From positions 1-64,000 of the forward strand of contig JAFDYJ010000016.1 of assembly GCA_018267515.1 (NCBI GenBank): a stretch of 64,000 bases of DNA, read 5' to 3'. Position 1 is the first letter of the stretch. Every line of letters begins with the position of its first letter. The DNA comes from Bacteroidota bacterium (GTDB lineage Bacteria; Bacteroidota; Bacteroidia; Chitinophagales; Chitinophagaceae). Below are positions 1 to 64,000 of the stretch, piece after piece. The notes under the pieces were generated by a model that saw nothing but the letters and a program-made list of their open reading frames with translations, had not been told where the DNA came from and did not search any database. Both the position numbers and the translations under genes were made by a program.

Positions 1-1
1 T

Positions 2-808
2 GATAAAAAAATGAATCCGGGCTATCCGGGATTAACGGGAACCTGGGTAACCATTTCAGCCAATAAAAGTGATCCGGCAATAGGGAATCCACCTGATGAT
101 TCATGGATGGTCAATGGGATGCCGGTAAGAACCCTGAATGCGGGAACAAGATTATTATCGGATGATGGATTAAAGGAAGCGGTAAAGGGGGGAAACAATC
201 GCATTGTACTTATTCATCGCAAGGGCATTTTACCTTATATACCGGTTACCCGGAAACAATACCTTGAACGCTGCATTTCGTACCACGGCAAACTTTGGGA
301 CGAGCAGATTGCAAGAATTGGAAATTTACCCGTTCGATCTCCGGAAGAACAGGAAAATGAAAAAAAAGCAAAGCTGGCAAAATTTGAAAAGGATTTTGGA
401 AAAGACCCCAAGCGATTGAAGTCAGCGGTGGACTATTACCTCTCGGGGTACAAAACGGAACAGCAAATAAGAGAGGAGGACGTTGCAAAAGCCAAAACCA
501 ACAAAGCGCTGCAATTAAAAAAATTTACGGACGAACTGGAAAGAACAACGCAGCAGGGTTTGCTTGATTCCCCGGCAATGATCCGGGTGATGTTTGATGC
601 AGACCTTATTTTCGACACAGGCCCATTGAATGCATCTATGGTAGTAATTGAGAACCGGGATTATATCCGGAAAGACCTGCCCAAACATGTACCCCAGCTA
701 TTTGTAGTGGAGTGGACATGGAGTGACGAAGTGTCCCTGAAAAAAATTGACCAACTAATGGAACAAGATTTTCCTTTTCAAAAACTTCAGGCTATGATTG
801 ATAAATAA
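2..808 (+). CDS. Unknown secreted-family protein, 5' partial
   Basis: I do not recognise a named domain. The frame is open to the left edge (codons before the ATG at 11 are sense), and the protein is paralogous to the 352-residue protein at 9169-10227. Both share a QYL motif (TRKQYLERC here, TQRQYLNGL there), a lysine-rich helical middle, and a C-terminus of the form LP-x-x-x-PQL followed by F-P-x-x-K/x-L-x-x-MI. About 110 N-terminal residues of the paralogue, including its signal peptide, have no counterpart here, so I read this as truncated by the window rather than starting at 11. The middle (about residues 95-180) is highly charged and probably helical. It opens a run of + strand secreted-protein genes. 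Function unknown. Confidence 0.75.
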   Translation, partial: DKKMNPGYPGLTGTWVTISANKSDPAIGNPPDDSWMVNGMPVRTLNAGTRLLSDDGLKEAVKGGNNRIVLIHRKGILPYIPVTRKQYLERCISYHGKLWDEQIARIGNLPVRSPEEQENEKKAKLAKFEKDFGKDPKRLKSAVDYYLSGYKTEQQIREEDVAKAKTNKALQLKKFTDELERTTQQGLLDSPAMIRVMFDADLIFDTGPLNASMVVIENRDYIRKDLPKHVPQLFVVEWTWSDEVSLKKIDQLMEQDFPFQKLQAMIDK

Positions 809-885
809 AAAATAAATGAATATAAAAATATGATAGCCACTCTCCATTATCAGCAAACTCATGCCAAATAACAAATAAACGAATC

Positions 886-1890
886 ATGAAAAATTTTTGG
901 ATTTCAACTTTGTTTATAATGTTGATAGTTTTATTGACCGGTTTCAGAAAAAATAATAGCTCCTTTCATAAAATAAATGTTCTGCCTTCGCTGCGAATTG
1001 CTGATGCCAGCATTGTTGAAGGCAATGCAGGACAGCGAACAGTGGAAATAAAGGTCATACTGTCACAAGTACCAATCAATCCGGTTTCCATAAAATATAG
1101 CACGAGAAATGGCACTGCTTCAGCAGGTTCGGACTATATAGCGGCAAACGGGTCTTTAAATTTTTCCAGGGGAGAAATGATGAAGAAGATCCCGGTACAG
1201 ATCATTGGAGAAATAGCTTGCGAATCGAGTGAAAAATTTGAAATCTCACTGAGTGATCCATCAGGTGCAGTCGCAGTTGATAGCATTGCCTCTGTAACTA
1301 TTGTGAATGATGATTGCATAGGTGGCAGCCTGTCTGTGTATGAGGTGAAACTCAGCTATGTTGGTTATACATCATTTTTTGGCAACAATACGGATGAGTG
1401 CGGAATCCGAAGGAACGGTTTAGTTGAACTAAGAGGGTTGCTTTCGGGAATTGAAAATGTAGGCGAATACGATGACATTACTTATACGGGGGATCTTGAA
1501 ATGACCATAGACATGGATATTTGCAGTGCACATCGGCTCGCCAATGGAGAGGATGACCTTTGTGGAATGAGAGTGTGTGGCTCCGGCACTGTATTCACAG
1601 TGTTGGAAATTTACTTTGGTTCCGATACGACAGGCGCTTACGATGGCAGGGGTGGCTATATCAAAATCGAAAGTAAAGACACCTCCACATTTGCAAGAGT
1701 CGTTACAGGTGGATGCAGTGATCAGCTAGCCAAGGAGCTGACAATGGTGCCGAACAAGTCCATATCCTCGGTCTTCAACGGTAAAGAGTTGCCAATGCTT
1801 TTAGACAGAACTCTTAAAAAAGGAATACATCGTGAAACAGACGAAGATGGAAATATAACAGAAGTTTTGGTTTTACGAAAAATACGTTAA
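886..1890 (+). CDS. Calx-beta domain secreted protein
   Basis: 334 residues with an N-terminal hydrophobic segment (about residues 4-19), probably a signal peptide; there is no lipobox cysteine. Residues 35-142 fit a Calx-beta domain: an ADASIVEGNAG start, a middle with NGTASAGSDY, and an IVNDD end, as in extracellular Calx-beta repeats that often bind calcium. The C-terminal two thirds (145-334) match nothing I know. They contain several cysteines (ECGIRR, CSAHR, LCGMRVCGSG, GGCSDQL) that could form disulfides outside the cytoplasm, and end in a charged tail. It probably works at the cell surface or outside the cell. Its role in the island is unknown. Confidence 0.75.
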   Translation: MKNFWISTLFIMLIVLLTGFRKNNSSFHKINVLPSLRIADASIVEGNAGQRTVEIKVILSQVPINPVSIKYSTRNGTASAGSDYIAANGSLNFSRGEMMKKIPVQIIGEIACESSEKFEISLSDPSGAVAVDSIASVTIVNDDCIGGSLSVYEVKLSYVGYTSFFGNNTDECGIRRNGLVELRGLLSGIENVGEYDDITYTGDLEMTIDMDICSAHRLANGEDDLCGMRVCGSGTVFTVLEIYFGSDTTGAYDGRGGYIKIESKDTSTFARVVTGGCSDQLAKELTMVPNKSISSVFNGKELPMLLDRTLKKGIHRETDEDGNITEVLVLRKIR

Positions 1891-1985
1891 CCGATGTACC
1901 CATAGAGAACTGTATTAGATAGCTAAAATGAAATAATAGTACGTTTATACTATTTACTTCACTGATCAAAAAAGTATGTCATGAA

Positions 1986-3245
1986 ATGAAAAAATCTGCC
2001 ATCTTTTGTATCTACCTCCTTTTATTTATGGCAATAATGCAACCCTCATTTGCACAAAAGGATCAATTCGGCCAAATGATCTATACCGTTCCCGCCGGAT
2101 GGAAAGAAACAAAGTATCAGAACGGAGTGCAATTAGCGATATCTCCTGCAAGCAAAGAATTACTAACCTTAGAAATATTACAACCCCTGAACTTTTCAGG
2201 CACAATGGAACAGGCCCTTGCAAAAAGTTATGATGAAACCTGCAATATTTTACAGGTAACTAAAATGCGGGATGTCAGTGGCGGAACCTATTCTGCAAAG
2301 GAGCCAAAAAAATCTTTTAAAGGATGGGAATATATCCGGGGTGCTGGTGGCATCCAGGTAAACAACGGTACTCCTTATCCTGATGAATACGGGCTTGAAT
2401 TGTTTGTTATAAAAATCAATAATCGTTTCGAACGGGTAGCCATTGTTAAATCAAGAAACACCTGCGGAGGAGTATCAAAGTATTATCCTTCAGACAGGCT
2501 TAGTTATCGTAATGCGATTGAAGAGTTTTTATTCTCCTTACGATTTGATGATTGGCAGGAACCCGTTGTGAAAACGGCAACAATAAAAGGAGATGGTATC
2601 GTTGGTGTCTGGCAGGGGATCGGATTGTCAGTAGGCATATCTAAACCGGGCGCAGAACTTGGTGCAGAGCTAAATGTGCGACAGCTTATTTTCTTTTCGA
2701 ATGGACAAGCCTATTTTGGAAAGAACTTTCCCATTGAAGGATTGGATGAATTGAATACATGGATAAAAGCGGAGAATAATCGCAGGGACTGGGGAACGTA
2801 TAGCTTTACAAACGGTAAAGGAGTTTTGAAAATGCCTTATGACAATATACCACTACGCATGGAAAATAGTAAATTGATTATAACGACAAGCAAAACAGAC
2901 CATGGATATATAAAACAAAGTACCGTTGATGGTGCAAAATTCAATGGCACTTATATCCTCAGCGAAGCATACGGCATGATACCCACTATTACTTTTGCAA
3001 CAAACGGAAAATTTATTGATAGAGGAGCCCTGAGAATTTTGTATCATGAATATACAGAGTGCCTGAATGAAGCGCTGGCGCCCGGATCAGGAACTTATGA
3101 AGCAAAGAATCATTCAATGATATTCAACTATACTGATGGTAGAAAAATAAAGATCGCATACCCGGGAATGGGTTTTGAAAGAAACAACTTCAGCCCTGCA
3201 ACATTAATACTTAGTTTCAATGCAGATGCATTGATGAAACAATGA
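1986..3245 (+). CDS. PsbP-like secreted protein of unknown function (paralogue A)
   Basis: 419 residues with a clear signal peptide (cleavage near residue 23, after SFA in PSFAQKD). The mature N-terminus has the pattern YTVPAGW-K, seen again as FTAPLGW-Q in the protein at 10251-11651, so the two are paralogues of one secreted family. The first half resembles small PsbP/DUF1795-like modules. The second half contains GVWQGIGLS and repeated short strand patterns ending in N-G-K/T-Y, like a lipocalin or heme-binding beta fold, but I cannot name it. The ATG at 1986 overlaps a tiny ATG-AAA-TGA frame at 1981. The gene lies just upstream of the histidine kinase, so it may be part of the same sensing or envelope function. 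Medium confidence in the family link, none in a function. Confidence 0.7.
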   Translation: MKKSAIFCIYLLLFMAIMQPSFAQKDQFGQMIYTVPAGWKETKYQNGVQLAISPASKELLTLEILQPLNFSGTMEQALAKSYDETCNILQVTKMRDVSGGTYSAKEPKKSFKGWEYIRGAGGIQVNNGTPYPDEYGLELFVIKINNRFERVAIVKSRNTCGGVSKYYPSDRLSYRNAIEEFLFSLRFDDWQEPVVKTATIKGDGIVGVWQGIGLSVGISKPGAELGAELNVRQLIFFSNGQAYFGKNFPIEGLDELNTWIKAENNRRDWGTYSFTNGKGVLKMPYDNIPLRMENSKLIITTSKTDHGYIKQSTVDGAKFNGTYILSEAYGMIPTITFATNGKFIDRGALRILYHEYTECLNEALAPGSGTYEAKNHSMIFNYTDGRKIKIAYPGMGFERNNFSPATLILSFNADALMKQ

Positions 3246-3305
3246 GGGAAAAATCGCCGGTTCTGCTACAATAGCCGGTTAAGATATTTCTGAGTAAATT
3301 TAAGT

Positions 3306-6263
3306 ATGCAACGAACAGTCTTTATTCTTGCATACTTTCTTTTTTGTGCTAATTGTTTTGCGCAACAATATCCTTTTGTTTATTACACCCCAAAGGATGG
3401 CCTTGTAAACAGCAGGGTAAAGAGTATCAGGCAGGATAGCCGGGGATTCATCTATTTCATTACACGGGGAGGGTTGAGCATTTATGACGGAGCAAGATTT
3501 ATCAATTACTCCTCTCAAAACGGGTTGGTAAAGGATGTAGTTAATGATATAATTGAGATCACCCCCGATTCATTATTGGTAGCTACTAATGTGGACACAT
3601 TGAATACCCTGGTTAACGGTAAAACAGGAATTTTTAAAACAGCAGATAACTTTTGCCCGGTGATCAACCGTTTCTATAAGAGCAAAAGTGGAAGTTATTA
3701 TGCTGCGGCCGATGAAGGATTGTTTCTTCTATCGGGTAATAAGTTTGTAAAAATTCATTTAAGGGATAAAGAGAATAAAGAAACAGGCCGGTATCTTGAA
3801 AGAATAATAGAATGGAAACATTTTATGTTGCTGATTCCATGGAATTCATCGTTGAAGGAAAAACTGATCCTTTATGATACCCTAAAAAAGAAAGTAGTTG
3901 CAATCGAAACGAAGGAGGATGTTAATTCAATCTGCGAAGATATTTATGGCCGGTTATGGATTTCTTCAAATAACGGAGTCGGCTTCTTAGATACTTCAGC
4001 TTTAGAGGTAGAAAAAATCGTGATAACCCATCCTGGTAAAAGTTATCAGGCGCTATCCCATCTGAAAAATTCATTTTCAGTTTTTGATCACAATGACAAT
4101 AAATGGTTTTTTAATAAAACAAGTATTCACAGGTTCACCGGAGAAGTTGAATCTCAAACTATTTCTTCCAGCCAGGGATTGAATGTAAAAAACATCACGA
4201 ACCTATTTATTGACAGGGAAGGGATTTTATGGATTGCAACCGATGGATTTGGTGTTGCAAAACTGACAAATTCCGGCGTTGAATTATTGAATTTTTTGAA
4301 TCAGGCACCTGCTGTTGTTACCGCAATTGCCCGGGACGGGGATTTTACATGGATTGCAAACAGTGCCGACCACCGTATTTACAAGGTGTACAAAAATTCT
4401 GTCACCTCTTTCAGGCTTCCCTCACCCCGGGTGACGATAACAAATATTTACAGCTACAATGAAAAACTTTACCTGGAGACATCAAATAAACTGCTTTGTA
4501 TTGCCAATAAAAATTTCCCTGCTTCTTATCAACATCCGGAATTAATCTTTTCAGAACCAAATATAAGTTTAGGCAATGCCGTTATTGACCCGTTTGGAAA
4601 TATTATTATCCAGATCAATAAAGAAGATCTATCATTCTATACGTATGTGATCAGCGGCAAGAAAGTGATTTACAAATTTGCAAATAGTTCAATCGGAGAT
4701 CAGGCTACGCTGGACAAAGCAGGACGGTTATGGCTGATTACACGAAACGGTCAGCTTTTGGTATTTACCATACATCCGGAATCAGCATCTCAATACCTTC
4801 AACTTCAAAAGGATTATACAAAAGAACTTCCTAACCTCAATCCCCGTTCCATCCTAACAGATAAAATGAATAACGCCTGGATCGGCACCAGGTATCGGGG
4901 CATTGTATTCCTAAAGATGAATAACCTTAATATTGATTCAGTCATTCAGTTCAACTCATCCAATGGGCTAACAGATAATTTTATTTACACTCTTACCTGC
5001 GACAGTTCCGGAAATATTTGGGCCGGTACACAAACGGGGTTGGATAAACTGACCCTAAAGAATCAGCATTACATCATTGGAAATATAAGTAAGAACAACG
5101 ACTATTTCCAACCCATTAATAAAATCATAGTAACAGCAACTAACCAGGTATGGGCTTTATCATCGGAAGGAATAGTATTGAAGATCGCTTCCTCCTTATT
5201 AAATCCCGCTGTTATGCCACCACATCTATACATGAGAGAAATGAAAGTAAACAATCAGCCATTTCCTCTTTCAACTGCTCATTTTTCTTCCCCTCAGAAC
5301 AATTTTACTTTCAGCTTTGCGGCGCCTTCTTTTTGGGATGAACGATCCATTCTTTACAGTTATTTGCTGGAAGGAAGCGGGAATCCTATTTGGAGTGAAC
5401 CTTCCAATCAATCCATATTCAATTTTATTAATCTCCCTCCCGCCTCTTATACGCTAAAAGTGAAATGTATTTTTCCCGAAGAAAGATATGCTTCACAAAG
5501 CACCAGTTTTTCATTTGTTATAGATCCTCCCTGGTGGCAAACCTGGTGGTTCAGAACAGGAATTGGGATACTAGGGATTGCGATAATGGCTGCATCTCTC
5601 CACTTTTATTATAACAGGAAATTAGAGAAAGAAAAAGCAATATTGGAAAAGCAGCAGGCAATAGAAAAAGAAAGAACAAGAATTGCTACAGATATGCATG
5701 ATGATCTTGGCGCCGGGCTTTCAAGAATAAAATTTTTAAGTGAAACAATCGGTATCAAAAAACAAAAAGGACAGCCTTTTGAAGAAGACATTAATAAAAT
5801 CCGTGATTATACTCACGAAATGATTGACAAAATGGGGGAAATTGTTTGGGCGTTGAATGAAAAAAATGATTCATTGAGTGATTTACTTTCTTATACCCGT
5901 TCCTATGCTGTAGAATACCTTTCGCAAAACGGAATCAGGTGTTCCATTACAGCCCCGGACCAATTTCCCCAACTATTCGTAAGCGGAGAATTCCGTCGCA
6001 ATATTTTTCTTTCCGTGAAAGAGGCCTTGCACAACGTGGTGAAACATGCACAAGCTAACCATGTAGTAATAAAAATTACTGTAATTAAACAACTTGATAT
6101 ATATATCGGAGATGATGGAATTGGTTTTGACAAAAAAAATATCCGTCCTTTTAGTAATGGAATTTTCAATATGGAAAAAAGAATAAAGGAAATTGGAGGA
6201 AATTTATCAATAAGCAATGAAAAGGGAACCAGGGTTCATTTCACGGTTCCGATGGAAGTCTAA
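3306..6263 (+). CDS. Two-component sensor histidine kinase with beta-propeller sensor
   Basis: 985 residues. Order: signal peptide (1-19), a long periplasmic seven-bladed-type two-component propeller region (about 20-650, with repeated G-x-x-WIAT/WIGT/WAGT-x-x-G motifs), a Y_Y_Y domain (about 660-745), one membrane helix (about 749-770), a short coiled coil (KLEKEKAILEKQQAIEKERTR), a HisKA_3 dimerisation domain with His798 in DMHDDLG, and a HATPase domain with N-box Asn910 and G1 box DDGIG near 936. This is the HPK7-type architecture that pairs with NarL/FixJ regulators, matching the next gene. Unlike the hybrid SusCD sensors of Bacteroides it has no receiver or AraC domain. Its TAA stop is the first codon of the promoter that drives the regulator. 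The ligand cannot be told from sequence. Confidence 0.93.
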   Translation: MQRTVFILAYFLFCANCFAQQYPFVYYTPKDGLVNSRVKSIRQDSRGFIYFITRGGLSIYDGARFINYSSQNGLVKDVVNDIIEITPDSLLVATNVDTLNTLVNGKTGIFKTADNFCPVINRFYKSKSGSYYAAADEGLFLLSGNKFVKIHLRDKENKETGRYLERIIEWKHFMLLIPWNSSLKEKLILYDTLKKKVVAIETKEDVNSICEDIYGRLWISSNNGVGFLDTSALEVEKIVITHPGKSYQALSHLKNSFSVFDHNDNKWFFNKTSIHRFTGEVESQTISSSQGLNVKNITNLFIDREGILWIATDGFGVAKLTNSGVELLNFLNQAPAVVTAIARDGDFTWIANSADHRIYKVYKNSVTSFRLPSPRVTITNIYSYNEKLYLETSNKLLCIANKNFPASYQHPELIFSEPNISLGNAVIDPFGNIIIQINKEDLSFYTYVISGKKVIYKFANSSIGDQATLDKAGRLWLITRNGQLLVFTIHPESASQYLQLQKDYTKELPNLNPRSILTDKMNNAWIGTRYRGIVFLKMNNLNIDSVIQFNSSNGLTDNFIYTLTCDSSGNIWAGTQTGLDKLTLKNQHYIIGNISKNNDYFQPINKIIVTATNQVWALSSEGIVLKIASSLLNPAVMPPHLYMREMKVNNQPFPLSTAHFSSPQNNFTFSFAAPSFWDERSILYSYLLEGSGNPIWSEPSNQSIFNFINLPPASYTLKVKCIFPEERYASQSTSFSFVIDPPWWQTWWFRTGIGILGIAIMAASLHFYYNRKLEKEKAILEKQQAIEKERTRIATDMHDDLGAGLSRIKFLSETIGIKKQKGQPFEEDINKIRDYTHEMIDKMGEIVWALNEKNDSLSDLLSYTRSYAVEYLSQNGIRCSITAPDQFPQLFVSGEFRRNIFLSVKEALHNVVKHAQANHVVIKITVIKQLDIYIGDDGIGFDKKNIRPFSNGIFNMEKRIKEIGGNLSISNEKGTRVHFTVPMEV

Positions 6264-6305
6264 CTTTTGTTCTATTGCTCACCCTGATTCAAAAGAATAT
6301 TTTCG
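6261..6305 (+). promoter_or_regulatory. Island motif copy 1: promoter of the response regulator
   Basis: TAACTTTTGTTCTATTG at 6261-6277, then 20 bp, then TATTTTCG at 6298-6305, a one-mismatch form of the Bacteroidota -7 box TANNTTTG. The box ends 6 bp before the regulator's ATG, so the transcript would be nearly leaderless. The motif starts on the kinase stop codon. The same layout recurs at 6983, 11947 and 15990. I read the 17-mer as an activator site overlapping the -33 element. Confidence 0.65.
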
Positions 6306-6311
6306 AGCCAC

Positions 6312-6938
6312 ATGAGTATAAAACTGATTATCGTTGAAGACCTGGAAGAAGTAAGAAACGGGCTTAAGAATTTCATTGAGCTTAGCAGTGATTTTAAAGT
6401 ATTGGATACCTATGCTACCGCCGAAGAAGCATTGGATGGTATTCCAGAATTGAAACCTGATATTGTAATCATGGATATCAATCTGCCGGGCATGAATGGT
6501 ATTGAATGTATCCGGCAGGTAAAAAATAAAAATCTTTCCACCCAGTTTATGATGTTCACTGTTTATGAAAATGATGAAAAAGTTTTTGAAGCGTTGAAAG
6601 CCGGGGCTTCCGGTTACTTATTGAAAAATACTGGCCTGGTTCAGTTAATTGAAGCCCTAAAAGAATTACACAATGGCGGAAGCCCGATGAGTTCCAATAT
6701 CGCAAGGAAACTAGTTACCATTTTCAGGGAGCAAAACAAAACCAGGGTGGTTGAGACGTTAAGCCAAAGAGAAAATGAAATACTTCAATTGCTTTCAAAA
6801 GGATTGCTGTATAAAGAAATTGCCGATCAACTTCATATCAGTACGGCAACTGTCCGGCAACATATCCACAGGATTTACGAAAAACTGCATGTCCAAAACC
6901 GGACAGAAGCTATTAATAAAGCTTTCAGGAAAAATTAG
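6312..6938 (+). CDS. NarL/FixJ-family response regulator
   Basis: 208 residues. The receiver domain occupies about 1-120 with acidic pocket Glu9-Asp10, phospho-acceptor Asp55 in IVIMDINLPG, switch Thr near MMFTVYEND, and Lys in FEALKAGASGYLLKN. A LuxR-type helix-turn-helix follows (about 144-204: LSQRENEILQLLSKG, then IADQLHISTATVRQHIHRIYEKL). It lies 48 bp after the propeller kinase and is surely its partner. A motif copy at 6261-6305 gives it its own promoter, so it may be expressed apart from the kinase and control itself. It closely resembles the orphan regulator at 61432-62085. Inferred role: transcription activator of the secreted-protein island. Confidence 0.93.
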   Translation: MSIKLIIVEDLEEVRNGLKNFIELSSDFKVLDTYATAEEALDGIPELKPDIVIMDINLPGMNGIECIRQVKNKNLSTQFMMFTVYENDEKVFEALKAGASGYLLKNTGLVQLIEALKELHNGGSPMSSNIARKLVTIFREQNKTRVVETLSQRENEILQLLSKGLLYKEIADQLHISTATVRQHIHRIYEKLHVQNRTEAINKAFRKN

Positions 6939-6982
6939 GCTTCGCTATTTCTGTCACTATATTTTCAACAAATTCAGAACGA

Positions 6983-7027
6983 TAACTTTTGTTCTATTGT
7001 CAGGGCTAATGCTACCATTTACATTTA
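6983..7027 (+). promoter_or_regulatory. Island motif copy 2: promoter of the TPR protein gene
   Basis: An exact TAACTTTTGTTCTATTG at 6983-6999, 20 bp spacer, and TACATTTA at 7020-7027 (TANNTTTG with a final A). It lies 15 bp before the ATG at 7043. Identity of the 17-mer to copies 1 and 5, and the constant spacing, argue for a functional regulated promoter. Confidence 0.65.
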
Positions 7028-7042
7028 TTGGGAAAAACAGAT

Positions 7043-9124
7043 ATGAAAAAGCGATTTTTAATTTATTCAATTGCTGCTATACTAATATTTCCTCCTCTTT
7101 GTCTCTTTTCGCAACCTACTCCAAAGACCCGGGAAGAGATAGAAGCTTATATGAAAGTATTGAAGAAAAAGGCAGACTCGTTACAGGCAGCAATGAAGAA
7201 AAAAAATAATAATGGGAAAACAAGGAATTTATCTGACACTAACAAAAAATCCCTGGTTTCAAAAAAAACAAAAAACATTGAAGAGCAAAATCTTCCTGAA
7301 TTCGATTCCATAAAAGCCAGAAGCCTCCCTAAAAAGACCTTTACTCCTGCAGAACTCAATTCCTATCTTACCAATCTCTATAAAGAATTAAGCAGGAAAT
7401 TCCCTGCAGATGCAGTGGCTTCAGCAAACTCCATTGCACAGAAGTTAAATAACAGCCCTGTAAAATTAGAAGCAGCCGCATTGCACGCCTGGCAAAACGG
7501 TGCGGATGAAGAGTCCATTCTACTTATTGTAAAAGGTGCTGCTAACGGTGGCGACGGATTGGTGCTCACCAATGCCGGAGGTATTTTAGATATAAATGAC
7601 CTCAGCGAAAAAGCAATTCCTATTTTAAGAACTGTAACCAGCTATAGTCCCCGTAATGTAATTGCACTTAATAATCTTGGCCAGGCTTATACTGCATTGG
7701 GCATGCGGGATTCGGCCATGATTTATTTTAGTCGCTGTTTAAGTCTATCTCCCCAACATCCGGAAGCGAATAATACAGCAGGCTATATTGAATTAAAAAA
7801 GGGAAATAAGGAAAAAGCCCAATCCTATTTTGAAAATTCTATCCGGGGAAGTTTTAATCTTGCCGCCGCTATCGGTTTGTCCATCATTTTTAAAGATGAT
7901 AAATCAAAATTAAAAATAGCGCATCTCTTAAAACCCAAAATAAAAAAACCGGAGTACTTCAACCAGTTTAAGTATAATAACCTGCCACGACAATGCCTGA
8001 ATGTAGGTGAAGCTGCGACGGTGAGAGATGAATTTAATGCATTTAATAAAATGATGGACAAAGAGAGAAGAAAGTTCATTTTATTGGCAAAGGAAGCGGA
8101 AGAATCAATGGGTAAAAACTGGGCAGCTGATTTAAATAAGAAAACAATGGATGCCATATCGCAGGGAAAGAGCTACATGAAACCGTTCCAGGCAATGGGA
8201 AGTATTGTAGAAGCTGAACTTGGCTTAGGTTATCGTGAAGACAAGGCCGGCCTTGAAAAATTCAATAAAGAAAACCGGGAACAATATGAAAAGCTGGAAA
8301 AAGAATTCAAGGCTGCAATGGAACAATTAGCAAGATCTACAGGTGGGGATCTTTGCCACAAGGAAAATGAATTGAAGAATAAATTCCTACCCGTGTTTGC
8401 GCAGTTGAACCAGGAATTGCAGAGTCGTAACATGCTCATAGAAAATAAATACATTGACGATTTACTTTACTGGTGCTACTTCAGCGCTTATGACAATAAT
8501 GATTATCGTCATCAATTCTACACTCATGCTAACAGTTATCTCAGCCAGGTAGAATACCTGGCCCAGGTATATATATTAGAGCCTTGTAAAGAAACTGAGC
8601 CCAAAGAAATTGAACAACCACAAGCGGGTGAGCTAAAAGAATTTGATTGTCCCGCCAGTTTACAATTATCTCTTGTAGTGGGCAAACTAAATGTGGATTG
8701 TGAAAAAATTTCTTTCAAAGCAGGTGAAGGGTTGGTATTTAAATATGAAAAACGTTTTACAGGAAAACGGCAATCTACTATCAGCATTGGCGCCGGAGGT
8801 GGTGTAGATCTGACACAGAAATTTGGGCCAATAAAAGCAGGGTTGGAAGCCGGCATGGATATGTCTGTGTATTTCACATTTGATAAGTCGGGTAATTGCA
8901 CCGATGCCGGAATGAAATTTAGCGCTTATCGTGGAATGGGTGTTGATTTTTCAGCAGGCCAACGACTAAAGATTGATAGAAATCTCGGTTATATGGAGGA
9001 GAAAATTGGCTGGCGCTTTGGTGTTAATTCAGGAGTCAGTTTCGATGTACCTGATAATCCATTTATGAAAGAAAAACCGGAAGTGCCCATTAATAAAAAT
9101 GTAAAAATTTACCAGGGACAATGA
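7043..9124 (+). CDS. Secreted TPR-repeat protein with glycine-rich C-terminal domain
   Basis: I start the gene at the ATG at 7043, which begins a normal signal peptide (MKKRFLIYSIAA, cleavage near LFSQ); the TTG 15 bp upstream adds a charged stub before it. About 693 residues. Residues 30-90 are lysine-rich and probably helical or disordered. Tetratricopeptide-like helices follow (about 180-290, for example NVIALNNLGQAYTALGMRD and PEANNTAGYIELKKGNKEKAQ). A charged helical middle leads to a C-terminal part (about 560-693) rich in Gly and aromatic residues (SIGAGGGVDLTQKFG, LEAGMDMSVYFTF) that reads like beta strands, perhaps a small barrel or surface-anchored sheet. It has its own copy of the island motif. 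A scaffold role at the envelope is my inference; the C-terminal domain is unknown to me. Confidence 0.75.
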   Translation: MKKRFLIYSIAAILIFPPLCLFSQPTPKTREEIEAYMKVLKKKADSLQAAMKKKNNNGKTRNLSDTNKKSLVSKKTKNIEEQNLPEFDSIKARSLPKKTFTPAELNSYLTNLYKELSRKFPADAVASANSIAQKLNNSPVKLEAAALHAWQNGADEESILLIVKGAANGGDGLVLTNAGGILDINDLSEKAIPILRTVTSYSPRNVIALNNLGQAYTALGMRDSAMIYFSRCLSLSPQHPEANNTAGYIELKKGNKEKAQSYFENSIRGSFNLAAAIGLSIIFKDDKSKLKIAHLLKPKIKKPEYFNQFKYNNLPRQCLNVGEAATVRDEFNAFNKMMDKERRKFILLAKEAEESMGKNWAADLNKKTMDAISQGKSYMKPFQAMGSIVEAELGLGYREDKAGLEKFNKENREQYEKLEKEFKAAMEQLARSTGGDLCHKENELKNKFLPVFAQLNQELQSRNMLIENKYIDDLLYWCYFSAYDNNDYRHQFYTHANSYLSQVEYLAQVYILEPCKETEPKEIEQPQAGELKEFDCPASLQLSLVVGKLNVDCEKISFKAGEGLVFKYEKRFTGKRQSTISIGAGGGVDLTQKFGPIKAGLEAGMDMSVYFTFDKSGNCTDAGMKFSAYRGMGVDFSAGQRLKIDRNLGYMEEKIGWRFGVNSGVSFDVPDNPFMKEKPEVPINKNVKIYQGQ

Positions 9125-9168
9125 AATGACTTCTCTCAGAAGAAGAAATATAAATTAAATGATGAGCC

Positions 9169-10227
9169 ATGAAACTCTACCAGTTTTTTATTCTCCCGTT
9201 CTTGTCAATGACTTGTTTTGCACAAGTATCCAGGTTGCCGGATGCAAAGCAAAAAGCATTTGATACCGATAAGGCAAAAATTTGCGGAGGCTGGGATTCT
9301 ATTTTCAGCAAGAAAGGCAAATGGAAGAAAAGCAAAGATGACCTTGCCTTTACCGACAAAACTTTTCCGGCCGGCCAATATAAGTATGTTAATACCCGGA
9401 TAGATAGTATCGCCGCCTTCCTGCAAGAGACAATTGAAGACCTTAGCGGTGTGGAAGCAAGATGGTACAGGGGCACAACAGGTAATGCTTACATCCCGGG
9501 TGGCCCGGTTCCTTATAGTTTAAACTGTGGGTTTTTTTCTTACTACTGCAACACCAACAGTAAAAAAATCTTGTTGTCCGAAGAAACCGGTCAATGGATT
9601 TATGTATTTGTAAACACACTTAACTGGTTTCTTGATAAAGGAGGCGAATGGGATATCAATAATGATGGCAAATTGAAAACGTTTTTTCAGCTCCCTCCTG
9701 TAAATGATACATGGAAGGATTACAGAGTATATGAACCGAAATATTTTTTGGGGGGTGCCACCAGATCTATCTCCAAAACTGTAATCATAGGCCGCAATGA
9801 AAAACTCCCCTGGCGTTCATTAACTCAACGACAATATCTCAACGGCCTTAAAAACGATTATCAAAAACAAATGAACAAACTGAAGGAAGGCTCAGGTTTT
9901 CACTCGGATTATCTAAAGAAACTTAATTATATAATTGATTACCTGGATCGCACTGATAACGAAATATTAGAGAAGCCGGCCATCATTGATCCTAAGGTCG
10001 GCGTTTGGGGGTTCAAAGGAAAATTTGGAAACGAAGCTGAAAAAGGATTCAGGCTTGTTCTCTTAACTGCAAACAAGATGTATTTTGACACCAGTCTTCC
10101 CCGGTATGCTCCACAACTCATCCAGGTTTTTTGGAAATATAATCCGACGGATACTGTGGCATTGCGGGTAACTAAACAATTTGAAGAAAACTTCCCCCTG
10201 GAAAAATTGAGGACGATGATTAAATAG
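9169..10227 (+). CDS. Secreted protein of unknown function (full-length paralogue of 2-808)
   Basis: 352 residues with a signal peptide (MKLYQFFILPFLSMTCFAQ). No domain recognised. The segment from about 205 on (LTQRQYLNGL, a charged helix, then LPRYAPQLIQVFWKY and ENFPLEKLRTMIK) matches the protein at the left edge of the window, and the N-terminal 200 residues are seen only here. That part carries two cysteines and a glycine- and proline-rich loop (YIPGGPVPYSLNCG). It follows the TPR gene by about 45 bp and precedes the second PsbP-like protein by 23 bp, so these three probably share a transcript. The pairing of this family with a PsbP-like neighbour is echoed at the left end of the window, which suggests that a block was duplicated. 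Confidence 0.72.
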   Translation: MKLYQFFILPFLSMTCFAQVSRLPDAKQKAFDTDKAKICGGWDSIFSKKGKWKKSKDDLAFTDKTFPAGQYKYVNTRIDSIAAFLQETIEDLSGVEARWYRGTTGNAYIPGGPVPYSLNCGFFSYYCNTNSKKILLSEETGQWIYVFVNTLNWFLDKGGEWDINNDGKLKTFFQLPPVNDTWKDYRVYEPKYFLGGATRSISKTVIIGRNEKLPWRSLTQRQYLNGLKNDYQKQMNKLKEGSGFHSDYLKKLNYIIDYLDRTDNEILEKPAIIDPKVGVWGFKGKFGNEAEKGFRLVLLTANKMYFDTSLPRYAPQLIQVFWKYNPTDTVALRVTKQFEENFPLEKLRTMIK

Positions 10228-10250
10228 TTATCCAACCTAAAGGTTTTCTT

Positions 10251-11651
10251 ATGAAAAAGATTTTCATTTTTTTAATAGTATTTCACTCTTCGTTGGACAC
10301 TCCGGCACAAACAGAAAAATTTGATATTGCTTCCTTTACTGCTCCCTTAGGTTGGCAGCGCATTGAGGCAAACGGTAATCTTTCTTTTTTGGATACTGCC
10401 ACAGTTAACGGGCTAACGAGCTTTTGCCAAATAACTTTATATCCATGCATCGAAAGCACAAGAAGTGCAAATAATAATTTTAAAACTGCATGGCAAAACC
10501 TGGTAACTATTCCGACGAAATCAAAAATCAAACCCGTTACGCAAACAGACAATACTCCTGACGGGTGGACATTAACAACAGGCACGGCAAATATCTCTTC
10601 AGGGGGACTGACCTACAAAACGATCGTGGCAAGCATTACCGGATTCGGAAAGACAATGAACGTACAGGTAAACACGGCAGGTGGAAACTACGCAGGTTCA
10701 ATTGAAAAATTTTTTAATGACCTGAACCTTGACAGTAAAGGTGTGGTGTCTTCCGGAAATACAAACTTGAACAAGAATAAAAATTCAGAAAATTTGAACG
10801 GAAATTTTTCTATAAATGACTATGAATTCGTAGCACCGGACAAATGGCAGTTGCAAAAAAACAAAGAATATATCTCGATGATAAATCCCCAGTCCGGTTG
10901 CACGATAAAGGTATTAGCGCCACAACCTTCATCGGGAAATTTAGAACAGGATGCAGAAGCCGTTTTTAATACGATGTACAGCGGGTGGAACTATCAAAAT
11001 AGTGGGAATAAAAAATTTACCCTGGTAACCGGTTTTTTGCCGAAAGGTCATGAGTTCTTTATGAAAGAAGCAAGCATGAGTGGTTATACTGCCGGTGGCC
11101 AATACAATCTGGAAGAAGGCAGCGCCATTGTAGTAAAGACAGGAAATAAGATTGTGATCATTTCCGTACGGCACAACAGCAGTATGATGGGGCATGATGA
11201 CTGCTACCGGAACTACAATACCTGGGCAAGGTTTTTTAACACATTTGGGGTCAGGCAGTTTTTCCAACCCGAAAGTGCCGAAGAAGACATCCCAAAAAGA
11301 ATTATCGGATTGTGGAATATAAATGCAACCGGAGTTGTGGCGGGAGAATATGTATTTGCTGCTAACGGGCATTATCAATTCGGAGGAGCTATTGGCACTT
11401 CCACCACCACATCTGACCTTTATTACAAATACATTTACAATACAGCATATTCATTTGAAGGCGATGGAACCTATTCCATATCCGGCCATGTTCTTACTCT
11501 CAATAAAAGCGGAAGTGCTGCAGAGCAGATACCAATAAGATTTGAAAAAGTAAATTTTGGAGGCACAGGATGGACAGACAGGATGTGGATGCTGAAAACT
11601 GATAGCATAGGCAAAAACCAGGTATGTTATGATAAGAGCAAAAAGGATTAA
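10251..11651 (+). CDS. PsbP-like secreted protein of unknown function (paralogue B)
   Basis: 466 residues with a signal peptide (cleavage near residue 19, PAQTEKF). Paralogue of 1986-3245: SFTAPLGWQ at the mature N-terminus. A second module of similar kind starts near residue 185 (DYEFVAPDKWQL), so this copy holds two tandem modules. A C-terminal beta-rich part (GLWNINATG, ANGHYQFGGA, DGTYSISGHVLTL) resembles a lipocalin-like fold. The last residues, GKNQVCYDKSKKD, recur in a vestige at 13814-13850. After its stop the same frame stays open for 54 codons (11652-11816) with protein-like composition, which could be decayed coding sequence. Function unknown. Confidence 0.72.
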   Translation: MKKIFIFLIVFHSSLDTPAQTEKFDIASFTAPLGWQRIEANGNLSFLDTATVNGLTSFCQITLYPCIESTRSANNNFKTAWQNLVTIPTKSKIKPVTQTDNTPDGWTLTTGTANISSGGLTYKTIVASITGFGKTMNVQVNTAGGNYAGSIEKFFNDLNLDSKGVVSSGNTNLNKNKNSENLNGNFSINDYEFVAPDKWQLQKNKEYISMINPQSGCTIKVLAPQPSSGNLEQDAEAVFNTMYSGWNYQNSGNKKFTLVTGFLPKGHEFFMKEASMSGYTAGGQYNLEEGSAIVVKTGNKIVIISVRHNSSMMGHDDCYRNYNTWARFFNTFGVRQFFQPESAEEDIPKRIIGLWNINATGVVAGEYVFAANGHYQFGGAIGTSTTTSDLYYKYIYNTAYSFEGDGTYSISGHVLTLNKSGSAAEQIPIRFEKVNFGGTGWTDRMWMLKTDSIGKNQVCYDKSKKD

Positions 11652-11885
11652 GAACTAAAAATTAAACTCATCTTCTATTATTATTTCATTGAAAAGTCTA
11701 TTGGAAGTACAATCGAAGGCGAGTATTATCAAAAGATTCTGAGAGTACCCGCAATCACTAATTCACAAAGACTGGTTTTCACTGACCCGCACCTTCCGGT
11801 AAAAAAGGTCAGATAGTTTGTTTTGACAACCTGCCTATTTCCATTTTAAAATAACGGAATGCAAAAGCTGTATGAATCAGCCGGC

Positions 11886-11930
11886 TAACTTTTGTTCTAT
11901 CATCAATACCCTGATAGTTGTATAAGTCAA
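11886..11930 (+). promoter_or_regulatory. Island motif copy 3, apparently degraded
   Basis: TAACTTTTGTTCTAT is exact at 11886-11900, but the last two positions differ and the box after 20 bp reads TAAGTCAA, keeping only TA and one T of TANNTTTG. It lies 61 bp upstream of copy 4. It is either a second activator site or an old promoter left by a duplication. Confidence 0.4.
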
Positions 11931-11946
11931 TAATGATAGCCATTGG

Positions 11947-11991
11947 TAACTTTAGTTCTATTGTTTTCAGGATACGGCTAAAGTAGTTTTG
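11947..11991 (+). promoter_or_regulatory. Island motif copy 4: promoter of the ZU5-fragment/spondin unit
   Basis: TAACTTTAGTTCTATTG at 11947-11963 (one mismatch), 20 bp, then TAGTTTTG at 11984-11991, a perfect TANNTTTG box. The leader to the ATG at 12029 is 37 bp. This is the best-formed -7 box of the set. Confidence 0.65.
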
Positions 11992-12028
11992 GATTTAGGT
12001 TTTTTTTCTAAACAATACAATTGGTTTT

Positions 12029-12274
12029 ATGAAAAAAAATATTTTCATCCTGCTTTCGGCCATCGGCTTTGTAATACTATTGAGTTGCAAAAAATCTCCA
12101 GAAGGAAATATCATACCTGAGCCGGATGCTCCCGGCGTAACCACTCATGTCGGCATCCTCGATGGAATCCCTGTTTCTAAAACCCTTGGCAGTGCCGGTG
12201 GTTCATTAATGTCGGCAGACGTTAAAATAGAATGTGCTACTGGAAAAAGAAAAAATGCTACACAAAGCATTTGA
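12029..12274 (+). pseudogene. Truncated ZU5-type lipoprotein, possible pseudogene
   Basis: 81 residues. It begins with a lipoprotein signal (MKKNIFILLSAIGFVILLSC, lipobox LLSC). Residues 50-70, VSKTLGSAGGSLMSADVKIE, match the start of the ZU5 domain in the protein at 13925-15316 (ITKEIGAAGGAIISDDGKIE). After KIE the match stops and a short unrelated tail leads to TGA, so over 90 per cent of a ZU5 domain is missing. It may still be translated, as promoter and signal peptide are intact and the spondin gene follows after 39 bp; it could then serve as a leader cistron. I favour a gene broken by deletion between two direct or paralogous copies. Confidence 0.6.
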
Positions 12275-12313
12275 AAAATCAAATAAAAAACTAAACAATT
12301 AAAAAAAACTAAA

Positions 12314-13609
12314 ATGAAAAAAGCAATTAAATTCAACTGGCTGTATATAGCCGCATTTGCACCCATGGCATTTATGTCGTGCAAGAAAAATCACTTTCAC
12401 ATACCTTCAAAGGATCATACCATTACGATCCAAAACGTATTGCAATCGAAACCGCTTGTGGAATCTGGAACCTTTCAGGGGCCGAATAAAGCAACTCTTC
12501 CCGGTGAAACAGCATCATTTACTTTCTCTGCTGCAAAAGGGCAGGCCGTAACCTTTGCTAGTATGTACGGCTGGTCCAATGATTTGTTTTTTGCGCCGGC
12601 AAACCCGGGAATCATGTTGTACGATGGTCAGGGAAATCCTGTTGAAGGCGATGTATCTTCTCAAATAAAGATTTGGGACAATGGTACCCGTATCAATCAA
12701 CAACCGGGTTCTTCTGTAGTACATCCGGGCACTGCGGAAACTACAGCTCAGAACATTTTGGAAGTGAATGGAACCGATGCCCAGGGTTATACTTATTTGC
12801 CCGCTTCTTCTCTCATGCATGTATCTCTCAAATACAATGGTAATTCTATATTTACTCTTACAATTGAAAATGTTTCAGGAGGTACAGCTAATCAAACACC
12901 ATTCAGCCCTGGTGTGTGGACTATTTCTTATGTCAACGGTGGAACCATGCTGATGCCTAATCCAATTTATGAGGCAGGAAAACCCAGCATGAACGGACTA
13001 ACTAACATTGCAGAGAAGGGAAACATTACGAACCTGGATACCTATCTCAAAAGCAATACCGGTATCTTCACACCATTGTCTCCTGTGCTGGTAGTCGTAT
13101 ATCATGGAATCTCCAACCCGATTTTCCGTGAAGGAGAAACAGATGAAGGACATGGCTTAACCAAATTTGCCCAAAAGGGTAATGCAAGCGATATCGCCGG
13201 TTATTTGAAAACCGTAAGAGGCGTAGATGCTGTATATGTTTTACCTGCAGCAAATACTATAAAACTGCTTCCTGCAATGAATGGAAATCCGGGTAGCAGT
13301 GTTTCACAGGAAATATCTCTGCATTTGGGCGATCATATTGCGTTTGCAACAATGTATGGATTATCCAACGACTGGTTCTTCGCCGGCGAAGGTGGTATGA
13401 ATCCTTCACCAAAAGGCGGAATCTACTTTCATGTAGGCTTGTACGATGATGGTACTGCCGTAGATCAATTTCCAGGTGCAGGCAACAGGCAGGCAGCATT
13501 CGGAGGTACACCTCAGGTAGAAAATAAACCGATAATGAAAGTGCCCAATCCTAACGCATTTACGACACTTCCGGATGTCAACGATATCGTGAAAGTAACA
13601 ATTGAATAA
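12314..13609 (+). CDS. Tandem spondin-domain lipoprotein
   Basis: 431 residues. A lipoprotein signal (AFMSC lipobox, Cys near residue 23) is followed by KK. Two spondin-like domains (Spond_N) follow. The first (about 35-185) has TITIQNV, a FASMYGWSNDLFFAP motif and a WDNGTRINQQPG segment. The second (about 305-431) has FATMYGLSNDWFFA and LYDDGTAVDQFPGAG. Between them, about 200-300, lies a linker with repeated IAEKGN / FAQKGN patterns. Bacterial spondin-domain proteins are usually secreted and poorly studied; the eukaryotic domain binds matrix components, and Asp/Glu-rich loops suggest metal binding. Expected place: anchored in the outer membrane. Upstream promoter is motif copy 4, shared with the fragment at 12029. 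Confidence 0.8.
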   Translation: MKKAIKFNWLYIAAFAPMAFMSCKKNHFHIPSKDHTITIQNVLQSKPLVESGTFQGPNKATLPGETASFTFSAAKGQAVTFASMYGWSNDLFFAPANPGIMLYDGQGNPVEGDVSSQIKIWDNGTRINQQPGSSVVHPGTAETTAQNILEVNGTDAQGYTYLPASSLMHVSLKYNGNSIFTLTIENVSGGTANQTPFSPGVWTISYVNGGTMLMPNPIYEAGKPSMNGLTNIAEKGNITNLDTYLKSNTGIFTPLSPVLVVVYHGISNPIFREGETDEGHGLTKFAQKGNASDIAGYLKTVRGVDAVYVLPAANTIKLLPAMNGNPGSSVSQEISLHLGDHIAFATMYGLSNDWFFAGEGGMNPSPKGGIYFHVGLYDDGTAVDQFPGAGNRQAAFGGTPQVENKPIMKVPNPNAFTTLPDVNDIVKVTIE

Positions 13610-13618
13610 TTTTTTTAA

Positions 13619-13644
13619 GATGCAACGGCTTAGGCCGTTGCATC
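13619..13644 (+). terminator. Perfect 11-bp hairpin after the spondin gene
   Basis: GATGCAACGGC (13619-13629), loop TTAG, GCCGTTGCATC (13634-13644). It starts 10 bp after the stop codon. There is no U-tract after the stem, so it may be a transcript-end stabiliser or processing site rather than a classical intrinsic terminator. Confidence 0.55.
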
Positions 13645-13742
13645 TCATCCGCATTTCGTGTCTGCATGAAACGAAGTCTCTCTGCAAATAATAATGGCAT
13701 AATCAGCTTTAATTCTTATAGAAATATTTGTTGAATGCATAA

Positions 13743-13850
13743 GAGTTTATTTGCAAAGTGGAAGAACTGGTTCAGGAAGACACGAACAAGGGAGCTTGGG
13801 ACGGCATGGGCAAAAACGAAGTATGTTATGATAAGAGCAAGCAAGAATAA
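13743..13850 (+). pseudogene. Vestigial C-terminus of a PsbP-like paralogue
   Basis: An open frame without a start codon. Its last residues, GKNEVCYDKSKQE before TAA at 13848, match the end of the 466-residue protein (GKNQVCYDKSKKD before TAA at 11649). At the DNA level, tatgttatgataagagcaa is identical in both. Upstream of residue G the match fades. I infer that a third copy of the PsbP-like gene once stood here. The rest of the 315-bp gap from 13610 shows only the hairpin at 13619 and an A/T-rich leader before 13925. Confidence 0.65.
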
Positions 13851-13924
13851 CCAGGAAGATGAAGGTTTTTTTTCTCAATAAAACTTACTGAAGACTCAAA
13901 ATTTATGAGCATAAATTATCTATT

Positions 13925-15316
13925 ATGAAAAAAATATTTTTTGCAATTTTCCTGATCCATTCAGCCCTATTACTGCAGGCGCAGGATGATGGCCCGAAAC
14001 CGGGATCTGATTCTGTTGAAGTGAATTTGATCCGCCTGCCCGACTCTACAGCTATTGCCATCCCCAATGGAAAATTAATAACTAAAGAAATCGGGGCTGC
14101 CGGAGGAGCAATCATTTCGGATGATGGTAAAATAGAATTAATTTTTCCTGAGGGAGCATTACTAAAAAACACTTCAGTAAGCATTCAACCTACAGAAAAT
14201 TTACTACCTAATGGAAATAAAGCTTACCATTTTGAGCCATCAGGTATGCAGTTTTTAAAACCGGTGCAGGTCATTTTTCATTACAGTGATGAAGAAGCTG
14301 AAACCTGTCCGCCGGAATTCAAGTTTATGGCTTTGCAGGATCATAACGGGAAATGGGAGTATATGGATTATGAAGATTGGGACAGTGCTTCCAAATCGCT
14401 GAAAGGATACACCAAGCATTTTTCAGCTTTTGTAGATGGAAATATAGTTGAGCTAAACGATACCGAATTAACTCTTAAAGTAGGACAGACTTATATGTTT
14501 TTTTTAGATGTAGTACACCCACCACCACCTACAGAACCCGGCGAAGAAGAGCTTGCCTATCTTCCACAAGGGGTAAAGAAAGTAAATAGAGGAGCAGCCT
14601 GGAAGGTAAACGGGAAAGTGGGTGGAAGTGTAAAACATGGGACGATATCCCCAATCCAGGGTGAGCTAATCCAGGCAATCTATAAGGCACCCCCGGTATT
14701 AACATCCGATCCTATTAAGGTAAATTTATCACTCTATACAACAAAGATCCGTGAAGTAGTACAGCATAGTAGAAAGGCCCGAGGCTGGAAAGGAATAACT
14801 CGTATACCAACAACAACCCTCCAGGCAACCTTTACTTGTAAGGTGAAACTTTACGATCAGTACAAGGTCTCCGTAATTTTCAATAAGGATGATGGATCGA
14901 GTTTATTAATTGACAGTGCCAACTTTATTGTAACTGTTTATAAGGATAAAGGAGAAATAACAGAGATAATCAATTACCCTCCTTTCGTAAAGATGGCAGA
15001 TCCTTATGGATTGGAATCAAAAGTTATTATTGATAAATCCTGTGTTGGCATTATTAATATCTCTGCTACTGATATTAAGAAATATAATTTGTCAAGAGAT
15101 AATCCTCCGGAAATCCTTTTCGAGATGCGTAGCAAGAAAGTCTTGATATATAAATTTCAGTATATCGCAAAAAATAAGTATTTCAAAACCACCCCGGTTA
15201 CAGATATTATACTCGATTCTGAGCCAGTGGAACTCAATTTTATTGCAAACGGACATAGGCAAAGTGTTTCCTATTTTCCAAACGCTTACAAGATCATAGT
15301 AGATCCGTTTAGATGA
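13925..15316 (+). CDS. ZU5-domain secreted protein
   Basis: 463 residues, signal peptide (MKKIFFAIFLIHSALLLQAQ). Residues 50-150 fit a ZU5 domain: KEIGAAGGAI, then FPEGALLKNTSVSIQP, then FEPSGMQFLKPVQVIFHY. ZU5 is a beta-sandwich found in ankyrin and netrin receptors and in many secreted bacterial proteins. A segment near 160-190 (KWEYMDYEDWDSASKSLKGYTKHFSAFVDG) is the usual follow-on in bacterial ZU5 proteins. The remaining 270 residues are beta-rich without known motifs. It has no clear copy of the island motif upstream. Partner of the truncated ZU5 lipoprotein at 12029. Likely surface or periplasmic; ligand unknown. Confidence 0.8.
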   Translation: MKKIFFAIFLIHSALLLQAQDDGPKPGSDSVEVNLIRLPDSTAIAIPNGKLITKEIGAAGGAIISDDGKIELIFPEGALLKNTSVSIQPTENLLPNGNKAYHFEPSGMQFLKPVQVIFHYSDEEAETCPPEFKFMALQDHNGKWEYMDYEDWDSASKSLKGYTKHFSAFVDGNIVELNDTELTLKVGQTYMFFLDVVHPPPPTEPGEEELAYLPQGVKKVNRGAAWKVNGKVGGSVKHGTISPIQGELIQAIYKAPPVLTSDPIKVNLSLYTTKIREVVQHSRKARGWKGITRIPTTTLQATFTCKVKLYDQYKVSVIFNKDDGSSLLIDSANFIVTVYKDKGEITEIINYPPFVKMADPYGLESKVIIDKSCVGIINISATDIKKYNLSRDNPPEILFEMRSKKVLIYKFQYIAKNKYFKTTPVTDIILDSEPVELNFIANGHRQSVSYFPNAYKIIVDPFR

Positions 15317-15430
15317 AAATATAGTTAGTAAAAAATAACAATAGCATCTGGAATAAAATAGTTTGCCATGGTTTAACTTCTGAGTATTTCATTTTCAAAT
15401 ACAAAATATTATCCAATCAAAAAACTGTAT

Positions 15431-15985
15431 ATGAGAGCTATAAGAATCATAATTGTTCTATTCATCTTCATTCCATTTTATTCGGGTGCACAAAAAATTA
15501 TTTTCACTGAAAATTTCCAGGACGAAAAAATGAATGAATATTGGCAAATAGTAACCGGGAACTGGAAAATCTGTTCTGTTGACGATATGCGGATAGCGCC
15601 GGCAGAAGGAGGTTATCAATATGTATTGTGTTCGGGCAGCAGAGGTGATGCAGGAGAACAGATCGTACGGCTTTTCGTTGACCTGCCTGATTCAATTAAA
15701 AAATATAAAAAAATTACGCTTAGTTTTTATTACTATTTCATTGCCAATGTGGCAAAGGCAAATGTGGAAACAGAGTTTTATCAAAAAGAAATGAAAGACG
15801 GTAGCAGGGGAAAATTATGGTCCGCCTCTCTTCCTTACGTTAAAGGACGATGGTCAAGGATTAAGAGAACATTTACTATACCCAAAAACAGCAACCAGTT
15901 TAGAATTGTATTTTCCGGGATATCGCCGTCATTACAAAAGAATTCCATTGTGTGCTTTGACAATATTGTCATTGCTGCATTATAA
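15431..15985 (+). CDS. Small secreted jelly-roll-like protein
   Basis: 184 residues with a signal peptide ending near SGAQK (about residue 20). The mature part starts IIFTENFQDEKMNEYWQIVTGNW and ends with VCFDNIVI, the pattern of carbohydrate-binding-like or concanavalin-like jelly rolls in secreted Bacteroidota proteins, where a final FDNI/V strand is common. No catalytic motif. It stands alone between the ZU5 gene and the next motif-driven unit. A glycan- or surface-binding role is inference only. Confidence 0.6.
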   Translation: MRAIRIIIVLFIFIPFYSGAQKIIFTENFQDEKMNEYWQIVTGNWKICSVDDMRIAPAEGGYQYVLCSGSRGDAGEQIVRLFVDLPDSIKKYKKITLSFYYYFIANVAKANVETEFYQKEMKDGSRGKLWSASLPYVKGRWSRIKRTFTIPKNSNQFRIVFSGISPSLQKNSIVCFDNIVIAAL

Positions 15986-15989
15986 TGCC

Positions 15990-16034
15990 TAACTTTTGTT
16001 CTATTGTTCATTTTCTTATTTGCCAATAAGTTTA
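15990..16034 (+). promoter_or_regulatory. Island motif copy 5: promoter of the 16053-18119 unit
   Basis: Exact TAACTTTTGTTCTATTG at 15990-16006, 20 bp, then TAAGTTTA at 16027-16034. It lies 18 bp before the ATG at 16053, and begins 5 bp after the upstream stop codon. It would drive the three closely spaced genes that follow. Confidence 0.65.
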
Positions 16035-16052
16035 TACCTGAAATTTCAGAAA

Positions 16053-16760
16053 ATGAAGAAAATATTTTTGGTGCCTGGGCTGACTTTGTGGGCAATTCTT
16101 TGTACGTATCAAACCGGCAGAGCACAAACTATTGTCAAAAAAGGTGCAAAGTATGATACCATTATCCGCAAACATGTTACAAATCCTCCGGTAAAAAAGA
16201 AACCGAAACCAAAAGTTGTTGTCACTCCTCCCCCGCCAAAAGATACCGTTAAAGTGGTAGTAATTCCTACACCTGAGTTTGTTAACCAGCCCTATTATTA
16301 CGACAAGGACAATAATAAACTTATTAAACTGGAGAATGCCGCTGCACAAATGATTACCAAAAAGAAAACATTGGGATTGAAAGGGGCAAAACAAACTCTT
16401 ACAATGGACAATCTGTCGTCAAAGATTCGTTTTACTTCAAAGAAAGATATCGGCTTCATTATAAAAACAAGTGGTGATGTGATTGACCTTACTTCCTATA
16501 TTAAGCTCTACCGTTTTGTTCCCAATGATGAGAAGCGGGAAGTGACCATCAATTCAAAAGAAGGATTATTGGCAGACAAAGATGAAGCCAAAGGAGAACT
16601 GATCAGTTTTAGTGTAAAACCTATTTCGCCGGATAACTACTTAATACAACTTTCCCATCAGTTGGATGCAGGAGAATATGGTTTTGTATGGGTTAAAAAT
16701 ATGGAGTTGAAAGAATTTACCGTTTTTGCTTTTGGCATTGACTGGAAAAGCAGCGATTGA
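16053..16760 (+). CDS. Secreted protein of unknown function (paralogue of 17490-18119)
   Basis: Start taken at ATG 16053, which opens a signal peptide (MKKIFLVPGLTLWAILC, cleavage near GRAQ); an upstream TTG lies inside the promoter motif. 235 residues. A Pro/Lys-rich stretch (about 40-75: PPVKKKPKPKVVVTPPPPKD) probably crosses the peptidoglycan or spaces the domain. The domain (about 85-235) shares YYYDKDNNKLIKLE, a SKIRFTSKKDIGFIIKTSG strand pair, and LDAGEYGFVWVKN...FAFGID with the 223-residue protein downstream. The LPKGEYAF/FAFGVD ending suggests an Ig-like or bacterial pili-associated beta sandwich. First gene of the unit driven by motif copy 5. Confidence 0.72.
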   Translation: MKKIFLVPGLTLWAILCTYQTGRAQTIVKKGAKYDTIIRKHVTNPPVKKKPKPKVVVTPPPPKDTVKVVVIPTPEFVNQPYYYDKDNNKLIKLENAAAQMITKKKTLGLKGAKQTLTMDNLSSKIRFTSKKDIGFIIKTSGDVIDLTSYIKLYRFVPNDEKREVTINSKEGLLADKDEAKGELISFSVKPISPDNYLIQLSHQLDAGEYGFVWVKNMELKEFTVFAFGIDWKSSD

Positions 16761-16861
16761 CTATTCATGAAGCTCTTGTGATATTGACCTGGCATAAGAA
16801 TTTGACTATTATTTCAAAAGAAATATTTGAAACAAGAATATTAAAAATTAAAAACAAACAC

Positions 16862-17488
16862 ATGAAAAAGTTACTCCTTATCATGCTATGCTGCTTGCCT
16901 GCAATAGTATTTGCCCAACCAGGTATTGGTATTAAGGCGGGGCTCAACTTTGCTAATGTCAGCAAAGCATCTTCTATCAACAACAGTAATCGTTCCGGGT
17001 TTTTATTTGGTGTGTTTCTTGCACCTCCCAATACAGGGATTATGAGTTACCGCACTGAACTTATATACTCGAAGCAGGGATATAATTTTCAATCGGGCAA
17101 TAACACAGGCAATGTAAACCTGGACTATATATTAATGCCCCAGTTAATGGGCATTAACATTACAAAATATGTGCAGATTCAATTTGGCGCCCAGATGGCT
17201 TTTCTTATCAATGCAAAAGCGGATAGTACAAATACGGGAGGCAGCTCGGGGCCATACAGTTCCATCATGAGCTACTACAACAAATTTGATTATGGTTTCG
17301 CCGCCGGTGCAGAAATTCATCCTGTAGCCGGATTATTAATTGGTGCCAGATATAATATCAGCCTGGGAAAATTGTATAAAGACATTGGATCAGGACAAAT
17401 GCCATCTTTCACTGCTGCAGATGCCAAGAATAATGTAGTACAAATTTTTGCCGGCTGGACTTTTGGAAATAACCCGAAAAAGAAATAG
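16862..17488 (+). CDS. Outer-membrane beta-barrel protein (PorT/OMP_b-brl_2 type)
   Basis: Start taken at ATG 16862 (signal peptide MKKLLLIMLCCLPAIVFAQ); the longer TTG-start frame adds an unlikely 35 residues. 208 residues. GIGIKAGLNFANVS is the classic first strand of Bacteroidota PorT-like small barrels. Alternating aromatic strands follow, ending with IFAGWTFG before a KKK tail. Family barrels have about eight strands and often no known ligand. It lies between the two Ig-like paralogues, 1 bp before the third gene of the unit, so the three are probably co-expressed. Confidence 0.82.
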   Translation: MKKLLLIMLCCLPAIVFAQPGIGIKAGLNFANVSKASSINNSNRSGFLFGVFLAPPNTGIMSYRTELIYSKQGYNFQSGNNTGNVNLDYILMPQLMGINITKYVQIQFGAQMAFLINAKADSTNTGGSSGPYSSIMSYYNKFDYGFAAGAEIHPVAGLLIGARYNISLGKLYKDIGSGQMPSFTAADAKNNVVQIFAGWTFGNNPKKK

Positions 17489-17489
17489 T

Positions 17490-18119
17490 ATGAAAAAAAT
17501 ATTGTTATTATTGTCTCTGGCCCCCATTGCAGGTTTTATCCATGCTCAAAATTACCCTGAGCCAGAATTTAGCAATGAACTGTATTACTTAAGTAAAGAC
17601 AGTGTTTATAAACTGAGCCGTCTTGAAAAAGCCACGTCAGAACAAAATATAACATCGGGAATGCTGAAAGGTTCTGAAACCAGTTATAATATAGAAGGCA
17701 CAAAATCTCATGTGAGGCTGGAAAGAGGAAATCAATTTTCATTTGTTATTTCAACCGGCGCTTCAGCTTCTTCATCAAGTTCAGATTCGGCGATGAGAGC
17801 AAACGGCGTGGATCCCTCTATGCTGAAAGGATTAGGTTCAACGGGTGACCCGGCTCAAACCATAACTCTCTATAAATTGGATATAGGAAAAGGGGAACGA
17901 AAAGTAATCCTGCAAAAAGTTCCCGGTGCCAATCCATTTGGCAAACATAAAATAGAATCAAGCGATAAATATACATTCAGCGCCAAAAGAATTAAGGACG
18001 GTTATTGGGAACTGATTGTTGACAAACCTCTTCCAAAAGGCGAATATGCATTTACTATGATCCCGGGTGGACACAACATGATGGGCGACGTAATGATTTT
18101 TGCTTTTGGAGTGGATTAG
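17490..18119 (+). CDS. Secreted protein of unknown function (paralogue of 16053-16760)
   Basis: Start at ATG 17490, one base after the barrel gene stop (signal peptide MKKILLLLSLAPIAGFIHAQ); the longer frame would overlap that gene. 209 residues. It shares the YYLSKDSVYKLSRLEKA start, the SHVRLERGNQFSFVIST strand pair, and the LPKGEYAF...FAFGVD end with the protein at 16053, but lacks its proline-rich spacer and has a Ser-rich loop (SASSSSSDS) in the middle. The pair may form a hetero-complex with the barrel between them, which is inference from gene order. Confidence 0.72.
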   Translation: MKKILLLLSLAPIAGFIHAQNYPEPEFSNELYYLSKDSVYKLSRLEKATSEQNITSGMLKGSETSYNIEGTKSHVRLERGNQFSFVISTGASASSSSSDSAMRANGVDPSMLKGLGSTGDPAQTITLYKLDIGKGERKVILQKVPGANPFGKHKIESSDKYTFSAKRIKDGYWELIVDKPLPKGEYAFTMIPGGHNMMGDVMIFAFGVD

Positions 18120-18570
18120 TTTCGACTTCTTTTACTTTACAATAGTTTTAAAAGAAATTTAAGCATGTAATGAACTTTAATCATTCTTGCTTATTTTTTT
18201 TGATAAATGGAAGTATTAATTTTCTTACTCATTAATAACTTCATTCTATATATTCAATCAGGACTATATCACCTTCGCTTTAAGTTCGAAGGCAATGTAT
18301 TTTTCTCCGAATGAAATCAAAGCAGCTTTCTCTTTACTGTAATGAGCACTAAAACTGGTATTTATGACTCCGGTCATATTTTTAATTTTTACTTATTGAT
18401 ACTTTCAGGTTTTCTCTTCAAAGAGAGAAATGAATAAAGAATAATTTCAAAATCATATATCTATAAAACTACTTCGGTTATAGCAAATACATATTACTAC
18501 TCTTTCTTCCAGCTTTGAATTTGAAAAATTTAAATATTATACATAAACACTATTACTAAAAAATTCAATT
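18120..18570. other. 451-bp gap without a supported gene
   Basis: AT-rich. A short open frame on the - strand, 18264-18377 (37 codons), reads like ordinary protein (it contains SKEKAALISFGEKY) but has no ribosome-binding site I can see; it may be a relic. A 7-bp inverted repeat TTTCTCT/AGAGAAA lies near 18414-18430. No island motif was found. Confidence 0.4.
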
Positions 18571-21500
18571 ATGAAAAAAACACTTACTAACCTGGTCTTC
18601 TTTTGCTCATTACTATTTTCAGCCTCTGCGCAACAAACTACGATTAACGGCCCTGCCGGCAGCGGGCAGTTTGGTTACTCAATCACCGTACTTGCAAATG
18701 GCAATTATGTAGTAACAGATCCCGATTATGATGAAGGCTCCACGGCAAACGTAGGAGCTGTGTATTTATACAATGGCAGTACTCATGCATTAATCAGCAC
18801 TTTAAAAGGCAGTACTGCCAATGACAATGTCGGCGATGCAGGTATAACCGCTCTTTCCAATGGAAATTTTGTAGTAGCCAGTCCGGGTTGGGATAATGGT
18901 GCCAACTCTGATGCAGGTGCCGTTACCTGGTGTAATGGTTCTTCAGGTCTCTCAGGGGTGGTGAGTAGCAGTAATTCATTAGTAGGTACTACGGCTAATG
19001 ACCGGGTTGGTATAGAAGGTGTAACCGCACTTTCCAATAGAAATTATGTAGTGAAAAGTCCTTATTGGAATAATGGTGCTGCCTTCGGCGCCGGCGCCGT
19101 TACCTGGGGCAATGGTACATCCGGAATTGCAGGAGCAGTGAGCAGTAGTAATTCATTAGTAGGTTCTACTACTAATGACCAGGTAGGTAATGATGACATA
19201 ACCGAGCTCTCCAATGGTAACTATGTGGTGAGAAATTCCAGTTGGGACAATGGTGCAGCCTTAGACGCTGGTGCTGTTACCTGGGGCAGCGGCACAACCG
19301 GAATTTCAGGAGTAGTCAGCAGCAGTAATTCTATGGTAGGTCTTGCTGATAATGACATGGTTGGCGAAGGCGGTGTTACTGCACTTTCCAACGGCAACTA
19401 TGTGGTGAGCAGTCCTTATTGGAACAATGGTGTCAACTCCAGTGCAGGTGCAGTTACATGGGGCAGTGGCACAACCGGAATAACAGGAATAGTCAGCAGC
19501 AGTAATTCATTAGTAGGTAGCACAACTAACGACATGGTGGGTGAAAGTGGGGTAATTGCTCTTTCCAACGGCAACTATGTGGTGGCAAGCCCTGATTGGG
19601 ACAATGGTGGCACCACCAATGCAGGCGCTGCTACCTGGGGAAATGGCACAACAGGAATAACAGGGGTAGTAAGCAGCAGTAATTCATTAGTAGGCAGCAC
19701 AACCAATGACAATGTTGGTAAGGGTAATAGTAATAATGGTATAACTATTCTTTCCAATGGCAACTATGTAGTGACCAGTCCTGAATGGGACAATGGTGGC
19801 ACCACCAATGCAGGCGCCGTTACCTGGGGCAATGGTACCTCAGGCATCACAGGTGTGGTGAGCAGCAGTAATTCTTTGGTTGGAACTACTCCCAATGACT
19901 ATGTTGGAGAAAGTAGTGTAACTGCTCTTACCAACGGCAACTATGTAGTAAGCAGTCCTTCCTGGAGCAATGGTTCGGCAACAGATGCAGGGGCTGCTAC
20001 CTGGGGAAATGGCTCAACGGGAATAACAGGCGTAGTGAGTAGTAGCAATTCATTAGTTGGTAGTTCAAATGATGACGAAGTTGCTGTAAATGGCGTAATG
20101 GCTCTTGCCAATGGTAATTATGTGGTGGTTAGTCCTTATTGGAACAATGGATCTATCGCCTACGCAGGCGCTGTTACATGGGGAAATGGCTCAACAGGAA
20201 TAACAGGAGTAGTAAGCAGCAGCAATTCATTAGTAGGAAGTACTGACCAGGATTATATTGGTTTTGGCCCGGTAACTCCTCTTGCAAATGGCAACTATGT
20301 TGTTACAAGTCCTTTGTGGGACAATGGTGCAGTCAGCGAAGCAGGCGCCGCTACCTGGGGTAATGGTTCAACCGGAATAACAGGAATAGTAAGTAGCAGT
20401 AACTCTTTGATTGGCGCTTCACCTAATGACAATGTGGGAAATGATGGCGTAGTCGCACTTGCAAATGGCAACTATGTAGTGAGAAGCTCATATTGGAACA
20501 ATGGGTCGATCAGTTACGCCGGCGCTGTTACATGGGGAAGTGGTACAACGGGAGCAACAGGTGTGGTGAATAGCACTAATTCATTGGTGGGTGGCACAGA
20601 AGAGGACTTTGTCGGCGCCCCCAATACTATTGGTCATGAGAATTCTATTGATATTGCCTTTACCACTCTTGCCAATGGCGACTTTATAATGAGTAGTCGT
20701 GATTGGGATAATGGATTTGTCACCGATGCAGGCGCTGTTACCTGGGGAAATGGAAGTACAGGTGTTTATGGTTTAATTAATTCCTGCAATAGCGTAATGG
20801 GTACTGTTACCGGTGAATTAAACTACGTTTTTAATAATAGCCATGACTATCTGCTTGCAGGCTCTCCTGCGACTAATAGTATCATTGTTTTCAATCCAAC
20901 CGGCCAGGCATTGGCCATTAATTTAGATGCAGACTCTAAAACCATAGAAGGAAATTCCAATGTACCATTTGTATCAAATTCTTCCTGCCGCATTATTTGC
21001 TCGTTGGAGCCCAATGGAGCCCAACCGGTACACGGTTTAGTGGATGCTAAAGTTTGGATAGAAAGCAGTGTTCCTGATTTTGCAGGTCAACCCTTTGTAG
21101 CAAGGCATTTTGAAATAACACCTGCAACTGATCCTTCATCATCCACGGGCAGGGTTACCTTATATTTCACTCAACAGGAGTTTACTGATTTTAATAACCA
21201 TTCGGGAAGCATACTTGATTTGCCAACCAATGAAGGTGATGCAAGCGGCAAAGCCAATTTGCGCATCGGAAAATATCCCGGCATTTCAAATAACGGAACA
21301 GGTCTTCCGGGAACTTACAGTAGTGGCGCTAATGTGATTAACCCGAATGATAATGATATTGTATGGAACAGCAGCCTCAATCGTTGGGAAGTGAGCTTTG
21401 ACGTAACAAGCTTTAGTGGTTTAGTCGTACAAACAACTCAGGCCGTTTTACCACTAAATCTTCTTGATTTTAATGGCAGGTTACAAAATGATGATGCACT

Positions 21501-21999
21501 TTTGAGCTGGAAAACAGAGAATGAAATAAACACTGATCAATTTTTTGTAGAAAGAAGTACCGATGGAAGCAGTTTTACTGTAATCGGTACACTGAATGCC
21601 AGAAACCAGCCCGGCATCAATCAATATAACTATAAGGATGCAGGTGTAAGTTCATTGGGTGTACCTATACTTTATTACCGCTTGAGGCAAACTGATTTAG
21701 ATGGCCGGTTTATGTATTCCCGCATTATTGCACTACCGGTTGATCATCAAAATCAATTGTTCCTATACCCCAACCCGGTTAGTGATGTGCTTATGGTAAC
21801 CGTTTCATCAGAAAGAACAGAGACTATGCAGGTCAGGATAGTTGATAATGCAGGCAGGGAAATGCTGCATCGGCAATGGACTGTTTTTGAAGGCAGCAGC
21901 ACAAAACAATTAGAAGTGAGCAAACTGGCCAAAGGCATTTATTTCCTGGAAATGAACGGAAAGAACACAAGGCAAAGAAAAGTTTTTGTAAAACAATAA
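18571..21999 (+). CDS. T9SS cargo with twelve 59-residue beta-propeller-like repeats
   Basis: 1142 residues. Signal peptide (MKKTLTNLVFFCSLLFSASA), then twelve repeats (about 41-745), each near 59 residues, with core NGNYVV-x-SP-x-W-x-NG, AGA-V/A-TWGNG, TGI-TG-VVSSSNSLVG and ND-x-VG. They resemble repeats I know as DUF5650, which look like FG-GAP/propeller blades. A beta-rich middle follows, then an FN3-like part (about 975-1060: LLDFNGRLQNDDALLSWKTENE) and a type A T9SS sorting domain (about 1065-1142: LYPNPVSDVL ... KGIYFLEM ... KVFVKQ). So it is exported by T9SS and anchored or released at the surface. Repeat count may vary among strains by recombination. Adhesin or glycan-binding role is inferred. 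Confidence 0.88.
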   Translation: MKKTLTNLVFFCSLLFSASAQQTTINGPAGSGQFGYSITVLANGNYVVTDPDYDEGSTANVGAVYLYNGSTHALISTLKGSTANDNVGDAGITALSNGNFVVASPGWDNGANSDAGAVTWCNGSSGLSGVVSSSNSLVGTTANDRVGIEGVTALSNRNYVVKSPYWNNGAAFGAGAVTWGNGTSGIAGAVSSSNSLVGSTTNDQVGNDDITELSNGNYVVRNSSWDNGAALDAGAVTWGSGTTGISGVVSSSNSMVGLADNDMVGEGGVTALSNGNYVVSSPYWNNGVNSSAGAVTWGSGTTGITGIVSSSNSLVGSTTNDMVGESGVIALSNGNYVVASPDWDNGGTTNAGAATWGNGTTGITGVVSSSNSLVGSTTNDNVGKGNSNNGITILSNGNYVVTSPEWDNGGTTNAGAVTWGNGTSGITGVVSSSNSLVGTTPNDYVGESSVTALTNGNYVVSSPSWSNGSATDAGAATWGNGSTGITGVVSSSNSLVGSSNDDEVAVNGVMALANGNYVVVSPYWNNGSIAYAGAVTWGNGSTGITGVVSSSNSLVGSTDQDYIGFGPVTPLANGNYVVTSPLWDNGAVSEAGAATWGNGSTGITGIVSSSNSLIGASPNDNVGNDGVVALANGNYVVRSSYWNNGSISYAGAVTWGSGTTGATGVVNSTNSLVGGTEEDFVGAPNTIGHENSIDIAFTTLANGDFIMSSRDWDNGFVTDAGAVTWGNGSTGVYGLINSCNSVMGTVTGELNYVFNNSHDYLLAGSPATNSIIVFNPTGQALAINLDADSKTIEGNSNVPFVSNSSCRIICSLEPNGAQPVHGLVDAKVWIESSVPDFAGQPFVARHFEITPATDPSSSTGRVTLYFTQQEFTDFNNHSGSILDLPTNEGDASGKANLRIGKYPGISNNGTGLPGTYSSGANVINPNDNDIVWNSSLNRWEVSFDVTSFSGLVVQTTQAVLPLNLLDFNGRLQNDDALLSWKTENEINTDQFFVERSTDGSSFTVIGTLNARNQPGINQYNYKDAGVSSLGVPILYYRLRQTDLDGRFMYSRIIALPVDHQNQLFLYPNPVSDVLMVTVSSERTETMQVRIVDNAGREMLHRQWTVFEGSSTKQLEVSKLAKGIYFLEMNGKNTRQRKVFVKQ
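18691..20801 (+). repeat. Coding tandem repeat, 12 units of about 177 bp
   Basis: Units start with a LANGNYVV/LSNGNYVV codon run. Most are 59 codons; one has four extra codons (after VGKG near 19725) and the last full spacer has nine extra. Two units are much more alike in the middle than at the ends, as expected after unequal crossing-over. Confidence 0.85.
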
Positions 22000-22020
22000 T
22001 TAAAAATCAGAAAGTCTTTT

Positions 22021-22056
22021 AAGAAGGCTGTACCTGCAAAACGGAACAGCCTTCTT
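22021..22056 (+). terminator. Terminator of the T9SS cargo gene
   Basis: AAGAAGGCTGT (22021-22031), 14-nt loop, ACAGCCTTCTT (22046-22056), a perfect 11-bp stem ending in T-rich sequence. Confidence 0.7.
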
Positions 22057-22176
22057 TGATTCCTTCGGGTGTTACAATAGAATAAAACCCTGCGAAAAAC
22101 AATACCAGTTGTTATGTTGGGAAACCCGGGTTTTCTTAGGAATCCGAAAAACTAAACCTTTCAATCAAGAAATGAA

Positions 22177-22205
22177 AAAAGCCATCCTGTACGAGAATGG
22201 CTTTT
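22177..22205 (-). terminator. Terminator of the OsmC gene
   Basis: Read on the - strand: AAAAGCCAT, 11-nt loop, ATGGCTTTT followed by TT. The stem is 9 bp with a U-tract on the OsmC side. The two convergent transcripts thus have separate terminators. Confidence 0.75.
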
Positions 22206-22226
22206 CAAGTTCGTTTGTTTACCGGT

Positions 22227-22670
22227 TTAAGCTTGCTCAGGTTTAGCCTTAAAAGTTTTCACCTGTTGTGCATCCAATGTAATGGAAATAGCTCCAAGTG
22301 CTTTACTCACCGGGCAGTTAGCTTTCGCATCTTCAGCATATTGAGGAAAATCTTTTGCTTTTAATTTTGGCACTTTAGCTCTTACTTCAATATGACTTCC
22401 GGTGATTACCCCGGCTTCCAACGTGACCGTACATTTTGCTTCGATGCGGCTGGGAGTATATCCTGCTGCACCCAAAACAAAACTTAACTTCATTGCATAG
22501 CAGCCGGCATGTGCAGCTGCAATTAATTCTTCAGGATTGGTGTAAGAGCCGTCCTCAAAACGACTGCGGTAATCGTAAGATTTGTTCTTAATAACACCGG
22601 ATTGGGTAAGCAGTTTTCCGCTTCCTTCTTTTCCGGAGCCTTTCCAATTTGCTGTTGCTGTTCTTTTCAT
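22227..22670 (-). CDS. OsmC-family peroxiredoxin
   Basis: 147 residues, cytoplasmic. OsmC/Ohr proteins reduce organic hydroperoxides with two cysteines. Cys57 in AAAHAGCYAMKLSFVLG and Cys119 in KANCPVSKAL are both present, with Glu48 in the usual place (NPEELIAAA). The N-terminus MKRTATANWKGSGKEGSG is that of the OsmC subgroup rather than Ohr. It follows scpA after 36 bp and may share its transcript, ending at its own hairpin. Confidence 0.93.
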   Translation of the reverse strand: MKRTATANWKGSGKEGSGKLLTQSGVIKNKSYDYRSRFEDGSYTNPEELIAAAHAGCYAMKLSFVLGAAGYTPSRIEAKCTVTLEAGVITGSHIEVRAKVPKLKAKDFPQYAEDAKANCPVSKALGAISITLDAQQVKTFKAKPEQA

Positions 22671-22698
22671 AATTAAATATTTATTTTATTGTGTTTAT

Positions 22699-22714
22699 CC
22701 CGAAACTTATCGGG
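22699..22714. repeat. Short CCCGA-n6-TCGGG inverted repeat
   Basis: CCCGA (22699-22703), AACTTA, TCGGG (22710-22714). It overlaps the scpA stop codon (TAA on the - strand at 22709-22707). Related palindromes occur at 44929 and 45108. Confidence 0.6.
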
Positions 22715-23489
22715 TGAATTCTTCCAGTTCTGCCAGCCGGTCTTCCGGCTTGTTATACTCAATGATAAAATTATTAATACCGGATCCGATCAGGATTTTT
22801 AAGAATTTTTGCTGCACCAGTTCCAGTAAGGATAAAAAAAGAAATATAGCATGTACCCGGTTTTCACAACGATCAAAAATTTCATGAAAGGGTACTGACT
22901 TATGTTGTTGAGCCAATGACAGCATCTGGTCACGGCTTTCTTCCATAGTATAATTATACGGCACAACCGTATGCACAGGCTTATTAAAACGATCAGAATA
23001 TTTCTGCATGGCTTTTTCAAATGCCCGCATCAGTTTGAACATCGTGATGGTTTGTATTTCGGTGCCTTCCCCTGCTGCCTCCCCTATTTCAGATAATTCT
23101 TTTTGGATATTTCCTCTCTTCACCAACAGCATACGTTGTGCTTCCATTTCAGCCATTTGAGCAGAGGCTTCCTTGAATTTTTTATACTCCAGTATTTTAT
23201 TAATCAAATCCTGTCTCGGATCTATCTCATTTCCCTGTTCGTCTAACTCTTTCCTTGGCAATAGCATTTTTGCTTTAATACGCATCAGGGTAGAAATGAA
23301 AAGGATAAATTCACTCGATAATTCAATATTCAACGATTCCTGCTCGTGGATATACTGAAGGAAGTCATTCGTGATTTTCGTAATAGGAATATTGTAAATA
23401 TCCAGTTCGTCCCTTTCAATAAAGAATAAAAGAAGGTCAAACGGGCCTTCAAACTGTGGAAGTGATATTTGGTAATTGGGCGTATTCAC
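22707..23489 (-). CDS. scpA: Segregation and condensation protein A
   Basis: 260 residues. ScpA is the kleisin subunit that joins Smc heads with ScpB in chromosome condensation. The N-terminus YQISLPQFEGPFDLLLFFIERDELDIYNIPI is diagnostic. A charged middle (PRQDLINKILEYKKFKEAS) and a winged-helix C-terminus (FLFLSLLELVQQKFLKIL) complete it. The start codon is GTG (23489); no ATG lies between it and the conserved LPQFEGPFDLL block, so GTG is probably used. No scpB is next to it, which is common in Bacteroidota. Confidence 0.93.
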   Translation of the reverse strand: MNTPNYQISLPQFEGPFDLLLFFIERDELDIYNIPITKITNDFLQYIHEQESLNIELSSEFILFISTLMRIKAKMLLPRKELDEQGNEIDPRQDLINKILEYKKFKEASAQMAEMEAQRMLLVKRGNIQKELSEIGEAAGEGTEIQTITMFKLMRAFEKAMQKYSDRFNKPVHTVVPYNYTMEESRDQMLSLAQQHKSVPFHEIFDRCENRVHAIFLFLSLLELVQQKFLKILIGSGINNFIIEYNKPEDRLAELEEFTR

Positions 23490-23635
23490 AAATGCGTATT
23501 TTAAAAGATCTGCGGCAGTTCTACCCGCAGTTCACAGGTCGCAAAGCTACGAATTGTAGCCCAAAACATAGTTTTTCCCCTCATTTTGACAGGTTTTTGA
23601 CAGGTATTTAGCTAATTGGCCCTAACAATCGTTTG

Positions 23636-24577
23636 CTAAAATTTAACAGCCAGACCAATACCCATCAATTCTTTGAGCTGGAGAGAGGCGCCGACAATAT
23701 TTCCATCACTTTTCACCGTTTTAATATCATTATCATATACCAGGTCAAGATTCAGATTCATGGTAATGATTTTGGTTACTTTCACTAATAGCATATTGGT
23801 CCAATAAATATCAATATTCAACGGATCGTGCTGATAATTGGAAAATAAATCCAATCTTCCCTGGAAACTTGCCGTTTTACTGAGATTCGTTTTATAAGAT
23901 GCTGAAGCAAAAGCTCCAACTTCCAGTTTTGATTTCTTTCCGGGATCTACGCCATAAGCTCCTGCTGCCGACAGGCTGTCATTATTTACTATCACCCATC
24001 TTGCCGTAACCGGCGAAAGGAAAATTGAAAAATTTTCACAAGGCTGATAGCTGATACCCGGTGACAACAGAATATAAGCCGGTGCAAAAAAATCGGATGT
24101 CAGGACTTTGGGATTATTAGAGGGATAGGTATATCCTTTACTAAACTGAGACCGCAGATTAAAAAGAGCACTTAAGAACCACTGTTTGTGTAATGCATAT
24201 CCGTATTTTGAAACCAGGTCAATCCGGTCATCTGCCTTTCTGCTCCCGAGACTCGTTGTATTAATAAATCCGTAAGCAAATTCAAGACTATTATCCCATT
24301 GATGTTTTCCGTTTTTGTAATAGGCATGAAGCGCCAGCAAGGTTGCTACTGACAATGAAGACTTATCTCCGCCAGCAGCCCAGTTTTTCAAAGCTCCCTG
24401 GTTCAGGTTCAGGTTATAAAGCCCGCCGGTTTTCCACTTTCCCGAAGTCGTATCTGCAGGATCTTTTTTAAAGGTTTTATTCGCATCCGATTGCAATTGT
24501 TTCATGGATGGATCCTGAGCGAACAAATTCCCACTTATAAACAGGAATGACACTACAATGACATAACTAATTTTCAT
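23636..24577 (-). CDS. DUF3078 outer-membrane protein
   Basis: 313 residues from the ATG at 24577, which gives a normal signal peptide (MKISYVIVVSFLFISGNLFAQ). The ATG at 24622 lies inside a hairpin that terminates mscL and would add 15 poor residues. The mature start GKWKTGGLYNLNLNQGALKNWAAGGDKSSL and aromatic strand pattern to a final LGIGLAVKF are typical of the DUF3078 family of Bacteroidota barrels. Function of the family is unknown. Ends in Phe, as outer-membrane barrel proteins do. Confidence 0.87.
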   Translation of the reverse strand: MKISYVIVVSFLFISGNLFAQDPSMKQLQSDANKTFKKDPADTTSGKWKTGGLYNLNLNQGALKNWAAGGDKSSLSVATLLALHAYYKNGKHQWDNSLEFAYGFINTTSLGSRKADDRIDLVSKYGYALHKQWFLSALFNLRSQFSKGYTYPSNNPKVLTSDFFAPAYILLSPGISYQPCENFSIFLSPVTARWVIVNNDSLSAAGAYGVDPGKKSKLEVGAFASASYKTNLSKTASFQGRLDLFSNYQHDPLNIDIYWTNMLLVKVTKIITMNLNLDLVYDNDIKTVKSDGNIVGASLQLKELMGIGLAVKF

Positions 24578-24600
24578 AAACAGATTTTTAGAAATAATGA

Positions 24601-24630
24601 AGGCAGGAAAAACAAAAATCATTCCTGCCT
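24601..24630 (-). terminator. Terminator between mscL and the DUF3078 gene
   Basis: Read on the - strand: AGGCAGGAA, 12-nt T-rich loop, TTCCTGCCT. It lies 18 bp after the mscL stop and 24 bp before the DUF3078 ATG. Confidence 0.65.
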
Positions 24631-24647
24631 TTAGATTCTTAAAAAAA

Positions 24648-25016
24648 TTATTTTTTCAATGCATCCCTGATTTCCATCAATAATTTATCGGTAGAAGACG
24701 GACCGGCTGGAGGCGGAGCTTCTTCTTTCTTTTTCATTGAATTAATTGCCTTGATCAGGATAAAAAGGAAGAAAGCAATCAACAGGAAGTTAATAACAGC
24801 CTGGATAAAAGCTCCATACTGAATAGTCACTCCGTTAACATCTGCGGAAAGCGATTCAAAACTCTTCCCGATAAACGATCCGATAATCGGCATCAGGATT
24901 TTATCGGTCAGGGCGGTAATGATAGCGCCGAACGCCGCACCCATGATAACGGCAACCGCTAAATCCATTACATTTCCTTTTGTTGCAAACTCTTTGAATT
25001 CTTTAAGCATACCCAT
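24648..25016 (-). CDS. mscL: Large-conductance mechanosensitive channel
   Basis: 122 residues, inner membrane. MscL pentamers open under membrane tension to release solutes in osmotic downshock. The N-terminal helix MLKEFKEFATKGNVMDLAVAVIMGAAFGAIITALTDK gives TM1 with its pore-lining Gly/Ala face. TM2 is at about 66-90 (YGAFIQAVINFLLIAFFLFILIKAI). The cytoplasmic bundle is short and has a Pro-rich stretch (EEAPPPAGPSS). Length is close to family average. It follows ppk2 by 42 bp on the same strand. Confidence 0.96.
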   Translation of the reverse strand: MGMLKEFKEFATKGNVMDLAVAVIMGAAFGAIITALTDKILMPIIGSFIGKSFESLSADVNGVTIQYGAFIQAVINFLLIAFFLFILIKAINSMKKKEEAPPPAGPSSTDKLLMEIRDALKK

Positions 25017-25058
25017 ATTATTTAGTTTTTGGTGACATAAGCTGAACCGGGACTATAC

Positions 25059-25805
25059 TCACTTTTTCAATCCCGGGTAATGCATATCCAATCCCTTTAG
25101 CAGGTCAAGAAGAGCCTTGGCTATAATATATTCCTTATACCAGTTTTGATCCGCCGGTGTTATAATCCACGGTATCCTGCTGCAATTATCAAAACAATCT
25201 TCATACATCTTCATATAAACATTCCACAGCTTTGATTCTGTAAAATCATTTTCATTGTATTTCCACATTTTCGCAGGGTCATTTGTCCGTTCTTTCAGTC
25301 TTTCCTGCTGTTCTTCCCGGGATACATGAAGATAGAATTTAAGGATATGTGTACTATTATGCGCCTGCAGTAATTCTTCAAAATCATTGATCGCTTTCAT
25401 CCGTTTCTTTGCGGTATCATCATCGCACCACTTATGTACTCTTGTCACCAGGATGTCTTCATAATGAGAGCGATTAAAGATCTGGATCATTCCTTTTCCG
25501 GGAGTGTGCTGATGCACCCGCCAGAGAAAGTCATGTGCAGCTTCTTCAGGTGTAGGAACTTTAAATGATTGTACAGTAACACCCTGGGGATTCAAATGTC
25601 CAAATACATTGCGGATCACACCGTCTTTTCCGCTGGCATCCAGCCCCTGTATAACCACTAATACAGAATGTTTATGCTCGGCATATAAAAGATTTTGAAG
25701 TTCATCCAGTTCTTCCAATATTTTTTCCAATCGTTCTTTTGTTTCTTTTTTGTCCAACTTTTCCGGTGCCCTTGTGCTGATGTTACTTAACTTAATTTTC
25801 GCCAT
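25059..25805 (-). CDS. ppk2: Polyphosphate kinase 2 family protein
   Basis: 248 residues, cytoplasmic. PPK2 enzymes transfer phosphate between polyphosphate and nucleoside mono- or diphosphates. Walker A is GLDASGKDG (about 55-63). The PTPEEAAHDFLWRVHQHTPGKGMIQIFNRSHYEDILVTRVH block is the PPK2 core with Walker B and the lid begins near 130. WKYNENDF and WIITPADQNWYKEYIIA are also family marks. One-domain length fits class I or III; the substrate (AMP, ADP or both) cannot be fixed by eye. It may be co-transcribed with mscL. Confidence 0.93.
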   Translation of the reverse strand: MAKIKLSNISTRAPEKLDKKETKERLEKILEELDELQNLLYAEHKHSVLVVIQGLDASGKDGVIRNVFGHLNPQGVTVQSFKVPTPEEAAHDFLWRVHQHTPGKGMIQIFNRSHYEDILVTRVHKWCDDDTAKKRMKAINDFEELLQAHNSTHILKFYLHVSREEQQERLKERTNDPAKMWKYNENDFTESKLWNVYMKMYEDCFDNCSRIPWIITPADQNWYKEYIIAKALLDLLKGLDMHYPGLKK

Positions 25806-25904
25806 ATATTAAATGTATTAAAACCGAATCATTATAAAAAAAGTTTTATCCTGCTAGTGTATCTTCGCCGGGCTTGCCTAATAACCCGGAATTTTAATTA
25901 TATC

Positions 25905-26795
25905 ATGAATAACAGATTTATCAGCTGGATCGTTTTTATTTTACTTTCCTTTATTTGGGGCAGCCCGTTTATCATCATGAAATTAAGCAAGGAAAGCCTG
26001 CCACCTTTGCTGATAACATCTCTTTTGATATTTTCTGCAGGAATAGTGCTGTTGCCATTTGCCGTTTTACATATTGCAAAAATTCCACGAAGAAAAATCG
26101 GAATTGTAATTATTGCCGGAATTTTCGGAAACTTTCTGCCTGCCTTTCTTTACCCGATTGCCATTTCAAATAATATAGATAGTGCATTAGCCGGTATTCT
26201 CAACTCGTTAACCCCGATTTTTGTAATTATCCTGGGGTTGCTATTTTTCAAATCCAGGATAAGTTCTGTAAAAGCTATCGGTGTATTTATCGGTTTCGCC
26301 GGAATGTGTCTTTTAACACTGATGGAGCGGTCCATCCATTTTCAAAATTCAGAATATGCATTGCTGATTGTTCTGGCAGCGATTAGCTACGCAGTAAATA
26401 TCCTGCTGGTGGGTCATTTTCTGAAAGATCAAAATCCTTTTCATATTACTACCGTTTCGATATCATTCCTTGTTATTCCCACTGCATTCATTCTATGGCA
26501 GCAGAATTTTCCTGCTCTTAATTTCCACGATTCCGGTGTTATCTGGTCTGTAATTGCTGTTGCGCTTTTGGGTATAACAGGCACAGCTATTGCGACAGGC
26601 TTATTTTATATACTGCTAAAAAAAGGCGGCGGAGTGTTTGCTTCTATGATCATATATGGCACCCCCTTCGTCGCATTATTCTGGGGATTTATTTATCATG
26701 AAAAAATCACTGCCCTTCGGATAGTGTCATTAGTAATTATTCTTGCAGGAGTTTATCTTGCTTCACGAAAAGGAAGTGAAAATAATCAGCCATAA
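25905..26795 (+). CDS. EamA/DMT-family transporter
   Basis: 296 residues from ATG 25905; the GTG at 25857 adds 16 non-hydrophobic residues, so the ATG is preferred. Ten membrane helices as two EamA halves. The first half contains SFIWGSPFIIMKLS and PVAISN-like NFLPAFLYPIAISNNIDSALAGILNSLTPIFV, the second LGITGTAIATGLFYILLKKGG and TPFVALFWGFIYHEKI. Family members export metabolites or amino acids; no substrate can be assigned. It converges on frr with 3 bp between stops. Confidence 0.9.
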   Translation: MNNRFISWIVFILLSFIWGSPFIIMKLSKESLPPLLITSLLIFSAGIVLLPFAVLHIAKIPRRKIGIVIIAGIFGNFLPAFLYPIAISNNIDSALAGILNSLTPIFVIILGLLFFKSRISSVKAIGVFIGFAGMCLLTLMERSIHFQNSEYALLIVLAAISYAVNILLVGHFLKDQNPFHITTVSISFLVIPTAFILWQQNFPALNFHDSGVIWSVIAVALLGITGTAIATGLFYILLKKGGGVFASMIIYGTPFVALFWGFIYHEKITALRIVSLVIILAGVYLASRKGSENNQP

Positions 26796-26798
26796 AAA

Positions 26799-27362
26799 TT
26801 ATACAGACATGATTTCTTTTTCCTTTGCAGCCAGGTGTTTCTCAATAAGCGCAATATAACGGTCGGTAATTTGCTGAACTTTTGTTTCGGCATCTTTCAT
26901 TGCATCTTTACTCAAACCGTTTTTTTCCTGCTTCTTAACCTGTTCAATCGCATCTCTCCGGATATTCCGGATTGCAATACGTGAATGTTCAGCTTCATTA
27001 TGACATCTTTTTACCAACTCTCTCCTCCTTTCCTCTGTTAACGGGGGTAAGAAAAGCCGGATCAGGTTACCGTCATTTTGTGGAGTGATTCCGATATTGG
27101 CTGCGAGAATGGCTTTCTCAATAGGTTGCAGCATATTTTTTTCCCATGGTTGGATGCTGAGCGTACGGGCATCCATCACACTGATGTTAGCTGCCTGGCT
27201 GATAGGCATGGATGAGCCGTAATAATCTACTAAAATTCCGTCAATCATCTGGGGATTGGCTTTACCCGCCCTTATCTTTATTAATTCAGATTCCAGGTGG
27301 CTGATAGCCTTTTTCATCTGATCATCCGCCTCCGAGGTAATAGTTGAAACATCTTCTGCCAT
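26799..27362 (-). CDS. frr: Ribosome recycling factor
   Basis: 187 residues, the standard RRF length. It splits the post-termination ribosome with EF-G. Marks: MKKAISHLESELIKIRAGKANPQMIDGI in the N-terminal helix, INRANISV-like ISQAANISVMDARTLSIQPWEK in the beta domain, and LPPLTEERRRELVKRCHNEAEHSRIAIRNIRRDA in the long helices. Alone on its strand here; pyrH, its usual neighbour, is not next to it. Confidence 0.96.
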   Translation of the reverse strand: MAEDVSTITSEADDQMKKAISHLESELIKIRAGKANPQMIDGILVDYYGSSMPISQAANISVMDARTLSIQPWEKNMLQPIEKAILAANIGITPQNDGNLIRLFLPPLTEERRRELVKRCHNEAEHSRIAIRNIRRDAIEQVKKQEKNGLSKDAMKDAETKVQQITDRYIALIEKHLAAKEKEIMSV

Positions 27363-27469
27363 ATATTCATTTTTGAGAATGCAAAACTAATGAAACAACG
27401 GTTACCCAAAAAAATGCCGAAAGCTAATTATTAAAAACTTCCGGCTATAATACTTATTGCAGAAAAAAC

Positions 27470-28603
27470 TTACTTTTCGTCAACAGCGGCTGTTTCCGGG
27501 GTCAGCGTCACCACCTTAGAAGCCGGTTTTAATTCATTAGCCGTTTGAAATTTTTTTGCAAAAATTCCGGCCTGGCGGGAATTGTAATAATGTAAAAGAC
27601 CAAATCCGATAAAACCAATTGATAGCATTAGCAGGAATAACAAGGTGGGACCTAATTCCCGTGCAGCAAAAGCCAGTGCAACAAACCCCGCATTTATTGT
27701 CAGACAAATTAATGTTACGGTCTTATGTCCATATCCCCGTTTCAGCAGGAGATGGTGAATATGATTGCGATCAGGAGTAAATGGTGAGTTGCCATGGTAA
27801 ATCCTGATTGAGAAAACCCTCAAAGTATCCAAAAGAGGAACTATAAGAATCGCAAAGCCAACAGCCACTGCTGATTCAACCGGAACAGCTACATAAGGCA
27901 GACTGGCTGTATTGATGAATTTAATGACAAGAATAGCATTGACTAATCCAATCATCAGGGAGCCCGAATCACCCATAAATATTCTTGCCGGGTGATGATT
28001 GAATATCAGAAAAGCTACCAGACTTCCGGTCATTGCAAAGGACATAATAGCATAGGACTGCTCCCCAATCAGAAAAAAGTAACACCCGAAAATCAGAGTG
28101 GTAAAAATTCCAAGGCTGCTTGCCAAACCATCAAGGCCATCAATAAGATTAAATGAATTGATCACAACAATTACGGTAAGATAGGACAAGGCCATACCAA
28201 AGCTCTCAGATACTTTGTCAATACCAAATAATCCGTGCATGCTGTCCAGCCTTATGCCTCCCAGATGAATTAATATGGATGCGGCGATTATCTGGCCGAT
28301 AATTTTTTTGGAAGCAGAAAGAATAATAAGATCATCTTTCAGTCCCAAAAAGAAAATAATTAATGCTGCAGCAAAAAAATATTGAAATTCCGGGTTTACA
28401 TACCCGGGAATAGAAAGCAGAGAAGCCAGCAAAAAACCACCGAAAATCCCGATTCCTCCTAAAGAAGATACGGGCAAAGTATGCAGCTTTCTTTTGTCCG
28501 GAACATCATACAATTTCTTTTGATCAGCAATTTGAATGACAACAGGGATGGCCAGGAAACAAATTATAAAGGATACCGAAGCTGTGAGTATAATATCCAG
28601 CAT
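27470..28603 (-). CDS. WecA/MraY-like undecaprenyl-phosphate sugar-1-phosphate transferase
   Basis: 377 residues from ATG 28603 (a TTG precedes it by one codon). About eleven membrane helices. Motifs of the polyprenyl-phosphate HexNAc-1-P transferases: LGLKDDLI (Asp-Asp, near 88-95), NSFNLIDGLDGLAS (about 148-160), RIFMGDSGSLMIG (about 208-220) and HIHH in the cytoplasmic loop (RNHIHHLLLKRG). The HIHH motif favours WecA/TagO over MraY. It would start O-antigen or other surface polymer synthesis. It has a hydrophilic C-terminal tail of about 30 residues (to VDEK). Confidence 0.9.
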   Translation of the reverse strand: MLDIILTASVSFIICFLAIPVVIQIADQKKLYDVPDKRKLHTLPVSSLGGIGIFGGFLLASLLSIPGYVNPEFQYFFAAALIIFFLGLKDDLIILSASKKIIGQIIAASILIHLGGIRLDSMHGLFGIDKVSESFGMALSYLTVIVVINSFNLIDGLDGLASSLGIFTTLIFGCYFFLIGEQSYAIMSFAMTGSLVAFLIFNHHPARIFMGDSGSLMIGLVNAILVIKFINTASLPYVAVPVESAVAVGFAILIVPLLDTLRVFSIRIYHGNSPFTPDRNHIHHLLLKRGYGHKTVTLICLTINAGFVALAFAARELGPTLLFLLMLSIGFIGFGLLHYYNSRQAGIFAKKFQTANELKPASKVVTLTPETAAVDEK

Positions 28604-28832
28604 CAAGAAAAGTTTAACCGTGCAAAAATAGGTTTTAGATCTTAAGATTGCGAATTTTCCATATATTATTTATCTACTCTCTCCTTTTTCCTGTTGATAA
28701 CTCAAATACCAAGTTTTTCTCAGTTATAGAATAATACGGGAAAGTTTCGTATCAAAAAAGGATGCAACTTTGCATAAATAATTAAGCGTTGGAATCATTA
28801 AATTCCTGAAAGTTTAAAAGAAAAATAAAATT

Positions 28833-29666
28833 ATGGCAGAACTTACTTCAATTGCTACTCAACTAAGACGGGATATTGTAAGAATGGTACACGGTGCTAA
28901 TAGCGGTCACCCCGGGGGTTCTCTGGGTTGTGCAGATTTTTTTGCAGCGCTTTATTTCAAGATCATGAAACATGATCCGGCTTTTCATATGGATGCACAT
29001 AATGAAGATGTATTCGTTTTATCCAATGGGCACATTTCCCCGGTGTATTACGCTGCATTAGCAAGGTCCGGTTATTTTGATGTTAAGGAACTGGCTACAT
29101 TCCGGAGAATCAATTCCCGGCTTCAAGGCCACCCAACTACTCATGAACATTTACCCGGTATTCGAATTGCGACAGGCTCCTTAGGGCAGGGAATGAGTGT
29201 GGCTATCGGTGCGGCTCTTTCAAAAAAACTGAACAACGATAAGTCATTGGTCTTTTCATTGCACGGGGATGGCGAATTGGATGAAGGACAGGTTTGGGAA
29301 GCCATTACTTTTGCCCCACATCACAAAGTTGATAACCTGATATCTACAGTTGACTGGAATGGTCAGCAAATTGATGGCCCCACCGATATAGTAATGCGTC
29401 TTGGAAATATCCGGAAGAAATTTGACATTTTTGGCTGGCTCACTCTTGAAATGGATGGGAATGATATGGATTCAGTTGTGGCAACATTAGAACATGCAAA
29501 ATCATTAACCGGGCAGGGAAAACCTATAGCGATTATGATGCACACGATTATGGGTAAAGGAATTGATTTCATGGAAAATGATCACAACTGGCATGGTGTG
29601 GCACCTAATGATGAACAATTGCAAAAAGCATTGGCGCAGTTACCTGAAACACTGGGTGATTATTAA
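28833..29666 (+). CDS. Transketolase, N-terminal (TPP-binding) subunit
   Basis: 277 residues, half of a transketolase. It transfers C2 units in the pentose phosphate pathway as a complex with a separate C-terminal subunit. Marks: HGANSGHPGGSLG, GHISPVYYAAL, TGSLGQGMSVAIG, and the TPP motif GDGELDEGQVWEA ... DWNGQQIDG. The C-terminal half is not in this window: the next gene is an ABC permease on the other strand, with only 1 bp between the stops. In many Bacteroidota the two halves are adjacent. A degenerate -7-like box (CAACTTTG near 28765) lies in the 226-bp upstream gap. Confidence 0.93.
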   Translation: MAELTSIATQLRRDIVRMVHGANSGHPGGSLGCADFFAALYFKIMKHDPAFHMDAHNEDVFVLSNGHISPVYYAALARSGYFDVKELATFRRINSRLQGHPTTHEHLPGIRIATGSLGQGMSVAIGAALSKKLNNDKSLVFSLHGDGELDEGQVWEAITFAPHHKVDNLISTVDWNGQQIDGPTDIVMRLGNIRKKFDIFGWLTLEMDGNDMDSVVATLEHAKSLTGQGKPIAIMMHTIMGKGIDFMENDHNWHGVAPNDEQLQKALAQLPETLGDY

Positions 29667-29667
29667 T

Positions 29668-30954
29668 TTATTCACTACGAAGTGAAAACTCCTGTGCTGC
29701 TGCTTTACGGGCAGGAATCCAGGAAGCAATCAATGTGATGAACAGAACGGTGGCGCCTACCAGCAGGAAATCAGCCCAACGAAGCTTAACCGGGAAATAA
29801 TCTATCAGGAAAGAACCTCCCTGCAATGGGATTAAATGAAAATTTATTTGTGCCCAGGCAATAAACCCTGCCAGCAGCATTCCCACTCCCCCGCCAATAA
29901 TGGCAATCAGCAAGCCTTCACCCAGGAATATTTTTTGAATGAATAAACGGCTACCACCAAGGGCATGTAAGACACTTATATCTTTTTGCTTTTCCAATAC
30001 CAACATGGTGAGTGCCCCTATCATATTGAAGGCCGCCACTACTAATATCAGGCTGAGTATTCCATAGATCACCCATCTTTCCAGGTTCATAACCGAATAC
30101 AGGCTCTTGTTTTGTTCATATTTATTTTGTACCAGATAATCAATTCCAAAAATTTTCTTTAATTCTTTTTTTACTACATCTGCCCGGGAAGGATCCTGTA
30201 AGGAAATTTCAATATAGCTGTATTCATCGTCGCCCAACTTCAAAGCCCTTTTTACAAAATCAATATTGGTAATCCCGAATTTATTATCAAAGTCATCCTG
30301 GATTCTGAATATCCCGGAAATATCAATGGTATCCATACTGATATCCTCCAATAAATTGATCTGCTCAGTATTACTTTTCCTGGGTAAAAAGATTTTCAAC
30401 GGAAAGAGATCAGCCCCTCCCTGCAGATGAATGGCATCGGCTATACCCACACCAAGAATAAGTTTCGGCAGATTTTCATTTCCAATATCATAGGTTGACG
30501 TATCCCGGGCACTAAGCCGGAGTAAATGCCCGGATACACCGGAGGTGTAACGATAATTTTCATCAACACCCTTTAAATACACCACAGACTGATACTCCCC
30601 GTTTTGCAAAAGGGCTTTTTCTTCAACTTCCAGTGAAAAATTTTTTATTTCTTTCAGGGATTTTATTTTTTGCAATTGATCAGGACTGACAAGAATCGTT
30701 TTACCCTGAGCAGCCGAAATTTTTAAATCCGTATAAAATGAGGAATACAATGATTTTACCAGGCCTTCAAAGCCATTGAATACACTCAGTACAAGAATCA
30801 AGGCCGTAGTGCCGATAATAATTGCAGCAATGCTGATCCACGAAATTATATTAATCGCAGTAGTGGATTTTTTTGCTTTGAAATAGCGGCGAGCAAATAG
30901 AAAGCTTAACAGGTTTAAAAAGTTTAAAGGGTTTAAGAGGTCAAAGAAGCTCAA
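29668..30954 (-). CDS. LolC/LolE-type ABC permease (FtsX family)
   Basis: 428 residues. FtsX-like permeases with a periplasmic MacB-type domain move lipoproteins (LolCDE) or other substrates. The first TM is at about 35-57 (INIISWISIAAIIIGTTALILVLSVFNG), the MacB periplasmic part at about 60-275, then three C-terminal helices with LTMLVLEKQKDISVLHALGGS and WIPARKAAAQEFSLR. ARRYFKAKKSTTAINIISWIS is the family start. No ATG precedes that point, so TTG at 30954 (followed by a 9-bp repeat encoding LN-x triplets) is the likely start, unless a non-standard codon nearer ARRYF is used. Convergent with the transketolase. Confidence 0.88.
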   Translation of the reverse strand: MSFFDLLNPLNFLNLLSFLFARRYFKAKKSTTAINIISWISIAAIIIGTTALILVLSVFNGFEGLVKSLYSSFYTDLKISAAQGKTILVSPDQLQKIKSLKEIKNFSLEVEEKALLQNGEYQSVVYLKGVDENYRYTSGVSGHLLRLSARDTSTYDIGNENLPKLILGVGIADAIHLQGGADLFPLKIFLPRKSNTEQINLLEDISMDTIDISGIFRIQDDFDNKFGITNIDFVKRALKLGDDEYSYIEISLQDPSRADVVKKELKKIFGIDYLVQNKYEQNKSLYSVMNLERWVIYGILSLILVVAAFNMIGALTMLVLEKQKDISVLHALGGSRLFIQKIFLGEGLLIAIIGGGVGMLLAGFIAWAQINFHLIPLQGGSFLIDYFPVKLRWADFLLVGATVLFITLIASWIPARKAAAQEFSLRSE

Positions 30955-30956
30955 AT
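30912..30956 (-). repeat. Five 9-bp degenerate tandem units at a gene start
   Basis: On the + strand the units read GGTTTAAAA, AGTTTAAAG, GGTTTAAGA, GGTCAAAGA, AGCTCAAAT. The period is exactly three codons, so the - strand frame encodes repeating L-N-x triplets (LLNPLNFLNLL) just before the conserved start of the permease. Confidence 0.7.
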
Positions 30957-31004
30957 GATTTGATTGCTATAATCCGCATCTAACCACCCAACAATTTACC
31001 AATC

Positions 31005-31385
31005 TCAATCACCCTGACTATCTTTTCGGGGTTCTTCCTTTTTTATTTTTTTGAACAACTCTTCCATTCTGAAAACATGATCCAGTGTGTCATCATGAAA
31101 AAATTTAAGTTCAGGAATATTTCGTAACTGATGCCGGAGCCGTTGTGATAATTCTTTTTTTATTTCCCAGCTCTTTTCTTCAATTTTTTTCAATGTCTTT
31201 TTGGGTTCTGTTACCTGGAAAAAACTCAGGTATATTCTTGCCTCCAGGAGATCCGGTGTGACTTTAACAGAAGATATGGAAACCATACCTCCGTCCAGCA
31301 TTGTAATTCCCAGGCGCTGAAAAATCTCGTTTATTTCCTGTTGAATCAGGCCAGCCACTTGTTTTTGTCGTTTTCCTTCCTGCAT
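31005..31385 (-). CDS. rbfA: Ribosome-binding factor A
   Basis: 126 residues, cytoplasmic. RbfA aids 30S maturation and 16S 5'-end processing. Single KH-like domain: RQKQVAGLIQQEINEIFQRLG at the start, MVSISSVKVTPDLLEARIYLS in the middle, and LRHQLRNIPELKFFHDDTLDH at the end, all hallmarks. Upstream of the permease by 50 bp on the same strand, an order common in Bacteroidota. Starts 62 bp from the divergent ABC exporter. Confidence 0.95.
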   Translation of the reverse strand: MQEGKRQKQVAGLIQQEINEIFQRLGITMLDGGMVSISSVKVTPDLLEARIYLSFFQVTEPKKTLKKIEEKSWEIKKELSQRLRHQLRNIPELKFFHDDTLDHVFRMEELFKKIKKEEPRKDSQGD

Positions 31386-31447
31386 AGTATTATCCGTTCA
31401 TTCGCTGCAAAAGTAGTTACTTTGTCCGTTTCAATTCGTTTTCCGGC

Positions 31448-33268
31448 ATGAAGAAATATTCAAGAGTATTCAGGTATCTCAGAAATTATAAAAGTAAAAT
31501 CGCATTATATTTTCTATTCATCCTGTTATCCGTAATTTTTTCCATTATATCCGTAGGAATGCTTATGCCATTCCTGGATCTTATTTTCAAAGGCAATACC
31601 GGAGCTTCAGAACTCGTAAAATCAACCGGAAACCCTGTACTCAGTTATGTCAGGGACCTGCTGCTGGATATGATGAATACAGGAGATAATGGAAAACTGA
31701 AAGCCTTAAGTATCATTTGTATCCTGATTTTATTATTCATATTTCTCAAAAACCTGTTTCTATACCTGTCCTTTTATGTTCTGAACCCGGTAAAAAATGC
31801 AATATCAAACAAATTAAGAGAAGAGATTTATGATAAAATATTAAGATTACCTATTGGCTATTTTACAGAAAAAAGAAAAGGGGATTTGATGAGCAGGACC
31901 ACCAATGATCTCGCCGAAGTGGAAACCTCTGTTGTGGGTACGCTGGAAGGATGGATCCGGGATCCATTGACAATATTAATTGTTCTGACTTCCCTCTTCA
32001 TATTAAGTCCGCAATTGACATTGTTCCTGCTGGTATTACTTCCCGTGATGGGATTTATTATTGGCCGGGTATCAAGATCTTTAAAAAAGCAATCACAGGA
32101 AGTGGCAGTTAAATACGGTCAATCTGTTTCCATACTTGATGAGACACTCAGCGGACTCCGGGTAATCAAAGCTTTTAATATTGAAGGGCTGCTTAGAAAT
32201 AAATTCCTGGAAGTAAATAACAACTTACTTCAATCAAAAAATAAAATCAGTTTCAGAAGGGACCTGGCATCACCACTGTCAGAGTTTTTAGGTGTCCTGA
32301 TTTTCGCTGTTATTCTTTGGTTTGGAGGCAGGCTGATATTGAAAAACGAGATAACATTAGAAGCAGCCTTATTTTTAACGTACCTCGCCTTATTTTACAA
32401 TATTATCACACCCGCAAAAACACTTTCCACTTCATTCAGCAATATGCAAAAGGGATCTGCTGCTATCAATCGTATTGAAGAGATTCTAAGAACACCCGTT
32501 TCTGTAGACGATAACCCGAATGGTAAAAAGATTTCTTTATTTACAGATAGAATAGAATTCCGGAATGTAACATTCGCTTATGATGAAACGGTAATTCTTG
32601 ATTCTATCAACCTCACAATTGAGAAAGGTAAAACCATTGCATTGGTGGGATCATCCGGCGCAGGAAAATCAACATTAGCGGATTTGGTGCCACGGTTCCA
32701 TGATGTCAGCAGCGGTGAACTATTAATTGATGGCATCAACATCAAAGATTATTCACTTCAATCCCTGCGTAACCTCATGAGTATCGTTACCCAGGAGCCC
32801 ATACTTTTTAATGACACTATTGCAAACAATATTGCGCTTGGTCAACAAACCGCAAGCAGGGAAGAGATTATTCAGGCTGCAAAAATTGCCAATGCCCATG
32901 ACTTTATTATTCAGAAAGAGAATGACTATGATACAAATATCGGGGACCGGGGAAGTAAACTAAGCGGCGGCGAAAGACAAAGACTTACTATCGCAAGAGC
33001 TGTTTTAAAAAATCCTCCGATATTGATTTTGGATGAAGCTACTTCTTCTCTCGATACGGAAAGTGAACGATTAGTTCAGGATGCAATTAATAACATGATG
33101 CAAAACCGGACCAGCATTGTTATTGCACACCGCTTGTCAACTATTCGACATGCTAATGAAATCATTGTACTGCAAAAGGGAAAGATTGTGGAAAGAGGAA
33201 CGCATGAGCAGCTAATGAATCAAAATGGGTTTTATAAAAAGTTGGTGGAGATGCAGGAAGTGCGGTAG
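31448..33268 (+). CDS. MsbA-type ABC exporter (fused membrane and ATPase)
   Basis: 606 residues, half-transporter. Six membrane helices lie in about 15-310, with SRTTNDLAEVETSVVGTLEGW in the coupling region. The ATPase follows: Walker A LVGSSGAGKST (about 402), Q-loop IVTQEPILFNDTI, signature KLSGGERQRLTIARA, Walker B ILILDEATSSLD, H-loop VIAHRLSTI. Residues 50-70 (STGNPVLSYVRDLLLDMM) form a short periplasmic insertion. MsbA-like proteins flip lipid A core or other lipids; substrate not fixed. Confidence 0.94.
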   Translation: MKKYSRVFRYLRNYKSKIALYFLFILLSVIFSIISVGMLMPFLDLIFKGNTGASELVKSTGNPVLSYVRDLLLDMMNTGDNGKLKALSIICILILLFIFLKNLFLYLSFYVLNPVKNAISNKLREEIYDKILRLPIGYFTEKRKGDLMSRTTNDLAEVETSVVGTLEGWIRDPLTILIVLTSLFILSPQLTLFLLVLLPVMGFIIGRVSRSLKKQSQEVAVKYGQSVSILDETLSGLRVIKAFNIEGLLRNKFLEVNNNLLQSKNKISFRRDLASPLSEFLGVLIFAVILWFGGRLILKNEITLEAALFLTYLALFYNIITPAKTLSTSFSNMQKGSAAINRIEEILRTPVSVDDNPNGKKISLFTDRIEFRNVTFAYDETVILDSINLTIEKGKTIALVGSSGAGKSTLADLVPRFHDVSSGELLIDGINIKDYSLQSLRNLMSIVTQEPILFNDTIANNIALGQQTASREEIIQAAKIANAHDFIIQKENDYDTNIGDRGSKLSGGERQRLTIARAVLKNPPILILDEATSSLDTESERLVQDAINNMMQNRTSIVIAHRLSTIRHANEIIVLQKGKIVERGTHEQLMNQNGFYKKLVEMQEVR

Positions 33269-33351
33269 AATTCAGAATTTAGAGTTACGAATTAAATATC
33301 ACTAAGATTGATTCTACTATAAATTAAATTTCAATTCTACATTCTGAATTC
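33268..33351. repeat. Imperfect inverted repeat after the ABC exporter
   Basis: Arms 33268-33293 and 33326-33351, both starting (on opposite strands) with GAATTCAGAAT and continuing TAGA. The left arm begins on the exporter's stop codon. It could fold as a long hairpin and act as a bidirectional terminator, or be a decayed short repeat element of the kind common in this phylum. Confidence 0.55.
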
Positions 33352-33394
33352 ATAATTAATAATTTCTCCTAATCCTATTCCTTAAGTTTGCTAC

Positions 33395-35980
33395 ATGTCT
33401 CAGCCATTGAAAAATACAATTGGTTATCAAATCGTTTACAACTGGCTCACATCGCAACAGCGAAAACCCTTTTTATTTCAACAAGAAACATGGCAGCATA
33501 TCATCAATGGAAAAAGCGGCCTGGTAAATGCACCAACCGGCTGCGGCAAAACCTATTCTGTTTTTCTCGGAGCCCTCATTCAATTCATCAATGAACATTC
33601 AAAAAATTATAAGGATAAAAAGAATTCGGGACTCCAACTTTTATGGATCACACCGCTGAGAGCTTTGGCAAAAGATATTGCCAGGGCAATGGAAGAAGTT
33701 ATCGCTGGTTTAGAAATGAAATGGAAAATCGGGATCCGAAACGGAGATACCAATACAGCTGAAAGAGCAAGACAAAAAAAACAAATGCCCGAAGTATTGA
33801 TCATCACTCCTGAAAGTTTGCATCTCCTACTGGCGCAAAAAGGTTACAAAGAATTTTTTTCCTCTCTCAAGATAATTGCGGTAGATGAATGGCATGAACT
33901 GTTGGGAAGTAAACGTGGCGTTCAGGTAGAATTAGCAATAAGCAGGATTGTCGGAAGCAGAAAGCAGGATATTGCAAATACATCTGATTCTTCAAACTCA
34001 AAACTCCTGACTCCTGACTCCAGGCTCTCGACTCCCGACTCCCAACTCAGCATCTGGGGAATTTCTGCGACGATTGGAAATATCGAAGAAGCAAAAAATA
34101 TTTTAATAAGTCCTTTGGAAAAAGAAGGAGTGACCATAAAAGCTGAAATGGAAAAAACTGTGGAAGTAGAATCCATTTTTCCAGATGAAATAGAGAAATA
34201 TCCCTGGTCGGGTCATTTGGGAATTAAACTTATAAGCAAAGTCATTCCGATAGTTCTTGAAAGTAAAACCACACTTATATTTATCAATACAAGAGGTATG
34301 AGTGAGACCTGGTATCAGAAAATCCTCGATGCCTGTCCTGAATTAGCCGGTGTCATTGCATTGCATCATGGCTCGGTGGATATGGAACTGCGTACCTGGA
34401 TAGAAGAAAACTTACATAGCGGAAAATTAAAAGCAGTAGTCTGTACCGCTTCGCTTGATCTCGGTGTGGATTTTCGTCCGGTGGAAACAGTGATACAGGT
34501 TGGTTCGCCAAAAGGAGTTGCCCGGTTTTTACAAAGAGCCGGGCGAAGCGGACATAGCTTCGATGCTGCCAGTAAAATTTATTTTTTACCAACTCATTCA
34601 TTGGAATTGATGGAAGCTGCTGCATTGAAAAATGCTATAGCAGAAAAACTGATTGAAAGCCGTGAGCCGATGATCTTATGTTATGATGTTCTGGTTCAAT
34701 ATTTAAGTACGCTGGCGGTCTCTGATGGCTTTGACCCCGAATGCATTTTTAAAGAAATCATCACAACAAATTGTTACAAGGAAATGACTGAAGAGGAATG
34801 GAACCGGATTTTAAATTTTATCAGCAGTGGCGGTAATGCCCTGCAACAATATGATGATTACAAAAAAATGGAATGGGAAGATGGTTTGTTTAAAATCAAA
34901 AATCGTCGCATCGCCATGCGTCATCGCATGAATATAGGCACCATCGTCAGTGAGTCTATGCTGAAAGTAAAATTTATCAGCGGCGGTTATGTAGGAGTAA
35001 TTGAAGAATATTTTATTTCAAGATTACAACCCGGTGATGTATTTACGTTGGCAGGAAGAAACCTGGAATTTGTTGCCATCAAAGACATGACAGCGTTGGT
35101 AAAAAAATCTTCATCCAAAAAATCAAAAGTGCCGAGCTGGCAGGGTGGAAGAATGCCATTGAGTGCCAATCTTGGATTTATGCTGAGAAAAACGCTGGAC
35201 AAAATCAAAATTCAAAATCCGATAGCAATCGGATCAAAATCGGGAGAAGCTGTTCCTGATATTTATAAATTTTTACCAGCAGAGCTTGTCAAACTGAAAC
35301 CATTATTTGAATTGCAGGAGGAATTATCATATTTGCCTGGAGAAAATGAATTGCTGATTGAACAAATTGAAACCGAAGATGGGTTTCATCTCTTTGTATA
35401 TCCTTTTGAAGGAAGACTGGTGCATGAAGCAATGGCGGCAATCTTGGCGTATCGTATCAGCCGTATTACTCCTATCACATTTTCTTTTGCCATGAACGAT
35501 TACGGATTTGAATTATTAAGTGATCAGCCAATACCCATAGATGATTCGAATGTATATGAATTATTCTCACCTGAAAATTTATTGGAAGATATACAACGAA
35601 GTATCAACAGCACCGAAATGGCGAAAAGAAAATTCCGGGATATAGCCGTCATTGGGGGTTTGATTTTTCAGGGTTATCCCGGCGAACAAAAGAAAGCGAG
35701 GCATTTGCAAAACAGCGCTTCTTTATTATTTAATGTGCTCAGCGAATATGAGCCCGATAATTTACTCTTGCGTCAATCTTATACTGAAGTAATGGAGCAA
35801 CAAATGGAAGAAGCCCGGTTAAGGGACATGCTGAAACGAATTCAGGATTCAAAAATAGTGCTTACTTTTCCGAAGCAACTGACTCCTTTTTGTTTTCCGG
35901 TAAAAGTGGATAGCCTGAGAGAAGAACTATCATCAGAAAAGTTAGAAGACCGGATCAGGAAAATGATTCCACAATCCTGA
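33395..35980 (+). CDS. Ligase-associated DNA-damage-response helicase (Lhr-like DEXH)
   Basis: 861 residues, SF2 helicase. Walker A is NAPTGCGKTYS (Lys52), motif II VDEWHELLGSKRG, motif III WGISATIGN. The C-terminal RecA domain has LIFINTRGMSETWY, ALHHGSVD, AVVCTASLDLGVDF and FLQRAGRSGH. The rest is the Lhr-core winged-helix region (about 500-861). In bacteria this helicase class lies with a beta-lactamase-fold exonuclease, an ATP-dependent ligase and PdeM; here pdeM is the next gene and the other two are not in the window. A 7-bp tandem repeat inserts about 25 residues before motif III (see 33997). The -7-like box TAAGTTTG (33383-33390) ends 4 bp before the ATG. Confidence 0.93.
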   Translation: MSQPLKNTIGYQIVYNWLTSQQRKPFLFQQETWQHIINGKSGLVNAPTGCGKTYSVFLGALIQFINEHSKNYKDKKNSGLQLLWITPLRALAKDIARAMEEVIAGLEMKWKIGIRNGDTNTAERARQKKQMPEVLIITPESLHLLLAQKGYKEFFSSLKIIAVDEWHELLGSKRGVQVELAISRIVGSRKQDIANTSDSSNSKLLTPDSRLSTPDSQLSIWGISATIGNIEEAKNILISPLEKEGVTIKAEMEKTVEVESIFPDEIEKYPWSGHLGIKLISKVIPIVLESKTTLIFINTRGMSETWYQKILDACPELAGVIALHHGSVDMELRTWIEENLHSGKLKAVVCTASLDLGVDFRPVETVIQVGSPKGVARFLQRAGRSGHSFDAASKIYFLPTHSLELMEAAALKNAIAEKLIESREPMILCYDVLVQYLSTLAVSDGFDPECIFKEIITTNCYKEMTEEEWNRILNFISSGGNALQQYDDYKKMEWEDGLFKIKNRRIAMRHRMNIGTIVSESMLKVKFISGGYVGVIEEYFISRLQPGDVFTLAGRNLEFVAIKDMTALVKKSSSKKSKVPSWQGGRMPLSANLGFMLRKTLDKIKIQNPIAIGSKSGEAVPDIYKFLPAELVKLKPLFELQEELSYLPGENELLIEQIETEDGFHLFVYPFEGRLVHEAMAAILAYRISRITPITFSFAMNDYGFELLSDQPIPIDDSNVYELFSPENLLEDIQRSINSTEMAKRKFRDIAVIGGLIFQGYPGEQKKARHLQNSASLLFNVLSEYEPDNLLLRQSYTEVMEQQMEEARLRDMLKRIQDSKIVLTFPKQLTPFCFPVKVDSLREELSSEKLEDRIRKMIPQS
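33997..34052 (+). repeat. Eight 7-bp tandem units inside the helicase gene
   Basis: Units CTCAAAA, CTCCTGA, CTCCTGA, CTCCAGG, CTCTCGA, CTCCCGA, CTCCCAA, CTCAGCA. Three units make seven codons, giving the repeated LTPDSRL / STPDSQL. They sit in the surface loop before motif III, where homologues usually have only a few residues. Confidence 0.75.
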
Positions 35981-36017
35981 TTTTATATAATATCTTAATT
36001 TCAACAATTAGAAAATA

Positions 36018-36094
36018 AACCACCAAGACTCCAAGTCACTAAGTAAACACTAAGAATGCTTTGTGCCTCTTAGTGTCTTACTGCCTTAATGGTT
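36018..36094. repeat. Inverted CACTAAG-rich repeat between helicase and pdeM
   Basis: Arms 36018-36043 and 36069-36094 match at 19 of 26 positions when one is reversed. Each is built from AAG-ended 7- to 8-mers (ACCAAG, CCAAGTCACTAAG), with one more CACTAAG in the loop. Similar cassettes are frequent between genes in Bacteroidota. May form a stable hairpin. Confidence 0.6.
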
Positions 36095-36171
36095 TCATTT
36101 AAGCTTAGTCCCTGCTTTTTCAAATTTTCATCTCCTTCCATTCAGCTTTCCAATAAATTTGCCATTCTGTT

Positions 36172-36837
36172 ATGCAACAACCCCTGAAACATATCATCCA
36201 CAAAAATACTTTCTGGCTTTCTGCTGATCGCTGTATGTATTGGGAAGAAGAAAAGACATTGATTCTTGCTGATCTTCATTTTGGTAAAACCGGTCATTTC
36301 AGGAAATCAGGAATTGCCATACCACAAGCAGTTTACAAAGAAGATTTGCAACGCCTGGTAAATCTAATTCAGCATTTTCAACCAAAGGAATTAATTGTGG
36401 TGGGAGATTTATTTCATAGTAAAGCCAATAAAGAACTTGAGTTATTTCAAAAATGGAGAAATGACCTGGCTTCCATAAAACTCCAGCTTGTCAAAGGCAA
36501 TCATGATATATTAGATGAAGTATGGTATCAACGGGCCGGAATAGAAGTTTATCAACAGGAATTGTTCATTAAAGATTTTAGTTTTGTTCACGACATCAAG
36601 GGCTCCGGAATTCCGAGTTCCCATTCTAAACTCTATACCTTTTCCGGACATATTCATCCTGCTATCCAACTCATCGGGCCCGGGAAGCAATCCTTTCGCT
36701 TCCCTTGTTTTTATTTTACAAGAAAATTTGCAGTTCTACCTGCTTTCAGCCGTTTTACGGGAACTCATTTGATTGATCCGAAAAAAGGGGAAAAAGTGTA
36801 TGCCATTGCTGATGGAAAATTGATTCCGGTCTCTTGA
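36172..36837 (+). CDS. pdeM: Ligase-associated DNA-damage-response endonuclease
   Basis: 221 residues, calcineurin-like metallophosphoesterase. Metal-ligand motifs in order: ADLHFGK (about 37-43), VGDLFHS, KGNHD, VHD, and SGHIHP. This is the PdeM class found next to Lhr-like helicases and thought to cut DNA or RNA during repair. The start ATG at 36172 follows a T-rich leader; 191 bp separate it from the helicase, including the inverted repeat, so they may not share a transcript. Confidence 0.9.
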   Translation: MQQPLKHIIHKNTFWLSADRCMYWEEEKTLILADLHFGKTGHFRKSGIAIPQAVYKEDLQRLVNLIQHFQPKELIVVGDLFHSKANKELELFQKWRNDLASIKLQLVKGNHDILDEVWYQRAGIEVYQQELFIKDFSFVHDIKGSGIPSSHSKLYTFSGHIHPAIQLIGPGKQSFRFPCFYFTRKFAVLPAFSRFTGTHLIDPKKGEKVYAIADGKLIPVS

Positions 36838-36875
36838 TGTAATTTCCAAAAAACAGAATCTCAGAAATCATATAT

Positions 36876-36917
36876 CATACTTCAAACTTTATACCTCCTA
36901 CTTCTTACTTCTAAGCT
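36876..36917. repeat. Six 7-bp tandem units over a stop codon
   Basis: + strand units CATACTT, CAAACTT, TATACCT, CCTACTT, CTTACTT, CTAAGCT. The stop codon of the DUF5916 gene (- strand, 36898-36900) lies inside the fourth unit and the units encode its last residues (RSKK). Confidence 0.65.
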
Positions 36918-39366
36918 GATTATAATCCAGGAAATAAATAAACCGAATACTGAATTCATTTCCATGGCGGAGCTGAAATTGTTGTGCCAGGTTGCGCAGG
37001 TAAGTTTTATTTTCACCAGGAGCCAGGCTCATCATATCATTTTCACCTAACCAGTTTTTATATCCCAGTATCAAGCGGCTTCCCAGGCGGAAATCCCAGG
37101 TAAAGAATACATCCGTATTAAATATATTGATATTCTGATCCGGGCGGTTTATAACGGGTAAGGGGGGGCGGTTAACTAATTTGCCATCATCATTGACATC
37201 AAATAACTTTTTATAATTAACCCGATTCCAATAATGCCGGGCTCTTAGTGTCAGGTTCATCCGGGGTGTAAAATTATATTCACCGGTAAGTACAGGGCTA
37301 AAAGTCCGGTTATTTCTGAAAGCGGCAATTGGGTCGCCATTACTTTCTCTTCTGAATGAATAACCCAGTTGATTTACTTCATTGCCGGAATTAGCTTCAA
37401 GACTGAGATTAAATTTATTGCTGAACCGGTACCGGAGTCCCAGGTCCATTCCAATATAAGTATTATCATAATTAGGAGCAATACCATAATATAACCCATA
37501 ATTAAAATAAAGTCTTTTACGGCTATCAGAACTGCCGTTCAATATCACCTGGTAATTTTGAGGATAGGCCAGGAATTTCCCGGGTGTCCTTAATTCAAAA
37601 TAATCATGATTCCATTTCGGATCTACAGTAACATTTAAAGACACATCCCATGAATTAAGAAATATCCACATTGCCGAACCCTGAAGATAAAAGCGGTTAT
37701 AGGCATAGGGTTGATACATGTAATTTAATGTGCTTTGAAAAGAATAAAAGTAAGTGAGAAAATTTTTTGTAGGTGTATTCTGATGATAACTTACATTCCC
37801 GCTGTAATAAACACTGTTAGGCGCCATTAGAATACCCATATCATTGGGATCATACTGATCAGAAATTATATATTGCTGAATATTATATTGCCATTTCCCA
37901 CTCACCTTCCCATACTCCAGGGAGGTATTAAACCCATCATAAGGATCCGTTTCCCAGATTTTACTGTACCGGGCTTTGGCGCTGAAGCGATGAATATTCT
38001 TTTTGTCATACAAAGAAATATCCAAGGCAGAAACATTGGCATCCCGGCCACTGCCATTTCTCAAAACATTAGTATTGGTAAATGTAATATAGGATCTCCC
38101 TTTCAATGCCTGGTCAAATACCAGGATATTATAATTAGCCAGCGGCTCTGTTTCTATTGATGAATCTTTATCGGTCCAGGTATTTCTTACAATGGCATGC
38201 ATGGGTGCGGTGACTGCATTAAAAAATCCAATACCCAGTTTTTTTTCTGTTCGCCCTGATAATTTAATGGCATTGTAAAGCTGTGTTGTCGCCGGATTTT
38301 TTATCAATTCGAGGTTGGGCTGGCTTTCTGCATAAGATTGTGCTTCATAATAACGAGAGGGTGTAGAACCCACCCTGCGGGAATAAAATAATCCGGCTTT
38401 ATTAAAAAGCTCAGTTCCTTCGGTAAAGAAAGGCCTGTTTTCCTGAAACTTTACCTCATAGGGTGTAAGATTATTCACTTCATTATCAGAAACAACTTGT
38501 CCAAAATCAGGGATCAGTGTGGCATCCAGTGTAAAACTTTCATTTATTCCATATTTAACATCCATTCCTCCATTATACATCCATTCATTGATATAGCCGT
38601 CTTCTTCGGGTGTACTTCTATGTCCTGCGGACAAATAAGGTGAAAAACTCAAACGTAATGGAGGTTTGATATTCTTTAATCCTTCTAACTTACCAAATTG
38701 GTTTACAAATCCATTAATATTCGGATCCAGGGGACTCCATGTTGAAGTTTCATTAAGACGACGTATTGATCTCATGAATTGGATCCCCCAATTCTGAACA
38801 TCTTTTTTGGAAAAACGTAAAGAGAGATATGGTATTTTCATTTCAACCACCCATCCATCCGGTTTAATGCTCACTTTACTTTCCCAAACAGCATTCCAGG
38901 TTTTATCTCCATAACTTCCAAAACCCATAGAGAGATTGGGACCCAGTTTTGCATCACTTTGAACATTGGCAGAAGTTACCAGGAATTGAAAACCGTTTTG
39001 ATGATCATCATAAGTATCCAGGAATACAGAAAAATAATCAGCATCCTTTTGTTGTTCTTCATCCCTTGCTGTAATCTGTTTACGTATTAGTTTAGGGTCA
39101 TCATATAAATAAGCGCCAACATAAATAGCGTTATTATCGTACATGATCTTCGCTACTGTTTTTTGTGCAGGCTTATTTCCGAAAGTCGGATAATTTTCAA
39201 TAAAATCAGTTGCCTCAGCAACACTATTCCAGGCACTATCATCCAGATTGCCATCAATCTTCGGTGCCTGGGTAATTTTTACAGCCTGCAAAGTTCTTAC
39301 CTGGGAAAATATAGGTTTATATACAAGAAGCAGCAGGAATAAGGAAACAGGTTTTATAAAATTCAT
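36898..39366 (-). CDS. DUF5916 outer-membrane protein with CBM9-like N-terminus
   Basis: 822 residues from ATG 39366, which gives the signal peptide MNFIKPVSLFLLLLVYKPIFSQ; the ATG at 39426 adds 20 residues with no such logic. Residues 28-225 form a CBM9-like carbohydrate-binding domain (KIDGNLDDSAW, YVGAYLYDDPK, NGFQFLVTSANVQSDA, WVVEMKIPYLSLRF). The rest (about 230-822) is the DUF5916 part: FTEGTELFNKAGLFYSRRVG and aromatic strands to a barrel-like end. Role unknown; often next to peptidases and transporters in Bacteroidota. The end of the gene runs into a 7-bp repeat. Confidence 0.9.
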   Translation of the reverse strand: MNFIKPVSLFLLLLVYKPIFSQVRTLQAVKITQAPKIDGNLDDSAWNSVAEATDFIENYPTFGNKPAQKTVAKIMYDNNAIYVGAYLYDDPKLIRKQITARDEEQQKDADYFSVFLDTYDDHQNGFQFLVTSANVQSDAKLGPNLSMGFGSYGDKTWNAVWESKVSIKPDGWVVEMKIPYLSLRFSKKDVQNWGIQFMRSIRRLNETSTWSPLDPNINGFVNQFGKLEGLKNIKPPLRLSFSPYLSAGHRSTPEEDGYINEWMYNGGMDVKYGINESFTLDATLIPDFGQVVSDNEVNNLTPYEVKFQENRPFFTEGTELFNKAGLFYSRRVGSTPSRYYEAQSYAESQPNLELIKNPATTQLYNAIKLSGRTEKKLGIGFFNAVTAPMHAIVRNTWTDKDSSIETEPLANYNILVFDQALKGRSYITFTNTNVLRNGSGRDANVSALDISLYDKKNIHRFSAKARYSKIWETDPYDGFNTSLEYGKVSGKWQYNIQQYIISDQYDPNDMGILMAPNSVYYSGNVSYHQNTPTKNFLTYFYSFQSTLNYMYQPYAYNRFYLQGSAMWIFLNSWDVSLNVTVDPKWNHDYFELRTPGKFLAYPQNYQVILNGSSDSRKRLYFNYGLYYGIAPNYDNTYIGMDLGLRYRFSNKFNLSLEANSGNEVNQLGYSFRRESNGDPIAAFRNNRTFSPVLTGEYNFTPRMNLTLRARHYWNRVNYKKLFDVNDDGKLVNRPPLPVINRPDQNINIFNTDVFFTWDFRLGSRLILGYKNWLGENDMMSLAPGENKTYLRNLAQQFQLRHGNEFSIRFIYFLDYNQLRSKK

Positions 39367-39466
39367 GCAGTTAAATCTAGGTTGCGCAAAGATAATAGAG
39401 TACGGGAAGGAAACGAAAGGCTGCATCTTTCAATAACATTTAGACTAAAATCCGTAAAAATACGGT

Positions 39467-40216
39467 CTAGTTAACCTTTTTTTTCAGTGAATTTACCTGT
39501 TGTTGTAATTCGGTGACAATATTGGACAGTTGTTGCATATCCCAACGATCCTGAGACTTCACTTTAGAAATAATCATTTGTGCCTGCCACATTTCCAAAA
39601 CGTCTTCCGCATTCATTGTGTAGGGATGAAACGCTGGATTATCGCTCATCATAGTCAGTTTGTTTTTAACCCGGTTATTTTTGACTATTCTTTTATAAAC
39701 AATTCCTTCATTTTTTGATACAACAATATATGGAGCACTGTTTTTTACATCATCAATTTTCTCAATTTTTTCGCCAACAATAATGGAGCCACTGGGAGTA
39801 GGCAACATAGAATCTCCAATGATTTCAAAAGCCCTGTAATCTCCGCCGGAAAGCATAGGCAAAGTGAATGTATTCAATTCATCTATAAAATCCTGGTCGG
39901 CATAGCCGGCTAAATAACCCGCCGCTGCTTTTACCGGCACAAAAGTAATTTCTGCAGGACCTGATGACATTTTCATAGCCCTGCGCTTAGCCAGGTAGCC
40001 GCCTTTGCTATCACTCAGATCTTTTCTCAGAATATCATCCAAAGTGAGTTTAAAAATATCACATACAATTTCCAGAACATCTATTCGGGGATCAGCTCTT
40101 TCTTCTTCATAAGCACCAACCAGGGAACGTTTGATATGAAGCCTCTGTGCAAACTCTTCCTGGGTCCAACCCCGCTGCTTACGCAGGTATTTTAAATTCT
40201 TATTTGCAATTGACAT
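39467..40216 (-). CDS. XRE-S24 repressor (CI/LexA-like)
   Basis: 249 residues. N-terminal HTH_3 domain (about 6-60: LRKQRGWTQEEFAQRLHIKRSLVGAYEEERADPR). C-terminal S24 peptidase-like domain with Ser136 in EIIGDSMLPT and Lys175 in GIVYKRIVKN, and a possible self-cleavage site Ala99-Gly100 in KAAAGYLAG. A leucine-rich coiled coil ends it (about 225-249). Such proteins control the SOS response or phage-like genes, cleaving themselves when stimulated. No prophage is near, so a host stress role is more likely. A promoter on its strand (40237-40266) fits TTTG-N19-TATTTTG. Divergent from surE with 174 bp between, in which three ACAAAAAAC copies occur. Confidence 0.9.
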   Translation of the reverse strand: MSIANKNLKYLRKQRGWTQEEFAQRLHIKRSLVGAYEEERADPRIDVLEIVCDIFKLTLDDILRKDLSDSKGGYLAKRRAMKMSSGPAEITFVPVKAAAGYLAGYADQDFIDELNTFTLPMLSGGDYRAFEIIGDSMLPTPSGSIIVGEKIEKIDDVKNSAPYIVVSKNEGIVYKRIVKNNRVKNKLTMMSDNPAFHPYTMNAEDVLEMWQAQMIISKVKSQDRWDMQQLSNIVTELQQQVNSLKKKVN

Positions 40217-40236
40217 AAACCCAATTTAGTTAGCTG

Positions 40237-40266
40237 CAAAATACTAATAATTTTAGATTCAACAAA
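40237..40266 (-). promoter_or_regulatory. Promoter of the XRE-S24 repressor
   Basis: Read on the - strand: TTTG (40266-40263), 19 bp, TATTTTG (40243-40237), close to the Bacteroidota consensus. The leader to the ATG is about 20 bp. Confidence 0.5.
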
Positions 40267-40306
40267 TATTTCATCAAAGAAAAAGGAGTAAGCACAATTT
40301 TATAGT

Positions 40307-40361
40307 ACAAAAAACTGTTATACAAAAAACGAATTGAATCCCCTTTGACTGCACAAAAAAC
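40307..40361 (+). promoter_or_regulatory. Three direct ACAAAAAAC repeats in the repressor-surE gap
   Basis: Exact copies at 40307-40315, 40322-40330 and 40353-40361 (starts 15 and 31 bp apart). The last sits between the -33 and -7 boxes of surE. Could be an operator or A-tract bending; no inverted symmetry as usual for XRE repressors. Confidence 0.35.
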
Positions 40362-40379
40362 TGAAACATCCTACATTTG
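40344..40379 (+). promoter_or_regulatory. Promoter of surE
   Basis: TTTG (40344-40347), 24 bp, TACATTTG (40372-40379), the latter a perfect TANNTTTG. The spacer is longer than the usual 19-21. The -7 box ends 11 bp before the ATG, so the message would be almost leaderless. Confidence 0.5.
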
Positions 40380-40390
40380 CCGAGAAATCT

Positions 40391-41200
40391 ATGACTAAAA
40401 AGAAAACCGCACCTGCTTTTGCAAAGCGAAAGGTAAAACCAAAACCTGTCATCCTGATAACAAACGACGACGGAGTTACTGCACCGGGCATTAAAAACCT
40501 GGTGGAAGCCGTGAAAGATCTGGGTAAAATTGTAGTAGTAGCCCCGGACAAACCACAATCCGGTATGGGACATGCTATCACTATCGGACAGCCATTACGC
40601 CTTCATAAAATTCCGACTGAAGATTCTGTTGATATATGGTCCTGCACCGGCACCCCGGTGGATTGTGTAAAATTAGCAGTTGATAAAATATTACATCGCA
40701 AACCTGATCTTTGTCTCAGTGGGATTAATCACGGCGCTAATCATAGTATCAACGTGATTTACTCCGGCACTATGTCTGCCGCTGTGGAAGCTGCTATTGA
40801 AAGTATTCCTTCTGTAGGGTTTTCATTACTCGATTATAGTATTGAAGCCGATTTTTCCGGAGCCAAAAAATATGCAAGGATTATTGTAGAACATTTGCTG
40901 AAACAAAAGCCTGACAAGCATATGGTACTGAATGTAAATATTCCGGCGGTACCCGCAAAGCAGATTCACGGTATCAAAGTCTGTCGCCAGGCATATGCGA
41001 AGTATGTAGAAGATTTCATTGAACGAAATGACCCGCATGGACATCGCTACTATTGGCTTACCGGAGAATTTGTGAACTTTGATAAAGGAAAAGATACAGA
41101 TGTATGGGCGTTAGCACACGATTATGTCAGTGTTGTGCCGGTTCAGTTTGATTTAACCAATTATGCTTTGAAAACAAAATTTGAAAAAGTCTGGAAATGA
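40391..41200 (+). CDS. surE: 5'-nucleotidase / exopolyphosphatase SurE
   Basis: 269 residues. SurE removes 5'-phosphates from nucleotides in survival physiology. ILITNDDGVTAPG at 20-32 with the Asp-Asp metal site, VVVAPDKPQSGMGHAIT, SCTGTPVDCVKLA, LCLSGINHGANHSINVIYSGTMSAA, and the C-terminal dimer arm DTDVWALAHDYVSVVPVQFDLT. A basic 18-residue N-terminal extension (MTKKKTAPAFAKRKVKPK) precedes the conserved core, with no later ATG before it. The stop overlaps the start of the next gene (ATGA). Confidence 0.96.
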   Translation: MTKKKTAPAFAKRKVKPKPVILITNDDGVTAPGIKNLVEAVKDLGKIVVVAPDKPQSGMGHAITIGQPLRLHKIPTEDSVDIWSCTGTPVDCVKLAVDKILHRKPDLCLSGINHGANHSINVIYSGTMSAAVEAAIESIPSVGFSLLDYSIEADFSGAKKYARIIVEHLLKQKPDKHMVLNVNIPAVPAKQIHGIKVCRQAYAKYVEDFIERNDPHGHRYYWLTGEFVNFDKGKDTDVWALAHDYVSVVPVQFDLTNYALKTKFEKVWK

Positions 41201-41493
41201 TTTTCAAAAAAGACAACCTGAAGCTTGGCCTTGTTCTGGGACTGATGGGACCCATTGTAGGATTAGTCGTTATTTATTTTATTAAATTTCCCGGTATTTC
41301 ATTCAGTGATTTTTTTGAAACGTTCATCAAAACAAACCGCCTTATCACTTCTATCGGCTCTCTTTCGCTTTTAGCCAATGTATTATTATTTACCATCTAC
41401 ATCAACACTCACCGCGACAATACAGCAAAAGGAATTTTCCTGATTACCCTGATTTATGGAATAGGGATCCTCCTGCTTAAGATATTGAATTAA
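41197..41493 (+). CDS. Small three-TM membrane protein overlapping surE
   Basis: 98 residues, ATGA overlap with surE, so translationally coupled. Three hydrophobic segments: about 11-31 (LGLVLGLMGPIVGLVVIYFIK), 49-70 (ITSIGSLSLLANVLLFTIYI) and 80-97 (IFLITLIYGIGILLLKIL). No known motif. I believe a protein of this kind often sits between surE and lpxB in Bacteroidota, but I cannot name a family. Function unknown. Confidence 0.75.
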   Translation: MIFKKDNLKLGLVLGLMGPIVGLVVIYFIKFPGISFSDFFETFIKTNRLITSIGSLSLLANVLLFTIYINTHRDNTAKGIFLITLIYGIGILLLKILN

Positions 41494-41537
41494 TAGTTCA
41501 GCAGGCTTTACTAACTTTAAGATCTAATAAGGTTATT

Positions 41538-43340
41538 ATGAGAAAGACTCTTTTGTTCTTTGCAATCTCTATTGCAATAAGTATTTATTCATTTGCGCAG
41601 CAACATGAAATCACTTCTTACAAAAAATCAGAAGTGATGATCCCAATGAGAGATGGGATCAAACTCTTCACTACAATTTTCACTCCCATTAATGCCGGAA
41701 TGCCTGTTCCGATTTTAATAACACGAACACCTTATAGCGCTACCCGGCCGGATAACTTCAATATTCTCAATTTTACTTATACCGCCAATATGGCAAAGGA
41801 AGGATACATCTTTGTATTCCAGGATATCCGTGGCAAATTTAAAAGTGAAGGTAAAATGCAGATTCATCAACCCTTGATTCATGCTACTCAAAAAGGAGCT
41901 GTGGATGAAAGTACAGATACCTGGGATACCGTTGACTGGCTGATAAAGAATACAGAAAACAATAATGGCAAAGCCGGCATACTTGGAATTTCTTACCCCG
42001 GATGGTTGGCTTTAGTTGGCGCCGTAGATCCGCATCCTGCTTTGAAAGCATCATCCGAACAAGCCTGCATGGGTGATCTTTTTCTGGGAGATGATTTTCA
42101 TCATAATGGCGCATTCCGCCTGAGCTATGGAATGGAGTACACCTATAGTGTGGAATATGATAAAACTACCGGCAGCGATTTTCCTTTTCCGCAATATGAT
42201 CTTTTTGACTGGTACCTGAAATTAGGTTCACTGAAAAATGTAAATGAAAAATATTTTCATAATAAAGTAGATACCTGGAACAACTTTGTATCTCACCCAA
42301 ATTATGACACGTTCTGGCAAAAAAATTCACCGTTGAGTTACATTCATTATCCCCAAATTCCGCAACTGCATGTCGGCGGATTTTATGACCAGGAAGATAT
42401 TAATGGTCCGCAACTGATGTATGCACACATGGAAAAAAAAGACAGCTTCAATAGAAATTTTATTGTACTTGGCCCATGGAATCATGGCGAATGGGGAAGA
42501 TCAAATGAGCCATCAGCCAAAGACTTTCGTGAACTTCAAAAAAAATGGTTTGACTATTGGCTAAAAGGTATCGGAAATGGGAGGTTTAATGAAGCTACCA
42601 CTTATCAAACCGGAAGCAATGAATGGAAAACCTATACTCTCTGGCCTCCAAAAGAAGCACAGATTAAAAAATTATATGCCGGTCCCGGAAATACCTGTTC
42701 ATTTAATAAACCAACATCATCTAAAGGTTCTGTAAGTTACATCAGCGATCCGGCAAAACCTGTTCCTTATCGTACACTGCCCATTGAAGTTACTTATGGA
42801 ACAGGAAGCCGGTGGAGAACCTGGCAAATAGAAGATCAGCGCTTTGTTTATACAAGACCTGATGTGGTAAGCTTTGTTATGGATTCATTGACAGAAGATC
42901 TGACCGTGACCGGGAAAATCATGGCACATCTTTTTGCAAGTACAACAGGAACGGATGCAGATTGGATTGTAAAACTTATTGATGTATATCCTGCATTTGA
43001 TAAAGAAAATTTATCAATGAGTGGTTACCAGTTTCCTGTTGCAATGGAAGTATTCCGTGGAAGGTTCAGAAAAAGTTTTTCGAATCCAACTCCATTAATA
43101 CCAAATCAACCCGAAGAATTTGTAATTGACCTGCACGATATTGATCATGTATTTAAGAAAGGACATCGCATCATGATACAAGTTCAAAGCAGTTGGTTTC
43201 CGGTCATTGATCGCAATCCGCAGAAATATGTTCCGAATATTTTTAATGCTAAAGAATCAGATTATACAAAAGCAACACAAACCATTTATTTTTCATCAAG
43301 GTATCCAACGTATATTGAGTTGCCGGTGATGAAAAATTAA
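41538..43340 (+). CDS. CocE/NonD-family alpha/beta hydrolase (S15-like)
   Basis: 600 residues, signal peptide (MRKTLLFFAISIAISIYSFAQ). Family members are X-Pro dipeptidyl peptidases, cocaine esterases or glutaryl-7-ACA acylases. Nucleophile Ser152 in GILGISYPGW, an oxyanion Tyr in TRTPYSATR, the catalytic Asp in QLHVGGFYDQED and His in LGPWNHGEWG. A jelly-roll C-terminal domain begins near 365. It separates surE and its small partner from lpxB, and probably acts in the periplasm on peptides or ester bonds. Confidence 0.9.
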   Translation: MRKTLLFFAISIAISIYSFAQQHEITSYKKSEVMIPMRDGIKLFTTIFTPINAGMPVPILITRTPYSATRPDNFNILNFTYTANMAKEGYIFVFQDIRGKFKSEGKMQIHQPLIHATQKGAVDESTDTWDTVDWLIKNTENNNGKAGILGISYPGWLALVGAVDPHPALKASSEQACMGDLFLGDDFHHNGAFRLSYGMEYTYSVEYDKTTGSDFPFPQYDLFDWYLKLGSLKNVNEKYFHNKVDTWNNFVSHPNYDTFWQKNSPLSYIHYPQIPQLHVGGFYDQEDINGPQLMYAHMEKKDSFNRNFIVLGPWNHGEWGRSNEPSAKDFRELQKKWFDYWLKGIGNGRFNEATTYQTGSNEWKTYTLWPPKEAQIKKLYAGPGNTCSFNKPTSSKGSVSYISDPAKPVPYRTLPIEVTYGTGSRWRTWQIEDQRFVYTRPDVVSFVMDSLTEDLTVTGKIMAHLFASTTGTDADWIVKLIDVYPAFDKENLSMSGYQFPVAMEVFRGRFRKSFSNPTPLIPNQPEEFVIDLHDIDHVFKKGHRIMIQVQSSWFPVIDRNPQKYVPNIFNAKESDYTKATQTIYFSSRYPTYIELPVMKN

Positions 43341-43350
43341 TTTTGCCCTT

Positions 43351-43358
43351 TACATTTG
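43351..43358 (+). promoter_or_regulatory. -7 box of lpxB
   Basis: TACATTTG, a perfect TANNTTTG, ending 7 bp before the lpxB ATG. I find no good TTTG at the expected distance upstream, so this rests on the one box. Confidence 0.4.
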
Positions 43359-43365
43359 CTTTGTA

Positions 43366-44484
43366 ATGAAATACTATATCATCGCCGGGGAAGCCAGTGG
43401 AGACCTGCATGGCAGCAATCTCATCAAAGAATTAAAAAAACTGGATGCTGCTGCCACTATCCGTTGCTGGGGCGGTGATAAAATGCAGGAAGTCGGAGGA
43501 GAATTAGTAAAACATTATCGTGATCTTGCCTTTATGGGTTTCACTGAAGTGCTGATGAACCTGAGAACAATTTTCCGCAATCTGAAATTCTGTAAAAAAG
43601 ATATTCTTCAATTTCAACCTGACATCCTTATATTAATTGATTATCCCGGGTTTAACCTACGCATAGCAAAATGGGCAAAACAAAAAGGACTGAAAGTCAT
43701 TTACTATATTTCACCGCAGGTGTGGGCATGGAAAGAAAACAGGGTGAAAGCCATGAAAAAATGTATAGACAAAATGCTCGTTATTCTTCCCTTTGAGAAA
43801 AAATATTTTCATGATAAATGGAATTGGGATGTGGAATATGTGGGGCATCCGTTGGTGGAAGAGATTGAAAGATATAAGGTACAAGGCACAAGAAACAAGT
43901 TCGCTGACAAACCGATTGTTGCATTATTACCCGGAAGTCGTAAACAGGAGATCATCAAAAAGCTTCCTGTGATGCTGCAGGTAAGTAAACATTTCCCGGG
44001 TTATCAATTTATCGTTGCACAGGCTCCTTCCATTGCAGATAGTTTTTACCAGGTATTTACAAGCAGGTTTCCGAATGTTAGCATAGTAAACGGTAAAACT
44101 TATGAGCTGTTGATGCAGGCAAAAGCAGCAATGGTCACTTCCGGTACCGCTACATTGGAAACTGCTTTGTTTGAAGTTCCCGAGGTGGTTTGTTATAAAG
44201 GTTCACCCATTTCCTATCAAATCGGGAAACGATTGATTAAAGTAAAATTTATTTCGCTGGTAAACCTGATCATGGATAAATTGGTGGTGAAAGAATTGAT
44301 TCAAAACAATCTTACAGTTGAAAATCTGAAACAGGAATTACAGGAATTGATTACAAATGATGCAAGAATTGCTGGCGTCAAAAAAGATTATGCAGCATTG
44401 AAACAATTATTAAGTGAGGGTGGAAATGCCTCAGCACAAGCAGCCCGATCCATTATTGATTTTCTGACTACCGAAGCAGTTTGA
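43366..44484 (+). CDS. lpxB: Lipid-A-disaccharide synthase
   Basis: 372 residues, peripheral membrane. It condenses UDP-2,3-diacylglucosamine with lipid X in lipid A synthesis, so the cell makes lipopolysaccharide. Marks: YIIAGEASGDLHGSNLI at the N-terminus, RCWGGDKMQEVGGE, LAFMGFTEVL, IDYPGFNLRIAKWAK, YISPQVWAWKENRVK, and ALLPGSRKQEI in the C-terminal GT-B half. Its end overlaps a small - strand gene by 17 bp. Confidence 0.96.
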   Translation: MKYYIIAGEASGDLHGSNLIKELKKLDAAATIRCWGGDKMQEVGGELVKHYRDLAFMGFTEVLMNLRTIFRNLKFCKKDILQFQPDILILIDYPGFNLRIAKWAKQKGLKVIYYISPQVWAWKENRVKAMKKCIDKMLVILPFEKKYFHDKWNWDVEYVGHPLVEEIERYKVQGTRNKFADKPIVALLPGSRKQEIIKKLPVMLQVSKHFPGYQFIVAQAPSIADSFYQVFTSRFPNVSIVNGKTYELLMQAKAAMVTSGTATLETALFEVPEVVCYKGSPISYQIGKRLIKVKFISLVNLIMDKLVVKELIQNNLTVENLKQELQELITNDARIAGVKKDYAALKQLLSEGGNASAQAARSIIDFLTTEAV

Positions 44485-44623
44485 TTGCTAAAATGATCAT
44501 ACAAAGGATGAACATGAAAAAACAAATACGGTTGATCCAATGCATATACCCCACCCATTTTGTTTCAGGTTTGTCCGGTTTCCTGAGATAGAAGTATTGT
44601 GATATTTGTCTCCAGATTCCCAT
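44468..44623 (-). CDS. Small single-TM protein (DUF6728-like)
   Basis: 51 residues from an ATG at 44623 to a TAG at 44468, convergent with and overlapping lpxB. The N-terminal 22 residues are amphipathic and charged (MGIWRQISQYFYLRKPDKP), then WVGYMHWINR, then one membrane helix (about 34-50). The layout (IWRQ, FYLRK, MH-x-x-N-R, hydrophobic tail) recalls the small DUF6728 proteins of Bacteroidota. Its composition is protein-like and no other frame there is open. Function unknown. No clear ribosome-binding site. Confidence 0.7.
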   Translation of the reverse strand: MGIWRQISQYFYLRKPDKPETKWVGYMHWINRICFFMFILCMIILAIKLLR

Positions 44624-44700
44624 GTTCTAAAGTTATTACACTTTCTCAACACATCAGGAAAAGGATTGTTCAATATGAATCAATATAAAAAAGCTTTCCC

Positions 44701-44708
44701 TATTTTTG
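44701..44708 (+). promoter_or_regulatory. -7 box of tRNA-Ala
   Basis: TATTTTTG, a perfect TANNTTTG, 9 bp before the first base of the tRNA. No clear -33 element. Confidence 0.5.
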
Positions 44709-44717
44709 CATCCCTCC

Positions 44718-44791
44718 GGGGGTTTAGCTCAGCTGGCTAGAGCGTTTGCATGGCATGCAAAAGGTCACCGGTTCGACTCCGGTAACCTCCA
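44718..44791 (+). tRNA. tRNA-Ala(GGC)
   Basis: Acceptor stem GGGGGTT/AACCTCC (one G-U pair), D-arm GCTC/GAGC, anticodon stem TTTGC/GCAAA with loop ATGGCAT (anticodon GGC, codon GCC/GCU), T-arm ACCGG/CCGGT with TTCGACT loop, discriminator A. The 3' CCA is not fully encoded (ACCT follows). A decayed second copy lies at 45044. Confidence 0.96.
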
Positions 44792-44796
44792 CCTTT

Positions 44797-44822
44797 AAGT
44801 TCTGTATATCAGAACTTTTTTT
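44797..44822 (+). terminator. Terminator of tRNA-Ala
   Basis: AAGTTCTG (44797-44804), loop TATAT, CAGAACTT (44810-44817), then a T-run. A textbook intrinsic terminator, partly preserved after the pseudo-tRNA too (45135-45160). Confidence 0.85.
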
Positions 44823-45043
44823 ATTAATAATATAATGCAATCACTGAATCATGACAATGTTTCCTCCGAGTGTCCCTTAAGATTTCATAGGCGATGTGTC
44901 AGATAGTCTTGTGAGCAAGAGCTGCGGGACCCGATAGCTATCGGGTCGCCGTCAATAAGTATGGGAAGTCGTATATTGTATCATCCCTTTGAACAACACC
45001 GAGTCCATAGCAAAAGTATCATAGATTGAAAATTTGTTATTGT
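44823..45043. other. Gap between tRNA-Ala and its decayed copy
   Basis: No gene supported. It holds the palindrome at 44929 and patches that look like decayed sequence of higher GC than the surroundings, but no transposase motif, terminal repeat or tRNA half beyond the copy at 45044 was seen. Confidence 0.4.
44929..44946. repeat. Perfect 18-bp palindrome
   Basis: ACCCGATAGCTATCGGGT. It shares CCCGAT/ATCGGG with the palindrome that replaces the T-arm of the pseudo-tRNA (45108-45124). Confidence 0.65.
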
Positions 45044-45134
45044 GAGACTCGGCTGGGAACAAAAGATAGGCGTTTGCATGCCCCAAAGCCTTTCGGGGAA
45101 AAGGTCATCCCGATTGTATCGGGATAACCTCCAC
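45044..45134 (+). pseudogene. Decayed tRNA-Ala copy with two arms replaced by palindromes
   Basis: Three blocks are identical to tRNA-Ala: GCGTTTGCATG (45070-45080), AAAAGGTCA (45099-45107) and TAACCTCCAC (45125-45134). Between them the 3' half of the anticodon arm is replaced by CCCCAAAGCCTTTCGGGG (45081-45098) and the whole T-arm by TCCCGATTGTATCGGGA (45108-45124). Upstream, CTCGGCTGG near 45048 matches the D-arm CTCAGCTGG. A degenerate copy of the terminator follows. There is no anticodon, so it cannot work as a tRNA. Confidence 0.75.
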
Positions 45135-45443
45135 TAAGTTCTCTACCTCAGGATTTTTTTTATTAAACCAGATAATTATTGACTTCCTAAAGGCTAAAAC
45201 CCAGGAAACCTGCGGGTCTTTGTCTATCAAGAGATTTTAGGAAAAACAAAAATTTATAAGCATTTTCGTGTACGTAAACAAAAATTAGCGAATTTAGTTG
45301 AACCTTTCCTGCTAATTTTTAAATCCTGTTGAAAAGATTCGGGATCCTTCAGGGCATCATTACGGCGATAACTTTAAAATAAATTTTATTTTAATTCAGA
45401 CATAAGCAATTATTATACATTTTTTCATCAAAAAAACAACCGA
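45135..45443 (+). other. Leader region of the fucose operon
   Basis: A 309-bp stretch without a gene. It starts with the degenerate terminator of the pseudo-tRNA (T-run at 45153-45160). It holds the palindrome at 45263-45284 and ends in an AT-rich leader. I cannot place a clear -33/-7 pair. Confidence 0.5.
45263..45284 (+). promoter_or_regulatory. Candidate operator of the fucose operon
   Basis: An imperfect palindrome centred on TACGTA (45271-45276): left arm TTTTCGTG, right arm AACAAAAA, 6 of 8 pairs. Size and symmetry suit a GntR- or LacI-type sugar repressor. No such regulator gene is in the window. Confidence 0.4.
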
Positions 45444-46709
45444 ATGCAAACAACCACAGCAGTTTCAAAAACAAAATATCTCATTCCGGTTATTTTAGTC
45501 ACAACACTTTTCTTTTTATGGGCTTTCCTGCATAATACGAATGCCGTATTGATACCACACCTGAAAAAAGCCTTGCAACTCAGCGACACACAATCGTCCT
45601 TTATAGACCTGGCAGTTTATCTTGGTTATTTTCTCATGGCGATACCTGCCGGGTACATGATGCATAAGCAGGGTTATAAGAGAGGAATCATCCTCGGTCT
45701 TATTTTATTTGCAGCTGGTGCATTGCTCTTTTTACCGGCTGCAAGTGAAAGAAGCTTCATGCTGTTTCTGGGTGCCTTATTTATCCAGGCTGCCGGTGCC
45801 ACCTGTCTGGAGACCGTTGCCAATCCCTATATGACCATCCTGGGCCCAAAGGAAAATTCTGAGCAACGACTGAATTTTGCACAATCTTTCAATGGGCTTG
45901 GAGCCGTAGTAGCTCCCATTATTGGCGGTACTTTCATTTTATCAGGTGTTGAACATTCAAAAGAAGAATTGAACCAGATGGCTGCTAATGGCACATTGAA
46001 TCAGTACTTAAGTGCTGAAGCTTCCACAGTTAATATTCCTTACATCGTGATTGCTGCAGTGGTTCTGTTGGTAGCAGTGGCCTTTATGATTGTAAAGTTA
46101 CCGCAGGTGCATGAATCCGATTCAATGGATTCACATTCAGGGTTTTCTTTTAAAGTACTTCGCCACAGCCATGTCAGATGGGCTGTCATTGCACAATTCT
46201 TTTATGTAGGAGCACAGGTTGGTGTTGCCAGCTTCTTTGTACGGTTTTCAAAAGAGGTAATGGACCTTCCTGAAAAAGAAGCAGCCTACCGCTGGGGTTA
46301 TATTGCAATGGTGGGATTTATGGCAGGTCGCTTTTTCGGCACTTTCCTTATGAAATATATTCGTCCGCAGCGGCTTCTTTTATTATATGCTCTACTTACA
46401 ATTGCTTTACTACTATTAGCATTAAATACAAGTGGAAGCATCGCAGTTTATGCTATTACTGCAGCACCGTTTTTTATGTCCATTATGTTCCCAACCATTT
46501 TTGCATTAGGCATCAAAGAAATCGGTGAAGAAACCAAGATGGCTTCTTCCTTGCTGGTAATGTCTATTGTTGGCGGAGCGCTGGCACCCATATTTATGGG
46601 ATTGATTTCAGACCAAACAGGAAGCATGCAGAAAGCTTATATCATACCTTTGCTTTGCTTCGCTGTCGTGGCATGGTTTGGATGGAAAGGTTATAAAATA
46701 AAAAAATAA
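45444..46709 (+). CDS. fucP: L-fucose:H+ symporter
   Basis: 421 residues, MFS, twelve helices. FucP marks: FFLWAFLHNTNAVLIPHLKKALQLSDTQSSFIDLAVYLGYFLMAIPAGYMMHKQGYKRGI at the N-terminus, GATCLETVANPYMTILGP, RLNFAQSFNGLGAVVAPIIGG, and QFFYVGAQVGVASFF in the second half. The Asp and Asn residues that bind fucose and protons in the family appear in place. First gene of a block with a dehydrogenase, a hydrolase and a mutarotase, so it supplies L-fucose to that route. The start ATG lies after the leader with the candidate operator. Confidence 0.93.
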   Translation: MQTTTAVSKTKYLIPVILVTTLFFLWAFLHNTNAVLIPHLKKALQLSDTQSSFIDLAVYLGYFLMAIPAGYMMHKQGYKRGIILGLILFAAGALLFLPAASERSFMLFLGALFIQAAGATCLETVANPYMTILGPKENSEQRLNFAQSFNGLGAVVAPIIGGTFILSGVEHSKEELNQMAANGTLNQYLSAEASTVNIPYIVIAAVVLLVAVAFMIVKLPQVHESDSMDSHSGFSFKVLRHSHVRWAVIAQFFYVGAQVGVASFFVRFSKEVMDLPEKEAAYRWGYIAMVGFMAGRFFGTFLMKYIRPQRLLLLYALLTIALLLLALNTSGSIAVYAITAAPFFMSIMFPTIFALGIKEIGEETKMASSLLVMSIVGGALAPIFMGLISDQTGSMQKAYIIPLLCFAVVAWFGWKGYKIKK

Positions 46710-46712
46710 TCA

Positions 46713-47477
46713 ATGTTTAAACTTGATAATAAAATAGCCGTAATTACCGGTGGAGGTTCGGGAATCGGAAAAGCTATTTCAATACTTTTCGCAAAACAAG
46801 GTGCTCATGTTCATATCATCGAGCTGACAGGTGAAGCTGCACAACAAACGGTACAGGAAATAGAAACTGCAGGTGGTAAAGTTTCATCTCATGCGGCAGA
46901 TGTTTCAAATCAAAATGCAGTTTTAAACGTTTTTAAAAAAATTGGTGCAGTACATATTTTAATTAACAATGCCGGTATTGCTCATATCGGGAAAGCAGGC
47001 AATACATCTGAAGAAGATTTTGATAAAGTGATACGGGTAAATGTAAAAGGTGTTTACAATTGCCTTTATGCAGCCCTACCTCAAATGCAACTGGCAGGAG
47101 GCGGGGTGATCATTAATATGGCTTCCATTGCTGCATGGACAGGACTTGCAGATCGTTTTGTGTACAGCACGGCTAAAGGAGCTGTAGCAGCAATGACGCT
47201 TAGCGTTGCTAAAGATTATATTCATGAAAACATTCGCTGCAATTCCATTTCCCCTGCAAGAGTGCATACACCATTTGTGGATGGATTCTTAAAAAAGAAT
47301 TACCCGGGCAATGAAGCAGCCATGTTTGAAAAATTATCAAAGACCCAACCTATAGGAAGAATGGCCCGGCCGGAAGAAATAGCAAGTCTTGCATTATATT
47401 TATGCAGCGATGAAGCCTCATTCATTACGGGTTGCGACTACCCTATTGACGGTGGATTCATTAAACTTAATACATAA
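46713..47477 (+). CDS. SDR, probable 2-keto-3-deoxy-L-fuconate dehydrogenase
   Basis: 254 residues, NAD(P)-binding short-chain dehydrogenase. GGGSGIGKA nucleotide loop (13-21), NNAG (about 85), catalytic Ser in NMASIAAW, Tyr151 and Lys155 in YSTAKGA, and SPARVHTPFV. It starts 3 bp after fucP and is followed after 5 bp by a fumarylacetoacetate-type hydrolase. In the non-phosphorylating L-fucose route that hydrolase acts on the product of this oxidation, so I place the enzyme at the 2-keto-3-deoxy-L-fuconate step. L-fucose dehydrogenase activity is the alternative; the SDR at 54836 fits that better. Confidence 0.8.
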   Translation: MFKLDNKIAVITGGGSGIGKAISILFAKQGAHVHIIELTGEAAQQTVQEIETAGGKVSSHAADVSNQNAVLNVFKKIGAVHILINNAGIAHIGKAGNTSEEDFDKVIRVNVKGVYNCLYAALPQMQLAGGGVIINMASIAAWTGLADRFVYSTAKGAVAAMTLSVAKDYIHENIRCNSISPARVHTPFVDGFLKKNYPGNEAAMFEKLSKTQPIGRMARPEEIASLALYLCSDEASFITGCDYPIDGGFIKLNT

Positions 47478-47482
47478 TCACT

Positions 47483-48331
47483 ATGAAATTGATCCGCTTT
47501 GGAATGCCAGGTGAAGAAAAACCCGGCGTCATTATCAATGAAAATTATTTTGATGTATCCTCTTACGTAAAAGATTATGACGAACAGTTTTTTGCAGATG
47601 ACGGATTACAGTATCTAAAAGAAATCACCAGTGATGCTGAACTAACTTCTGTTGATAACAATATCCGTCTCGGCTCAGCAGTTGCCCGGCCATCGAAAAT
47701 AATTTGCATCGGGCTTAATTATTCTGATCATGCGGCTGAAAGTAAAATGCAGGTACCTCCCGAGCCGGTGATTTTTTTTAAATCCACAACGGCGCTGTGC
47801 GGTCCCAATGATGATGTTATCATTCCCAGAAACAGTACAAAAACAGATTGGGAAGTGGAGTTGGCTGTTGTCATCAGTAAAAAGACAAGTTATATAACAG
47901 AAAAAGAAGCCAACGATCATATTGCAGGATATGTTTTACATAACGATTACAGCGAAAGGGCTTTCCAGATAGAACGAAGCGGACAATGGGTGAAAGGAAA
48001 AAGCTGCGATACCTTTGCTCCGTTAGGACCTTTTCTTGCTACAAAAGATGAAATCCCGGATGTTGACAACCTGAAACTCTGGTTGAAAGTGAATGGAAAG
48101 ATGATGCAGAATGGGAACACAAAAAACCTGGTTTACAAAATACCTTTCTTAGTTTCCTATATCAGCCAGTTTATGACCTTACTACCCGGTGATGTTATTT
48201 CAACGGGAACACCTGCAGGCGTTGGCATGGGACAAAAACCGGAATCAGTTTACATAAAATCAGGAGATGTAATGGAATTAGGAATTGATGGATTAGGTAG
48301 CAGCAGGCAGGTCGCAGTGAAGAGTCGATAA
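47483..48331 (+). CDS. FAH-family hydrolase, probable 2,4-diketo-3-deoxy-L-fuconate hydrolase
   Basis: 282 residues. Fumarylacetoacetate hydrolase fold: ICIGLNYSDHAAESKM, EPVIFFKSTTALCGPNDDVIIPRNSTKTDWEVELAVVI with the Glu metal ligands, HNDYSERAFQ, KSCDTFAPLGPF, and DVISTGTPAGVGMG. The fold cleaves C-C bonds in beta-diketo acids. In the fucose route it splits the diketo acid into pyruvate and L-lactate. The gene is 5 bp after the SDR and before a mutarotase, consistent with that. Confidence 0.85.
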   Translation: MKLIRFGMPGEEKPGVIINENYFDVSSYVKDYDEQFFADDGLQYLKEITSDAELTSVDNNIRLGSAVARPSKIICIGLNYSDHAAESKMQVPPEPVIFFKSTTALCGPNDDVIIPRNSTKTDWEVELAVVISKKTSYITEKEANDHIAGYVLHNDYSERAFQIERSGQWVKGKSCDTFAPLGPFLATKDEIPDVDNLKLWLKVNGKMMQNGNTKNLVYKIPFLVSYISQFMTLLPGDVISTGTPAGVGMGQKPESVYIKSGDVMELGIDGLGSSRQVAVKSR

Positions 48332-48354
48332 TTTTCCAATTTAAAAATTAGTAA

Positions 48355-48684
48355 ATGAAAAAATTTTGTCTCGCATTGGATTTAAAAAATGACACAGCTT
48401 TGATTGCTGAATATGAAAAATATCATCAACAAGTTTGGCCGGAGATCATTCAAAGTATAAAATCTTCAGGAATTGAAGTGTTGGATATTTACAGAACAGG
48501 CAATCGTCTTTTCATGATTATTGAAGCTGATGAAAATTTTTCATTTGAAAAAAAGGCGGCAGCAGACGCTTCCAACCCAACAGTGCAGGAATGGGAAACG
48601 TTGATGTGGAAATTTCAACAGCCTCTTCCCTGGGCAAAGTCGGGAGAGAAATGGATTCTGATGGAAAATATTTTTAGTTTGTAA
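48355..48684 (+). CDS. L-fucose/L-rhamnose-type mutarotase
   Basis: 109 residues, RhaM/L-rhamnose mutarotase family dimer fold (also found for fucose in non-phosphorylating clusters). Marks: EKYHQQVWPEIIQSIKSSGI with the catalytic His, DIYRTGNRLFMIIEAD, NPTVQEWETLMWKFQQPLPWA with the Trp and the C-terminal KWILMENIF. It interconverts alpha and beta sugar anomers for the dehydrogenase. Last gene of the block, 23 bp after the hydrolase. Confidence 0.88.
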   Translation: MKKFCLALDLKNDTALIAEYEKYHQQVWPEIIQSIKSSGIEVLDIYRTGNRLFMIIEADENFSFEKKAAADASNPTVQEWETLMWKFQQPLPWAKSGEKWILMENIFSL

Positions 48685-48717
48685 TAATTCTCAACTACAG
48701 GCTTAAGAATGTATTCA

Positions 48718-51309
48718 CTATTTCCCAATTACATCATCCACCGGCACACAGGTAAACATCCACTTTTCCGGATTTTGCCAATCTTTTCCTTTGAAGCTGC
48801 CGACAGGAGCTTTAATTAAAACAGTGTTCCATCCTTTTTGTAAAAATATTTTGGTTGGGAGGCGATATTCATATCCTTCATCTGTCAATGGCATTTCCGA
48901 ATTCCCTTTTTGTCCGGCATGTTTCCATTTGGGAGACTCTACCAGTTTGCCATTTACCCAAATTTCACTTTGATGATTGTCCCATGTACCGGGCTTCGGA
49001 GAATCGGTAGCCGGAGAACGGGAAATATTATTGAACCCTATCCAGAAATTTTTTTCAGCATTTTCATCACTCCCTATTTTAGTTACGGCATACCAGGTAG
49101 TGTTTTCTTTCGGATTTTTTAATGCCCCTTCAATTAAAGGAGCCCACCAATGTCTCAAAATTATTGTGCCTCCCACTACTGTTATTGCAGCTTGTTGAAT
49201 TGTATCATTAAACCTATTAGTTTCTGGAAAGAATTTTTTTGATAAATCTCCACTGTTATCAAAAGGTCCGTATAATTTCCAAACAATATCCGACTGTCGC
49301 TGGTAAGAAAATGCAAGGTTTTTAAAATATTGCTTTTTATTATCGAGGAGGCGATTTTCGAATTCTGAAAAATCCTTCGCTTTTACTGACGATGGTTCGC
49401 CAATTACAGCCGTCCATCCTGGCTTGCCCCTGCCACGCCAGGTTCTTTCCGAAAATGTAAGCAGAGAAGGATAAACAGGGTTCATAAGCAATACATCTTT
49501 TTCATTTTCGACTCTCCTGTCAGGCCAGAGACATAATGTTGCGCCTAACACATTCTTGTCTTCTTTCATCACATCACCAAACTGCCGGAAAAAAATTGTA
49601 ACAACACTTTCCAGCGGGTCCATGTGGTTTATATATAGATGCCTCGAATCAATAAACCGGAGAAAGGAAATATTTTTTTCACCATTATCGCTCATCCATA
49701 GTTGACGAATAGTTGATGAATCAACTGACGCTCCGGGGCTCCACGCAATCGTTGTTTTGCCAAGGTTATGCACCAAATCAATTACCTCAGGCATGAATTT
49801 TTTATTAGAAACATGTACTTCATCGCCCCCTATATGCATATATGGCAAATTGTAAGTAGTGCAAAATTCACTGAGAATATTTTTAACAATCGCCACCCCA
49901 GAATCCGATTGCATATCCACACCTATTGCTCTTTTAAATGCAGCGCTGTGCCCTGGCATATCAATTTCAGGTACAAGCGTAATGTATCTTTCTTTGCAAT
50001 AGCGAATAAGTTCCTTAAACTCATTTTCAGTATAAAACATGCCATTATTCCGCAACATATTTTCAGGAGCTGTCAACTGCGGATATAATTTACTTTGCAG
50101 CCTCCAGGCAATATCTTCTGTAAAATGAAAATGAAAGATATTGAGTTTGTACCGGCTCATTACATCAATTTGCTGCTTTAGCAAATCTATAGATTGAAAA
50201 TTTCTGCCCACATCCACCATATATCCCCGCCAGGAATATGCAGGATAGTCTTTGATATTGCAGCCATCTATTATTACATTGTCCCGGTTTAATTGCATTA
50301 AAGTTTGTATAGCATTAAATATACCGTGCCGGGTATTGGCAGCAATTACAATTTTTGAAGACGAAACTTTGAGTTCATAAGCCTCATCCCTATTTTCAGG
50401 TGCATTAATCTTTCCGATTTGTAATTCAATATGTGGAATGTCAGTACTTCTTTCAGTCAAACTAACTTCTGTATTTATTCCGCTTTCCAGTAATGTTTTT
50501 TGTAGTTGTTCCGCATCACTGCTGAGGCTATCCGTTGAAATAAATATTTTCTTGCAGGAGTATAACGGGAAAAATTCTTTGGTAAATTGCAGTTGCTGAG
50601 GTAATGGAATGAGGGAAGGCAATAGCTGCAAATCATAAACATAAGGATATACGATATGTTTCCAGATCAGGTAAGCTTCGCCCTTTAAATGCAAGCCATC
50701 ATTGGTCAGACTGCTTTTAAACCTTCCATTTGCATCTGCAAATACCGAATGCAAATTGATATATGTGTAATGGTGTGTTGTGGCATTCTGCGCAAGCAAA
50801 GAATTAACATCATTTATCTTTTTCCCATTGGGAGTATGAGTGGGAAATTTTCCATACACATCATTCACGGGTAAAATACTCTGAACATACAATTTAGTTG
50901 ATGGTGATTGGTGCTGTACATAATCAGCAATCAAAAAAATATTTTTAACCACACTGTCGGTAGAAATATTTCTTGCCAAATCATTAGTGCCGATTAATAA
51001 GAATATTTTTGACGGCCTGCCGGTTACGACATCATCCAGGCGGTTAATAACTCCTGCAGTGATATCACCGCTGATACCCCGGTTTTTAATGTTACTATCA
51101 TTGAACAATTCACTCCATTCGCCACCGTCGGTAATACTGTTGCCAAGAAATATAATATCCTCTTTTGATTTCGGCAAAGAGTTGAAAAGTGTTACCCGCT
51201 GCCAGTAATACGAGGGAAATAATGAATCAGAATAGGATGGTAAATGTATTTGTGCTCCTGAAAACTGCTGAAACAATAAAACAAATACTATCGGAAATAT
51301 TTTTTTCAT
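48718..51309 (-). CDS. SGNH esterase fused to GH20 beta-N-acetylhexosaminidase
   Basis: 863 residues from ATG 51309 (the GTG two codons before is less likely); signal peptide MKKIFPIVFVLLFQQFSGAQ. Residues 50-215 are an SGNH hydrolase: Ser58 in FLGNSITDGG, Gly in RGISGD, Asn in LIGTND, and Asp204/His207 in NDGLHLKG. Residues 230-345 form the GH20b domain, about 350-650 the GH20 barrel with Asp496-Glu497 in HIGGDEVH. A C-terminal beta-domain follows. One enzyme would remove O-acetyl groups and then GlcNAc or GalNAc from glycans such as O-acetylated chitin, mucin or peptidoglycan; the substrate is inferred. Confidence 0.9.
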   Translation of the reverse strand: MKKIFPIVFVLLFQQFSGAQIHLPSYSDSLFPSYYWQRVTLFNSLPKSKEDIIFLGNSITDGGEWSELFNDSNIKNRGISGDITAGVINRLDDVVTGRPSKIFLLIGTNDLARNISTDSVVKNIFLIADYVQHQSPSTKLYVQSILPVNDVYGKFPTHTPNGKKINDVNSLLAQNATTHHYTYINLHSVFADANGRFKSSLTNDGLHLKGEAYLIWKHIVYPYVYDLQLLPSLIPLPQQLQFTKEFFPLYSCKKIFISTDSLSSDAEQLQKTLLESGINTEVSLTERSTDIPHIELQIGKINAPENRDEAYELKVSSSKIVIAANTRHGIFNAIQTLMQLNRDNVIIDGCNIKDYPAYSWRGYMVDVGRNFQSIDLLKQQIDVMSRYKLNIFHFHFTEDIAWRLQSKLYPQLTAPENMLRNNGMFYTENEFKELIRYCKERYITLVPEIDMPGHSAAFKRAIGVDMQSDSGVAIVKNILSEFCTTYNLPYMHIGGDEVHVSNKKFMPEVIDLVHNLGKTTIAWSPGASVDSSTIRQLWMSDNGEKNISFLRFIDSRHLYINHMDPLESVVTIFFRQFGDVMKEDKNVLGATLCLWPDRRVENEKDVLLMNPVYPSLLTFSERTWRGRGKPGWTAVIGEPSSVKAKDFSEFENRLLDNKKQYFKNLAFSYQRQSDIVWKLYGPFDNSGDLSKKFFPETNRFNDTIQQAAITVVGGTIILRHWWAPLIEGALKNPKENTTWYAVTKIGSDENAEKNFWIGFNNISRSPATDSPKPGTWDNHQSEIWVNGKLVESPKWKHAGQKGNSEMPLTDEGYEYRLPTKIFLQKGWNTVLIKAPVGSFKGKDWQNPEKWMFTCVPVDDVIGK

Positions 51310-51348
51310 TTGCACCTTACCATTATAAAACTGAGTTTCAGGCTCCGG

Positions 51349-53655
51349 CTACTCCACCACAATCTCATCTGCAAAAATCCATGCAGGAAGGTCTTTACCC
51401 GGATGATCTTTTGTTAATCCTTTCAACGCTTTTGCAGTAACACGAATATATCGTGCTTTCTGCTCCGGAAAATTAGCTGTAAAATCTTTAATTGCGGTCA
51501 TTGTATTCGATGGAACATCATTGTCAACTGTCTTTACTTCTGTAAAACTTTTGCCGTCATCACTTATTTCAAATTTTACATATTGCGGCATCATAATCCA
51601 GGAACGATAACTTTGTAAACAGCCAAGTGATATAGTATGAATATTTTCCTCATCACCTAAATCAATTGTAGCAATCAAATCTTTTCCCTCAATACCATGC
51701 CAGTATTTCCCAATAATATCTGTACCCCGTATGCCATCAGTTAAAGTATTTGGGCCATCAGCAAAATATTTACTGCTTACAGGATTGGCATAAACAACAT
51801 TTTTTCCCACAGCTTTATCCATTACAAAAGATTGTTGTGCCACATTATTGGTCATCATTTTTCCATTTACTACAGTAATTGCTTTCAAAGTAACAGTAGA
51901 ATCAATGGAAACGGGTGTGCTGTATTTGCTACTTTTTAAAGTTGGCTGTTCCCCATTTGCAGTAAAATAAATTTCTCCCCCGTAAATTTCTGATGATAAA
52001 ACAGCAAAAAGTTTTCCGCTTTGTACCAACGGCTTAATATCCGGTCTAAAATTTCCTTTACAGTAACGAATGCCCCTTTGTCCGAATTTTTCAAAATGTG
52101 ACTGCAACCGTTGGTTAAAACTATCCCAGTTTTTCTTATCACCCGGAGTCCAGTCTGTTTCTGCCAATGCCAACATGCGGGGCAGCAACATATACTCTGC
52201 ATGTTCGGCAGTGGAAATATTTTCTGCCCACAAGTTAGCCTGTGCTCCCAAAATATATTGTTCATATTCTCCCTGTAATTCTTTTGGAACAGGATTATAA
52301 TCATAAACCATTTTCAATGAATTGAATCCGCCAAATGCCAACGGCTCCGTTGTGGGGTCTGCCTGGTAGTGATCAAAATATAAAGGAGTGCCCGGTGTCA
52401 TTACCACATCATGATGCATTTTTGCTGCTGCAATTCCACCTGATTCACCACGCCAGCTCATCACCGTAGCTTCCGGCGCTAAACCTCCTTCCAGTATTTC
52501 ATCCCATCCAATCATTTTGCGATGTTTGCTGATAATGAATCTTTCAACCTTTTTTATTAAATAACTCTGCAGTTCATCTTCATTTTTTAAACCCAATCTA
52601 TTTTTTAACGCCTGGCATTTTGCACAATTTTTCCATGAAGTTTTGTCCACTTCATCACCACCGAGATGAATATACTTCGATGGAAAAAGTTTGATTACTT
52701 CAGTCAACACATTTTCTAAATAAGTAAACACACTGTCATTACCAACGCAATAAACGGAAGATATGTTTCTGTAATTTCCCCCGGTCATAGGCAATTGCTG
52801 TTGCTGAGAGCAACTTAAATAAGGATAAGCAGCTATGGCAGCAGCGCTGTGCCCGGGCATTTCAATTTCCGGTACAATAGTTACATTTCTTTCCTCCGCA
52901 TATTTTACAATGTCTTTAATTTGTTCCTGCGTATAGTATCCTCCATAGGTTGCAGAATCGCCTTCTTTTGCCTGCGGGCTACTCCCCCACATAGAGTTTG
53001 ATTCATCCACACGCCATGCACCTACTGATGTAAGCTTAGGATATTTTTTTATTTCTATTCGCCAGCCCTGGTCATCAGTGAGATGCCAGTGAAAAGTGTT
53101 CATTTTATAGGTAGCGAGCAAATCAATATATTCTTTTACAAAATCAGGCGAAAAAAAATGACGGCTCACATCCAGATGCATTCCTCTCCATTTGAAACGG
53201 GGATAATCTTTAATTGTCATGCAAGGTACCCGCAATGCGGCATTAGTTCTTATAGCAGGCAGTGTCTGAAAAAGCGATTGTATTCCATAGATAATTCCTG
53301 CCTTCGTATTGGCAGTAATGTCTACAGATATTGGAGAAACAGTTAGCAGGTAGCCTTCAGTGCCGATCCCTTCTGTTTTTTTAATTATCAGTTGAATTGA
53401 ATTTTTTCCATGAATATTTTCTGGCAAAATATATCCACTGATATTTTTAATATGGCTTTTAAGAAACGAAGCTGCATGAGTTAACTCAGCATTTGTTTTA
53501 TTAAATATAACCGGAGTATTCTTTTCAATTATAAAATATCCGGTATTAATTTTCATTTCCACGGGCTGTGGAATAATGTTAACGGGTTGCTGCGAAAACA
53601 ACATGATTGGAAAAGACCATAAAACAAACAAGAGAGTTTTTTTCGATGAATTCAT
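51349..53655 (-). CDS. GH20 beta-N-acetylhexosaminidase with F5/8-type C-terminus
   Basis: 768 residues, signal peptide (cleavage near LFSQQPVN). GH20b domain (about 25-140), GH20 barrel (about 145-515) with WRGMHLDVSRHFF, EIEMPGHSAAAIAAYP and Asp334-Glu335 in HLGGDEVD, then a chitobiase-type C-terminal domain (about 555-625: YFTANGEQPTLKSSKYS) and an F5/8 type C discoidin domain (about 635-768). Classical exo-hexosaminidase for GlcNAc or GalNAc ends, probably periplasmic or surface. It starts 40 bp upstream of the SGNH-GH20 gene on the same strand, forming an operon of two hexosaminidases. Confidence 0.93.
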   Translation of the reverse strand: MNSSKKTLLFVLWSFPIMLFSQQPVNIIPQPVEMKINTGYFIIEKNTPVIFNKTNAELTHAASFLKSHIKNISGYILPENIHGKNSIQLIIKKTEGIGTEGYLLTVSPISVDITANTKAGIIYGIQSLFQTLPAIRTNAALRVPCMTIKDYPRFKWRGMHLDVSRHFFSPDFVKEYIDLLATYKMNTFHWHLTDDQGWRIEIKKYPKLTSVGAWRVDESNSMWGSSPQAKEGDSATYGGYYTQEQIKDIVKYAEERNVTIVPEIEMPGHSAAAIAAYPYLSCSQQQQLPMTGGNYRNISSVYCVGNDSVFTYLENVLTEVIKLFPSKYIHLGGDEVDKTSWKNCAKCQALKNRLGLKNEDELQSYLIKKVERFIISKHRKMIGWDEILEGGLAPEATVMSWRGESGGIAAAKMHHDVVMTPGTPLYFDHYQADPTTEPLAFGGFNSLKMVYDYNPVPKELQGEYEQYILGAQANLWAENISTAEHAEYMLLPRMLALAETDWTPGDKKNWDSFNQRLQSHFEKFGQRGIRYCKGNFRPDIKPLVQSGKLFAVLSSEIYGGEIYFTANGEQPTLKSSKYSTPVSIDSTVTLKAITVVNGKMMTNNVAQQSFVMDKAVGKNVVYANPVSSKYFADGPNTLTDGIRGTDIIGKYWHGIEGKDLIATIDLGDEENIHTISLGCLQSYRSWIMMPQYVKFEISDDGKSFTEVKTVDNDVPSNTMTAIKDFTANFPEQKARYIRVTAKALKGLTKDHPGKDLPAWIFADEIVVE

Positions 53656-54008
53656 CTGCTACAATTTAATAGTTTAAATTCTAAAGAGATATTTTTGTAA
53701 ATATCCCTATTTTTTACTTCTCTTATCTCAAAACTGATTCAAAGCTTCCGGCATTCTTATTGTTGATCTCTGAATATCTAAAATACTCCGGGGTTTGAAT
53801 AATAAAAAGTTCGTTGAACCGGTTTATCACACCTGGTTAATACACTATTTTCCGAAATAAAGAATCCGGAACTAATGGGCCAGTCATATATAACGATTTT
53901 GAGGTTCATTATTCAGGATGCCTTTCAAATAAATAATTTACAAATCTTCAATCATAAACAATAATTCTATCAGTTTTTTACTAATTTCCGATTTTTAAAC
54001 CTCTATTG
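53656..54008. other. Divergent control region of hexosaminidases and fuconolactonase
   Basis: A 353-bp gap, AT-rich, without genes. It holds a 10-of-12-symmetric palindrome TGAACCGGTTTA at 53815-53826 (the central CCGG suits a LacI-type regulator) and must contain promoters for both directions. I see no TACGTA palindrome like that at 45263. Confidence 0.5.
53815..53826. promoter_or_regulatory. LacI-like palindrome between hexosaminidase and lactonase genes
   Basis: TGAACCGGTTTA, with 10 of 12 positions symmetric. It lies about 160 bp from the hexosaminidase start and about 180 bp from the lactonase start. Confidence 0.35.
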
Positions 54009-54833
54009 ATGATCATTGACAGCCATATACATTTCTGGAAGTACAATAAGACCCGGGATGCCTGGATTACCGATTCTATGAAGATCCTTCAGCAGGACTA
54101 TTTACCGGAACATCTTGCTCTAACTTTTAAGCGAACCGGGGTGGATGGTTGTGTTGCCGTTCAAGCCGATCAATCGGAACTGGAAACCCATTTTCTCACC
54201 GAACTTTCCAAAACCCACCCTGTAATCAAAGCTGTTGTTGGCTGGGTTGATTTGCAAAATGAAAATATTGAAGACCGGCTCCACTATTTTTCCCAATACC
54301 CTGTCATAAAAGGATGGAGGCATATCGTCCAGGCCGAGCCCGATGATTTTCTGTCAGGAAAAAATTTTCTGAGGGGGATCAAAGCGCTTCAGCCCTTTAA
54401 TTACACTTACGATGTGTTGATTTATCATCAGCAGTTAAAAGCTGCCATTGAATTTGTGTCAAAATTTCCCGAACAAAAATTCGTAGTTGATCATTGCGCC
54501 AAACCCGATATTAAGAATAAAAACATTGACAACTGGAAATCGGGAATTAAAGAACTGGCTCAATATCCCAATGTATGTTGTAAAGTTTCAGGTTTATTCA
54601 CTGAAGCCAACTGGAAAGAATGGAGTGCCGGTGATTTTTATTCTTATCTCGATACTATATTTGAATCTTTTGGAACAGGCAGGCTATTGTATGGGAGTGA
54701 TTGGCCTGTTGTATTGCTTTCGGGGATTTATATACAGTGGAAAAGCCTGCTGGAAAAATACATGGAACAATTTGATGAAGAAAGCCGGGAAAAAGTTTTT
54801 GGAAAAAATGCTATTGAATTTTATAATCTTTAA
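54009..54833 (+). CDS. Amidohydrolase family 2, probable L-fuconolactonase
   Basis: 274 residues from ATG 54009 (the TTG directly before it was rejected). Amidohydrolase barrel: DSHIHFWKY metal site at 4-12, AVQADQSELET, VVGWVDLQ, KGWRHIVQAEP, FVVDHCAKPDIK, CKVSGLFTEANW, and YGSDWPVVLLSG with the active-site Asp. These are marks of COG3618 lactonases, which open L-fucono-1,5-lactone to L-fuconate. It lies 3 bp before an SDR that would make the lactone, so the two steps are coupled. Confidence 0.87.
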   Translation: MIIDSHIHFWKYNKTRDAWITDSMKILQQDYLPEHLALTFKRTGVDGCVAVQADQSELETHFLTELSKTHPVIKAVVGWVDLQNENIEDRLHYFSQYPVIKGWRHIVQAEPDDFLSGKNFLRGIKALQPFNYTYDVLIYHQQLKAAIEFVSKFPEQKFVVDHCAKPDIKNKNIDNWKSGIKELAQYPNVCCKVSGLFTEANWKEWSAGDFYSYLDTIFESFGTGRLLYGSDWPVVLLSGIYIQWKSLLEKYMEQFDEESREKVFGKNAIEFYNL

Positions 54834-54835
54834 TT

Positions 54836-55618
54836 ATGGATCTTAACTTAAAAAATAAAATTATTATTGTCACCGGGGGAGCCAAAGGAATTGGAGCCGG
54901 TATTGCATCCGTCTTAGCCAGAGAATCTGCTATACCTTTTATTGTAGGAAGAAATGAAACCGATAATATTTCCTTAGTCAAACAAATTGAAAGCAGGAAT
55001 GGCAAAGCTTATTCTGTAACTGCAGAACTCACACAACCTTCCGAATGCAGAAAAGCAATTGACGCAGTATTGAAACAATGCGGCAGAATTGACGGGTTAG
55101 TGAATAATGCCGGGGTAAATGACGGAGTAGGACTTGAAAATGGGAATTATGATGCCTTTATAGCTTCGCTGCATAAAAACCTGGTGCACTATTACCTCAT
55201 GGCTCAATTTGCCCTTCCTGAACTTATAAAAAACAAAGGAGCCATCGTCAATATCGGAAGTAAAACTGCAGAAACCGGGCAAGGAAATACTTCTGCTTAT
55301 GCAGCAGCCAATGGCGGGAGGAATGCCTTAACAAGAGAATGGGCTGTGGAACTGCTGAAATACAGTATCCGTGTTAATGCAGTTATAGTAGCAGAGTCCT
55401 GGACACCATTGTATGAAAAATGGATTAATTCACTACCGGATCCAAAAGGAAAATTAGAATCCATTACTTCAAAAATTCCATTAGGAAAAAGAATGACTTC
55501 AACGGAAGAAATTGCTGATATGGTTGCATTTTTATTATCGGAAAAATCCAGCCATACTACCGGCCAGTTAATTCATGTGGATGGAGGTTATGTGCATTTA
55601 GACAGGGCAATCAGTTAA
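54836..55618 (+). CDS. SDR, probable L-fucose dehydrogenase, with Asn in place of the catalytic Lys
   Basis: 260 residues, SDR fold: GGAKGIGAG loop, NNAG, catalytic Ser in NIGSKTA, and Tyr155 in TSAYAAANGG. The YxxxK lysine of nearly all SDRs is Asn159 here. Later NAVIVAESWTPLYEKW and a HVDGGYVHLDRA C-terminus resemble L-fucose dehydrogenases next to lactonases. Starting 3 bp after the lactonase stop, it would oxidise L-fucose to the lactone. Lysine loss would usually reduce activity, so either another residue takes over or this subfamily has changed its mechanism. Confidence 0.8.
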   Translation: MDLNLKNKIIIVTGGAKGIGAGIASVLARESAIPFIVGRNETDNISLVKQIESRNGKAYSVTAELTQPSECRKAIDAVLKQCGRIDGLVNNAGVNDGVGLENGNYDAFIASLHKNLVHYYLMAQFALPELIKNKGAIVNIGSKTAETGQGNTSAYAAANGGRNALTREWAVELLKYSIRVNAVIVAESWTPLYEKWINSLPDPKGKLESITSKIPLGKRMTSTEEIADMVAFLLSEKSSHTTGQLIHVDGGYVHLDRAIS

Positions 55619-55620
55619 AA

Positions 55621-56946
55621 TCAGTCGCCCCAGATATTATCTTCACCATTCAGCCATTTTTTAACCAGTTTTGTTGTCACGGATTTAGGCCGTTCAATAG
55701 GGTAGCCTAATGCCCTGTCCCAACAAAGGCTTGCAAGAACTCCCAGGGATCTGCTGACACCAAAAAGCACAGTATAATATTCATATTCCACCAATCCAAA
55801 GTGTTCTAATAAAGCACCACTGTGAGCATCCACATTCGGCCAGGGGTTTTTTATTTTTCCCAGGGATTGTAAAATCGGGGGAACCACTTCATAAATATTC
55901 CAAACGGTTTGTACCAGCGGATCATCTGCTGCATGTCTTTTGCCAAATTCCATCTGCGCAATAAATCTTGGATCAGTTTGCCGTAATACAGCATGCCCAT
56001 AACCGGGTACTACCCTGCCTTCACTCAATGTTTTTTTAACATACTCTGCAATCTGTTCTTTTGTGGGTATCTCTGTTTGTAACTCCTTTCTCATCTCAAA
56101 TATCCATTTGATCACTTCCTGATTGGCCAGCCCATGTAACGGACCTGCCAAACCATTCATTCCTGCAGCCAGGCTGAGATAGGGATCACTCAAAGCCGAG
56201 CCTACAAGATGAGTGGCATGTGCTGATACATTTCCGCCTTCATGATCTGCATGGATTGTCATGTACAATCGCATCAGTTCATGGAAGTCTTCATTCGCAT
56301 AACCGAGCATATGAGCAAAATTTCCTGCCCAATCTAAAAGACCATTAGGTTGTATATGTTCTCCTTTTTTATACTTGCGACGATAGATATAAGCTGCTAT
56401 ACGGGGCAACCTTGAAATCAGATCCATGGCATCATCAAATACAGCCTCCCAGTAATCTTTCTTACTCATGCCTTGTGCATATTTCTTGGAAAAGCCGGAT
56501 TCAGTCTGAAGCGCCATAATAGCAACTACAAACTGTGTCATGGGATGTGTATTTACAGGTAGTGCTTCGATAGTTGCAAAAACATGATTCGGCACATGAC
56601 TGCGGCGTTGCCAAACTGAAGTAAGATGCTGTACATCATCTTCAGTCGGAAGGTTGCCGATCAGCATAAGATAAAACAAACCTTCAGGCAGTGGCTCAGA
56701 GCCGCCATTTGATTTGGGAAGTTTCTCTCTCAGTTCCGGAATCGAATAACCCCGGAAACGGATTCCATCCTGTGCATCAAGTAATGAGGTCTCGGTGACT
56801 AATCCTGTTATCCCTCTCATGCCCTGGTATACCTGGGATAATAGTACTTCGCCAATCACTTTATCACCATGTTCTTTGAGTAAATCTTTTATTTCAGTTG
56901 ATACAATTTCTGATTTCGCTTTAAACCGGTCTTTGAGAATTCCCAT
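55621..56946 (-). CDS. gltA: Citrate synthase (type I, mitochondrial-like)
   Basis: 441 residues. It makes citrate from oxaloacetate and acetyl-CoA, the first step of the TCA cycle. Sequence is of the eukaryote-like, non-allosteric subgroup: MRGITGLVTETSLLDAQDGIRFRGYSIPE, THPMTQFVVAIMALQ, IHADHEGGNVSAHATHLVGSALSDPYLSLAAGMNGLAGPLHGLANQEV with His residues of the site, and PGYGHAVLRQTDPRF. Enzymes of E. coli type have a different N-terminal part. Convergent with the SDR, 2 bp between stops. Confidence 0.96.
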   Translation of the reverse strand: MGILKDRFKAKSEIVSTEIKDLLKEHGDKVIGEVLLSQVYQGMRGITGLVTETSLLDAQDGIRFRGYSIPELREKLPKSNGGSEPLPEGLFYLMLIGNLPTEDDVQHLTSVWQRRSHVPNHVFATIEALPVNTHPMTQFVVAIMALQTESGFSKKYAQGMSKKDYWEAVFDDAMDLISRLPRIAAYIYRRKYKKGEHIQPNGLLDWAGNFAHMLGYANEDFHELMRLYMTIHADHEGGNVSAHATHLVGSALSDPYLSLAAGMNGLAGPLHGLANQEVIKWIFEMRKELQTEIPTKEQIAEYVKKTLSEGRVVPGYGHAVLRQTDPRFIAQMEFGKRHAADDPLVQTVWNIYEVVPPILQSLGKIKNPWPNVDAHSGALLEHFGLVEYEYYTVLFGVSRSLGVLASLCWDRALGYPIERPKSVTTKLVKKWLNGEDNIWGD

Positions 56947-57081
56947 GATCGAAAAATTTTAAAATAGAGTAAGAAAAATGAATTGGTGAAGTTACGAAAT
57001 GTAGGAGGCCTGAGCAAAATTTGAAGATAAAAGATTACAAAAGTCAGTCATGGTTCTGAGATGTAATCTCTTTTTTCTGTA

Positions 57082-58179
57082 CTACTTTGGTGCGTTGCGA
57101 TATAATATCCAGGCAACAATTGTAAAAGCTATGTTGGGAAGCCAAGCTGCAATCAAAGGAGGGAAATCAGCTTTAATAGAAAAAACAGTTGAAAACCGGT
57201 CAGATATAATGAATAGTGCTGCCAGAACAATTCCGACGGCCAGGTGAACTCCACTGCCGCCTCTCGTCTTACGGGAAGCGATAACCACCCCTATAAATGT
57301 GAGCAATAGAACAGAAAAGGCGGTTGCTGAACGGCGATACCTTTCCACTTTCAATGTGTTTAGCCCTTCCGTACCTCTAAGTTCTTCCTGCTTAATAAAA
57401 GCAACCAGTTCCGGTGAGGTTAGTTTGTCTTTAAGATAATAGTCCTTTCGTAATTCGGATGGCTTTACAGAAAGTTTTATCACCAGTGTATCATAATGGC
57501 GTATCACTTCTCCCATACTGTCCACTTTTCGCTCAACTGCATTTAAGAGAACCCAGGTTTTTTTTGCAGTATCCCAACGTATGGATGATGACCGCAGGTT
57601 GTAGATTACTTTGTCATCCTTTACCCTGTCCATGAAAAAACCTCTTGCCATTTTAGTAGTAGTATCAAACTCCCTGATACCGGTAAAAGTGTTGCTGTCG
57701 GTTCGCAGATAATAACAATTAAAGCAGCTGGTAAAAGTCCGGTTTTGCGAAGGATCATCTTTATCCACATATTTCGTCATAAAATTTCCCCGGATTACAT
57801 TAGCCTTTGGAATTAAATAGCTGTTGCCATACCAAAGTATTATTGAAAGTAGTAGCCCACCGATAAAATAAGGCCTCAAAATCCGGTTATACGTTATTCC
57901 GCTTGCCAGCATAGCAACAATTTCTGAACGGATAGCCATTCGGCTGGTAATAAAAATAACTGCTATGAAAACAAAAAGAGGAAACAACAGGCCCCAGATC
58001 CAGGGAACGAACCCGATGTAATATTGCCTGATTAATTCTATTGTTGTCAGGCCGGATTGAACAAAATCATCTGTTTTCTCGCTGGTATCTACAGCTATGG
58101 CAATAGCTGTGAAGAGAATCATACAAAAGAAGAAAGTCACAAAAAATTTCTTCAGTATATACCAGTCCAGTTTACGCAT
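57082..58179 (-). CDS. LptF/LptG-family LPS export permease
   Basis: 365 residues. YjgP/YjgQ-type permeases with LptB carry LPS to the outer membrane. Six helices: about 8-30, 55-80 and 95-118 before a periplasmic beta-jelly-roll (about 130-265), and the rest after 275 (RYRRSATAFSVLLLTFIGVVIASRKTRGGSGVHLAVGIVLAALFIISDR). MLASGITYNRILRPY is the coupling helix. Single gene here; the second permease of the pair is elsewhere. It lies just after tgt, a frequent Bacteroidota order, with 57 bp between. Confidence 0.92.
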   Translation of the reverse strand: MRKLDWYILKKFFVTFFFCMILFTAIAIAVDTSEKTDDFVQSGLTTIELIRQYYIGFVPWIWGLLFPLFVFIAVIFITSRMAIRSEIVAMLASGITYNRILRPYFIGGLLLSIILWYGNSYLIPKANVIRGNFMTKYVDKDDPSQNRTFTSCFNCYYLRTDSNTFTGIREFDTTTKMARGFFMDRVKDDKVIYNLRSSSIRWDTAKKTWVLLNAVERKVDSMGEVIRHYDTLVIKLSVKPSELRKDYYLKDKLTSPELVAFIKQEELRGTEGLNTLKVERYRRSATAFSVLLLTFIGVVIASRKTRGGSGVHLAVGIVLAALFIISDRFSTVFSIKADFPPLIAAWLPNIAFTIVAWILYRNAPK

Positions 58180-58236
58180 AAAATGAAAGCAGTCAAAAAT
58201 ACTTGAAAAATTGTTGCTGAGATGTGAAAGGAGAAA

Positions 58237-59376
58237 TTACAATCGTTGTTTCAGTATCTCAATCCAATTAGTTTTCCAATTCTGAAAATTATTTTCAAGA
58301 ATTGCCTTACGGGCTTCATTCATCAGCCACATATAGAAGGCCAGGTTATGAATGCTGGCAATTGTCAGACCGGTAATTTCTTTTGACTTCATTAAATGCC
58401 TCACATAAGCTTTACTGTAATATTGGCTGATCTCACAGTCTAATCCATCATCAATCGGAGAAAAATCTTTTTCCCATTTTTTATTATCAATATTGATCAC
58501 CCCTTTCGTGGTAAAGAGCATTGCATTTCTTCCGTTTCGGGTGGGCATAACACAATCAAACATATCAATACCCAAAGAAATACATTCCAATATGTTCCAG
58601 GGTGTACCCACTCCCATGAGGTACCTTGGCTTATCTTCAGGCAGATGGTCACAGCACAGGGAGGTGAATTCATACATCATTGCTTCCGGCTCACCCACAC
58701 TTAATCCCCCGATTGCATTCCCGGCAGCATTTTTTGAACTTATGAATTCACAGGATTCTTTTCTCAGATCATGGAAAGTGCTGCCCTGTACTATTGGAAA
58801 AAGGTTTTGAGTGTGACCGTATTTTGGTTTACAGTTTCTCAAATGATCAAAACAACGATCGAGCCAGCGATGCGTCAGCTCCATTGATTTTTTTGCGTAG
58901 AGATGATCGCTGGGATAAGGTGGACATTCATCAAATGCCATAATAATATCGGCGCCAATGCTCCGCTGTATTTCCATGACATACTCAGGACTGAAAAGAT
59001 GTTTACTTCCATCTATATGACTTTGAAATACGACTCCTTCTTCTTTAATTTTCCTGTTTGCCGCCAGGGAAAAGACCTGGTATCCTCCACTGTCAGTTAA
59101 TAGGGGCCTTTTCCAATTCATAAAATGATGAAGTCCTCCGGCTGCTTCTAAAACTTCAAGCCCGGGTCGCAGGTATAAATGATAAGTATTGCCCAAAATG
59201 ATTGACGCATTAATATCAATCTTCAATTGTTGTTGAGTAATTGCTTTTACACTTCCCACAGTTCCCACCGGCATAAAAACGGGGGTGGAAATAACGCCAT
59301 GATCTGTTGCTATAGTACCTGCTCTTGCTTTTGAAGCTCCGTCATTTTTTTCTATCTGGAATGATAAAGTTGACAT
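58237..59376 (-). CDS. tgt: tRNA-guanine transglycosylase
   Basis: 379 residues from ATG 59376; the longer GTG-start frame adds 16 residues not typical of Tgt. It exchanges guanine 34 for preQ1 in queuosine tRNAs. Marks: GVISTPVFMPVGTVGSVKAIT, LGNTYHLYLRPG, LLTDSGGYQVFSLA with the Asp nucleophile site, IMAFDECPPYPSDHLY, IGGLSVGEP, MGVGTPWNILECISLGIDMFDCVMPTRNGRN. The Cys-x-Cys-x2-Cys zinc set appears replaced near the C-terminus: DDGLDCEISQYYSKAYVRHLMKS keeps one Cys and the final His, so zinc binding may be altered. Upstream of the LptF/G gene. Confidence 0.94.
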   Translation of the reverse strand: MSTLSFQIEKNDGASKARAGTIATDHGVISTPVFMPVGTVGSVKAITQQQLKIDINASIILGNTYHLYLRPGLEVLEAAGGLHHFMNWKRPLLTDSGGYQVFSLAANRKIKEEGVVFQSHIDGSKHLFSPEYVMEIQRSIGADIIMAFDECPPYPSDHLYAKKSMELTHRWLDRCFDHLRNCKPKYGHTQNLFPIVQGSTFHDLRKESCEFISSKNAAGNAIGGLSVGEPEAMMYEFTSLCCDHLPEDKPRYLMGVGTPWNILECISLGIDMFDCVMPTRNGRNAMLFTTKGVINIDNKKWEKDFSPIDDGLDCEISQYYSKAYVRHLMKSKEITGLTIASIHNLAFYMWLMNEARKAILENNFQNWKTNWIEILKQRL

Positions 59377-59517
59377 ACGATTTTTAAACGCTGCAAGATA
59401 ATCCGAAACGAATAACTGTACCACACAGTCTTTAAAAGGCAGGCGTACCTTGTTTTATCCACAAGCTGTGAAATTTATTAGAAAACGGGTGAAGCGGTAA
59501 TAATTATCTTCGCAACC

Positions 59518-60639
59518 ATGCCAGCTGTCTATTGGGAAGAAATTGTTTTTTATGTTTTTGCTGCAGTTACTGTATTGCAGCTTTTTTATTATATCTGGTT
59601 TTTCGGCAGGCTGGCATTTTATAAATCAAAACAAAAAATTCAATCACAGCAACACCCGGTTTCAGTAATTATCTGTGCCCGGGATGAAGATGAGAACCTG
59701 GCCCGGAACCTGCCCGGTGTATTAGTGCAATCCTATCCCAGCTCTTTTGAAGTCGTTGTTGTCAATGATAACTCTTTTGACGATTCCAAATATATTTTGC
59801 AGGAATTAAAAAAGACTTTTAAATCACTCAATGTTATTGAACTGACCCAGGAGGCCAAACTGATTTCGGGTAAAAAATTTCCATTATCCGTCGGAATACG
59901 GGAAGCAAAACATGAGATCCTCCTGTTAACGGATGCTGATTGTGTTCCGGCTGGTGAACATTGGATTGAAAAAATGCAAGATGCTTATGACGATTCAATA
60001 GAAATTGTATTGGGATATGGTGGCTATCATAAAACAACTACTCTTTTAAATAAGCTCATACGCTTTGAAACTTTTCATTCAGCACTTCAATACCTTTCTT
60101 ATGCACTGGCCGGTATTCCTTATATGGGGGTGGGTAGAAACCTATCTTACCGAAAAAGTTTATTTCTGAATAATAAAGGGTTTTCATCAATAAATCATAT
60201 ACCCGGAGGCGATGACGACCTCTTTATAAATAAATTAGCCGATAATAGAAATACAACTATAGTTCTGGATAAATCAGCGATGACACGTTCCATTCCGAAA
60301 AAGACATTCTCAGACTGGTTTCGCCAAAAAGCAAGACACTATACAACAGCCAAATATTACAAACCCAAACACAAGTTGCTTCTCGGTTTATATTTTATTT
60401 CTCAATTTTCATTCTATCCCCTTTTTATACTTTCTCTTTTACTTTTCAAATGGGAAATAGTTTTGATATTGTTTGGAATCCGGCTCCTGCTCCAGGCTAT
60501 CATTTATTACAAAACGATGAAGCGACTTGATGAAGAAGATCTATGGCCCTGGTTTCTTTTCCTGGATATCTGGATGTTCTTTTATTACATCATCTTTGCA
60601 CCGGCGCTATGGAAAAAGCCACGCAAAAGTTGGAACTGA
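59518..60639 (+). CDS. Membrane glycosyltransferase family 2
   Basis: 373 residues. N-terminal membrane helix (about 8-32), GT2 domain (about 48-270: VSVIICARDEDENLARNLPGVL, VVVVNDNSFDDSK, EILLLTDADC for the DXD, GGDDDLFINKLA, and a RQKARHYTTAKY motif), then three membrane helices near the end (about 288-345). This is the layout of polymer-forming or lipid-linked GT2 enzymes. Substrate unknown. It overlaps rsmG by 31 bp, so the two are translationally linked. Confidence 0.88.
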   Translation: MPAVYWEEIVFYVFAAVTVLQLFYYIWFFGRLAFYKSKQKIQSQQHPVSVIICARDEDENLARNLPGVLVQSYPSSFEVVVVNDNSFDDSKYILQELKKTFKSLNVIELTQEAKLISGKKFPLSVGIREAKHEILLLTDADCVPAGEHWIEKMQDAYDDSIEIVLGYGGYHKTTTLLNKLIRFETFHSALQYLSYALAGIPYMGVGRNLSYRKSLFLNNKGFSSINHIPGGDDDLFINKLADNRNTTIVLDKSAMTRSIPKKTFSDWFRQKARHYTTAKYYKPKHKLLLGLYFISQFSFYPLFILSLLLFKWEIVLILFGIRLLLQAIIYYKTMKRLDEEDLWPWFLFLDIWMFFYYIIFAPALWKKPRKSWN

Positions 60640-61271
60640 TCACAAAATATTTTTCTGATTTTACTGACAACCAGTTGAAGCAACTGGCTGCTTTAGATCC
60701 ACTGTATAAAGAATGGAATCTTAAGATAAATGTTATTTCCCGGAAGGATATTGACTGTCTTTATGAAAAACATATACTCCATTCCCTGAGTATTGCAGCC
60801 ATCCTTGATCCAATAGCTGCCGGGTCTGAAAGAGAAATAGATATTATTGATATTGGTACAGGCGGCGGATTTCCCGGTATCCCGCTGGCTATTTTTTTTC
60901 CTGATGTAAAATTTCATCTCGTTGACAGTATCGGGAAAAAACTAAAAGTGGTGCAATCCATTGTAGAAACCATCGAGCTGAAAAACGTAACAATTCAACA
61001 TACCCGGGCTGAGATGATTAAAGAAAAAAAATTTGATTTTGTGGTTTCAAGGGCAGTGGCGCCATTGCAGGAATTGTGGAAATGGAGCCAGCCCTTATTA
61101 AAAAAGACCGCTGATCCTTCAACACTTTCGCCCGGATTAATATGCCTGAAGGGAGGAAACCTGCTGCAGGAAATCGCAGAAAGCAATACTAAACCCCGGG
61201 TCATGGAGATATTTGATCTTTTCCCCGAACCTTATTTCCGGGAAAAATTTATCTTATATGTCTCCCGGTAA
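60609..61271 (+). CDS. rsmG: 16S rRNA (guanine527-N7)-methyltransferase
   Basis: 220 residues from ATG 60609, inside the glycosyltransferase end; the TTG- or GTG-type start at 60543 would add 22 residues of GT frame. Rossmann methyltransferase: IIDIGTGGGFPGIPLAI for SAM, FHLVDSIGKKLKVVQSI, and VSRAVAPLQELWKW, all typical of RsmG/GidB. The start EKATQKLELITKYFSDFTDNQLKQLAALDPLYKEWNLKINVISRKD fits. Loss of this enzyme gives low streptomycin resistance in other bacteria. Confidence 0.94.
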   Translation: MEKATQKLELITKYFSDFTDNQLKQLAALDPLYKEWNLKINVISRKDIDCLYEKHILHSLSIAAILDPIAAGSEREIDIIDIGTGGGFPGIPLAIFFPDVKFHLVDSIGKKLKVVQSIVETIELKNVTIQHTRAEMIKEKKFDFVVSRAVAPLQELWKWSQPLLKKTADPSTLSPGLICLKGGNLLQEIAESNTKPRVMEIFDLFPEPYFREKFILYVSR

Positions 61272-61330
61272 AATGATAATAGTGAACTATAAAAATTTTC
61301 CCTCTGACTATGCTTCTATGTTGTCAGGTA

Positions 61331-61355
61331 TTTTACCTGTGGAAATCAGGTAAAA
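61331..61355 (+). promoter_or_regulatory. Inverted repeat upstream of the orphan response regulator
   Basis: TTTTACCTG (61331-61339), loop TGGAAAT, CAGGTAAAA (61347-61355), a perfect 9-bp arm. The T-tract would be on the wrong side for a + strand terminator of rsmG. It lies 77 bp before the regulator and is a likely operator for a dimeric NarL-type protein, perhaps itself. The 161-bp gap from 61272 shows no gene. Confidence 0.5.
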
Positions 61356-61431
61356 AAAACTGCCGATTTGATTTAAGTCAATACCGGAAAGTAGTATTGT
61401 ATATATCTGCCGGATAACGGAATTTTGTATT

Positions 61432-62085
61432 ATGAAAGAAATTTCAGTTTGTATCGTGGATGACAATGAAGCCCTGCGAAGTGCTTTGGAAGAAATCATT
61501 AATATGTCACAGGGATTTATCTGCCTGGGCTCTATGGCCAACATTGAGGATGCGATTCAAAGACTTCCAAAATTAAATCCTGACGTTGTACTAATGGATA
61601 TAGACCTGGGAGGAGAAGAAACAGGCATTGATTGTGTCGGGGAGTTAAAGCCCATAATGACTTCAACAAATTTTATGATGTGTACGGTTTATGAAGAGGA
61701 GGACAAAATATTTGAAGCATTAAAAGCAGGTGCCAGTGGCTATATTTTAAAAAAAACAGCTCCGGCCAAGCTTCTTGAATCCATCCGGGAACTGAATGAA
61801 GGCGGTTCACCCATGAGTAGCCAGATAGCCCGAAAAGTTGTGGCAGCATTTCAAAAAAAAGAACCGCAGCAGGCCATAGCTGCTACCAATAATCCTGAAA
61901 TCAATATTCTTTCACACAGAGAAAAGGAGATTCTTGAATTGCTCTCAAAAGGATTAATGTATAAGGAAATTGCAGCGAAACTGAATATCAGCCAGGAGAC
62001 AATACGTAAACATGCCTATCATATCTACGAAAAATTGCATGTTGGTAACCGGGTGGAAGCCATCAACAAATTCTGGGGAAGATAA
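61432..62085 (+). CDS. Orphan NarL/FixJ response regulator
   Basis: 217 residues. Receiver with Asp10-Asp11 and phospho-acceptor Asp56 in VVLMDIDLGG, Thr in MMCTVYEEE, Lys in LKAGASGYILKK, then a LuxR-type HTH (about 152-213: LSHREKEILELLSKG, IAAKLNISQETIRKHAYHIYEKLHVGNRVEAI). Closely related to the regulator at 6312 (shared GLMYKEIA/GLLYKEIA, EALKAGASGY, SSQIARKVV/SSNIARKLV), but no kinase is adjacent. It may answer a distant kinase. The inverted repeat 77 bp upstream may be its site. Confidence 0.92.
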   Translation: MKEISVCIVDDNEALRSALEEIINMSQGFICLGSMANIEDAIQRLPKLNPDVVLMDIDLGGEETGIDCVGELKPIMTSTNFMMCTVYEEEDKIFEALKAGASGYILKKTAPAKLLESIRELNEGGSPMSSQIARKVVAAFQKKEPQQAIAATNNPEINILSHREKEILELLSKGLMYKEIAAKLNISQETIRKHAYHIYEKLHVGNRVEAINKFWGR

Positions 62086-62112
62086 TTTCTGATGCTCCAA
62101 ACGGTGCCGGGT

Positions 62113-62146
62113 TATAAACAATACCACTAAAGTGGTATTGTTTATA
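62113..62146 (+). terminator. Terminator of the orphan regulator
   Basis: TATAAACAATACCACT (62113-62128), loop AA, AGTGGTATTGTTTATA (62131-62146), a perfect 16-bp stem followed by TTTT. The tight 2-nt spacing means the top pairs open in the RNA. Confidence 0.7.
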
Positions 62147-62249
62147 TTTTGAAATCATTATAATATTGTTGTCTACAGATTTATCCGAGGGCCCCGACCA
62201 TTAGCCGTTAATCCAGCGCAAAAAACAATAAACTCTGTAATGCGCCAAT

Positions 62250-62278
62250 AAAAGCCACCGCACCCAGCAGTGGTTTTT
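62250..62278. terminator. Second hairpin, shared by convergent genes
   Basis: CCACCGC, 5-nt loop, GCAGTGG (one mismatch), with A-run before and T-run after, so it works as a terminator in both directions. It lies 21 bp from the peptidase stop. Confidence 0.55.
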
Positions 62279-62298
62279 CTGTTTTAAGAGTAGCTCTT

Positions 62299-64000
62299 TT
62301 ACCAATTTAATTCCAGCTTATTATTCTTTCTGTCAATATCAGCCATCCGTTGGCTGGGATCAATTTCTGCAGCTATAATATCTGTAAGCGGGTGATCGGT
62401 TTCAACTATATATGTTTCGCCGGTCCAATTCCAGGCAGGATATACAACCCTTTTTATAGATGATTTTTCGTTAGGCTTTTCCCCATACATCAGATCCATT
62501 GGAATATAGTGCAGCTCTTTTGTACTGTCTTTAAAGGTCAGTTGAAAATCTATCGGCATCGGCATTAAGCCCACTCTTCTCAGCCTGATTTTTGTTTTAC
62601 TACCCTCCTGCCATAAGCTGTCAATCCCGTAGTCAATGGTCTTTGTAGAATTAATCCAATATTCCTGGTACCAATCCAGTTGCAAGTCACTTGCCTTTTC
62701 AGCTACACGGATAAAGTCGGATCCGTTGGGATGTTTAAATCTCCATTTCCAATAATAATCCAGTAAGATTTTATCCCGGATGGAATCGCCGGTGATATAA
62801 GCCAATTGCTCCAGGAAAACTTCACCCTTGCTATAAACTGCATTTCCATATGCATAATTGGTATTGTAATGGTCGGCATGAGTGCTCAAAGGTTCTTCTT
62901 TCCCGCTTTTAGCCAGGCTATAATATCCGTAATAAGCGGCGGAATAGGGAAATCCCTGGTTATTATCAAGAAATGCAGACACCCTGTCATCCGCATAAGA
63001 CGTGAAGCCTTCATCCATCCAGGGATAAAGTGATTCATTATTGCCCATCAAGCCATAATACCAGCTATGCATCCATTCATGAATAGCTGCGCCTGTATTA
63101 AAAAGTAATGTTGCCATCGGGTATTCCATACCCCCATCGCCGCCATGAATAAAAGAGTATTGCTTATAGGGATAGGGACCAAAGGTTTTCTCTATAAAGG
63201 GTAATGCCTTTTGTGCCATATCCAACAATCCCTCCCATTGCTGTGCAGGAGCATTGGTGGGCTTATATAAAACATGAAACGTAAGACTATCTCTTACAAT
63301 CCGTGACACATGAACAAACTCAGGATCTGCTGCCCACATAAAATCATGAACATTGGGAGCAAAGAAATGCCAGGTTAATTTTTCACCTGCAGGACGTACC
63401 ACCTTTGTTCCGGGCTTTTCATAACCATACCCTATTTGGTTAGGGTTCTGTAAATAACCGGTACCCCCCAGGATATAATTTTTATCTATGGAAATACGGA
63501 CATCAAAATCGCCCCACACGCCATAAAATTCCCTTGCAATGTATGGATCGGGGTGCCAGCCATCATAATCATATTCGCACATTTTTGGATACCACTGGCT
63601 CATGGAATAACGAACTTTTGTCGTAGGATTATCTCTTCCACTGCGACGAATCTGGATCGGGACCTGGGTTTCAAACTCCATTTCAAAGGTTACTTTTGAT
63701 TTAGGAAGAATCGGTTTATCCAACTGCACTTCAAGTATGGTTTCCAGAATTTGAAACTGTTGCGGACGACCATTCATTTTTAAAGAAAATATCTTTTGGT
63801 ATCCGATCTCATCCGGTTTCAAATTCTGAATTCGGTCTTTCACCCGGGAATCCCAGTCCCTGGAAGAATTTCCATTCCTGTCGGTACCTAAAATTACGGT
63901 TCCCTGCCTGCGGCTTCGGGTATCCATCATACTGTTGGGTTGAAATGCATTCCAGTATAAATGATAAAACACTTTATCCAGTGTATCTGGAGAATTATTC
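62299..64000 (-). CDS. M1-family metallopeptidase, 5' partial
   Basis: Cut by the right edge: the frame runs on past 63972 with sense codons (LDK, then DTL, PSNN reading backward) and no true start. About 565 residues seen. Gluzincin zinc site HEWMH encoded by 63067-63081 with third ligand in WMDEGFTSYADD, preceded by GGMEYPMATLLFN, the analogue of the GAMEN exopeptidase motif. An N-terminal beta-domain and C-terminal domain (from about residue 470) frame it. M1 enzymes of this branch are exported aminopeptidase-like proteases of Bacteroidota; a signal peptide would lie beyond the edge. Confidence 0.9.
   Translation of the reverse strand, partial: NNSPDTLDKVFYHLYWNAFQPNSMMDTRSRRQGTVILGTDRNGNSSRDWDSRVKDRIQNLKPDEIGYQKIFSLKMNGRPQQFQILETILEVQLDKPILPKSKVTFEMEFETQVPIQIRRSGRDNPTTKVRYSMSQWYPKMCEYDYDGWHPDPYIAREFYGVWGDFDVRISIDKNYILGGTGYLQNPNQIGYGYEKPGTKVVRPAGEKLTWHFFAPNVHDFMWAADPEFVHVSRIVRDSLTFHVLYKPTNAPAQQWEGLLDMAQKALPFIEKTFGPYPYKQYSFIHGGDGGMEYPMATLLFNTGAAIHEWMHSWYYGLMGNNESLYPWMDEGFTSYADDRVSAFLDNNQGFPYSAAYYGYYSLAKSGKEEPLSTHADHYNTNYAYGNAVYSKGEVFLEQLAYITGDSIRDKILLDYYWKWRFKHPNGSDFIRVAEKASDLQLDWYQEYWINSTKTIDYGIDSLWQEGSKTKIRLRRVGLMPMPIDFQLTFKDSTKELHYIPMDLMYGEKPNEKSSIKRVVYPAWNWTGETYIVETDHPLTDIIAAEIDPSQRMADIDRKNNKLELNW

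Follow-up and report, generated by a model that had tools for sequence, protein, structure and literature searches.

Two-component systems in which a Reg_prop kinase and a NarL-type regulator are encoded separately are common in Bacteroidota. The Bacteroides HTCS have a propeller-type sensor as well, and the sites of NarL itself are inverted heptamers of the form TACYYMT. In the HTCS, kinase and regulator are joined in one protein (PMC11253607). Bacteroidota sigma-A promoters carry TTTG around -33 and TAnnTTTG at -7 (PMC9723704, PMC7366714); PMC6560143 and PMC5809987 are further sources of the analysis. A literature search, with subscription journals mostly outside it, gave no paper on the DNA sites of Reg_prop/NarL-type pairs among the matches listed.

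The window analysed here, a 64,000-nt stretch of a Chitinophagaceae genome, contains such a pair together with a recurring 17-mer, found exactly at 6261, 6983 and 15990, with one mismatch at 11947 and with two at 11886. These are the five places given in a preliminary description of this DNA, and a search at up to three mismatches returned just these; like the genes, sites and boxes of the window described below, they lie on the + strand. Shuffled windows gave a mean of 0.48 matches and at most 3, and none of 100 shuffles had five. At all five sites a TA follows exactly 20 bp downstream, with boxes beginning at 6298, 7020, 11984 and 16027, as had been claimed. The earlier phrase "identical 45-bp modules" is correct for the layout and incorrect for the sequence, because the 20-bp spacers vary freely. 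We consider it quite likely that the 17-mer comprises a dimer site of the adjacent regulator (6312-6938) and an abutting -33 element (TATTG), with a TANNTTT -7 box 20 bp further on, and that the regulator activates both its own gene and the envelope-protein operons nearby.

Site 1 (TAACTTTTGTTCTATTG, 6261..6277, exact) lies between the kinase and regulator genes, and its first three bases are the kinase stop codon. The -7 box of the regulator promoter (TATTTTCG, 6298..6305) has one mismatch to TANNTTT (TATTTTC); with the box placed at -12..-5, following PMC9723704, the predicted start is at about 6310, leaving a 2-nt leader. Site 2 (6983..6999, exact) has its box at 7020..7027 (TACATTTA). Site 3 is double: 3a (TAACTTTTGTTCTATCA, 11886..11902) is weak, with a degraded -33 part and a poor -7 box that nevertheless begins with TA at +20 (TAAGTCAA, 11923), and stands 61 bp upstream of 3b (TAACTTTAGTTCTATTG, 11947..11963), whose box is at 11984..11991 (TAGTTTTG). 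Site 4 (15990..16006, exact) is followed by a box at 16027..16034 (TAAGTTTA).

The kinase (3306..6263) has a Reg_prop propeller and Y_Y_Y, HisKA_3 and HATPase_c domains by Pfam, and the regulator (6312..6938) matches Response_reg (2.3e-26) and GerE (1.4e-18), the domain composition of the NarL/FixJ family. The first gene downstream of site 2 encodes a TPR protein (7043..9124, Pfam), an ortholog of which stands behind a site in genome G001; the genes at 9169-10227 and 10251-11651 probably share its operon. Behind site 3 is a short ORF of 81 aa (12029..12274), which looks like a shortened relative of the ZU5-like product of 13925-15316; in relatives, longer ZU5-like genes (446-477 aa) are found behind sites. 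Three more ORFs follow (12314..15985), which by Pfam are a protein without a match (12314-13609), for which the earlier "spondin" label gained no support, a ZU5 protein below the Pfam cut-off (13925-15316) and a MAM protein (15431-15985). Site 4 precedes a functionally unassigned protein with a signal sequence, as judged by eye (16053..16760), and an outer-membrane beta-barrel (OMP_b-brl_2 by Pfam, 16862..17488). The family of the former is found behind a site in six clusters, including those of Ferruginibacter and Pedobacter MAGs, and relatives of the latter in five other clusters each have their own site. Such clusters hold paralogous genes.

The preliminary description had suggested a genome-wide scan. 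In the 2.81-Mb assembly, which is 82.6% complete, TAACNTTNGTNMTATTG-N20-TANNTT had five matches, all exact, with none at one or two mismatches; the reversed pattern had 3 in the same assembly at up to two mismatches. Four of the five modules sit in the cluster of this window, and the fifth (C44:27455) stands ahead of a paralogous NarL-type regulator, between it and a paralogous Reg_prop kinase. The site is thus present in the promoter of the regulator and in those of its neighbours and rare elsewhere, as would be expected in sequence of local autoregulation, and the predicted regulon is a small, local one. With up to three mismatches allowed, the bare 17-mer gave 34 matches genome-wide against 42 for the reversed control, and beyond one or two mismatches it is uninformative by itself; its distant matches (L007-L030) were discarded.

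Across 394 genomes of the family, the exact module had 55 matches in 24 genomes, against 1 for the reversed pattern. In a separate search, those matches in G020, G021 and G031 whose surroundings were inspected have no adjoining regulator cluster and were taken as chance. In the loci examined, 47 of 48 distinct modules fall outside predicted genes, and 19 of the 48 precede a regulator, 18 of these lying across the stop codon of the ORF ahead of them. Pfam found Reg_prop and HisKA_3 domains in every one of the ten upstream kinases that were scanned. The possibility that the sites are chance occurrences or copied intergenic DNA, functionless relics of duplication, draws some support from the paralogous genes within clusters, but we regard it as extremely improbable, given the excess over the control pattern, the recurrence of the module in further genera as well as in Ferruginibacter and Pedobacter MAGs, and the conservation of site and box with spacers that are not conserved.

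The site is also conserved ahead of regulator homologs. In relatives, as here, the 17-mer is found between the kinase and regulator genes, mostly over the upstream stop codon, in agreement with the earlier claim that the regulator is itself a member of the regulon it is predicted to control and that its promoter overlies the kinase stop. Among 15 regulator promoters with the motif, chosen by eye, 14 have a gap of 20 bp before the -7 box and one has a gap of 19. A rule-based search found a site of this type (type I) at most 85 nt away in 26 of 32 regulator homologs of at least 58% identity, with fewer than 0.1 per group in shuffled controls. The 6 of these 32 in which the strict rule found none are one locus that misses it by a single letter (L072 3833), four that have CAAAATASCTAT in place of the type I site (L163, L164, L075, L076) and one near a contig end (L162). 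Sites within a cluster are also more alike than permuted ones, differing at 1.65 of 12 positions against 2.78 (64 sites, 25 clusters; 0 of 2000 permutations as low). This likeness fits one regulator per cluster, although within a genus it may stem from recent descent.

The 17-mer is best read as an inverted repeat, TAAC-N4-GTTM, running into the TATTG of a -33 element; the repeat is an imperfect dyad and likely the dimer site of the regulator. Its symmetry is clearest in copies that stand by themselves. We found 12 dyads standing alone in 27 loci (T[AG]AC-N4-GT[TC]A outside genes, downstream sequence unfiltered), 9 of them exactly 22 bp and 1 of them 21 bp ahead of a degenerate site in which TTG-N20-TA is retained; the other two have no paired degenerate site downstream. 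Dyad and -33 element are therefore separable. This bears on the second option of the preliminary description, a special sigma factor, considered here as a dedicated, ECF-like one with the 17-mer as its -33 element. The -7 box at an almost constant distance of 20 bp and the near-constant sequence in system A would suit such a factor, but the -7 boxes have the form usual in Bacteroidota, TAnnTTTG (PMC9723704, PMC7366714), the TAAC part is found by itself, as a dyad lying 22 bp ahead of promoters, and sister regulators combine a different dyad with an unchanged TTG/-7 layout. Moreover, Pfam scans of 19 ORFs in 11-24622 turned up no sigma-factor gene, the sigma-70 region 4 matches there falling within the regulator's HTH. 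We therefore hold a dedicated sigma factor to be very improbable. The first option, a site of the local NarL-type regulator overlapping -33, is backed by the conservation, the stand-alone dyads, the likeness within clusters and the match to helix class described below.

Class II activators usually sit at the edge of the -33/-35 element. The sites here have that layout, abutting or overlapping the -33 element with a spacer of 19-20 bp in most. Activation rather than repression is suggested because the dyad ends at -33 and the spacing to the -7 box is near-constant. A regulator that bound the same DNA as a repressor would cover the -33 element and shut off its own gene and the operons, and in most sites the right arm of the dyad does touch the -33 TTG. 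We think this unlikely, however, since the nearly fixed 20-bp spacing, and the tandem dyads 22 bp upstream of weakened proximal sites, better fit contact with RNA polymerase, and many -7 boxes are without the consensus final G, as activator-dependent promoters presumably would be. In the activator reading, phosphorylation by the Reg_prop kinase would trigger the regulator, which would bind TAAC-N4-GTTM and switch on its own gene and the nearby envelope-protein operons. As the site sits between both genes, this loop would raise the regulator but not the kinase.

The recognition helix of the regulator is TVRQHIH (Q183, H186). Residues 182, 183 and 186 align with K188, V189 and K192 of NarL, which are its base contacts. 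In a tally of 154 regulators, with type I and type II patterns drawn up after the sequences had been viewed, regulators with Q183 and H186 had type I (TAAC dyad) sites in 27 of 31 cases, and those with K183 and Y186 had type II (TACC dyad) sites in 41 of 49 and type I sites in 0; the remainder beyond these two classes is 79 less 5. Exceptions are one Q/H regulator that fits the broad type II pattern too, and H183 and I183 regulators with type I sites. For regulators with neither type, a search for the best upstream inverted repeat of any sequence returned mostly unrelated repeats. Descent confounds the match, because helix class and site class both track the regulator tree. Co-location by itself does not name the binder, and another cellular regulator might act on the sites, the adjacent regulator gene being just a target; but the site class tracks the helix class of the adjoining regulator, and in one genus two or three paralogous clusters each have their own site variant, making this very improbable. 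The sequences themselves give the layout, the gathering of such modules at kinase/regulator clusters, their recurrence across genera, the dyad and the helix/dyad match, and the regulator most likely binds the site.

The window has a second NarL-type regulator (61432..62085) of the K183/Y186 class, with no kinase gene directly adjoining. A type II site (TACCGGAAAGTAGTATTG, 61382..61399) and a -7 box (GAATTTTG, 61420) stand ahead of it. Type II sites also precede ssb, radC, recA, comM and comEC in some genomes, which makes this regulator and its TACC sister branch a candidate regulator of DNA uptake. Six genomes (G000, G003, G030, G111, G116, G118) have the site at two to four of ssb, radC, comM and comEC, the comEC sites of G111 and G116 being weak. 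The comM and comEC sites are missing in most genomes with a type II-class regulator, 12 of the 69 type II sites run into a predicted ORF, and some sites precede Rpe, IMPDH and other unrelated genes. At the 8 dprA loci checked, only L342 had type II matches (3046-3067), behind the DprA match and not before it. We tentatively propose, at somewhat less than even confidence, that a single promoter grammar (the regulator's own dyad, a -33 TTG, 20 bp, a -7 box and a leaderless start) and a two-position helix code (Q183/H186 for TAAC, K183/Y186 for TACC) are common to the NarL-type regulators of Chitinophagaceae and of related Bacteroidota, and that the K/Y branch, including 61432, is the master regulator so far missing for natural DNA uptake in this group, turning on ssb, radC, comM and comEC.

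If this grammar holds, the targets of a regulator could be read from its own promoter, each kinase/regulator pair could be tested with one reporter, and the two-residue code by swaps. The same layout before related regulators in other bacteria would make this a family of switches readable from sequence. The type II branch is a concrete candidate for the control of DNA uptake in this group, for which the literature search found no description among the matches listed.

Compared with known systems, the regulator shares the receiver and GerE HTH of the NarL/FixJ family, its nearest solved relatives being VraR, NarL and DevR, and has dyad-shaped sites like theirs; the NarL heptamers resemble the type II dyad, TACCAC-N3-GTGGTA. 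It differs in its recognition helix (TV[RK]QHIH or TVRKHVY here), in a dyad built into the regulator's near-leaderless promoter at a nearly constant distance, and in the position of the type I dyad at the kinase/regulator junction. The promoters resemble Bacteroidota sigma-A promoters in having TTG about 20 bp ahead of a TANNTTT box, but here a dyad resembling a regulator site adjoins the -33 element as one unit, and the -7 box often lacks its last G. The Reg_prop kinase has the propeller sensor type of the Bacteroides HTCS, whereas here kinase and regulator are separate and the output is NarL-type. As for DNA uptake, the sources place CRP-S sites of H. parasuis at radC, ssb, comM and dprA, and list comEC, radC, ssbB and recA as late-competence genes of pneumococcus, the pneumococcal ComM being an unrelated immunity protein. 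The CRP-S (Haemophilus) and ComX (pneumococcus) regulons thus overlap in gene set with the type II sites, whereas the predicted regulator here is a NarL-type response regulator.

The 17-mer TAACTTTTGTTCTATTG is found on the forward strand of the window in exact form at 6261, 6983 and 15990, with one mismatch at 11947 and with two at 11886, just as the preliminary description had placed it. Shuffled sequence carried 0.48 copies on average and never reached five. All five copies lie outside predicted genes, save the first, which opens with the stop codon of the Reg_prop kinase gene (3306-6263), and each has a TA exactly 20 bp downstream, so that the fixed spacing proposed earlier also holds. Extending the scan to the 2.81-Mb assembly, which is 82.6% complete, gave five exact matches to the module TAACNTTNGTNMTATTG-N20-TANNTT and no further ones at one or two mismatches; the reversed pattern gave three matches at up to two mismatches. 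The bare 17-mer allowed three mismatches did no better than its control assembly-wide (34 matches vs 42).

The fifth genomic module, TAACGTTTGTTCTATTG-N20-TACTTTTA at position 27455 of contig C44, begins inside a stop codon and precedes a further NarL-type regulator, which shares 61% identity with the window's first (6312-6938) and lies behind another Reg_prop/HisKA_3 kinase. The genome therefore holds two paralogous systems, A in the window and B on C44. Module clusters are found on one contig each in the same-genus genomes G001 and G003, the latter having a third system, C, while G015, from another genus, carries both A and B. A barrel gene in genome G002 (L189, 16896) retains an A-like site, TAACTTTAGTACTATTG; there was no A- or B-type regulator among this genome's three matches in the family search (E 1e-60), and the site could be either an orphan target or under the control of system C.

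The internal organization of the site could be approached through dyads standing apart from it. When 27 loci were scanned outside genes for T[AG]AC-N4-GT[TC]A without further filtering, 12 stand-alone dyads were left once dyads within 17-mers and their opposite-strand readings had been set aside. Nine, all in system B (L061 4548, L064 11559, L065 16146, L067, L079 1007, L188 4340, two in L190, and L191), are each paired with a degenerate proximal site exactly 22 bp, or about two helical turns, further downstream; this site keeps its terminal TTG and, after N20, a TANNTT-like box. The majority of these dyads have the sequence TAACATTCGTTA, in several cases flanked as CTATAAC...GTTATAG. For one more, L185 of system A, the distance to such a degenerate site is 21 bp, and two (L184 7216 and window 18365) have no such partner. 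Because these dyads occur 21-22 bp upstream of sites that keep the TTG, the two are separable parts, TAAC-N4-GTTM being a regulator-like dyad and TATTG the -33 element. The plan of the TACC-dyad (type II) sites is alike: TACCAC-N3-GTGGTA, TTG directly after, N19-20, and a [TGC]AnnTTTG-like box.

At a cut-off of E 1e-60, a search for the regulator family found 72 matches, spread over 51 of 147 genomes, and the best 80 of 568 loci were taken from a profile search of genome contigs with the regulator alignment. Collapsing proteins identical over their first 200 residues left 157 regulators, of which 154 had ≥85 nt of upstream sequence. The TAAC-dyad (type I) site precedes 26 of 32 regulators at ≥58% identity, none of 75 at 50-58% and one of 47 below 50%; the corresponding counts for type II (TACCNNWWW...GTATT) are 0/32, 31/75 and 0/47. 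Since both patterns were composed after viewing the data, these counts are descriptive and not a test; shuffled upstream sequences averaged fewer than 0.1 type I/II sites per identity group. Across 394 family genomes the exact module had 55 matches in 24 genomes vs one reversed match, and Pfam found Reg_prop and HisKA_3 in all ten scanned kinases upstream of type I regulators.

For the 154 regulators, helix residues 183 and 186 were compared with site class, type II being scored by a broader pattern. Q183/H186, the combination of the window's first regulator, goes with type I in 27 of 31 cases, one of which also fits the broad type II pattern; K183/Y186 goes with type II in 41 of 49 and with type I in none. 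The remaining 74 include no type II and two type I sites (H183 and I183). Among these 74, all four with Q183 and G or C at 186 (L163, L164, L075, L076) carry CAAAATASCTAT-N21-TA, as CAAAATASCTAT-N21-TANNTT at the usual site position, and four of the ten S183/R186 regulators follow TAACAC..GTKA. In this S183/R186 class, TAACACTTTTTTGTGA or TAACACTTTTTTGTTA precedes the regulator at L071 14313 (G000:C7:78313), L198, L200 and L204. R182, Q183 and H186 align with the base contacts of NarL, K188, V189 and K192. As the tree splits the Q/H and K/Y classes with 100/95 support, the agreement is mainly one between clades and does not amount to a series of independent switches. Nested within the type I clade, the G/C186 group represents one joint switch of helix and site. 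In a single case, the system B regulator of G003 (L064 10867-11600), H183 accompanies the upstream dyad TGACGTTCGTCA in place of TAACATTCGTTA, a possible one-residue change of specificity. Sites within a cluster resemble one another more than those of other clusters, differing at 1.65 of 12 positions vs 2.78 under permutation, with none of 2000 permutations as low and kinship not removed.

A matrix trained only on the 26 regulator promoters and scanned over 28 loci gave 63 matches scoring ≥14.9, training sites included; 62 are outside predicted genes and 57 have a same-strand gene start within 260 bp. The first gene, assigned for 52, encodes a regulator (24), a member of the family of protein 16053-16760 (6), a ZU5-like protein as at 13925-15316 (5), or an outer-membrane barrel as at 16862-17488 (5), the remainder being three pairs and six singles. 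Most of the non-regulator proteins have an N-terminal signal sequence, judged by eye. Of the 48 distinct exact modules in the examined loci, 47 fall outside genes. A regulator follows 19 modules, 18 of which cover an upstream stop codon; the others precede the 16053 family (7), barrel (5), ZU5-like (4) and TPR genes (2, cf. 7043-9124), or other or no assigned genes (11), some owing to contig ends. MAGs of Ferruginibacter (L074) and Pedobacter (L082) likewise have a 16053-family gene behind a site. At 12029-12274 an apparently truncated ZU5-like copy (81 aa) retains its promoter module; longer ZU5-like genes stand behind sites in relatives. Immediately past the cluster, the gene at 18571-21999, encoding a type IX secretion tail (Por_Secre_tail) and 12 DUF5650 stretches, has no module site.

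A second NarL-type regulator in the window (61432-62085) belongs to the K/Y class; it is preceded by a type II site of its own at 61382, and no kinase gene adjoins it directly. TACCNNWWWGTRGTATTG had 81 matches in 40 of 117 family genomes vs seven reversed matches. Of 69 distinct type II sites, 12 overlap a predicted ORF and 52 could be assigned a gene: regulator (10), ssb (6), radC (3), recA (2), Rpe (2), comM (1) and others (28). Pfam confirmed RadC in 3/3, RecA in 2/2 and SSB in the two scanned. In the window's genome such sites stand ahead of ssb at C3:52558 and of comM at C1:60223, the latter with one mismatch. With a matrix built from type II regulator promoters, a score of 15 was reached upstream of comM in 5 of 20 usable genomes with a type II regulator and in none of seven in which the 1e-60 family search found none, one of these reaching 11; 13 of 580 random 300-bp windows of comM loci reach 15, true sites possibly among them. 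In four of the five genomes the TTG side faces away from comM, so that the dyad alone is present there, without the promoter grammar. Upstream of comEC, 11 was reached in 5 of 22 genomes with the regulator (15 in three) and in none of 13 without one by that search; these sites are oriented as promoters, and TACCTTT-like boxes follow after N20 near the start codon. Among ssb, radC, comM and comEC, three or four genes are marked in G003, G030, G118 and G111 (comEC weakly in G111), and two in G000 and G116. In most other genomes that have the regulator, no such sites precede comM and comEC, so a regulon of this kind would extend to only some of them. Such DNA-uptake genes are described in competence regulons elsewhere (PMC5809987, PMC6560143). 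With the same dyad ahead of ssb, radC, comM and comEC in several Chitinophagaceae genomes, the TACC-dyad regulator is a candidate competence regulator (window 61382-62085; L261, L262, L311, L314-L316, L318, L322, L324, L329, L333, L334).

The preliminary description had offered the local NarL-type regulator or a special sigma factor as owner of the 17-mer. The regulator stands as the main interpretation, given the cis layout, distribution and helix/site match established from sequence; signal, binding and activation we infer. The kinase would sense a signal, leading to phosphorylation of the regulator, which would bind as a dimer beside -33 and bring polymerase to the promoters of its own gene and of three operons nearby. 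With the -7 box spanning -12 to -5 (PMC9723704), starts are predicted near 6310, 7032, 11996 and 16039, leaving leaders of 2, 11, 33 and 14 nt. Among 57 regulators compared, the start codon lies 4-10 nt past the -7 box for the 26 of type I (including 6298-6312), and of the 31 of type II, 23 have it exactly 4 nt past the box, so both kinds of message are predicted to be leaderless or to have very short leaders. In F. psychrophilum 5.5% of mRNAs are reported to be leaderless (PMC9723704), and leaders below 10 nt are reported at ~3.7% in B. thetaiotaomicron (PMC7366714). The motif is real. By kind, the system would be a NarL-type two-component system that regulates itself; the novelty, to judge by the literature searched, lies in the fused promoter grammar common to the family and in the match of helix to site.
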